DNA of 33,108 nt, from assembly GCF_018853465.1 (NCBI RefSeq), contig NZ_JABBOU010000018.1, positions 1 through 33,108 of the forward strand, given 5' to 3'. This document shows, in pieces, positions 1-33,108 of the stretch. The translations under genes were made by a program, and so were the position numbers. The notes under the pieces are model-generated. The model saw nothing but the letters and a program-made list of their open reading frames with translations, searched no databases and was not told where the DNA came from. The stretch's first letter is position 1, and the number at the start of each line of letters is the position of its first letter. The DNA comes from Acidithiobacillus montserratensis (lineage in GTDB: Bacteria > Pseudomonadota > Gammaproteobacteria > Acidithiobacillales > Acidithiobacillaceae).

Positions 1-450
1 GAGGTCATTCAGCAACTGCAGCGGGATTTGCAGCAATCCCGCCACGAGATGGACCGCATCCTGCGCAGCGCCATGGAACTGGGTGAGGAAATGCTCGAAG
101 AAGACCAGCAGCGGATGCTGATTGAAGGCGAATTTCAGTTGCTGGACCTGCCTGAACTGGCCGGGAGTGAGCGCCTGCGTGAACTGCTCAATGCCGTACG
201 CCAGAAGCGCGATCTGGTGCATCTGCTGGACGGCAGTATGCGCGGCAGTGAAGTGCGCTTGTTTATTGGTGAGGAGTCCGGCTTTGCGCCCTTGAGTGAT
301 TGCAGTGTGGTGTCTGCCCCTTACGTGGTGGACGGTGAAGTGCTGGGTGTGCTTGGGGTGATCGGGCCGATGCGGATGCCCTATCAACAAATCATTCCGC
401 TGGTGGACGGCACTGCCCACCTGCTCGGTCGCGCTTTATCACAATCTTGA
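1..450 (+). CDS. hrcA: Heat-inducible transcription repressor HrcA, C-terminal part (5' end outside window)
   Basis: Frame 1 is open from the first base to the TGA at 448-450, so the N-terminal winged-helix domain lies outside the window. The visible ~149 residues hold the end of the GAF-like HrcA domain, with the family's closing motif GVLGVIGPMRMPYQQIIPLV and the stretch VRLFIGEESG. HrcA represses chaperone genes by binding CIRCE inverted repeats, and its own folding depends on GroEL. The position directly before grpE-dnaK-dnaJ is the classical arrangement. I saw no CIRCE (TTAGCACTC-N9-GAGTGCTAA) in the visible part, so it would have to lie upstream of this window. Confidence 0.93.
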   Translation, partial: EVIQQLQRDLQQSRHEMDRILRSAMELGEEMLEEDQQRMLIEGEFQLLDLPELAGSERLRELLNAVRQKRDLVHLLDGSMRGSEVRLFIGEESGFAPLSDCSVVSAPYVVDGEVLGVLGVIGPMRMPYQQIIPLVDGTAHLLGRALSQS

Positions 451-523
451 TTGCGGCGACTTGAAAAATTTCCGGCTTTTCCCCATATGGTGGAAAACCC
501 AACGAGTCAGGAGAAAATTGCGC

Positions 524-1066
524 ATGAGTGAAGAAGAAAAACCCGTGTCCTCTTCAGAGGCTTCGGAAGAAGCGGAAGTGGCAGAAAACGCCGAAACGGC
601 TTCGGATACCGTCAACTGGGAAGAAAAGGCGGAAGCCTACCGCAACGATTATCTGCGGGCGTTGGCCGATGCCGAAAACCAGCGCAAGCGTTCGGAAAAA
701 CAGATAGAAGATGCGCGCAACTATGCCGTTGACCGCTTTGCCAGAGAACTGCTGCCGGTCATCGATAGTCTGGAACTGGCGCTGGCGACGCCTCTGGATG
801 GCGATGAGGCGATTACCCAATTCCGCCAGGGCATCGAAAATACCCTGACCCTTTTTGCCCAGGCCTTGGGAAAAGCCGGTATCGCCCCCATAGAAATGGA
901 CGAAGGGCGTTTTGATCCACATTTGCATCAAGCCATAGCCATGGTGGAAGCAGAAGGGGATGCCAACCGGATTCTTGCCGTACATCAGAAAGGCTATCTC
1001 ATGCATGACCGTCTGTTGCGGCCGGCCATGGTTTCGGTATCCAAGGCACCCAAAGCGGCATCATAA
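524..1066 (+). CDS. grpE: Nucleotide exchange factor GrpE
   Basis: A 180-residue protein that promotes ADP release from DnaK in the cytoplasm. The N-terminal ~45 residues are acidic and low-complexity (many E, A and S). A long coiled-coil segment follows (EKAEAYRNDYLRALADAENQ), then the C-terminal beta-domain with FDPHLHQAIAMVE and the end motif GYLMHDRLLRPAMVSVSK, all typical of GrpE. The ATG at 524 was chosen because GGAG at 510-513 sits about ten bases upstream; an open extension further upstream lacks a comparable ribosome site. It lies 73 bases after hrcA and 42 bases before dnaK, so the three are probably co-transcribed. Confidence 0.97.
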   Translation: MSEEEKPVSSSEASEEAEVAENAETASDTVNWEEKAEAYRNDYLRALADAENQRKRSEKQIEDARNYAVDRFARELLPVIDSLELALATPLDGDEAITQFRQGIENTLTLFAQALGKAGIAPIEMDEGRFDPHLHQAIAMVEAEGDANRILAVHQKGYLMHDRLLRPAMVSVSKAPKAAS

Positions 1067-1108
1067 CGATCCACACACTATAAATTGATTGATTCAGGAG
1101 AATAGATA

Positions 1109-3013
1109 ATGGCTAAGGTAATCGGCATCGATTTAGGGACCACCAATTCCTGTGTCGCGGTGATGGAAGGCGACAAGGTCAAGGTCATCGAAAACAGCGA
1201 AGGCAAGCGCACCACCCCTTCCATTGTGGCCATCACCGAAGACGGTGAGGTGCTGGTGGGTGAAGCGGCAAAACGCCAGGCGGTCACCAACCCGGAAAAC
1301 ACCATTTATGAAGTGAAGCGACTGATCGGCCGCAAGTATGACGATGCCGAAGTGCAGAAAGATCTGAAGCATGTCCCCTACAAGGTCGTGAAGGCCGAAA
1401 ATGGCGATGCCTGGGTGGAGGTGCGTGACAAAAAATATTCTGCGCAGCAGGTGTCCGCCTTCATTCTGCAGAAAATGAAAAAAACCGCAGAAGACTATCT
1501 GGGTGAAACGGTCAGCGAAGCAGTGATTACGGTGCCGGCTTATTTCAACGATGCCCAGCGCCAGGCTACTAAGGATGCGGGTCGTATTGCCGGCCTGGAA
1601 GTGAAGCGCATCATCAATGAGCCGACCGCAGCCGCCCTGGCTTTTGGCGAAGACAAAAAGCCCGGAGACAGCAAAATCGCGGTATATGACCTGGGTGGTG
1701 GTACTTTTGACGTGTCCATCATCGAAATTGCGGAAATGGATGGCGAACACCAGTTCGAGGTATTGTCCACCAACGGGGATACTTTCCTGGGTGGCGGCGA
1801 CTTTGATAACCGCATCATCAATTACCTGGCGGATTCGTTCAAAGCCGAGGCCGGAATTGACCTGCGCAATGATCGTCTGGCCATGCAGCGGCTCAAGGAA
1901 GCAGCGGAAAAAGCCAAAATCGAACTGTCTTCCTCCCAGCAGACCGACGTCAACCTGCCCTTCATCACCGCCGACCAGAGTGGTCCCAAGCACCTGAACA
2001 TGAAGCTGACCCGGGCCAAGCTGGAATCTCTGGTGGAAGACATTATCGATCGCAGTATGGCTCCCTGCCGGGTGGCCATGAAGGATGCCAATCTGTCCAC
2101 CAGTCAGGTGACCGACGTGATTCTGGTCGGTGGTCAGAGCCGGATGCCCAAGGTGCAGGAGAAGGTCAAGGACTTTTTTGGTCAGGAGCCGCGCAAGGAT
2201 GTCAATCCCGATGAAGCGGTGGCCATTGGTGCGGCCATTCAGGGCGCGGTATTGTCCGGAGACAAAAAAGACGTGTTGCTTATGGACGTGACGCCCCTTT
2301 CCCTGGGTATCGAAACCCTGGGTGGCGTGATGACCAAGCTGATCGAAAAGAACACCACCATCCCGACCCGCAAGTCCCAGGTGTTTTCCACGGCGGAAGA
2401 CAACCAGTCGGCAGTGACGGTGCATGTGTTGCAGGGTGAGCGAGAACTGGCCCGGGATAACAAGTCCCTGGCGCGTTTTGATCTGGCCGATATTCCTCCG
2501 GCTCCCCGGGGTATGCCGCAGATCGAAGTGACTTTTGATATCGACGCCAATGGCATTCTGCATGTGTCGGCCAAGGACAATCAGACCGGCAAGGAACAGT
2601 CCATCAAGATTACTGCCGGTTCCGGCCTTTCTGAGGAGGAAATCAAGCGGATGATCGCCGAGGCCGAAGCCCATGCGGCCGATGACAAGAAGGCGCGGGC
2701 TTTGATTGAAGCCCGGAATGAAGCCGATGCCAGCATCCACGGCGCCCGCAAAGCCCTGAATGAGCAGGCGTCCGCTCCCGAAGCAGATAAGGCCAAGGTC
2801 ACTGAAGCTATTGCGGCAGTGGAATCGGCGCTCAAGGGTGAAGATGCCGAGGCTATCAAAAGTGCGGTCGCTACCTTGATGGCGGCCATGTCCACACTGC
2901 TGCAGAGTGCGGCGGGTAGTCAGGCCGAGCCCGGTGCTGCCGGGGCCGGTGAAGGTCAGGCCAAGGCCGATGATGTGGTCGATGCGGAGTTTGAAGAAGT
3001 CGACAAGAAGTAA
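1109..3013 (+). CDS. dnaK: Molecular chaperone DnaK (Hsp70)
   Basis: A full-length 634-residue Hsp70. The N-terminal ATPase opens with [16 protein letters not shown] and holds [31 protein letters not shown] and the phosphate-binding [11 protein letters not shown]. The substrate-binding domain follows ([15 protein letters not shown]), then a helical lid, an Ala/Gly-rich tail and the terminal EEVDKK typical of bacterial DnaK. It refolds proteins in an ATP cycle driven by DnaJ and GrpE, its flanking genes. The start follows the site AGGAG about nine bases upstream. No heat-shock promoter is obvious in the 42-base gap before it. A strong stem-loop separates it from dnaJ. Confidence 0.99.
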
Positions 3014-3029
3014 TTCAGACTTTGGTGAT

Positions 3030-3060
3030 AAGGGGGCAGGATCTGGTATCCTGTCCCCTT
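3030..3060 (+). other. Strong stem-loop between dnaK and dnaJ
   Basis: Two 13-base arms (3030-3042 and 3048-3060) pair with a single G-U wobble around a five-base loop CTGGT. No T-run follows, since the next bases are GCCTGTTTC, so it is not a standard intrinsic terminator. It lies 17 bases after the dnaK stop and 20 bases before the dnaJ start. It may stabilise the dnaK end of a processed transcript or attenuate dnaJ so that DnaK is made in excess; that role is inference. Confidence 0.7.
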
Positions 3061-3079
3061 GCCTGTTTCAGGATAAAAA

Positions 3080-4222
3080 ATGGCTACACGCGATTATTAC
3101 GAAATTTTGGAAATTACGCGCACGGCAGACGATGGGGAAATCAAAAAATCCTACCGTCGTCTGGCCATGCGTTATCATCCCGACCGCAATCCCGATGATC
3201 CCAGCGCGGAAGATCGCTTCAAGGAAATCAGCGAAGCCTACGAGGTGTTGTCCGACCCCTCCAAGCGACAGGCTTATGATCGCTTCGGGCATGCAGGTGT
3301 GCAGGGCGGTGGCGGACCAGGTGCCGGTTTTGGCGGCGGCTTTGGCGGTTTCGGCGGCGGTGGTGGAGGCTTCGGCGATATTTTCGGCGATTTGTTCGAG
3401 CAGGCTTTTGGCGGCGGGCGCGCCCAGGATTCGGGGCGTGGTTCGGATTTGCGCTATGAACTGGATCTGACACTTGAAGAAGCCGCGCTGGGCAAGACCG
3501 TCACCATCCAGATTCCCAGTTCAGCTCCCTGCGAAGTTTGTCATGGGAGTGGTGCCAAACCCGGCAGCAAGGTGGAAGATTGCAGTACCTGCGGTGGTCG
3601 TGGGCAGGTACGTATGGTCCAGGGCTTTTTCTCGGTGACTCGTCCCTGTCCCCAGTGTAATGGCAGCGGCAAGACCATCAAGGATCCCTGCACGGCCTGT
3701 CAGGGGCACGGCAGGGTGCGCAAAACCCGGGATCTGGAAGTCAAGGTACCGGCCGGGGTGGATACCGGTGACCGTATTCGCCTGAATGGTGAAGGCGAAG
3801 CCGGAGAACGGGGCGCGCCGGCGGGAGATTTGTATATTCAGGTGCGGGTGCAGCCCCACAGCCTGTTTGAGCGCGATGGCGATGATCTGCATTGTGCGGT
3901 CCCGGTGAGCTTTACCACCATGGCCATGGGCGGTGAGCTGGAAGTCCCCACCCTGACCGGTCGGGCGAAAATCCAGATTGCTCCGGGAACCCAGTCGGGT
4001 ATGGTTTTCCGTCTGCGCGGCAAGGGTGTCAAGGGGGTCCGCAGCAAATTGCATGGTGATCTCCATTGTCGTCTGCAGGTGGAGGTGCCTGTCCATTTGT
4101 CGGCACGGCAAAAAGAACTGCTTGAAGAATTCGCCAGTACTACCGGCGATCAGACCCAGCATCCCCAGCAGGAAAGCTGGTGGAACAAGGCCAAAGACTT
4201 TTTTGACCGGATGGGACTCTGA
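3080..4222 (+). CDS. dnaJ: Chaperone protein DnaJ (Hsp40)
   Basis: A full-length 380-residue class I J-protein. The J domain carries HPD at residues 33-35 ([10 protein letters not shown]). A long Gly/Phe-rich segment (about 72-105) follows, then four zinc-finger repeats [24 protein letters not shown] and CTACQGHG, and the two C-terminal beta-domains. DnaJ delivers unfolded clients to DnaK and stimulates its ATPase. AGGA precedes the ATG by about six bases. The stop codon shares one base with the dapB start (ATG at 4222), so the two genes are translationally coupled. Confidence 0.98.
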
Positions 4223-5061
4223 TGCCTCAGTCCACGCGTCTGGCCATTACCGCCGCCTCGGGTCGGATGGGACGGGCGCTGATTCAGGCGGCAGTGGCGC
4301 GCAATGATCTGCAAGTGACTGCCGCCATTGGTCGTTCGGGTGCTGCCTATCTGGGGCAGGATGCCGGGCAACTGGCTGGCGTACAGCCGCTGGGGGTGCC
4401 GGTAACGGCAGATCTGGCGGCGGCAATCGCGCAGGTGGATGTGGTCATCGAGTTCGGTCCGGTGGCAGCGGCTCTAGCGCATGTGACGACTTGTCTGCAG
4501 CACAAAACGCCCATGGTCATCGGGACGACAGGGTTTTTACCCGAGCAGCAGGACACCCTCAAGGCCGCCAGCCAACACATTCCCTTGTTGCTGGCGCCGA
4601 ACATGAGCGTGGGCGTCAATGTACTCCTGGCCTTTCTCCCGGCCATCACCCGGGTGCTGGGTGAGGGTTACGATGCTGAAATTGTCGAAGCCCACCATCG
4701 TCACAAGGTGGACGCGCCTTCGGGAACCGCCCTGGCTCTGGGGCGTGCGGTGGCCCAGGGGCGGGGCGTGGTGCTGGAAGAGGTGGCTTGCATGGATCGC
4801 AATGCCATCAGCGGCCCGCGCCAAGATGGCAGCATCGGCTTTGCCACTCTGCGGGGCGCCGATGTAGTGGGTGAGCATACGGTATGGCTGGCGGGCGCGG
4901 GGGAGCGCCTGGAATTGACCCATCGCGCCGCCAGCCGCCTGAATTTTGCTGAGGGAGCCCTGCGGGCAGCGCACTGGTTATCTCAGCAAGTACCGGGATT
5001 TTACGACATGCAGGATGTACTTGGCTTGAAGCAGGGGCCAGTCCTGCCTTTTTCCGACTGA
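4222..5061 (+). CDS. dapB: 4-hydroxy-tetrahydrodipicolinate reductase DapB
   Basis: A 279-residue enzyme of lysine and diaminopimelate synthesis that reduces the DapA product with NAD(P)H. The nucleotide-binding motif ASGRMGRALIQAA is at the N terminus, and VIGTTGF lies at mid-length. The catalytic segment VEAHHRHKVDAPSGTAL contains the conserved His pair and Lys, and the family's hexapeptide region is intact. The length is usual (about 270). It overlaps the end of dnaJ by one base; the dnaJ-dapB order is seen in several beta/gamma-proteobacterial genomes. Confidence 0.97.
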   Translation: MPQSTRLAITAASGRMGRALIQAAVARNDLQVTAAIGRSGAAYLGQDAGQLAGVQPLGVPVTADLAAAIAQVDVVIEFGPVAAALAHVTTCLQHKTPMVIGTTGFLPEQQDTLKAASQHIPLLLAPNMSVGVNVLLAFLPAITRVLGEGYDAEIVEAHHRHKVDAPSGTALALGRAVAQGRGVVLEEVACMDRNAISGPRQDGSIGFATLRGADVVGEHTVWLAGAGERLELTHRAASRLNFAEGALRAAHWLSQQVPGFYDMQDVLGLKQGPVLPFSD

Positions 5062-5081
5062 GTGAACGAGGAGCTTTTATC

Positions 5082-5396
5082 ATGCAATATGTGGTCGCGA
5101 ATCGGGTACCTGTTAAAGCTGAATATCGGGCCGAATTTGAAGCACGTTTCCAAAAGCGGGCCGGTGAAGTGGATAAACAGCCGGGCTTTGTACGCATGGA
5201 AATTTTGCGCCCGGTCAATGATGATGGCGTGTATGTGGTCCTGACCCACTGGGTGGATCAGGCGGCTTTTGAGGCCTGGATGAAAAGTGACGACTTCCGC
5301 GCGGCCCATGCCAACCCGCTGCCCAAGGAAGCTTTTGGGGAAGGGGGCGGTCTGGAGCGCCACGAAGTGGTGATCAGTGCCGAGGTCCCGCGCTGA
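5082..5396 (+). CDS. Antibiotic biosynthesis monooxygenase (ABM)-domain protein, HmoA/IsdG-like fold
   Basis: A 104-residue single-domain protein of the dimeric alpha/beta-barrel ABM family. The match is to motifs such as NRVPVKAEYRAEFEARF, QPGFVRMEILRPV and YVVLTHWVDQAAFEAWMKSD, which are common in small proteins annotated as heme-degrading or quinol monooxygenases. A GAGGAG ribosome site precedes the ATG. It lies 20 bases after dapB and may ride on its transcript. The substrate cannot be told from sequence. Heme degradation is one option, and a general oxidative or quinone role is another. Confidence 0.8.
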   Translation: MQYVVANRVPVKAEYRAEFEARFQKRAGEVDKQPGFVRMEILRPVNDDGVYVVLTHWVDQAAFEAWMKSDDFRAAHANPLPKEAFGEGGGLERHEVVISAEVPR

Positions 5397-5476
5397 CTCA
5401 CCGTAATTAAAACGGATTTTTGCGGATACACCGGTTAAGATGACGGCAACTTTGGATGCCGGGGATGAGGACAATC

Positions 5477-6553
5477 ATGGCGGGATTGACACGGGAACAG
5501 GTAGAGCAGTCATTGCAGGCGATGGAAGACCCTTATCTGGGTAAAAACCTCGCCCGGGCCGGAGTGCTGAAAAGTGTGGACGGAAAGCAGATCCGGATCG
5601 AACTCCCTTACCCCAGCGCCGGGGTGGCCATCGGTCTGAGTCAGGATGTGGCGCGGCAGATTCAAAATGACCACAACCAGCAGGTTGAGGTTACGGTGGG
5701 TCATCGCATTGTCACCCATCAGGTGCAGCGTGGCGTCAAATTGATGGAAGGGGTGCGCAATATCATCGCCGTGGCTTCGGGCAAGGGCGGGGTCGGGAAA
5801 TCGACGACCTCGGTGAATCTGGCCCTGGCCCTGGCCAGGGAAGGGGCGCGAGTGGGCATGCTGGATGCCGATATTTATGGCCCCAGTCAGCCGCGCATGC
5901 TCGGTATTTCCGGCAAACCCACCAGTAAGGACGGCAAAAAAATGGAACCGATGGAAGGGCATGGCATCAAGGCCATGTCCATCGGTTTCCTCATCGATGA
6001 AGAAACTCCGATGGTCTGGCGTGGGCCCATGGTCATGCAGGCCCTGGAACAATTGCTGTCGGATACGCGCTGGGGCGAGCTGGATTATCTGGTGATTGAT
6101 TTGCCACCGGGTACTGGCGATACCCAGCTGACCCTGGCCCAGAAGGTACCGGTTTCCGGAGCGGTAATTGTGACCACGCCTCAGGACATTGCCCTGCTGG
6201 ATGCTCGCAAGGGGCTGAAAATGTTTGAGAAGGTAGGCGTGCCCATTCTCGGTGTTATTGAGAATATGAGCTTCTATATCTGTCCGAAATGTGGCAATGA
6301 GGATGACATATTCGGGCATGGCGGCGGCGCGGCCATGGCCGAGCAGGATGGGGTAGAATTTCTTGGTGCCATTCCCCTGGATCGCAGCATTCGCAGTGAG
6401 GCGGATAACGGGGCACCCACGGTGGTGGCACACCCGGATTCACGTCTGGCCAAGATCTACATCGAGCTGGCCCGTCATGTAGCCGGACGGGTGGCTAATC
6501 AGGCAGTGGATCACAGCCATAAATTCCCCAATATTGTCGTGCAGAACCGCTGA
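5477..6553 (+). CDS. apbC: Iron-sulfur cluster carrier Mrp/ApbC (P-loop NTPase)
   Basis: A 358-residue protein. An N-terminal MIP18/DUF59 domain (about 1-80) is followed by the P-loop ATPase with the deviant Walker [10 protein letters not shown], the motif [14 protein letters not shown], and a C-terminal C-x2-C in [10 protein letters not shown] that holds the bridging Fe-S cluster in the family. It transfers Fe-S clusters to apo-proteins in the cytoplasm. The ATG at 5477 is preferred over one at 5456 because GAGGA ends six bases before it. It ends one base before dcd, so the pair is an operon. Confidence 0.95.
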
Positions 6554-6554
6554 G

Positions 6555-7121
6555 ATGAGTATCAAATCCGATCGCTGGATTCGCCACATGGCCGAACACG
6601 AGGGCATGATTGACCCTTTCTCTCCCCGTCAGGTGCGACATGTCGAGGGCAGTCCCATCATTTCCTATGGGCTGTCTTCCTATGGCTACGATATTCGCTG
6701 TGCCGGGGAGTTCAAGGTGTTTACCAATGTCCGCAGTGCCATTGTAGATCCCAAAAATTTCAGTGAAGATTCCTTTGTGGATTTCAGCGGCGATACCTGC
6801 ATCATTCCCCCCAATTCCTTTGCGCTGGCGCGTACTGTGGAGTATTTCCGCATCCCGCGTAATGTGCTGACCATTTGTCTCGGTAAAAGCACCTATGCGC
6901 GTTGTGGCATTATCGTCAATGTGACGCCTTTCGAGCCGGAATGGGAGGGTTACGTCACTTTGGAGTTCTCCAACACCACGCCCTTACCCGCCAAAATATA
7001 TGCCCATGAGGGCGTCGCCCAGGTGCTGTTCCTGGAATCCGACGAAGTCTGCGAGGTTTCCTACGCGGATCGGGGCGGTAAATACCAGGGGCAAAGTGGC
7101 GTGACCCTGCCGAAAGCTTGA
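6555..7121 (+). CDS. dcd: dCTP deaminase
   Basis: A 188-residue trimeric nucleotide hydrolase that converts dCTP to dUTP for thymidylate synthesis. The start [19 protein letters not shown], the segment [14 protein letters not shown] and the active-site region [19 protein letters not shown], followed by [12 protein letters not shown] with the conserved Glu, are all diagnostic. Its length is normal. The ATG lies one base after the mrp stop. No clear Shine-Dalgarno precedes it, so translational coupling is likely. Confidence 0.97.
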
Positions 7122-7141
7122 AATCATTTGAGGATATACCC

Positions 7142-7348
7142 ATGCGCAAGGCAGCTTTTCTAGTACTTAATTTTGTGGGTATTTTGGTATTGCTTTCGGG
7201 GTTGCTGTTCTTTTTGCAGGGGACAGGTATTTTCCCCTACCCCAAAAGCAGTTTCATGATCAACGAAACGATCTGGATTGTGCGCGGAGCCATTTTGTTT
7301 GTACTGGGCTTGGTGATTCTGTGGATTGGCCGCCGCTACCTAAAGTAG
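7142..7348 (+). CDS. Small two-helix inner-membrane protein, unknown function
   Basis: A 68-residue protein with two hydrophobic helices, AAFLVLNFVGILVLLSGLLF and AILFVLGLVILWIG, separated by a loop with IFPYPKSSFMINE. Small proteins of this shape are common and their function is unknown. The ATG at 7142 has GAGGA about eight bases upstream; an upstream TTG overlapping dcd is less likely. It follows dcd by 20 bases. Its last nine bases overlap the end of the convergent molybdopterin gene. Confidence 0.7.
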   Translation: MRKAAFLVLNFVGILVLLSGLLFFLQGTGIFPYPKSSFMINETIWIVRGAILFVLGLVILWIGRRYLK

Positions 7349-7987
7349 ATCCATAAAGCTAAAACCTTTTTTGATGTAAGCATTATTGGCATAACCGTCT
7401 TTTTCCCAGGTGCCCTGGGGCCGTGTACTGTCCAGCACAATCCGGTTGACCCATTTGACGCTTTTGTAACCATACATTTGCGGCACCAGCAGACGCAGGG
7501 GGTATCCGCCCTTGCGAAGCAGGGGTTGACCGGAAATGTGGGTGGCGAGGATGACGCCGGGCGCCCGGGCCTGGTCGAGAGTGAGGCTATCGACATACAC
7601 GCCATCGGCACTGTAGAAGGCCACATACCGGGCTGAGGGTTGAGGTTCCAGAAGGCTCAGGAAGCGCGACAGGGCGATGCCTTGCCAGTGGACATTGTTG
7701 ACGATCCAGCCGGTGACGCAATGAAAGGTTTCGATTTCCTGATCCTTACCGAGTTGATAGAGATCCGGCAGGGTGAATACCTGCGGTTTATGGATGAGCC
7801 CGGTGGTTTGCAGGCGGTAGGCGTCGGGATTGATTTCAGGGTAAGACCCCGTGTAGGTGTAGTACTCGGGAAAAACCGGAATTTTGGTATCGGCCCAGGC
7901 CATGGCTGGATATACCAGCCCCCCGGCGCTGCCAGCCAGGAGTAGTCCACCCGCTGAACGTAAAAATGCACGACGATTGATTGACAT
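7340..7987 (-). CDS. Tat-exported molybdopterin-dependent oxidoreductase (sulfite oxidase/MsrP-like fold)
   Basis: A 215-residue protein with a twin-arginine signal (NRRAFLRSAGGLLLAGS, Arg5-Arg6) cut near AMAWA, hence periplasmic. The Oxidoreductase_Molyb domain holds the Moco-ligating Cys90 in FHCVTGW and the later motif GGYPLRLLVPQMYGYKSVKW. It is much shorter than plant or animal sulfite oxidase because it has neither the dimerisation nor the heme domain. The ATG at 7987 follows AGAGGA. The cytochrome b561 gene lies four bases upstream, so electrons probably pass between this enzyme and the quinone pool through it. The substrate is unknown; sulfite, a sulfoxide or methionine sulfoxide repair are the family options. 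Confidence 0.88.
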   Translation of the reverse strand: MSINRRAFLRSAGGLLLAGSAGGLVYPAMAWADTKIPVFPEYYTYTGSYPEINPDAYRLQTTGLIHKPQVFTLPDLYQLGKDQEIETFHCVTGWIVNNVHWQGIALSRFLSLLEPQPSARYVAFYSADGVYVDSLTLDQARAPGVILATHISGQPLLRKGGYPLRLLVPQMYGYKSVKWVNRIVLDSTRPQGTWEKDGYANNAYIKKGFSFMDLL

Positions 7988-7991
7988 GATT

Positions 7992-8600
7992 TTATCCTCT
8001 TTTCCAGACGGCAAATATGCGCCAAAGGGCATCGCCGCGCAGTGCATGATAAAAGGCCATGAACACATGGCCGATCCATAAATAGGCTAACAGGGGAGTA
8101 CCCAGACGCATAAGGGTGAGTCCAAGCTGAGCGCCTCCAGGGAGATGCAAATTGCCACGCAAGACCAGCCAGCCTATAAAACCCCCAAAGGTCACCACGC
8201 TGACACCGACGAAGAAAATGGCTTGCCAGAGACTTGATAATCCCGGCTGTACGCCATGACTGGGTAACCGGCCACGCAATAGCCGAGCCATATCTTGAGC
8301 GACAGCCCGGGGCATGCGCCACGAAAACCAGGTGCCCAGCAGATGCCGCCCCCAGGGAGTCAGCAGATAGGTCAGCCAGGTCAGGACCAGCCAGCCGGTC
8401 AGAATCAAACCTGCCAGGACATGCAGTGGAAACCAGGTGAAGTCAGCAAACCAGAGCGCCGCCAGACTGTTCCACAGTTCAAAGGTGACGCTCAGCACCA
8501 ATCCCAGGTGCAGAATTTTGGCGTATACCGGAAAATCCGCCGGAGACTCCCGTACCGGGTTGGACGATAAACTAACGGAAATGGGAATGATATCTGCCAT
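7992..8600 (-). CDS. Prokaryotic cytochrome b561 family membrane protein
   Basis: A 202-residue protein with four predicted transmembrane helices. Candidate heme-ligating histidines lie at residues 31 (KILHLGLVL), 60 (FPLHVLAG), 178 (GHVFMAF) and 185 (FYHALRG), arranged like the di-heme b561/Ni-hydrogenase cytochrome family. It sits between the photolyase and the molybdopterin oxidoreductase, with gaps of 20 and 4 bases. It most likely anchors and exchanges electrons with the periplasmic molybdoenzyme, as YedZ/MsrQ does for MsrP, although MsrQ is a different family. Which way the electrons flow cannot be read from sequence. Confidence 0.85.
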   Translation of the reverse strand: MADIIPISVSLSSNPVRESPADFPVYAKILHLGLVLSVTFELWNSLAALWFADFTWFPLHVLAGLILTGWLVLTWLTYLLTPWGRHLLGTWFSWRMPRAVAQDMARLLRGRLPSHGVQPGLSSLWQAIFFVGVSVVTFGGFIGWLVLRGNLHLPGGAQLGLTLMRLGTPLLAYLWIGHVFMAFYHALRGDALWRIFAVWKRG

Positions 8601-8620
8601 CGCTGACCTCGCTAATAGAC

Positions 8621-10231
8621 TTATTCCAGAGTACGCGAAATCTGCGCGTCTGGATGCACCTGATTCAGAGTGGTTGCCCGGCCCTGCTGCAGATTGTGAC
8701 GGATGGTCTGGGCCTGCTCCCGAATATTGGCTAGCTGGTCGTTAGACAAACGATCCAGATGCTTCCATTGCAGGGCCGTACGCGGATGTGCTCGAAATCT
8801 TTCTTCGTGGGTCTGCAGAAAATCCCAGTACAGCACCGTAAACGGGCAGGCTTTTTCACCCGTGGCCAATTTGGGCTGATAGGCGCAGCCCTGACAATGT
8901 CCGCCCATTTTTTGTAAATAGTTGCCGCTCGCTACATAGGGTTTGGAAGCCATCCAGCCACCATCGGCATATTGGGACATGCCCAACACATTGGGAAGTT
9001 CCACCCATTCCACCGCATCGACGTAAATGGCCAGAAACCAGCGATGAACAGCCTGCGGTTCCACACCCAGCAACAGGGCAAACAGGCCGGTAACCATCAG
9101 GCGTTCAATGTGGTGGGCATAGCCATGGCGAAGAGTGCGTCTTATGGTGTCTTTCAGGCAGGCCATATCGGTTGCCCCGGTCCAGTAGAAGTCCGGCAGT
9201 GGCTGGTGGGCTTGCAGAACATTCTGCTCCAGCCAGTCCGGCATCTGCAGCCAGTACAGGCCATGCACGTACTCACGCCAGCCCAGCACCTGGCGGATGA
9301 ATCCTTCTGCTGAGGCAATTGGCACACGACCCGCATGAAAGGCTTGCGCTACTGCCCGGACAACAGTTTCGGCGCGGAGCAGTCCCAGATTCATGGCGGC
9401 GGAGAGTCGTGAGTGATAAAGCCAGACCTGATCGGGCCAGAAAGCGTCTTGCAAGGGACCAAATGAGGCCAGACGCTGATCGATAAAGTCCTGCAGCGCC
9501 GCTTCTGCTTCCTGGGGAGTCACCGGCCAGTCAAAGTGTGCGAGGCTGCCTGGATGCTTAGCAAACTGCGCGTCGATTTGCGCCATCACCTCAAGGGTTA
9601 TCGCATCCGGCGGAAAACTCAGTGGTTCAGGAATCCAGCCCGGACCCTGGGGGCCGGGGCGCTGACGGTTCTCCTGATCATAATTCCAGCGTCCGCCAAC
9701 CGGTTGACTATTTTCCATGAGGATGCCGGTTTTCTGGCGAGCATAACGATACCAGAATTCCAGACGCAGCTGCCGGTAGGATTTTGCCCATTCGGCAAAT
9801 TCGGAAATCGAAAATAGAAAATTGTGATGGCGGCGTTCCTGCCAGGGAATTCCCCGTCGCTCGGCACAAGTGCGCAGAGTTTCGCGTAACTGCCAGGTAC
9901 CCGGTCGCAGGCTGATGATCTGCTGCGGTTGCCAGCGCTGCAAGGTGTCGTCCAATGCTTCCGCCAGGCTCTGGTAGGGGTGGCTGCCCAGAGTCAGATA
10001 TTCCAGAGGAAATCCCCTTTGCCGCAAGCTTTCCGCATGATGGCGCATGGCACTGAGAAAAAGGGTGATGCGGGCTTTATGGGACCAGACGACGGTGGAT
10101 TCTTCAGGTACTTCAGCCATCCAGCAGCAATCTTGTTCCGGATCAAAATCTGTGAGAACCGCGCTCTCGGGATCCAGATGATCGCCGAGAATGACGACGA
10201 GGTGACGAATGATACGCTCAGGATCGGGCAT
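8621..10231 (-). CDS. FeS-type cryptochrome/photolyase (FeS-BCP, (6-4) photolyase-like)
   Basis: A 536-residue member of the photolyase-related family that contains a [4Fe-4S] cluster; characterised members such as Agrobacterium PhrB repair (6-4) photoproducts. The N-terminal domain LVVILGDHLDPES begins a Rossmann fold. The C-terminal FAD domain has GYAHHIERLMVTG with the family's His pair, and four candidate cluster cysteines: one in MACLKDT, then GHCQGC and KACPF, spaced C-x2-C-x12-C as in PhrB. The ATG at 10231 is preferred because a longer in-frame start at 10294 would lie inside DUF2256, whose 3' end overlaps this gene by 14 bases. Expression probably depends on the shared operator at 10390-10418. 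Confidence 0.93.
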   Translation of the reverse strand: MPDPERIIRHLVVILGDHLDPESAVLTDFDPEQDCCWMAEVPEESTVVWSHKARITLFLSAMRHHAESLRQRGFPLEYLTLGSHPYQSLAEALDDTLQRWQPQQIISLRPGTWQLRETLRTCAERRGIPWQERRHHNFLFSISEFAEWAKSYRQLRLEFWYRYARQKTGILMENSQPVGGRWNYDQENRQRPGPQGPGWIPEPLSFPPDAITLEVMAQIDAQFAKHPGSLAHFDWPVTPQEAEAALQDFIDQRLASFGPLQDAFWPDQVWLYHSRLSAAMNLGLLRAETVVRAVAQAFHAGRVPIASAEGFIRQVLGWREYVHGLYWLQMPDWLEQNVLQAHQPLPDFYWTGATDMACLKDTIRRTLRHGYAHHIERLMVTGLFALLLGVEPQAVHRWFLAIYVDAVEWVELPNVLGMSQYADGGWMASKPYVASGNYLQKMGGHCQGCAYQPKLATGEKACPFTVLYWDFLQTHEERFRAHPRTALQWKHLDRLSNDQLANIREQAQTIRHNLQQGRATTLNQVHPDAQISRTLE

Positions 10232-10379
10232 CGGTCGGATTCCTGGCTGAACGCTTTTGTTTTCGACAGGCGGCAGAGCAGTACAGTACTTCATCCCAGC
10301 AGCGTCGCCAGCGTTTGCGCCAGGTGAAGGAGCGATGACAAATCACACAGATTTTTTCTTCCATGATACGTTGTACCAT
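10218..10379 (-). CDS. DUF2256 zinc-ribbon mini-protein, first gene of the photolyase operon
   Basis: A 53-residue protein found by reading the minus strand just upstream of the photolyase. It contains EKICVICHRSFTWRKRW, then RRCWDEVLYCSAACR, the DUF2256 signature with four metal-binding Cys (C-x2-C and C-x3-C) and the WRKRW/CWDEV core. DUF2256 genes are commonly next to photolyase-related genes; the function is unknown. The ATG at 10379 has AAGG about ten bases upstream; an ATG at 10364 is an alternative. Its TGA (10218-10220) lies inside the photolyase start region, so the two are translationally coupled. Confidence 0.88.
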   Translation of the reverse strand: MVQRIMEEKICVICHRSFTWRKRWRRCWDEVLYCSAACRKQKRSARNPTDARS

Positions 10380-10389
10380 TGAACTGCCT

Positions 10390-10418
10390 TATACAAAATG
10401 AGAAATTGTATAGTACAA
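10390..10418 (-). promoter_or_regulatory. LitR-type operator in front of DUF2256-photolyase (TTGTAC + TATACA-N11-TGTATA)
   Basis: Read on the minus strand: TTGTAC (10418-10413), then TATACA (10412-10407), eleven bases, then TGTATA (10395-10390), followed at once by AGG of the ribosome site. The two hexamers form an inverted repeat. The pattern fits T(G/A)TACA...TGTA(C/T)A, the form I recall for Pseudomonas LitR-class regulators, but with an 11-base rather than a 12-base spacer. The same element precedes the divergent flavoprotein gene. A protein bound here would cover the transcription start region. Confidence 0.75.
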
Positions 10419-10628
10419 TATGTCTAAATAGTTTGAGGTGCAATCCTCCTTCTTATGCGTTTTGCATCCGCAGGCGAGGAATTTACGTATCTATTAATAT
10501 TGTTGGTTCCCCCTGGTTTTGCTCTGCCATGGGGTGTTGTATGCTGCGCTTGGAGGCTTGTGTATTTGATCAAGGCGTTCAGCATGCTGCTCAGCCGACA
10601 TCCTGGAATATTCGTACAAAATATATTG

Positions 10629-10657
10629 TTGTAGTGTACATTTAAAAACAATGTACA
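10629..10657 (+). promoter_or_regulatory. LitR-type operator in front of the lipid/flavoprotein operon (TTGTAG + TGTACA-N11-TGTACA)
   Basis: TTGTAG (10629-10634) is followed without a gap by TGTACA (10635-10640), eleven bases, then TGTACA (10652-10657), which runs into the AAGGAG ribosome site. Both TGTACA hexamers are perfect palindromes. Position, spacing and context match the element before the photolyase operon, so one regulator probably controls both. The candidate is the MerR/LitR-type protein at 20052-20963. A further CGTACA lies at 10613-10618. Confidence 0.78.
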
Positions 10658-10667
10658 AAGGAGATTT

Positions 10668-11987
10668 ATGCGCATTGCCATCATTGGGGCAGGCATTTCC
10701 GGTCTGGGGGCGGCCTGGATATTACGGAAAACCCATGAACTGACTGTTTTTGAGGCCGCAGATTATGCCGGAGGCCATACTCATACGGTGGATGTGCAGC
10801 AACAGGGGCTGTCGGCACCGGTGGATACGGGGTTTCTGGTATTCAATGATCGCACCTATCCCCATCTGCTGGGGCTTTTCGCCGAGCTGGATGTACCCTG
10901 GACCGCCAGCGATATGTCGCTCAGCGTGCGCCTTCCGGCACTGAATCTGGAGTGGTGCGGCTCCAGTCTCGGTACCCTTTTTGCGCAAAAAAGAAATGCC
11001 TTGCGTCCCGCATTCTGGGGCATGCTCAAGGACATTCTCCGCTTCAACCGCGCAGCCCTGGCCTGGTTGAATCAGAGCGATGCGGACATCACTCTGGGAG
11101 AGTTTCTGGAAAGGGGGGCTTACGGTGAGTGGTTCAGGAGCGCCTACCTGCTGCCCATGGCCGCCGCCATCTGGTCGTGTCCGACCGGGACCATGTTAGC
11201 TTATCCGGCGCGGTCTATCCTGACGTTTTATCGCAATCATGGGCTTTTGCAGATTTTTAATCGTCCGCAATGGCGAACGGTGCTGGGCGGAGGGCGTGAA
11301 TATGTGCAGCGTATCATCCGGGATCTGCCGGATCTGCGTTTGAATACGCCGGTGGAAGCTTTACGCCCCGATCGTCAGGGCGGCGTCTTGGTTCAGTACG
11401 CTGGCGGCCGGGAAGAGCACTTTGATCAGGTCATCTGTGCATTACATGGGGATCAAGCCAGGGGGTTGCTCGGCGAGCACTGGCCTGCCCAGAAAGCGGC
11501 GCTGGCGCATTGCCAGTATCAGGACAACATCGCGTATCTGCATGGGGATGAACACTTTTTACCCAAACGCCGCAAGGCCTGGGCGGCCTGGAATTTTCAC
11601 GAAGAGGGTGTTGCTGATGCTCAGCGTTCTGTAGCAGTTACTTACCTGATCAACCAGTTGCAGCCTTTGCCTTTCACTACACCGGTAATGGTGACCTTGA
11701 ATCCGCAACAAGCACCGGATCCCGAAAAAACCTGGGCACAGTTTCATTACGCCCATCCGGTTTTTGATCACGGAGCGCTGGCGGGTCAGGAAGCCATCCG
11801 CCGTCTACAGGGCGCTGATGGACTCTGGTTTTGTGGCGCCTGGCTGGGTCATGGGTTTCACGAGGATGGCCTGCGCAGTGCGGTAGAAGTCGCCAATCGC
11901 ATGGGTATTCGTGCGGCCTGGCAGCAACAGGAGAGTTCCGTTTCTGAACCCCGGATGGAAATATGCCCAGAACACGCCCTACGTTAA
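10668..11987 (+). CDS. FAD-dependent oxidoreductase, COG2907 family (amine-oxidase fold)
   Basis: A 439-residue flavoprotein with the N-terminal dinucleotide motif IAIIGAGISGLGAAW and the second-strand FEAADYAGGHTHTVDV. The C-terminal FAD motif is LWFCGAWLGHGFHEDGLRSA. COG2907 proteins almost always sit beside DUF1365 and a Cfa-like methyltransferase; in Rhodobacter, members of this gene set belong to the singlet-oxygen regulon and have been tied to furan fatty acid formation. Action on an acyl chain in the membrane, such as desaturation of a methylated fatty acid, is therefore plausible but inferred. AAGGAG lies six bases before the ATG. The 3' end overlaps DUF1365 by 25 bases. Confidence 0.9.
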   Translation: MRIAIIGAGISGLGAAWILRKTHELTVFEAADYAGGHTHTVDVQQQGLSAPVDTGFLVFNDRTYPHLLGLFAELDVPWTASDMSLSVRLPALNLEWCGSSLGTLFAQKRNALRPAFWGMLKDILRFNRAALAWLNQSDADITLGEFLERGAYGEWFRSAYLLPMAAAIWSCPTGTMLAYPARSILTFYRNHGLLQIFNRPQWRTVLGGGREYVQRIIRDLPDLRLNTPVEALRPDRQGGVLVQYAGGREEHFDQVICALHGDQARGLLGEHWPAQKAALAHCQYQDNIAYLHGDEHFLPKRRKAWAAWNFHEEGVADAQRSVAVTYLINQLQPLPFTTPVMVTLNPQQAPDPEKTWAQFHYAHPVFDHGALAGQEAIRRLQGADGLWFCGAWLGHGFHEDGLRSAVEVANRMGIRAAWQQQESSVSEPRMEICPEHALR

Positions 11988-12730
11988 CAGGTGGACTTTT
12001 GTTGGGGCGGGTCATGCACCGGCGCCTGCAACCCCCGCGTCCTGCTTTTCATTATCGCACGTTCAGCATTTGCTTCGATCTGGATGCGCTGCCCCTTTTG
12101 CAAAAGGTGCTTTCTCGCTTCAGTCCCCTGCGTTTTTATAATCGTGATCACGGTCCCCGGGACGGCTCTGCTTTGCTGCCCTGGATTCAGGGATGCTTTG
12201 CCGAGCAGCAGATTCCTGCCAGCCGCTATGTGCTGGTTACCTACCCACGTCTTTGGGGCTATGTATTCAATCCAGTCAGTTTTTGGTTGGGACTGGATGA
12301 AAACGACCAGATTCGCGGGGTGCTGGCAGAGGTCAATAATACTTTTGGCGAGCACCATAGTTATCTGCTCGCCCACGCAGATCGCCGGATTATTGGGCAG
12401 GGAGACTGGTTGACAGCGGACAAAGCCTTCCATGTATCACCGTTTTTACCTGTAGAAGGGCAATACCGTTTTCGGTTTCGCCTGCAAGAACAGAGTTTTC
12501 ATGCGGATATTCATTATCTGGATGCGGCTGGCGAACCCTGTTTGCTTACCCGGATAGCGGGAAACCGGCAGACGCTGAGTTTGCCCAAGGTATGGAGAGC
12601 GGTGTTGCGACAGCCCTTCATGACTTTTTCCGTGGTCTTTTTTATTCACTGGCAGGCTCTGAGGCTCTGGCGTGCCCATATCCCCTTTCACAAAAAACCG
12701 GAACCCCCGCAGCAGGAGATCAGTTTATGA
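11963..12730 (+). CDS. DUF1365 family protein
   Basis: A 255-residue protein with the family marks GRVMHRRLQPPRPAFHYRTF near the start, then FYNRDHGPRDG, YPRLWGYVFNPVSFW and EVNNTFGEHHSY. A hydrophobic stretch FMTFSVVFFIHWQALRLW near the C terminus suggests membrane association. DUF1365 has no settled biochemical function. Its constant company is the COG2907 flavoprotein and a Cfa-like methyltransferase, so it is probably a partner in fatty-acid modification. It overlaps the genes on both sides (25 bases, then ATGA), indicating tight translational coupling. Confidence 0.9.
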   Translation: MPRTRPTLTGGLLLGRVMHRRLQPPRPAFHYRTFSICFDLDALPLLQKVLSRFSPLRFYNRDHGPRDGSALLPWIQGCFAEQQIPASRYVLVTYPRLWGYVFNPVSFWLGLDENDQIRGVLAEVNNTFGEHHSYLLAHADRRIIGQGDWLTADKAFHVSPFLPVEGQYRFRFRLQEQSFHADIHYLDAAGEPCLLTRIAGNRQTLSLPKVWRAVLRQPFMTFSVVFFIHWQALRLWRAHIPFHKKPEPPQQEISL

Positions 12731-13944
12731 GCACCGTGTTTGATAATCGCCGCGTTCCTGTGAACAGGCTGCCCCGTTCTGCACAGACCTTGCTGAAAAT
12801 GCTGGAAGGAATGGGTTGCGGACAGTTGACTCTGAAAACCCCGGAAGGGGAGATCATGCAGTTTCAGGGGACAGAATCGGGCCTGCACGCCGATTGGGTC
12901 ATTCATGACTGGCGCATTTTATCGTGCTTGGCTCGGGATGGAGATATCGCCTTTGGTCGCGGATACATGGAAGGCTTGTGGGAGAGCAGTGATCCGGTCG
13001 CCTTGCTGCGTCTGGCCATTGCCAATCGGGCTATGGTCGAAAAATATGTTGAAGGTTCATGGTCCCGGCGACTGATATTTACTCTTTTGAATCGTTTGCT
13101 ACGCGCCAATACCCGGCGAGGTAGCCGCCGTAATATCGCTTTCCACTATGATCTGGGCAATGATTTTTATCAGCTCTGGCTGGATAACAGCATGACCTAT
13201 TCCAGCGCTCTCTATGATGGAGAAGATGCCCTGAGTCTGGAGGCTGCCCAGGAAAAAAAATATGCCCGCGCCTTGAATGCATTGAATCTGGCTCCGGGAG
13301 CGCGGATTCTGGAAATTGGCTGTGGTTGGGGTGGTTTTGCCGAATATGCAGCGCGCTGCGGATATTTTGTCCATGGTATCACCCTATCCACCGAGCAGTT
13401 GGCTTTTGCCCGGGAGCGTTTAAATCGCAAGGGACTGGATCATTTCACGGAGTTTTCTCTGACGGATTATCGCGACATGCAGGGCCATTACGATGGCATT
13501 GTCTCGATCGAAATGCTCGAAGCCGTAGGGGCTGAGTGGTGGCCCAGTTATTTTCAGCAACTTCGGCAGTTGTTGCGACGCGGCGGGCGAGCCCTGATCC
13601 AGAGTATTACCATTGCCGACGAACGCTTTTCCGCTTACCAGAAAAGCTCTGATTTTATCAGGCATTATGTCTTCCCCGGGGGTATGCTGCCGGCGCCGGC
13701 GCGACTTCTGGCAGAAATCCGTGCTGCAGGTTTGCAGATGATTGAACGCAAAGACTTTGGTCAGGACTATGCACGGACCTTACAGCTATGGCGACAGCAA
13801 TTTGACAGGCAGGAAGAAGCCATTGAGGCGCTTGGTTATGACCCGGTTTTTCGCAGAATGTGGCGTTTTTATCTGATGTACTGCGAGGCGGGTTTTGCCG
13901 AGAGTGAAATTGATCTGACTCAGGTGACGTTGTCCCATGGCTAA
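12727..13944 (+). CDS. cfa: Cyclopropane-fatty-acyl-phospholipid synthase family methyltransferase
   Basis: A 405-residue SAM-dependent methyltransferase acting on unsaturated phospholipid acyl chains. The SAM motif is ARILEIGCGWGGFAEYAA, with NDFYQLWLDNSMTYSSALY before it. VSIEMLEAVGAEWW and the active-site segment DFIRHYVFPGGMLP follow, all as in Cfa. In this gene neighbourhood the product may be a methylated (furan-precursor) rather than a cyclopropane fatty acid, as for UfaM; sequence alone does not decide. The ATG at 12727 overlaps the DUF1365 stop as ATGA, with AGGAG upstream; an open extension further upstream is shadow reading inside DUF1365. Confidence 0.93.
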   Translation: MSTVFDNRRVPVNRLPRSAQTLLKMLEGMGCGQLTLKTPEGEIMQFQGTESGLHADWVIHDWRILSCLARDGDIAFGRGYMEGLWESSDPVALLRLAIANRAMVEKYVEGSWSRRLIFTLLNRLLRANTRRGSRRNIAFHYDLGNDFYQLWLDNSMTYSSALYDGEDALSLEAAQEKKYARALNALNLAPGARILEIGCGWGGFAEYAARCGYFVHGITLSTEQLAFARERLNRKGLDHFTEFSLTDYRDMQGHYDGIVSIEMLEAVGAEWWPSYFQQLRQLLRRGGRALIQSITIADERFSAYQKSSDFIRHYVFPGGMLPAPARLLAEIRAAGLQMIERKDFGQDYARTLQLWRQQFDRQEEAIEALGYDPVFRRMWRFYLMYCEAGFAESEIDLTQVTLSHG

Positions 13945-14473
13945 GCTACTCATTTTTTTGTGGCTATTGTTGCTCAGTCCGCTGGCCTGGGCAAAACCGC
14001 CCCAGGTGTCCTTGCCGGCGGCGGTGAAAACCGCCGAGCCTGATTTGCATTTGTTGGGCGCAGGACATCTGAACTGGTTATTTTTCAACGTCTATAATGC
14101 GGCACTCTGGGTGAGCGGCAGTGATTACACGCCGACCCAGCCATTTGCATTGGGAATAGACTATGAGCGGAGCTTCAGCAGTCACGAACTGGTAAAAACT
14201 TCGCTGAAAGAAATGCGTCGGCTGGACGGTCTGAGTCCTGCGCAATTGACCCGATTTCAGACGGACCTGAAAAACGCCTTTCCGGACGTGAAATCCGGGG
14301 ATCAGATTGTGGGTTTATGCGTGCCCGGAAAATATACTGCTTTTTATTATAATGGCATTCTGCACAGCAAAATTAATGATCCGCAATTCTGTCCGGACTT
14401 TTTTGCCATCTGGCTGAGTCCCCGGACCCAGGTGCAGGGCTTGCGGAAAAATCTGCTGGGCAGGCATGAATAA
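13937..14473 (+). CDS. Chalcone isomerase-like exported protein
   Basis: A 178-residue protein with an N-terminal signal peptide (LLIFLWLLLLSPLAWA) and then the chalcone-isomerase-like fold used by many proteobacterial periplasmic proteins: GHLNWLFFNVYNAALWVSG, IDYERSFSSHELVKTSLKEM, and a closing FFAIWLSP segment. The bacterial members are thought to bind fatty acids or other small molecules rather than to isomerise chalcones. It overlaps cfa by eight bases and the MFS gene by eight bases, so it belongs to the same operon and may handle modified acyl groups in the periplasm. Confidence 0.85.
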   Translation: MAKLLIFLWLLLLSPLAWAKPPQVSLPAAVKTAEPDLHLLGAGHLNWLFFNVYNAALWVSGSDYTPTQPFALGIDYERSFSSHELVKTSLKEMRRLDGLSPAQLTRFQTDLKNAFPDVKSGDQIVGLCVPGKYTAFYYNGILHSKINDPQFCPDFFAIWLSPRTQVQGLRKNLLGRHE

Positions 14474-15758
14474 AGTTCAGCGGCAGGATGTTCCTTCCTT
14501 CAAAACTCTCCTGCTTTATGCGCCATTGGGAATGCCGCTGGCTTTTGGCGCACTGCCGGTTTATTTGCTGATTCCCCATCTGTATGCCAAAAATTTTGGC
14601 CTTTCTCTGAGTTTACTGGGTGTCATTTTGCTGGCGGTACGTTTGCTCGACGCCCTACAGGACCCGCTGATCGGACTTTGGAGTGACCGTTGGGCAGAAC
14701 ATCATCAAGGGCGCCGGGTGCTGATTCTCCTGGGTATACCGGGGATGATTCTGGGTTTTTACGGACTTTTCAATCCGTGGCCGGGAATGATCTGGCTCAG
14801 TCTGTCTTTCTCGTTGATCATTTTTTATCTGTTTTTCAGTGTTACCAGCGTCAACTATCAGGCTTTGGGAGCAGAATTATCCCGGGATTACAATGGCCGG
14901 ACCTGGCTCACCACCAGTCGTGAGGCGGGAGCCTTGGTGGGCGTACTGCTGGCTGCTGCCCTGCCGGATCTGTTGATGCAGCAATGGGGCAGAGTGCATG
15001 GCCTGGAAATATTTGCGGGTATTTTTGCCCTGTTTTTGGTACTGGCCGTGCTGCCTTTGCAAAAACCCGGCATGCAGCGCCCGGTCGTTGGTGAAAGACT
15101 CCCCTGGTGGGGCTTTTTTGCAGCGCTGAAGCATAAGCCATTACGGCACCTACTGATTATTTATTTGCTTTCACAATCCGCCAATACCGTAGCCGGAACG
15201 CTCTTTTTCTTTTTTGTGGATGAAATACTCGGCGCACACTCGCTGGCCCCTCTGTTTCTGTTAGCCTATTTTCTTTCGGGAGCATTAGGCATGCCTTTAT
15301 GGTTATGGCTATCGGGACGTTTCAGTAAAAGTTTGGCCTGGCGCCTGTCGATGTTCGTCGCCATCCTGGCATTTTTAGGTGCTTTTTTTCTTCGCTCGGG
15401 TGATGTTTGGCCCTATGCCCTGATTTGCGTGCTGACAGGGCTGACTCTGGGAGCTGATCAGGCTCTGCCACCGAGTCTTCTGGCCGACCACAGCGACCAG
15501 GATAAGCGCAGTCGTCCGGGAAGTTATTTCGGTTTGTTCAATTGGGTAGGTAAGGCAGCCACCGCTTTGGGGGCCGGCTTGATATTGCCATTATTGCAAG
15601 GCTTGGGCTATTCGGCAGGACAAGATCTTTGGGCTTTATCTTTTTGTTATGCGCTGGTGCCAGCACTGATCAAAATATTGGCCATTATTCTCATGGGTGT
15701 CTGGTCCGTAGAGGGTCGGAATTCTTTAGTTCCATTATTGGGAGGTTATCATGAATAA
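14466..15758 (+). CDS. MFS transporter of the GPH/MFS_2 type
   Basis: A 430-residue membrane protein with about twelve hydrophobic segments. The loop RLLDALQDPLIGLWSDRWAE is the signature of the glycoside-pentoside-hexuronide branch, the same branch as MFSD2-type lipid transporters. GPH-type members are a regular part of Cfa/DUF1365/COG2907 operons. Movement of a lipid or lysolipid is possible, but the substrate is unknown. Its start overlaps the previous gene, and its last bases overlap the DUF3833 gene. Confidence 0.87.
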   Translation: MNKVQRQDVPSFKTLLLYAPLGMPLAFGALPVYLLIPHLYAKNFGLSLSLLGVILLAVRLLDALQDPLIGLWSDRWAEHHQGRRVLILLGIPGMILGFYGLFNPWPGMIWLSLSFSLIIFYLFFSVTSVNYQALGAELSRDYNGRTWLTTSREAGALVGVLLAAALPDLLMQQWGRVHGLEIFAGIFALFLVLAVLPLQKPGMQRPVVGERLPWWGFFAALKHKPLRHLLIIYLLSQSANTVAGTLFFFFVDEILGAHSLAPLFLLAYFLSGALGMPLWLWLSGRFSKSLAWRLSMFVAILAFLGAFFLRSGDVWPYALICVLTGLTLGADQALPPSLLADHSDQDKRSRPGSYFGLFNWVGKAATALGAGLILPLLQGLGYSAGQDLWALSFCYALVPALIKILAIILMGVWSVEGRNSLVPLLGGYHE

Positions 15759-16341
15759 AATACAGCAAATAGTCGGTTTATCATTGGTCATGGCCTTGGC
15801 CGGTTGCGCGACGCAGCCCCAGGAATATGCGCAAAGTCGGCCAAAGTTCGATCTGAAGACCTTTTTTAATGGCCCCCTGATGGCCCAGGGCGTATTTGAA
15901 AATCGTTCAGGAAAGGTCGTTAATCGTTTTGTGGTGCGCATGATGGGTACCTGGCAAGGTAATCAGGGTACTCTGGTGGAAAATTTCACCTATTTTGATG
16001 CCGCCGGCAAAAAAACCTATCAACAACGGGTTTGGCATCTGACTGAAACCAGTAACCATCATTTTGTGGGTAGTGCCGAAGGTTCAGCCGGCAATGTGGC
16101 CAAAGCTTCTGGAGATGCCTTTGGTTTCGCTCTGCACTGGTCCTACGATGTGCGCCAACCGGTGGGCAAAACCTTTTATAACCTCCATGCCAATGACTGG
16201 ATGTATATGATTACTCCGAATACGGTCATGGATCATACCGATGTGACCTGGTACGGACTGCATGCCGGAAATATTTTTCTGGAAATGCACAAACTCCCTG
16301 ATACCGCTGAAAATCGGGCAAAAGTAGCGGAAGTGAAATAA
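15751..16341 (+). CDS. DUF3833 lipoprotein
   Basis: A 196-residue protein with a type II signal peptide ending in the lipobox LAGC (Cys19), so it is probably anchored in a membrane facing the periplasm. The DUF3833 core includes FFNGPLMAQGVFENRSGKVV, GTWQG, RVWHL, VGSAEGSAGNV and NDWMYMI. The function is unknown. A ribosome site GGAGG precedes the ATG. It is the last gene of the rightward operon and ends two bases before the convergent permease. A second copy without a lipobox lies at 22240-22794. Confidence 0.88.
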   Translation: MNKIQQIVGLSLVMALAGCATQPQEYAQSRPKFDLKTFFNGPLMAQGVFENRSGKVVNRFVVRMMGTWQGNQGTLVENFTYFDAAGKKTYQQRVWHLTETSNHHFVGSAEGSAGNVAKASGDAFGFALHWSYDVRQPVGKTFYNLHANDWMYMITPNTVMDHTDVTWYGLHAGNIFLEMHKLPDTAENRAKVAEVK

Positions 16342-16343
16342 GT

Positions 16344-17720
16344 TTATTCATCGACCACGTCGATGATTTGATGCAGTTTCCGGGGTTGGTAGCGTGCCCA
16401 TAGCAAACCCCGGATAAATATGATGATCACCAACAGCACAAAAAGCACGCTGGCAACACCTTCTCCCCCGGTTGGTAAAGGCCATAAACTTACTTGCAAA
16501 ACTTTCAGCAGGAGCGGCAGGGAAATCCCGGAAATTATCAGGCTCAACCAGCGCCAGGAGTGTTGCTGACGAAACAAAAACAGCGGCGTGGCAATGTTGG
16601 CAAGGCTATAAATCAGCAGAAAAGCCAGTCCGGTAAAAGTGCCAAACGTCCCCACAACGGACAATATCGAAAACTGGGCAATGCTGACTACTATCGTACT
16701 GGTAATGACCAGCAGGGCCAACAAGCCCAGGGCGCGGGTCGGCGTATGGTGCAGCGGGTGGCGAAAATGCAGATAAGGGCTGATGACCTGATGCCCGGCC
16801 ATACTGAATAAAATCCGGGAAATGCTGTTGAGGGTGGCAATGGTTGCGGAAAAAGCGGCGGTAGCCATGGCTAAGTCCGAGAAGATGCCCAGCCAGGGTT
16901 TGCCAATGGCCTCGGCTATGCGGTTGAGTGGTGCCGGGCTGTTGCCAATAGCCGAAGGAATATGGGAAAAAGCGAGAATTTCGATATAGGCCATGGCTAC
17001 AAAAAAGATCCCCACCATGCCCACGGAAAACAGCATCACCTTGGGGATGGCGGTGCGGGCCGCCCGGGTTTCTCCGGCGAGATTGCCCGCTGTTTCAAAG
17101 CCGCCATAAGCCAACAGGGATAAAATCAACGCCTGGGTAAACGGGCCTTGCTGTAGTTGCGAAAAATCCCATTGATGGGGGTCGCGCCAGCCATAATGTC
17201 CCAGGGTGAAGGCGGCGATGAGGACAATGCAGGCGATCGAAAAAATCTCGACCCACAGCCCCCAACGGGCGGAAATTTCAATCCCGCGCCGTGCCAGCCG
17301 CCAGGCAACGAGTAGATAAAGCAGAGCGATCACCGCAATCCAGCCGATACCCTGAACCGGCCATAAGAATGCCAGCGCCTGCTCCAGGAACAATCCTCCC
17401 AACAGCGGGGCGGCTGCCAGAGCACCGAAATAACCGGTAATCATGACAAAACCTGCCACCATGCCGGCGATGGGATGTAAGGCCTTGCCGAGATAAAAAA
17501 ACAGGGAGCCGGGAGAAGGAAAATGCCGGGCAAGAATGCCAATTTGCACAGCCACCAGCAACATCAATAAGCCGATGACACTATAGGCCAGCCAGGTAAA
17601 ATTGCCGCTGTGCATGGCCACTAGCGAAATAGTCACAGCGGGCATGGCTGACGGGGTAATGTTGGCAACGGCATGCCCCCAAATTTCACCGGGGCTGACA
17701 GATGCGGCTTGGGAGCGCAT
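16344..17720 (-). CDS. APC superfamily amino-acid permease
   Basis: A 458-residue inner-membrane protein with about twelve hydrophobic helices. Helix 1 includes GHAVANITPSAMPAVTIS, and helix 6 contains LILSLLAYGGFETAGNLAGE, which resembles the unwound substrate-binding helix of APC permeases. It lies 70 bases downstream of the PYP ligase gene in the same direction. A perfect -10 hexamer in that gap suggests it can also be transcribed on its own. The substrate is unknown. The placement next to PYP genes makes an aromatic amino acid or acid worth testing, as the source of p-coumarate, but this is speculation. Confidence 0.85.
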   Translation of the reverse strand: MRSQAASVSPGEIWGHAVANITPSAMPAVTISLVAMHSGNFTWLAYSVIGLLMLLVAVQIGILARHFPSPGSLFFYLGKALHPIAGMVAGFVMITGYFGALAAAPLLGGLFLEQALAFLWPVQGIGWIAVIALLYLLVAWRLARRGIEISARWGLWVEIFSIACIVLIAAFTLGHYGWRDPHQWDFSQLQQGPFTQALILSLLAYGGFETAGNLAGETRAARTAIPKVMLFSVGMVGIFFVAMAYIEILAFSHIPSAIGNSPAPLNRIAEAIGKPWLGIFSDLAMATAAFSATIATLNSISRILFSMAGHQVISPYLHFRHPLHHTPTRALGLLALLVITSTIVVSIAQFSILSVVGTFGTFTGLAFLLIYSLANIATPLFLFRQQHSWRWLSLIISGISLPLLLKVLQVSLWPLPTGGEGVASVLFVLLVIIIFIRGLLWARYQPRKLHQIIDVVDE

Positions 17721-17755
17721 GGGGATGATTACTCACGATTCGGAAATGAGCAAAA

Positions 17756-17761
17756 ATTATA
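17756..17761 (-). promoter_or_regulatory. Possible -10 element of the permease gene
   Basis: On the minus strand a perfect TATAAT lies 36 bases before the permease ATG. The hexamer 17 bases further upstream, TTCGCT, matches the -35 consensus poorly. An internal promoter is plausible but weakly supported. Confidence 0.4.
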
Positions 17762-17790
17762 GGGGAGCCAGCCACAAAAGCGAAAGAAGT

Positions 17791-19101
17791 TTACGCCGGC
17801 CAGTTTTCATACAACCAACGCCGGCTGGGTTTGCCCTGGGGGGCCGGCGCCTGTGCCCAGAATGTCTGCTCGGGAATCTGCAACAAATATGGCTCTTGCC
17901 ATGCACGGATGAAAGCGGCTTTTTGCGCTTCTGATACTTTCACGACGGCATGTAAATGACGCGCCCCTGGAGCACCGAGGACAATGCTTTCTGCTTCGGG
18001 ATATTGGTCCATCAAGCGCGACTCTTCCACTTCGGGGCGGACGCTGTTCCCATCAGCAAGGCTGAATCCGCCGTCCTCCCGTCCTAACCAGTACAGGCAG
18101 CCATCAGGATCCTGTCGCACTTCATCACCACTGTTTCGCCAGCCTTGGGGCTGGAGCATGGGCAGCCAACCCGTCATGCCCAAATACGCATCTGCCTGCC
18201 CCGGAGATTGATAATGCAGAGTTTCTCCGGCAATGGTGCATTGCACGAGAGGGTATCCCAGCATAAAAGGCGCAAACTCACCGGGGTGTCCCAGGGTAAT
18301 GCCCGGTCCGGCTTCGGTTTGTCCATACCCGACCCGGAGCTTGCTGCCCTGAAGCTGTGCTGCCAGTCGGTCACCAATGGGCGCACCACCAATGATGCCT
18401 CCTTCGAGGGCGTGTATCTGTTGCTGATCAAGCAAGCGGGCAATGCGCGGAACGGTGCAAAGATGGGTGCAGTCTGGAGGCGTGGAACGGCTACGCTGGG
18501 TTTCTACCCGAATGACGCTGCCCGCCATGCTGGCAGTCAGTAATTCCAGTACCCCGGCAAAAACATGCGCCCAGGGCAGGGTATTCCAGAACAGACTTTC
18601 GGTACTTGGCTGCAGTGCTGGCAAATGGGTGTCCATCTGCCATTGCAGGGCGGCAAAACTCAAACGGTAAGCGTTTCCCGCCCCCATGCTGCCCGAGCTC
18701 CACATAATCAGCGCGGCATCCTGATCCTCTTGGGTATGGCCGTTACAGGGGATTTCCTGCAGACGCTGCGCTGAATAATGGATCCACAAAGCCGGTTGAA
18801 GCCTTTGCAGACGTCGCCGGGTTTCTCGGGGATGGAGTTTAGGCAAGGGACAAAAAGTCCAGCCACCCATCCAACAAGCCAGCATGTAGGCCACATAGGC
18901 CGGACTGTTGGGAATGTTGACGGCAACTCGTGCGCCGGGAAGCAGTTTGCTGCGACGCCAGCGGGTTTTGATGCGCGCCGCTCGAGCCCAAAGCGCCTGT
19001 CCGGGCCAGGCATGACTAGCACCGTTATGGTGCCAGTCCAAGGCAAAGCCCTGATGCATGCCCGCAGCCAATCGCTGCAAAAAAGCATCGCGATCGGTCA
19101 C
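17791..19101 (-). CDS. pcl: AMP-dependent ligase, probable p-coumaroyl-CoA ligase for the PYP chromophore
   Basis: A 436-residue, compact ANL-family enzyme. Visible core motifs are the phosphate loop WSSGSMGAGN (residues 134-143), GYGQTEAG (258-265), SGDEV with Asp326, GREDGG with Arg341 and a C-terminal catalytic Lys424 in QGKPSRR. The phosphate loop lacks the usual Pro-Lys. PYP needs p-coumaroyl-CoA to load its thioester chromophore, and a short ligase of this kind beside pyp is the known arrangement (pcl) in PYP bacteria, so the specificity is inferred from context. It begins with GTG two bases after the 104-residue gene. No tyrosine ammonia-lyase is in the window. Confidence 0.8.
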   Translation of the reverse strand: MTDRDAFLQRLAAGMHQGFALDWHHNGASHAWPGQALWARAARIKTRWRRSKLLPGARVAVNIPNSPAYVAYMLACWMGGWTFCPLPKLHPRETRRRLQRLQPALWIHYSAQRLQEIPCNGHTQEDQDAALIMWSSGSMGAGNAYRLSFAALQWQMDTHLPALQPSTESLFWNTLPWAHVFAGVLELLTASMAGSVIRVETQRSRSTPPDCTHLCTVPRIARLLDQQQIHALEGGIIGGAPIGDRLAAQLQGSKLRVGYGQTEAGPGITLGHPGEFAPFMLGYPLVQCTIAGETLHYQSPGQADAYLGMTGWLPMLQPQGWRNSGDEVRQDPDGCLYWLGREDGGFSLADGNSVRPEVEESRLMDQYPEAESIVLGAPGARHLHAVVKVSEAQKAAFIRAWQEPYLLQIPEQTFWAQAPAPQGKPSRRWLYENWPA

Positions 19102-19103
19102 CG

Positions 19104-19418
19104 TCAGGATACCAGATCTTCGGGCATCTCTCTCAACAGGCGCCGGAGCTGATCACGAAAGTCGACGGAAATGTCCTCTTCATTCTGGCGAATTTCGCGA
19201 TCAACCATCTGCAGCAGCTGCACCTGTTCGGCGCTGAGAAATTGTTGTCCATCCTGTTGAAAGGCATTGTTCAACATCTGCCAAAGGCTGTTCAGGCAAG
19301 CATGATAAAGCTGTTTTTGTTCCTGGTGGATTTCCGGAAGATCGGCCACTGCGTGCAACAGCTCATCGACATACGCCAGAAAATGGGTAATCACTTTAGT
19401 TTCTGCGGGCATCGTCAT
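19104..19418 (-). CDS. Unknown 104-residue helical protein between pyp and pcl
   Basis: I do not recognise this protein. It appears almost entirely alpha-helical, acidic and soluble, with no signal peptide or membrane segment. Runs such as ITHFLAYVDELLHAVADL and FRDQLRRLLREMPEDL could form a helical bundle or coiled coil. Its ATG shares one base with the PYP stop codon (TGATG), and its own stop lies two bases before the GTG of the ligase, so it is made together with both. This makes it a candidate PYP partner, for instance an adaptor between PYP and the divergent regulator, or a helper for chromophore loading. No evidence beyond position supports either role. Confidence 0.75.
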   Translation of the reverse strand: MTMPAETKVITHFLAYVDELLHAVADLPEIHQEQKQLYHACLNSLWQMLNNAFQQDGQQFLSAEQVQLLQMVDREIRQNEEDISVDFRDQLRRLLREMPEDLVS

Positions 19419-19822
19419 CAGCCAAGATCCTCATAAAGCTGGATAATGCGATCAATGAAAATAAAAAAAAGCGGACTCTTGCGGACGTTGAAAAACATAT
19501 GAACATGTGCAGAAACCGGGCGGATACGATAGGTGAATGTATAATAAAAATGAGTGTCCATGATCTCATCCTTGAGGCCTTGACGAAATCGGCCCCGAAA
19601 CAGTCGGCTGGCAGTACAGGGCGCGACTTCGGTAAAAAAGTTTCGACCCAGAACGTCTATGGTGCTGAGTCCGCTGAGACGTGATTCTGCGGCATTGAAA
19701 ATTTTCACTAGAGCATGATTGTCCAAGGCAATAATGCCAAAGCCTTGTCGATCAGCCATGGTCGCGGTGATCTGTTCAGGATGGTTCAGTATATCGTCTG
19801 CAACAAAATTTTTGGCTAACAT
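19418..19822 (-). CDS. pyp: Photoactive yellow protein (PYP)
   Basis: A 134-residue PAS-fold blue-light receptor that carries p-coumaric acid on a cysteine. It aligns with Halorhodospira PYP without gaps around the chromophore: GRNFFTEVAPCT places Cys at residue 69, FNAAES places Glu46, and YYTFTYRI gives Tyr94 and Phe96. Differences at key places are Phe42 (Tyr), Ser50 (Thr), Leu52 (Arg) and Ile100 (Met), which should alter colour tuning and slow dark recovery. AAGGA precedes the ATG. It heads a coupled operon with an unknown gene and the likely ligase, divergent from a LitR-type regulator. A chromophore-free PAS protein is the alternative, but Cys69 and the ligase argue against it. Confidence 0.92.
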   Translation of the reverse strand: MLAKNFVADDILNHPEQITATMADRQGFGIIALDNHALVKIFNAAESRLSGLSTIDVLGRNFFTEVAPCTASRLFRGRFRQGLKDEIMDTHFYYTFTYRIRPVSAHVHMFFNVRKSPLFFIFIDRIIQLYEDLG

Positions 19823-20051
19823 TCACGTTCCTTGGACAAAGTGAGTCTGTCAGGAAGAGCGATTCCTGCGTCACTGTCTTGCCTTGCTCGCGGATTGCCC
19901 CCAGAATTTACATAACTCATAGGCATTCCTGAGTATTTGTGTGACCATGGAGTAAACAAGTTTGTACAGGAACCTCCATGGCGACGATAGGGTAGATTAC
20001 TGTTCAGGATTCATATGTCAATAATACGTCATATACAAAAAGGGAACATTG
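19823..20051. promoter_or_regulatory. Divergent pyp / LitR-type regulator promoter region with nested inverted repeat
   Basis: This 229-base gap must hold both promoters. At 19945-19952 and 19974-19981 lie perfect 8-base arms CCATGGAG and CTCCATGG around a 21-base centre, which itself holds ACAA-GT-TTGT and a TGTACA hexamer (19963-19968). Another TATACA (20032-20037) stands right before the AAGGG ribosome site of the regulator, in the place the second half-site takes at 10390 and 10652, but no matching first half-site lies 11 bases upstream. Autoregulation through these sites is plausible. No confident -35/-10 pair was found for either gene. Confidence 0.55.
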
Positions 20052-20963
20052 GTGGATATCAGTACGGATGAAGTGGATGTGCCGCAATTTCCAATCAGTG
20101 TGGTTGAGCAGGAAACCGGTATTTCCAAAGAATTGTTGCGCATGTGGGAGCGCCGTTATGCCTTTCCCGTGCCCGGTCGGGATCTGGCAGGTAACCGTTT
20201 GTACAGCCGTGCCCAGATAGACCGATTGCACCAGATCAATCGACTGCTGGCAGCAGGCTATCGGCCGGGAGCTGTAGTCGGTGCCGATGCCCAAAAAATC
20301 GAGAATTTGGTGGCCGAAATTCCCTTGCCGTCAACAGCTCCTCGAGAGGATCCTGAAACTCTGGCAGAAGCCTTAACAATGCTCGCTTCTGATCGGCCTG
20401 AACGGTTGTTGAGTTATTTGCGTCGCCAGCTCCAGCAGGAGGGCCTGCCGCGCTTCATATTACAGGTTGCAGCGCCGTTGTTGCAGCGTGTGGCCCGTGC
20501 CCGGCTCATGGGAGAAATTCAGCCTTATCGGGAGGCGTGTTTTCAGGAATTGTTGAGAGAGTGTCTCTACGTGGCTACCAGTCAGCTTCCGGTTGGTGCA
20601 GCGCGTCTGCGCGTTTTGTTGGCGAGTTTTCCGGGGGAGGGGCGCTCCCTGGAGTTGCAGATGACCCGGGCCTTGCTGATGGGGGAAGGGGTGGATGTCC
20701 TGTTTATTGGACCGGAGCCGGAACTGGATGATCTCCTGGCGGCAGCAGAAGCCTGCCATGTTCAGGTCATTCACATGGCTATATCGGCGGCATCTGTCAA
20801 TCTGCAGAACCGCGAGCTTTTGCAGGATTTGCAGCAGCGTATTCCACCTGGCATTACCCTGTGGTTGGGTGGGAGTGGCTGTCTGGAGCTGGGAGTGGCA
20901 GGGGATGAATCCTGTTTTGTGCGCCTGCAGGATATGTTGAAGGCAATACGCGAATGGTCGTGA
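20052..20963 (+). CDS. MerR-family regulator, LitR/CarH type without cobalamin-binding signatures
   Basis: A 303-residue protein. An N-terminal MerR winged helix (about 12-75) carries LLRMWERRYAFPVPGRD, the hallmark of the LitR/CarH subgroup. A helical region (about 105-175) and a Rossmann-like B12-binding-type domain (about 185-282, RLRVLLASFPGEGRSLELQ) follow. In light-sensing CarH/LitR the helical part has W-x9-EH and the Rossmann part an E-x-H-x2-G motif; here the equivalents read GEIQPYREA and GEGRSLEL without the Trp and His. It therefore probably does not bind B12 and needs another light or redox input. GTG at 20052 is chosen for its spacing from AAGGGA; TTG at 20049 is possible. It is divergent from pyp. 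Confidence 0.85.
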   Translation: MDISTDEVDVPQFPISVVEQETGISKELLRMWERRYAFPVPGRDLAGNRLYSRAQIDRLHQINRLLAAGYRPGAVVGADAQKIENLVAEIPLPSTAPREDPETLAEALTMLASDRPERLLSYLRRQLQQEGLPRFILQVAAPLLQRVARARLMGEIQPYREACFQELLRECLYVATSQLPVGAARLRVLLASFPGEGRSLELQMTRALLMGEGVDVLFIGPEPELDDLLAAAEACHVQVIHMAISAASVNLQNRELLQDLQQRIPPGITLWLGGSGCLELGVAGDESCFVRLQDMLKAIREWS

Positions 20964-20978
20964 AATTTTCCTTTGACT

Positions 20979-21029
20979 AGCTTTTGTCCAGTACAAAAGC
21001 TTGACAGCATAACGGGCATGTTCTAAATT
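20979..21029 (+). promoter_or_regulatory. Inverted repeat and sigma-70-like promoter before the hdrA-like gene
   Basis: Perfect 9-base arms AGCTTTTGT (20979-20987) and ACAAAAGCT (20993-21001) surround five bases. The last base of the second arm is the first base of a consensus -35, TTGACA (21001-21006). A TAAATT -10 follows after 17 bases (21024-21029). A regulator bound to the repeat would touch the -35, as activators of this kind do. The repeat could also form an RNA hairpin after the upstream regulator gene, but no T-run follows, so a terminator is less likely. Confidence 0.65.
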
Positions 21030-21060
21030 TCAATCATCAGTTGAATTCCAGGAGCGTGTC

Positions 21061-22116
21061 ATGGCAAATACCGATTCAGTATTAGTTGTAGGGGCAGGTC
21101 CGGCGGGTCTTTCTGCAGCAGCAACGATAGCTTCCATGGGTAAAAAAGCGGTCATCATCGAAAAAGAAGATGTCCTGGGCGGGGCACCCATCATATCCGG
21201 ATATGCCCGCTTGGTGCCTTCCGGAGAATGGGCTAAGGATGCTATTGGTCGTATGGTCAGCAGGGTAACGGGTAATAAAAATGTTTCCATTCACACCTCT
21301 ACCAAAGTGACTGATTTCAGTGGCGAACCCGGTCAATTTACAGCAACTTTGAGTTCTGGAGAAAAAGTTGAAGCAGGTGCGGTGGTCCTCGCTACAGGAT
21401 TTACGCATTTTGATTCCATCAACAAACCGGAGTGGGGGTTTGGCACCTACGAAGATGTGTTAACCACTACACAGATGGAACAAATGGTAGCAACGGGGCA
21501 GATACGCTGTCCCTCAGATGGGCGGGTTCCTGAGCGTGTGGCTATTTTGCTTTGCGTAGGCTCTCGTGATCGGCAAATCGGCAGAGAATGGTGTTCCAAG
21601 ATCTGTTGCACGGTATCCACCAATCTTGCCATGGAAATCAAGGAAATATCTCCAACCACTGATGTATTTATATATTACATGGATATTCGTACTTTCGGAT
21701 TGTACGAAGACAAGTTTTATTGGAAAAGCCAAGAAGAGTTCAAGACCAAATTTGTGAAAGCGCGTATTGCTGAAGTAACCAAATCTCCTGATGGTCGTTT
21801 ATTGGTTAAAGGCGAAGACACATTGGTCAAAAGACCCATCGTTATCCCCATGGATATGGTGGTTCACGCCATTGGTATGGATCCTAATGCACTCAACCCG
21901 GAAATTTCCAAGGTCTTTGGCATCGGTCTGGAAAAACACGGTTTCATTGATCGAGCAGAACAATACACCAATACCCAGGGTACAACGCGCAGAGGAATCT
22001 ATGTATGTGGAGCGGCAACTGGTCCGGAAACTATTGATGATTCCATGGCCCAGGGCCAATCCGCAGGAGCCCGGGCGGTTGCCGATCTATACCAGCTCTT
22101 GGCTGTCTCAGCTTGA
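21061..22116 (+). CDS. hdrA: HdrA-like flavoprotein (sulfur-oxidation sHdr type), isolated gene
   Basis: A 351-residue protein with the FAD motif VVGAGPAGLSAAATIASMGK, the conserved LCVGSRDRQIGREWCSKICC (Cys165, Cys178, Cys182, Cys183) and YYMDIRTFG, then a C-terminal FAD segment RRGIYVCGAATGP. This matches the short HdrA of the sHdr complex of sulfur oxidisers, where it carries FAD and an Fe-S cluster and handles lipoate-bound sulfur. The usual partners (hdrB, hdrC, tusA, dsrE, lbpA) are absent from this window. It has its own promoter upstream and a terminator downstream, so it is a single-gene unit. It may be a second copy; the link to the neighbouring regulator is unproven. Confidence 0.83.
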   Translation: MANTDSVLVVGAGPAGLSAAATIASMGKKAVIIEKEDVLGGAPIISGYARLVPSGEWAKDAIGRMVSRVTGNKNVSIHTSTKVTDFSGEPGQFTATLSSGEKVEAGAVVLATGFTHFDSINKPEWGFGTYEDVLTTTQMEQMVATGQIRCPSDGRVPERVAILLCVGSRDRQIGREWCSKICCTVSTNLAMEIKEISPTTDVFIYYMDIRTFGLYEDKFYWKSQEEFKTKFVKARIAEVTKSPDGRLLVKGEDTLVKRPIVIPMDMVVHAIGMDPNALNPEISKVFGIGLEKHGFIDRAEQYTNTQGTTRRGIYVCGAATGPETIDDSMAQGQSAGARAVADLYQLLAVSA

Positions 22117-22158
22117 TCTATTGATTTTGAATTTCGCATTTTAGTTTCTGGTGGCCTT

Positions 22159-22185
22159 GAGGGGTGCTTTGCATCCCTCTTTTTT
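22159..22185 (+). terminator. Rho-independent terminator after the hdrA-like gene
   Basis: GAGGGGTGC (22159-22167) pairs with GCATCCCTC (22171-22179), with one G-U wobble and a three-base loop, and is followed by six T (22180-22185). It lies 42 bases after the stop codon. Confidence 0.88.
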
Positions 22186-22189
22186 GCTG

Positions 22190-22204
22190 TATAACGGTTA
22201 TAAT
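22190..22204 (+). promoter_or_regulatory. Perfect 13-base palindrome overlapping a TATAAT box before the second DUF3833 gene
   Basis: TATAAC-G-GTTATA (22190-22202) is perfectly symmetrical and overlaps a consensus TATAAT at 22199-22204, about 35 bases before the ATG at 22240. A matching -35 is not visible. This is the layout of a repressor site on a promoter, but the regulator is unknown. Confidence 0.5.
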
Positions 22205-22239
22205 TTTCTGGATACTCTTATTCGACAGACAGGCACATC

Positions 22240-22794
22240 ATGAAAAAATATGCGTCAACCCTTCCCCTATTTCAGCTTCATCATTTTTTTAATGGGCCCT
22301 CAGTAGCTACGGGTATATTCCAGGATCGCTCCGGTAAGGTCGTCAATCGCTTTATTATGCATTTGTTGGGCACTTGGCAGAGCGAATCGGTTGGCTCACT
22401 CAGTGAAAAATTTCTGTTTCTGGATAATGACGGTAAAGCGACACATGCAGAACGCGTGTGGCAGTTGCAAGTCACTGGAGAGCATACCTTTGCCGCGACG
22501 GCACAAGGTTCTGCGGGAGATATTGTGGGTGTTGCCCAGGGCGAAGCCGAGGGATTTGCCATGCGCTGGCGTTATACGCTGCGACAGCCTGTGGGTAAGC
22601 GATTTTTTCATCTGCGGGTAGATGACTGGATGTATCTGATCGATAAGGATCACGTCATTAATCGCAGTAAAATGCGCTTCTGGGGTTTTTTTGTGGGAGA
22701 CGTCAGTATTGAAATTCATCGCCTCGCAGATACACCGGAAAATCGTGAAAGCATGATACAGTTGCCCCGCCTGGGCGATCCGGTACCCGTATGA
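22240..22794 (+). CDS. DUF3833 family protein, second copy without lipobox
   Basis: A 184-residue paralogue of the lipoprotein at 15751-16341. Shared blocks include HHFFNGPSVATGIFQDRSGK, VVNRF, GTWQ, RVWQL, AQGSAGDIVG, LRQPVGKRFFHLRVDDWMYL and the end region ADTPENRES. It begins directly with the domain and has neither signal peptide nor lipobox Cys, so it is probably cytoplasmic. The stop overlaps the next gene as ATGA, coupling it to a short-chain dehydrogenase. The function is unknown. Confidence 0.87.
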   Translation: MKKYASTLPLFQLHHFFNGPSVATGIFQDRSGKVVNRFIMHLLGTWQSESVGSLSEKFLFLDNDGKATHAERVWQLQVTGEHTFAATAQGSAGDIVGVAQGEAEGFAMRWRYTLRQPVGKRFFHLRVDDWMYLIDKDHVINRSKMRFWGFFVGDVSIEIHRLADTPENRESMIQLPRLGDPVPV

Positions 22795-23552
22795 GTGGCT
22801 ACTGGCAGGGCAAACGTTGTTGGCTCGTTGGTGCCAGTACCGGCATTGGCGCGGCGTGTGCCAAGGCTCTCAATGACCAGGGAGCAAAAATTGCCCTGAC
22901 GGCGCGTAATCCCGAAAAACTCGGACAGCTCGCCAGCCAGCTGAGCAATGAGCCCTTGATCTGCCCCGCTGATGTGACCCAAACAGAGCAGCTACAAAAA
23001 GCTTATACAATCATTAAACAGCAATGGGGCGACCTGGATCTCCTGCTATTTCTGGCTGGGACCTATCAAGCATCACGGAGCTGGGATCTGGAGCCGGCGT
23101 TAGCACGACAGGCTGTGACGACCAATTACCTGGGGGCCGTGGACGCGGTACATGCTGTACTGGGGGATTTACTGATAGCAGGACAGGGGCAGATTGTCTT
23201 GACTTCGAGTGTTGCCGGACTGCGAGGATTGCCACAATCTCTTTACTACGGACCAAGCAAGGCTGCATTAACCCATTTTGCCGAAGTGCTTCACTTCGAT
23301 CTGGAAGGTAAAGGCATTAAGGTTCAGGTGATTCATCCTGGTTTTGTTGACACTCCGCTAACGGCCCATAATGATTTTTCCATGCCCAATCTGATCAGCC
23401 CCGAGGAGGCGGCCGGGGAAATTTTGGCGGGGATGCAAGGCAATCATTTTGAAATACATTTTCCCCGCCCTTTCACGCGAAAACTCAAATTGCTGAGGTG
23501 TCTGCCCTATCGCTGGTATTTTTCTCTGATCCATCGTTCCACGGGTTTATAA
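22791..23552 (+). CDS. Short-chain dehydrogenase/reductase (SDR)
   Basis: A 253-residue classical SDR. The cofactor motif is GASTGIGAACA near residue 15, the NAG-like strand reads LLFLAGTYQ, the catalytic Ser sits in LTSSVAGL, and the Tyr and Lys in YYGPSKAALTHF. The C-terminal part is rich in basic residues (PRPFTRKLKLLRCLPYRWYF) and may touch the membrane, as in some lipid-modifying SDRs. It is translationally coupled to the second DUF3833 gene. The substrate is unknown. Confidence 0.88.
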   Translation: MSGYWQGKRCWLVGASTGIGAACAKALNDQGAKIALTARNPEKLGQLASQLSNEPLICPADVTQTEQLQKAYTIIKQQWGDLDLLLFLAGTYQASRSWDLEPALARQAVTTNYLGAVDAVHAVLGDLLIAGQGQIVLTSSVAGLRGLPQSLYYGPSKAALTHFAEVLHFDLEGKGIKVQVIHPGFVDTPLTAHNDFSMPNLISPEEAAGEILAGMQGNHFEIHFPRPFTRKLKLLRCLPYRWYFSLIHRSTGL

Positions 23553-23553
23553 C

Positions 23554-24288
23554 TCAGCTTGTCACCAATGGCCGAATGGCGGTGAACCCACCATCGACCG
23601 ATAGTATCTGGCCGGTAATTTGTCGCTGCTGCAGTAAAAAGATAATGGCTTCAGCTACCTGAACCGGATCAATCAATTCCCCGAGAGGATATTGTCGCTG
23701 CGCCATATCCCTGGCCTGAGAGTTTCTTAAAATATGGCTTGCTGCTGAGCTATCCATCAGTCCGGAACGAACTGCATTAATGCAGATACCGTCGCGAGCA
23801 TGGGTGGCTGCGGCCGCCATGACCAGGGACTCAAGACCACCTTTGGCAGCAGCGACGGCCTCATGAAAAGCGACGCCGATGTCAGCTACTACGGAAGACA
23901 CAAAAACAGCATTACCTTCAGTATGATTTTTACGCAGGAGAGCCACAAAAGCCTTGAGCATGAAAAATGCAGAATCCAGATTTGCTGCCAGGCATTGCCG
24001 ATATTGAGTTTCAGAAGTCTGGGCCAGGCCTGCAAGTAAAAATGAACCTGCCAGATGCACAAGATACTCCGGTGTTTCGTTACGCTCCCTGAAAAACTGC
24101 GTCACCATATCCACCCCGGCCACGCTTGAAACATCAGCTTGGATTCGGGTGATATCTGCTGTTTCTGGCAGGGTAAAATCTTCCTTGCGGCTCACCGCTA
24201 ATATTTGCCATTCATGTTTTGCCGCTAATGGTATGAATACATCAGCCAAGGCGCCGGAAGCACCCGTCACGATCATCCAGGGTTTCAT
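23554..24288 (-). CDS. SDR-family protein lacking the catalytic Tyr
   Basis: A 244-residue SDR fold with the cofactor motif TGASGALADVF and the family's end segment GQILSVDGGFTAIRP. Where classical SDRs have Tyr-x3-Lys it reads AVAAAKGG, so Val stands in the Tyr position while the Lys remains; the Ser strand reads VFVSSVVADIG. It may be a non-catalytic or altered SDR. GGGAGAAG precedes the ATG. It is convergent with the other SDR, with one base between the stop codons. Confidence 0.83.
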   Translation of the reverse strand: MKPWMIVTGASGALADVFIPLAAKHEWQILAVSRKEDFTLPETADITRIQADVSSVAGVDMVTQFFRERNETPEYLVHLAGSFLLAGLAQTSETQYRQCLAANLDSAFFMLKAFVALLRKNHTEGNAVFVSSVVADIGVAFHEAVAAAKGGLESLVMAAAATHARDGICINAVRSGLMDSSAASHILRNSQARDMAQRQYPLGELIDPVQVAEAIIFLLQQRQITGQILSVDGGFTAIRPLVTS

Positions 24289-24350
24289 AGACTTCTCCCA
24301 AAAAAGGTGGTCATTATTTCTGGTGGAAAAGTCATGTAGTTATGCTCTGT

Positions 24351-24369
24351 CCCTATAGGATATAGGGAA
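24351..24369. promoter_or_regulatory. Inverted repeat upstream of the second SDR
   Basis: TCCCTAT (24351-24357) and ATAGGGA (24363-24369) are perfect inverted arms around AGGAT. It sits about 65 bases upstream of the SDR start at 24288, in the 270-base gap shared with the CDF transporter, and could be an operator. I saw no clear promoter pair or riboswitch in the remainder of the gap. Confidence 0.4.
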
Positions 24370-24558
24370 TTCGGTAATGAAGTAAGATGATGTTGGACAT
24401 GCCGCCGGGAAATTCTTGGAACACCTTATCTTTCAATGAGAGGGGCATGCTGAGAGGGGGCGGTGGCAATGATCACTTATATCCCCGAGCATTTTACCGT
24501 TATCATAAGGGCCAACTGAATCCAACAACACTCCAGAACACATAGAGGACGCCAGGGC

Positions 24559-25719
24559 GTGACAGAAACCATCAGCCGCAGTGATCGCGGAAAAAAGAAC
24601 ATGCGGGTGACCCTGATGGGGGCGGGCACCAATCTGGTGCTTTTTTTCACCAAGCTGGCGGGCGGAATTTTCGGTCACTCGGACGCCTTGGTGGCCGATG
24701 CGGTCCATTCTTTGTCGGATCTGCTCTCGGATCTGGGCCTGATTCTGGCCATGCACTTCAGCAGCCAGCCGCCGGACCATGAGCATCCTTACGGGCACGA
24801 GCGTTTCGAAACCCTGGCAGCGTTGGGTACCGGCACGCTGTTGGCGGTCAATGGTGCGGGCATTGGCTATGAGGCGGTGCAACGGCTGGTTATCGGGCAT
24901 TATGGCATGCCCGCTGTCTGGACCCTGTATATTGCCGCATTTGCCATCGTGGCCAAGGAATCCCTGTACCAGATCACCATTCGGGTGGCCCGTAAAACCC
25001 GCTCTGCCGCACTCCGGGCGAATGCCTGGGATCATCGTACCGACGCGATTTCCAGCGTGATCGTGTTGATTGGTATCGGCGGAAGTCTCCTCGGCGCTCC
25101 TTATCTGGATTCGGTGGTTGCCCTTATTGTTGCACTGATGGTGCTGCGTATTGGTGTTGTAACCGCCTGGGAGGCGTTGCAGGAGCTGGCTGACCGGGGT
25201 CTGGACGATGCCACTCTGACGCAAATCCGCGAAATCATAATGGGTTGCGAAGGGGTGCGCGACCTGCATCTGCTCAAGACCCGCAAAGTAGGACATCAGG
25301 CCCTGGTCGAGGTGCATCTACAGGTAACCAATCCGCTGCTCAGCGTTTCCGAAGGGCACCAGATTGCCGAACGGGTGCGGATGTCCCTGCTGCGGGCGGT
25401 GGATGATCTGGTGGATGCTACCATCCATATTGACAGCGAAAATGATGAAGAGGGTGGTGCGGTATTGCCGCCACGGAGTGAAATTGAAAAAGCGGTGGAA
25501 TCCGGATTGTTGGCCCGAAACTTGCATCATCCTCAACAGATGACCCTGCATTATCTGAAAGAAGGCGTGGTAGTTTGCCTGCGCTATCCTTTTCCGGCAG
25601 GGGCAACTCTGCAAACATTGGAGGCTGAGGAAAAGCAGATTAAGGACGCCTTGCAGGGCAAGATAGCTGGCTTGCAGCGGGTGGATGTGGCCTGGCAGAC
25701 ACCGGTTCAGCCAGGGTGA
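24559..25719 (+). CDS. Cation diffusion facilitator (CDF) metal exporter
   Basis: A 386-residue inner-membrane antiporter that moves divalent metal out of the cytoplasm. Transmembrane helix 2 contains ALVADAVHSLSDLLSD and helix 5 NAWDHRTDAISS, giving His-x3-Asp in both helices, the tetrad associated with zinc-selective CDFs. The PYGHERFETLAALG loop is typical. The C-terminal cytoplasmic domain is longer than in FieF, with a second segment after about residue 290. GTG at 24559 follows GAGGA; an ATG at 24601 is a shorter alternative. Zinc is the likely substrate, with other divalent metals possible. Confidence 0.92.
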   Translation: MTETISRSDRGKKNMRVTLMGAGTNLVLFFTKLAGGIFGHSDALVADAVHSLSDLLSDLGLILAMHFSSQPPDHEHPYGHERFETLAALGTGTLLAVNGAGIGYEAVQRLVIGHYGMPAVWTLYIAAFAIVAKESLYQITIRVARKTRSAALRANAWDHRTDAISSVIVLIGIGGSLLGAPYLDSVVALIVALMVLRIGVVTAWEALQELADRGLDDATLTQIREIIMGCEGVRDLHLLKTRKVGHQALVEVHLQVTNPLLSVSEGHQIAERVRMSLLRAVDDLVDATIHIDSENDEEGGAVLPPRSEIEKAVESGLLARNLHHPQQMTLHYLKEGVVVCLRYPFPAGATLQTLEAEEKQIKDALQGKIAGLQRVDVAWQTPVQPG

Positions 25720-25729
25720 TGAGGAGCTA

Positions 25730-25788
25730 TGCACAAATTTGGTGCAAGTTGTTTGATTGCACTGTTATGGGGTGCTAGTTTGGTGCAA
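25730..25788 (+). promoter_or_regulatory. NtrC-like enhancer sites upstream of glnA
   Basis: A perfect NtrC-type dyad TGCAC-N7-GTGCA spans 25730-25746. A second, imperfect one (TGCAC at 25758-25762 with GTGCT at 25771-25775) follows. The ten bases TTTGGTGCAA of the first site recur at 25779-25788, 41 bases on, about four helical turns. With the sigma-54 promoter downstream this is the layout of nitrogen-regulated glnA. Confidence 0.75.
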
Positions 25789-25825
25789 TAATCCATCGGA
25801 ATTTGGTGAGCGCTGGCTTTGAGGT

Positions 25826-25841
25826 TGGTATCAGTTTTGCT
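25826..25841 (+). promoter_or_regulatory. Sigma-54 promoter of glnA
   Basis: TGGTATCAGTTTTGCT keeps the invariant GG (25827-25828) and GC (25839-25840) at -24/-12 spacing, and TTTTGC is strong. Transcription would start about twelve bases downstream of the GC, some 50 bases before the glnA ATG. Confidence 0.75.
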
Positions 25842-25901
25842 AGATTTTGCTGAGTTACTGGTATTCAGGTCGTAGATATTTCTTGATTGGAGGAAATGCA
25901 G

Positions 25902-27317
25902 ATGGGTCATAGCCCGAAAGATGTACTGAAGTTGATCAAAGAAAAAGATGTCAAGTTCATTGATTTCCGCTTTACCGATACCAAGGGCAAGGAACAGCAT
26001 GTGTCCGTCCCTTCCCACACCATGGAAGAAGATACCTTCGTGGAAGGCAAGGCCTTTGATGGTTCCTCCATCACCGGCTGGAAAGGCATCAATGAATCCG
26101 ACATGATTCTGCTTCCCGATCCTGATTCAGCGGTGCTGGATCCCTTCACCGATGAAGCGACTCTGAATATCCGTTGTGATGTGATCGAACCCGCCACCGG
26201 CCAGGGTTACGAGCGCGATCCCCGTTCGGTAGCCAAGCGCGCTGAAGCCTACCTGAAAAGTACAGGCATTGCCGATACTGCCTATTTTGGTCCGGAAAAC
26301 GAATTTTTCGTATTTGATTCCGTAACCTGGAACATCGACATGAGTGGCTGCGGATACAAGGTGGATGCCGAGGAGGCTGCCTGGAATTCCGGCAAGGAAT
26401 ATGAGTCCGGCAACATGGGGCACCGCCCCGGTGTCAAGGGCGGATATTTCCCGGTACCCCCGGTGGACTCTGCTCAGGATCTGCGTTCTGCCATGTGTCT
26501 GGCGCTGGAAGAAATGGGTTTGAAGGTGGAAGTGCATCACCACGAAGTGGCGACCGCCGGTCAGCACGAAATCGGCGTGGGCTTCAGCACCCTGACCCGC
26601 AAGGCGGATGAAGTACAGATTCTGAAATATGTCGTCCACAATGTGGCGGCAGCTTATGGTCAGACGGCCACTTTCATGCCCAAGCCCATTGTTGGAGATA
26701 ACGGCAGCGGCATGCATGTCCACCAGTCTCTGGCCAAAGACGGCAAGAATCTGTTTGCAGGCGACCTTTACGGCGGCCTGTCAGAGCTGGCGCTGTACTA
26801 CATTGGTGGTATCATCAAGCATGCCAAGGCCATCAATGCCCTGACCAATCCCAGCACCAACAGCTACAAGCGTCTGGTTCCCCACTATGAAGCCCCGGTG
26901 TTGCTGGCCTATTCGGCCAAGAACCGTTCTGCTTCCATCCGCATTCCCTTCGTCAACAGCCCCAAGGCCCGGCGTATCGAAGTCCGTTTCCCAGATTCCA
27001 CCGCCAACCCCTATCTGGCTTTTGCAGCCATGATGATGGCCGGACTCGACGGTATCCAGAACAAGATTCATCCCGGCGATGCCATGGACAAGAATCTCTA
27101 TGATCTGCCCGCCGAAGAACAGGCCAACATTCCGGGTGTCGCTGCTTCTCTGGAAGAAGCCTTGCGGGCTCTGGAAGCGGACCACGAGTTCCTGATGAAG
27201 GGTAATGTGTTCTCCCAAAGCTGGCTGGAAGGTTATCTGGATGTGAAATGGGCGGAGGTGCAGGCCCTGCGCGTCACCACCCATCCGGTGGAATTCCAGA
27301 TGTACTACAGCCTCTGA
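25902..27317 (+). CDS. glnA: Glutamine synthetase type I (GlnA)
   Basis: A 471-residue cytoplasmic enzyme that makes glutamine from glutamate, ammonia and ATP as a dodecamer. Motifs are [42 protein letters not shown], the ATP-binding segment [18 protein letters not shown] and the adenylylation site [10 protein letters not shown] with the regulatory Tyr, so it is probably controlled by GlnE. GGAGG sits eight bases before the ATG at 25902; an ATG at 25896 is too close to it. The upstream region has NtrC-like sites and a sigma-54 promoter, and a terminator follows. Confidence 0.98.
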
Positions 27318-27359
27318 GCAGAAGCGGGCGATCCTGCCCGCCGTTGTGCAACGGTAAAA

Positions 27360-27384
27360 GCCTCGCAATTTGCGGGGCTTTTTT
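27360..27384 (+). terminator. Rho-independent terminator of glnA
   Basis: GCCTCGC (27360-27366) pairs with GCGGGGC (27372-27378), with one wobble and loop AATTT, followed by six T. Two more hairpins stand between it and the glnA stop: GCGGGC/GCCCGC (27324-27341) and the near-perfect palindrome CCGTTG-TG-CAACGG (27341-27354). Confidence 0.88.
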
Positions 27385-27454
27385 CTTGATGCCTTGACAA
27401 GGGCCCACGGGGCGACCATATAAGTCCGGCTGAATGATGTGGAGAGGTGGCGGG

Positions 27455-28015
27455 ATGAAAAATGCAGGAATCAGGAGTGGAATGCCTAATTTTGTAGGCC
27501 GCAGCGTCATGCTCGGTTTGTTGCTGACCGGGATTCTCACGGTGCAGGCAACGGCAGAAACCATTTATCGCTGGGTGGGTAGTAATGGGGTGGTGAGTTA
27601 TGGAGAAAATCCTCCTGCCGGAGCACGGGGAGTCGAGCAGATTGCCGGCGCTCCCCAGCAGTCGGTAAGCACCCCGGCAGCGGCCGCCGCGCAGCGTCCG
27701 CCGGCCATGCCTGCCCCGGTGCAGCCCGCACCCGCAAAGCCGGTAATGAATCGGGCTAACCCTGCCCATCAACAGCTGGAAGCCGAACTGGCTGCCGCCC
27801 GTTTGCAGTTGCTGCAGGCTACCCATAATTATCAGCAGGGCAAGGCAATCCGCACGGGTAATGAACGTAATTATGCCCGCTATCTGCAACGGGTGAATGG
27901 CTTGAAACAAGTCATGGATAGCGCCCAGTTACGGGTTTTATTGTTGCAGCATCAACTGGAGCAGTTATCGGAAAGTCCTGCGGCAAGCGCTACGCCAGCT
28001 AATCAGGCGCACTGA
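27455..28015 (+). CDS. DUF4124 domain-containing exported protein
   Basis: A 186-residue protein with an N-terminal signal region (SVMLGLLLTGILTVQATA), so it is exported. The DUF4124 motif is IYRWVGSNGVVSYGENPPAG, followed by a Pro/Ala-rich linker (about 80-105) and a helical C-terminal part with many Gln and Leu. DUF4124 is a common small beta-domain of proteobacterial envelope proteins, with no fixed function. ATG at 27455 follows GGAGAGG; two ATGs at 27434 and 27437 are alternatives. Confidence 0.83.
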   Translation: MKNAGIRSGMPNFVGRSVMLGLLLTGILTVQATAETIYRWVGSNGVVSYGENPPAGARGVEQIAGAPQQSVSTPAAAAAQRPPAMPAPVQPAPAKPVMNRANPAHQQLEAELAAARLQLLQATHNYQQGKAIRTGNERNYARYLQRVNGLKQVMDSAQLRVLLLQHQLEQLSESPAASATPANQAH

Positions 28016-28030
28016 TTCCAGCGCATAAGG

Positions 28031-28093
28031 TTGCTCCGGGAGCAATTCGGCATTAGCGGAAAAATCGGGATAGACCGGCCACGTCTTCGTGGC
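28031..28093 (+). other. Two small hairpins upstream of surE
   Basis: TTGCTC/GAGCAA (28031-28036, 28040-28045) with a three-base loop, and GCCACG/CGTGGC (28078-28083, 28088-28093) with loop TCTT. Neither has a T-run after it. They may end the DUF4124 transcript inefficiently or affect surE expression. Confidence 0.4.
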
Positions 28094-28133
28094 TTAAGAT
28101 AGCAAACTGGATAAAGACCTTCAGGGAGATCAG

Positions 28134-28892
28134 ATGCCACGTTTCTTGCTCAGTAACGATGACGGATATCTGGCACCGGGACTGGCAGCACTGGCTCAAG
28201 CAATCACTCCTCTGGGTGAGGTGGAAGTCCTGGCTCCCGAGCAGGATCGCAGCGGTGCCAGTAATTCCCTGACCCTCGACCGTCCCTTGCGGATGCGTAC
28301 CGGCCTCAATGGGTTCCACTATCTGGTGGGGGGGACGCCCACGGATTGTGTGCATCTGGCAGTAACCGGGCTTTTTGCCGAATCGCCTGACATGGTGGTG
28401 TCCGGTATCAACCGGGGTGCCAATATGGGGGATGATGTATTGTATTCGGGGACAGTTGCGGCGGCGACTGAAGGGCGTTTTCTGGGCTTGCCTGCCATTG
28501 CGGTTTCCCTGGCCGGGCGGGATTGCAGCCATTTTGAAACGGCTGCCCGGGTTGCGGCGCGTCTGGTGACCGGTGTGCTCAGTCATGCCTTGCCTGCAGA
28601 TACCATCCTCAATGTGAATGTGCCCGATCTGCCTTATGAGCAATTACGGGGCTTTGAGGTCACCCGTCTGGGGCGGCGGCATAAAAGCGACATGGTGATA
28701 CCGGCTGCAGATCCGCGCGGCGATCCGGTCTACTGGATCGGCCCCTCAGGTCGGGAAGCTGATGCCGGACCGGGTACGGATTTTGATGCGGTTCGCAGAG
28801 GCTATGTCTCCATTACCCCGCTGGATCTGGACATGACCCGCTACAATTTTCTTGATGGTTTGAGTCAGTGGCTGCGCACCTGCCAGTCCTGA
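28134..28892 (+). CDS. surE: 5'/3'-nucleotidase SurE
   Basis: A 252-residue metal-dependent nucleotidase acting on nucleoside monophosphates in the cytoplasm. SNDDG at residues 7-11 supplies the metal-binding Asp pair; [20 protein letters not shown] and [20 protein letters not shown] complete the active site. AGGGAG precedes the ATG. It is followed by pcm and rpoS in the usual stationary-phase order. Confidence 0.97.
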
Positions 28893-28906
28893 GCCCTGAA
28901 GTAGGA

Positions 28907-29563
28907 ATGATTTCCCCCCGCACCCGGGGGAGAATGGTGCTGCGCTTGCGGGCGGCGGGCATTCGCGATGAGCGGGTGCTGGACGTGATGAATCAGGTGC
29001 CCCGGCATCAGTTTGTTGCCCAGGCTCTGGCGGGAAGGGCTTACGAACTGGTTTCCCTGCCTATCGGCTATGGCCAGACCATCTCCCAGCCGTGGACCGT
29101 GGCGCGAATGATGGAAGCCATCCTTGAAAACAATCCGGTTCCTCGGCGAATTCTGGAAATCGGCACCGGATCGGCTTACCAGACGGCGCTTTTAGCCGAA
29201 CTGGGCGCGGAAGTGTTCAGTGTGGAGCGGATAGGTCCACTACATCACCATGCCGAGAAACTGCTGACACGAATGGGATATACCCAGGTCCATCTATTGC
29301 ATGGTGACGGCAGCGGCGGCTGGGCGGAGCAGGCTCCCTATGATGCCATTGTCATTACCGCTGCGGTTCCCTGTGCCCTGGCGCCTTTATATCGTCAGCT
29401 GCGACCCGGTGGCCGCCTGGTGATGCCGGTGGAAGAAGAGGGTAGGCAGCATTTGCAGGTCAGTCATTGGGATGGCCAGGAAGCCCGGATTAGCCCACTG
29501 GGCGACTGTTTTTTTGTGCCCTTGCTGACGGGCACCGTTTCGTTGGTCTCTGGAGAGTGTTAA
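28907..29563 (+). CDS. pcm: Protein-L-isoaspartate O-methyltransferase
   Basis: A 218-residue SAM-dependent enzyme that repairs isoaspartyl residues in aged proteins. ALPIG-like [18 protein letters not shown], the SAM motif [18 protein letters not shown] and [20 protein letters not shown] are clear. The ATG at 28907 aligns with the start of E. coli Pcm; a GTG at 28868 inside surE would add 13 residues. No well-spaced ribosome site is visible. The gene is coupled to rpoS, which follows by two bases. Confidence 0.95.
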
Positions 29564-29565
29564 TC

Positions 29566-30498
29566 ATGAACGACGCGATCAGAGTCGAAGAAGAGGACGT
29601 ATCCCTGGAGTCTGAGGAGAGTGAAGAAGTCCTGGAAAGTCCGGAGGAAGATTATGGCGAGGCACCTGACTGGGATGCCACCCGCTGTTATCTCAAAGAA
29701 ATTGGCCATAATCCGCTGTTGACGGCTGATCAGGAAATTTCACTGGGGCGGCTGGTGCAGGCGGGTGATCCGGCGGCACGCAGTACCATGATCGAGTGCA
29801 ATTTGCGCCTAGTGGTCAAATTGGCGCGGCGCTACATTCATCGCGGACTACCACTGCTGGACTTGATCGAAGAAGGGAACCTGGGCCTGATTCGCGCCGT
29901 GGAAAAATTTGATCCGGAAAAGGGCTTCCGCTTTTCGACATACGCTACCTGGTGGATACGCCAGAATATCGAACGCGCCCTGATGAATCAGACCCGCACC
30001 ATCCGCCTGCCCATTCATGTGATGAAAGAACTGAGTACGGTTCTGCGCGCCGCGCGTTGTCTGGGCCAGACTTTGCAGCGTGATCCTACCCCCGAAGAAG
30101 TGGCTGCCGCTCTGGATCGACCGGTAGAAGAAATTCGCGAATGCCTGGAAAATGACGGCAGGGTCAGCAGTCTCGATGTTCCCCACGGCCGTGAGTCAGA
30201 CCGTCCTCTTTCCGATGTCATTGCCGATGCCGCCATGCCGGGCGTCGAAAACGCCTTCGCGGATCGGGATTTATCCCGGCAGATCCATCAGTGGATTGGC
30301 AGTATGTCCGAAAAACACCGGCAGGTGCTGTTCTGGCGTTTTGGGCTGGACGGCACGGATGGTGCCACTCTCGAAGATGTGGGTCAGCGTCTCGGGATAA
30401 CCCGGGAGCGCGTGCGGCAAATCCAGGTGGAGGCTTTGCTGGCTCTGCGGCAGCGCATCGAAGAAGAAGGCCTGACCACAGAATCCCTGTTCGGCTGA
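29566..30498 (+). CDS. rpoS: RNA polymerase sigma factor RpoS (sigma-38)
   Basis: A 310-residue RpoD/RpoS-class sigma factor. An acidic N terminus is followed by region 1.2 ([19 protein letters not shown]), regions 2.1-2.4 ([40 protein letters not shown]), region 3 ([18 protein letters not shown]) and region 4 with [17 protein letters not shown]. It is closest to RpoS in length and in the surE-pcm neighbourhood. The nlpD gene, which lies between pcm and rpoS in many relatives, is absent here. GGAGAG precedes the ATG at 29566. Confidence 0.92.
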
Positions 30499-30520
30499 AA
30501 GTCCGTCTTCTTCAGCTCCC

Positions 30521-30895
30521 TCAAAGTTCGGGGTGCAGGAGGGCGGCGAGTACGGCGCGATCTTCTGCCATCAGAATATTGTAGGTACGACAGGCCGCGC
30601 TGGTGTCCATGACTTCCACCGGAACGCCAGCCTCGCGCAAGGCGACCATCAGCTTCAAGGGAAAAACCTGTTTTTTGCCCGTACCCAGCAGCAGGACATC
30701 CGGTTTGCGTTGTAGCACTTCGGTAAAATGCTCCAGACCCAGAGCAGCGCTGCTTTCCGGTCCCCAGGGACTCTGCAGCCAATCAGCAGTCACCAGTAAG
30801 CCTTCCGTATAATACTGGCCGCGTACCGCAATTCCCTCCGGTCCATAGCCGTTGATGAGGTTGGCTTGAGCGTCCAGTTGCCGGTGTAATTTCAT
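30521..30895 (-). CDS. Mth938-like domain protein (DUF498, NDUFAF3 family)
   Basis: A 124-residue protein of the Mth938/DUF498 fold. Marks are GYGPEGIAVRGQYYTEGLLV, DVLLLGTGKKQVFP and the end region EVMDTSAACRTYNILMAEDR. The eukaryotic homologue is the complex I assembly factor NDUFAF3; the bacterial role is not established. AGGAGGAACATC precedes the ATG. It is convergent with rpoS, with 22 bases between the stop codons, and divergent from alaC. Confidence 0.9.
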   Translation of the reverse strand: MKLHRQLDAQANLINGYGPEGIAVRGQYYTEGLLVTADWLQSPWGPESSAALGLEHFTEVLQRKPDVLLLGTGKKQVFPLKLMVALREAGVPVEVMDTSAACRTYNILMAEDRAVLAALLHPEL

Positions 30896-30916
30896 GATGT
30901 TCCTCCATGATGCGGA

Positions 30917-30945
30917 TTGACAGGTCCGCGTTGCCTCTCTATTGT
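30917..30945 (+). promoter_or_regulatory. Sigma-70-like promoter of alaC-hom
   Basis: TTGACA (30917-30922), a 17-base spacer, then TATTGT (30940-30945). It lies downstream of an in-frame ATG at 30907, which supports the start of alaC at 30991. Confidence 0.65.
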
Positions 30946-30990
30946 TCTTCGGTTTCGGTATTCACGACAACCCTTGAAGGCCTGTGCCCC

Positions 30991-32172
30991 ATGAACAGTG
31001 ATTTTGAACGTATCCGCCGTTTGCCGCCCTATGTGTTTAACATTGTGACCGACCTGAAAAATCAGGCCCGCAAGCGGGGTGAAGATATTATCGACTTTGG
31101 CATGGGAAATCCTGATCAGCCTACGCCCCAATATATTGTCGACAAGCTCTGTGAAACGGCCCAGCGTGGTGATACCCATCGCTATAGCGTCTCCCGGGGT
31201 ATTCCCCGCCTGCGCCGGGCCATTACCACCTGGTATGAACAACGCTTCGGGGTTGCCCTGGATCCTGAATCGGAAGCCATCGTCACTATTGGCTCCAAGG
31301 AAGGCATCGCCCATCTGGCCCTGGCGACCATGGGGCCCGGCGATACGGTGTTGGTGCCCAGCCCAACCTATCCCATTCATCCCTATGGTTTTGTGATCGC
31401 GGGAGCTGATGTGCGCCATGTGCCCATGCTTCCCGGAGTGGATTTTTTTGAGGAGCTGGAAAAAGCGGTCAAGGCTGCCTGGCCGAAACCCAAAATGCTC
31501 GTCATCAATTTTCCCCATAATCCCACGGCGGCAGTGGTGGATCTGGATTTTTTCAAAAGAATCGTCGAGTTTGCCAAGGAGCACCGCATCTGGGTGGTAC
31601 ATGATCTGGCCTATGCCGACATTGTCTTTGACGGATACAAGGCGCCCAGTTTTCTGCAGGTGCCGGGGGCCAAGGATGTGGGGGTGGAATTTTTCACCCT
31701 TTCCAAAAGCTACAATATGCCCGGCTGGCGGGTCGGTTTTGCGGTCGGCAACCCCAAACTGGTGGGCGCGCTGGCACGCATGAAAAGCTATCTGGATTAC
31801 GGCACCTTTACCCCTATCCAGGTGGCGGCCATCACCGCCCTCGAAGGGCCGCAGGATTGTGTCGAAGACATCCGCCTGATGTATGAGCAGCGCCGCGACG
31901 TACTCTGCGAAGGCCTGGAAGCCGCAGGCTGGGCGGTGGATAAACCCAAGGCCACCATGTTTGTCTGGGCGCGCATTCCGGAAAACCTGCGCAAGATGGG
32001 ATCTCTGGAGTTCTCCAAGCTGGTGCTGGACCGTGCCAAGGTGGCCGTAAGCCCGGGCATTGGCTTTGGCGAACTGGGTGATGAGTATGTGCGCTTCGGT
32101 CTGGTGGAAAATGAGCATCGGACCCGGCAGGCGATTCGTGGCATCAAACAGATGTTCCGTGAGGATTTGTGA
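30991..32172 (+). CDS. alaC: Alanine transaminase AlaC-type aminotransferase (class I/II)
   Basis: A 393-residue PLP enzyme close to E. coli AlaC along its whole length: [89 protein letters not shown], the PLP-lysine segment [14 protein letters not shown] and [11 protein letters not shown]. It forms alanine from pyruvate and glutamate. The ATG at 30991 matches the family start; GAAGG precedes it. The stop shares one base with the hom start, so the two form an operon. Confidence 0.94.
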
Positions 32173-33108
32173 TGAGCGAGGGTATGGATCCGGTACGCAT
32201 TGGCATTCTCGGCATGGGTACCGTTGGCCAGGGGACGGTGCGGGTGCTGGCCCGCAATGCCGAAGAAATTACCCGTCGGGTGGGACGGGATTTGCGGGTG
32301 GTGCATGCTGCGGTCCGTAATCCTGCCCGTCTGGAAGGGCTGCATCTGGATGCGCGGATCAGTGCTGATCCCTGGGCAGTGGTGCGTGACCCGGAGGTGG
32401 ATGTGCTGGTGGAAGTCATGGGCGGTACCGGGCTTCCCCGGGAACTGATTCTGGCAGCCATTGCGGCAGGCAAGCATGTGGTCACGGCCAACAAGGCCCT
32501 GCTGGCGGAACATGGCAATGAGATATTTGCGGCGGCCCAGCAACAGGGCGTGATGGTGGCCTTTGAGGCTGCGGTGGCCGGAGCGATTCCTATCATTAAG
32601 GCGATTCGCGAGGGCCTGGCGGGTAATCGCATTCACTGGCTGGCGGGCATCATCAACGGCACGAGTAACTACATTCTGACCCAGATGTTTCGTGAGGGCT
32701 GGAATTTTCAGCAGGCTTTGGGTGAAGCTCAGCGCCTCGGTTATGCCGAAGCCGATCCGGGACTGGATGTGGATGGCGGCGATGCCGCACACAAAATCAC
32801 CCTGATGGCTTCCATTGCTTTCGGTATTCCAGTGGATTTCGCCCATTGCCATGTGGAGGGTATTCGCGCTCTGGAGCGGGATGATGTGGTCTATGCAGCG
32901 GAGCTCGGTTATCGTATCAAGTTGCTGGGTATTGCGCGGCGCCGCGTTGATGGTGTGGAGTTGCGAGTGCATCCCACGCTGATTCCGGAGAGTCACCTGC
33001 TCGCCAATGTCGAGGGACCGTTTAATGCCATTCTGGTGGAGAGCGATGCCGCCGGACAGAGCCTCTATTACGGTCGGGGTGCTGGCGGTGATCCGACCGC
33101 CAGTGCCG
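32172..33108 (+). CDS. hom: Homoserine dehydrogenase, N-terminal part (3' end outside window)
   Basis: 312 residues are visible before the window ends. The NAD(P) motif GILGMGTVGQGTVRVL, VVTANKALLAEHG, the signature AGIINGTSNYILTQM, and GYAEADPGLDVDGGDAAHKI with the catalytic Asp/Lys region are all present. The enzyme reduces aspartate semialdehyde to homoserine for threonine and methionine synthesis. An ACT domain, usual in this family, would lie beyond the window. The start overlaps the alaC stop by one base. Confidence 0.96.
   Translation, partial: MSEGMDPVRIGILGMGTVGQGTVRVLARNAEEITRRVGRDLRVVHAAVRNPARLEGLHLDARISADPWAVVRDPEVDVLVEVMGGTGLPRELILAAIAAGKHVVTANKALLAEHGNEIFAAAQQQGVMVAFEAAVAGAIPIIKAIREGLAGNRIHWLAGIINGTSNYILTQMFREGWNFQQALGEAQRLGYAEADPGLDVDGGDAAHKITLMASIAFGIPVDFAHCHVEGIRALERDDVVYAAELGYRIKLLGIARRRVDGVELRVHPTLIPESHLLANVEGPFNAILVESDAAGQSLYYGRGAGGDPTASA

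Follow-up and report, generated by a model that had tools for sequence, protein, structure and literature searches.

What would a blue-light receptor report to in Acidithiobacillus, an acid-loving sulfur bacterium? The window analysed here, a 33,108-nucleotide stretch of DNA, carries a gene for a PYP homolog at the head of a coupled operon, pyp-u104-ligase, which is divergent from a litR gene and adjoined by putative photoprotection genes. Coordinates and gene order at 16344..20963 in the initial annotation were correct and were confirmed on recheck, and its guess of a sulfur-oxidising host is borne out by the closest named relatives, which are Acidithiobacillus species. It missed the B12-blindness of LitR, the exact co-occurrence of LitR with pyp, and the photolyase and furan-fatty-acid neighbourhood. 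Because a blue-light sensor stands here beside a LitR without a B12 detector, the arrangement suggests that the sensor may tell the switch when to activate light-protection genes. The features concerned are:

8621..10294, minus strand: photolyase-related protein (DPRP), proposed target gene
10406..10418, plus strand: exact operator-like TTGTATAGTACAA in the gap that separates the photolyase-related gene from the amine-oxidase-type gene (UfaD)
10668..16341, plus strand: furan-fatty-acid type cluster, proposed target operon, comprising the next six genes
start 10668, plus strand: UfaD-like FAD protein, amine-oxidase type
start 11963, plus strand: DUF1365/UfaO-like protein
start 12592, plus strand: CMAS/UfaM-like protein
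start 13937, plus strand: Chalcone_3 protein
start 14466, plus strand: MFS_2 protein
start 15751, plus strand: DUF3833 protein
16344..17720, minus strand: amino-acid-type permease (PF00324), neighbour only
17791..19101, minus strand: compact AMP-forming ligase (PF00501), proposed chromophore-acid ligase
19104..19418, minus strand: u104, 104-aa helical protein, family unassigned by profiles
19418..19822, minus strand: pyp, single-domain PYP homolog of 134 aa (profile and PDB sequence matches)
20049..20963, plus strand: litR, LitR/CarH-type MerR regulator with a TTG start, proposed effector of PYP
20984..20996, plus strand: operator-like TTGTCCAGTACAA, 2 mismatches, 5' of the HdrA-like gene
21061..22116, plus strand: HdrA-like FAD protein, directly 3' of litR, proposed target gene
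23554..24288, minus strand: SDR-family reductase

The PYP homolog and its operon

Within the operon, pyp and u104 overlap by one base (TGATG), the ligase begins with GTG two bases past the u104 stop, and the permease starts 70 bases beyond the ligase; litR and pyp have a common divergent promoter region. Scanning the window for Rfam families and tRNAs gave no match. A profile search places the 134-residue protein in the PYP family with a match much better than chance (E 5.8e-26 for NCBIfam TIGR02373), and its 91 bits stay below the photo_yellow equivalog cut-off of 143.05, so that by sequence it is a divergent homolog outside that equivalog. It matched 33 distinct PDB sequences (E 8.2e-21 to 1.3e-11), every one a PYP, the PYP domain of Ppr or a PYP-derived tag. 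The residues singled out in the initial annotation (Cys69, Glu46, Tyr94 and Phe96) are retained in the window protein and in all 13 family members, as is the rest of an invariant pocket (Phe62, Val66, Ala67, Pro68); in each of the 13, Cys69 sits in a PYP context and position 46 is Glu, where Glu or Gln is accepted for the PYP family. Position 42 is Phe and not Tyr in 13/13, which is a known minority state and not a defining one (Tyr 90.8%, Phe 8.9% of PYPs; PMC12826048). The window protein also has Ser50 and Leu52, and its tail runs 65 residues past Cys69 to a conserved EDLG/A end. By the data of PMC12826048, Ser50 together with Phe42 would predict an absorption maximum no higher than about 446 nm. 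Four pairs gave pyp dN/dS values of 0.03-0.08, indicating purifying selection, which also acts on the ligase and litR. In a plasmid collection, 12 records had a PYP-like match, all below 60% identity.

A close comparison is the Halorhodospira halophila operon of pyp, p-coumaryl CoA ligase and tyrosine ammonia-lyase (PMC12826048). Both operons join a PYP with Cys69 and Glu46 to an AMP-forming ligase, whereas the Acidithiobacillus locus, and indeed the whole genome, has no lyase, the operon has u104 in addition, and the PYP differs in Phe42, Ser50, Leu52 and a longer C-terminal tail. A divergent LitR and adjoining photoprotection genes likewise set the locus apart from that of H. halophila.

The ligase and the source of the presumed chromophore

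The AMP-forming ligase reported beside pyp is co-conserved in 13 of the 13 family genomes with pyp. It scores 73 bits against PF00501 and has, across a 13-row alignment, YGxTE, GD and a C-terminal GK, which we take to be motifs of the AMP-binding enzyme fold family. Its phosphate loop reads SSGSMGAGNAYRL and variants, without the canonical Lys-bearing motif, and its best PDB match reaches only E 1.4e-8; loop and sequence are both distant from characterised ligases. We propose it as a p-coumarate or cinnamic-type acid ligase with a putative substrate. Relatives of the ligase were found near other PYPs at one (L009) of the 39 loci outside the family.

Present in 12/13 family loci and bearing an internal in-frame deletion in G001 (locus L098), u104 gave no Pfam family over cut-off (Cut8, 20.2 bits against 26.2) and no NCBIfam family; comparison with PDB sequences at E 1 yielded nothing, and the best Foldseek match, at E 2.0, misses the threshold of E <= 0.001. 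A role as chromophore-synthesis enzyme was dropped on these grounds. The permease, which had been drawn into the module, does not belong to its conserved part: it follows the ligase only in loci of Acidithiobacillus sensu stricto, and it is still present in G006 after loss of pyp, so a function as chromophore importer was likewise discarded. In the other two pyp-bearing genera (g2 and g4) an SDR gene follows the ligase directly, so the SDR gene at 23554..24288 was probably once a member of the pyp operon.

The initial annotation had p-coumarate either made through a gene beyond the window or obtained from the surroundings. The genome search that it proposed found no ammonia-lyase: PF00221 (MIO ammonia-lyase) is absent from all 29 Acidithiobacillaceae genomes, among them the 23 that are at least 90% complete and the window's own genome, which is 100% complete. 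These genomes hence have no known tyrosine ammonia-lyase, and the first half of that proposal falls as far as a known lyase is concerned. Among other PYP genomes, 35/37 have an MIO ammonia-lyase. No known route to p-coumarate was found in the genome; in genus g4 the genes flanked by SDR2 and DUF3833 were considered as a chromophore pathway, an idea that was dropped because they are photolyase, TspO, nitroreductase and others.

LitR and its distribution with PYP

Assignment of the divergent gene to the LitR type is supported. Like class I CarH/LitR proteins (Thermus CarH, PDB 5c8d), the protein has a MerR HTH, a helical bundle and a Rossmann fold, so the CarH fold is kept; unlike them, it has none of the Trp and His residues that bind B12 (so in 13/13 family members) and scores 29.4 bits against PF02310, under the cut-off of 32.1. 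The cobalt-ligand His is replaced by Arg, and a Glu of the B12-site motif is retained in some rows of the alignment. Fourteen of 17 more distant database hits retain Trp/His. All 13 proteins thus lack the B12-binding residues that mark class I, the AdoB12 photosensors, and agree with class II, judged from residues only, in combining a MerR HTH with absence of B12 sensing; the LitR of the window does not have the C-terminal domain without recognisable B12 fold that also marks class II. On this residue pattern, the LitR of the pyp-bearing lineage is B12-blind. Outside the family, no LitR-like neighbour of PYP was found by tblastn at 39 loci and one by profile (L016), which retains the B12 residues.

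Thirteen of the 29 family genomes have PYP, and exactly those 13 also have LitR and DUF1365, the furan-fatty-acid marker. In each of them pyp and litR are divergent neighbours, and none of the 29 has one of PYP and LitR without the other. A dnaK tree covering 27 of the genomes gives, by parsimony, five changes of this set. G006 has lost litR-pyp and also DUF1365, which lay on the far side of the retained permease. In most genomes all these genes fall within about 15 kb, and because of this physical linkage neither their joint occurrence nor most of their joint losses count as independent events.

The adjoining cluster has CMAS, FAD amine-oxidase-type and DUF1365 genes in one run (10668-13944), as a furan fatty acid cluster should; its product is putative. 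The furan fatty acid genes of Rhodobacter sphaeroides likewise code for a methylase, an FAD protein and a DUF1365 protein (ufaM, ufaD, ufaO; PMC7380195), there under ChrR/sigma-E, unlike the Acidithiobacillus cluster with its LitR and PYP. Three things make LitR the probable output of the PYP light sensor: its B12-blindness, its exact co-occurrence with pyp and its place beside the photolyase and this cluster.

A putative light switch and its alternatives

In Pseudomonas mendocina, the illuminated short LOV protein PmSB-LOV lifts repression by PmlR2, a class II LitR, and such pairs control phrB and ufaM in Pseudomonas (PMC9758184). The Acidithiobacillus locus similarly has a LitR-family regulator without B12 sensing, here by residues, beside a single-domain blue-light sensor, with photolyase and UfaM genes as proposed targets and TGTAYA-kind half-sites. 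E. coli BluR and BluF form another MerR light system with a separate blue-light receptor (PMC9758184), which is of the BLUF type and not a PYP.

One motif is common to two promoters of the window. The TTGTCCAGTACAA copy precedes a TTGACA -35-like box of the HdrA-like gene by 4 bases, a gap kept in 13/13 loci, and the motif occurs at this promoter in all 13, with at most 1/200 shuffles as good at each locus. In the pyp-litR gap it is clear in only 4/13 loci and in the window not above chance (83/200 shuffles as good). A scan of genome G000 allowing one mismatch gave five sites, only one of them at the pyp-litR locus, against two for the reversed pattern used as control. The spacing of the TTGTATAGTACAA motif is unlike the Pseudomonas operator T(G/A)TACA-N12-TGTA(C/T)A (PMC9758184); that type, with N12 and up to 2 mismatches, occurs in the window just twice, once (10372) in the photolyase/UfaD gap. 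We infer that LitR would read TTGTATAGTACAA-like putative operators.

We lean modestly towards a two-component blue-light switch with separate photoreceptor and DNA-binding protein, in which illuminated PYP would be the anti-repressor of a B12-blind LitR controlling the adjoining photolyase and furan-fatty-acid genes. The ligase would activate a cinnamic-type acid, probably p-coumarate, which PYP would hold on Cys69. In the dark, LitR on its operators would keep the photolyase, furan-fatty-acid and HdrA-like genes repressed; under blue light PYP would pass through its photocycle to a partly unfolded signalling state that binds LitR and lifts repression, an action modelled on that of PmSB-LOV on PmlR2. 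Co-occurrence, loss of Trp/His from a kept fold, the HdrA-promoter motif, the ligase beside pyp, purifying selection and the Pseudomonas precedent speak for this model; the weak motif in the pyp-litR gap, the different spacing, the G000 sites, linkage, the missing p-coumarate route, the phosphate loop and the 1/39 LitR neighbours speak against it.

It is possible, though unlikely, that LitR controls the pyp operon and the photoprotection genes in response to another signal (singlet oxygen, redox or a ligand that occupies the former B12 pocket), with PYP as a target that signals elsewhere. The common divergent promoter region and the retained pocket region of the CarH fold would fit this, as would the response of Rhodobacter furan-fatty-acid genes to singlet oxygen (PMC7380195); yet PYP and LitR are never apart in 29 genomes, and the conserved genes at these loci include no GGDEF/EAL, kinase or MCP, the PYP partners in PMC12826048. 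We regard as improbable a PYP with another acyl group, or with no acyl group at all, whose ligase loads for example 4-hydroxybenzoate or another acid and which senses chemicals, or senses light by means of some other chromophore: the missing MIO lyase (0/29 against 35/37) and the remote ligase with its phosphate loop favour it, but the pocket is invariant, Phe42 occurs in other PYPs and the surrounding genes are light-protection genes. We give equally little credence to the view that the light-protection genes form nothing more than a common genomic island, in which PYP and LitR travel by linkage and serve separate pathways. The compact 15-kb layout is what such an island would give, whereas the five changes on the dnaK tree, the G006 permease retained between two lost blocks and the loss of B12 sensing in the PYP-bearing lineage argue against it.

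A wider reading, which we offer tentatively and hold to be rather unlikely, makes PYP a photoreceptor kind newly found wired to MerR/LitR after B12, BLUF and short LOV, having taken the place of B12 as light-dependent anti-repressor when LitR lost its sensor. The acid would then be obtained without an MIO ammonia-lyase, and so by an unknown p-coumarate route or with another chromophore in these chemolithoautotrophs. The open-access literature searched yielded no paper on a PYP-LitR pairing, and the only one with both PYP and Acidithiobacillus concerns optical sensing. A 2025 survey describes the signalling partner of single-domain PYP as an important gap, and its Table 2 has no MerR regulator among PYP partners (PMC12826048). 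LitR now stands as one candidate partner, on the strength of the gene arrangement, the shared distribution and the lost B12 residues, and with the lyase absent in 13 PYP-bearing genomes, the source of the chromophore becomes a direct question.

Identity and neighbourhood of the photoactive yellow protein

The five genes at and around pyp match their description in the initial annotation and lie between two housekeeping flanks:

28–7121: left flank, housekeeping (hrcA end, grpE, dnaK, dnaJ, dapB, ParA/NUBPL-type NTPase)
16344–17720 (−): permease
17791–19101 (−): AMP-forming ligase
19104–19418 (−): u104
19418–19822 (−): pyp
20049–20963 (+): litR, LitR/CarH-type MerR regulator
21061–22116 (+): HdrA-like FAD protein
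25887–30498: right flank, housekeeping (glnA, surE, pcm, rpoS-type sigma factor)

The HMM check suggested for the 134-residue protein returned TIGR02373 at 91 bits, under the equivalog cut-off of 143.05, and a PDB sequence search gave 33 distinct sequences, nearly all photoactive yellow protein, the remainder being the Ppr PYP domain and PYP-derived tags. Judged by sequence, it is a divergent yet clear member of the PYP family. The alignment bore out Cys69, Glu46, Tyr94 and Phe96, invariant in all 13 family members, which also share Phe, Ser and Leu at positions 42, 50 and 52. Phe42 is reported in 8.9% of PYPs, and absorption near 432–434 nm for two Ser50 PYPs (PMC12826048). In all 13 the stretch after Cys69 is 65 residues long and ends in EDLG or EDLA; in the 33 loci read out of 39 PYP loci from elsewhere, this tail spans 54–60 residues in 27 and 66 and 79 in two, and four are fusions.

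The closest named locus is that of A. marinus (PYP identity 88%), followed by A. sulfurivorans, Acidithiobacillus sp. HP-2 and A. concretivorus (82–83%). A contig filed as a Phycisphaera mikurensis MAG (L002; PYP identity 82%) carries litR-pyp-u104-ligase-permease at 68–86% identity to the window and in the Acidithiobacillus order, and is probably mis-binned.

Distribution and loss in the Acidithiobacillaceae

PYP was found in 13/29 genomes, and LitR and DUF1365 in exactly those 13 (G021 has an additional weak, broken second LitR match); in each of the 13, pyp and litR are divergent neighbours. Physical linkage of the genes inflates this co-occurrence. A dnaK tree covering 27 of the genomes (no dnaK match came from G011 or G024) requires five changes of the set under parsimony. 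Among 17 genomes of the window's own genus, six carry PYP, and a full-length ligase occurs in exactly these; ten others have only weak matches to a generic ligase, and G006 keeps a 37-residue relic. In other genera the ligase adjoins pyp in 7/7 PYP genomes. u104 is present in 12 of the 13 family loci, G001 having an internal in-frame deletion.

In G006 the C-terminal ends of SDR1 and the ligase lie ~100 bases apart beside an intact permease (L106, G006:C145, 13897–15719). This junction marks where litR, pyp and the HdrA-like gene, all missing from that stretch, were lost; no PYP, LitR or DUF1365 was found in the whole G006 genome. Over four pairs, dN/dS was 0.03–0.08 for pyp, 0.06–0.11 for litR and 0.12–0.13 for the ligase; u104 gave 0.12 and 0.23 in two pairs, dS being saturated in the other two.

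The HdrA-like protein, stand-alone and immediately 3′ of litR, retains 86–98% identity across the 13 loci (some partial), above its neighbours. In an A. marinus-like genome (L094, 11334–13517), an ORF judged transposase-like by eye (12019–13338, −) lies between the HdrA-like gene and DUF3833.

Source of the putative chromophore

PF00221 was absent from 29/29 family genomes in a search whose control was positive in 5/14 known genomes. It was present in 35/37 other PYP genomes (drawn from 39 loci, with one genome contributing two and L032 left out; completeness not given), a count not specific to tyrosine ammonia-lyase, as PF00221 also takes in histidine ammonia-lyase. The initial annotation had drawn p-coumarate from a gene elsewhere or from outside; a known lyase elsewhere in the genome falls away, as the window's own genome, G000 (2.83 Mb, 178 contigs, 100% complete), lacks PF00221. 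Given the family-wide absence, p-coumarate would be obtained from outside or along an unknown route, or else a different acid takes its place. Environmental uptake was already allowed for in a 2025 survey, which reports that 5% of predicted pyp operons include a lyase gene and 32% a ligase gene (PMC12826048).

Operator-like motif and proposed regulation

The motif TTGTATAGTACAA occurs exactly at 10406–10418, between the photolyase-related and UfaD-like genes. With ≤3 mismatches the window holds nine matches against 2.83 expected (nine reached by 1/100 shuffles), and with ≤2 mismatches two (10406, 20984) against 0.25 in random sequence. It lies 4 bases 5′ of TTGACA at the HdrA-like promoter in 13/13 loci, each equalled by ≤1/200 shuffles. 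Between pyp and litR the motif stands out in four loci, is borderline in one (5/200 shuffles) and is at chance level in eight, window included. Genome-wide, at ≤1 mismatch, both sites of the 12-mer fall by position at the pyp-litR locus in each of G017, G018 and G022, and 1/5 in G000, where the reversed-pattern control gave two matches. We infer that LitR recognises the motif.

UfaO is a DUF1365 protein (PMC7380195), which makes 10668–13944 an operon of furan-fatty-acid type. Light-stress-type genes were also seen at three loci of another genus (L103, 12802–16209; L104, 1510–7492; L105, 3675–5693): DNA photolyase (FAD_binding_7) at L103 and L105, TspO-like proteins at all three and nitroreductase-like proteins at L103 and L104. 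Pfam supplied the families for L103 and for the L105 photolyase, and sequence likeness the others.

In an Acidobacteriota MAG (L016, 3773–5109) the genes for PYP and for an HTH/B12-binding_2/B12-binding regulator point away from each other, and the regulator retains the B12 residues W..EEH and PGEHH. It is one independent PYP-regulator pairing, and possibly a picture of the state preceding loss of B12 sensing.

Illuminated PmSB-LOV is reported to bind the class II LitR PmlR2, derepressing a cluster with phrB and ufaM (PMC9758184). By analogy, with PYP in LOV's place, lit PYP would bind LitR and lift repression, a design that fits all the conserved genes here but u104.
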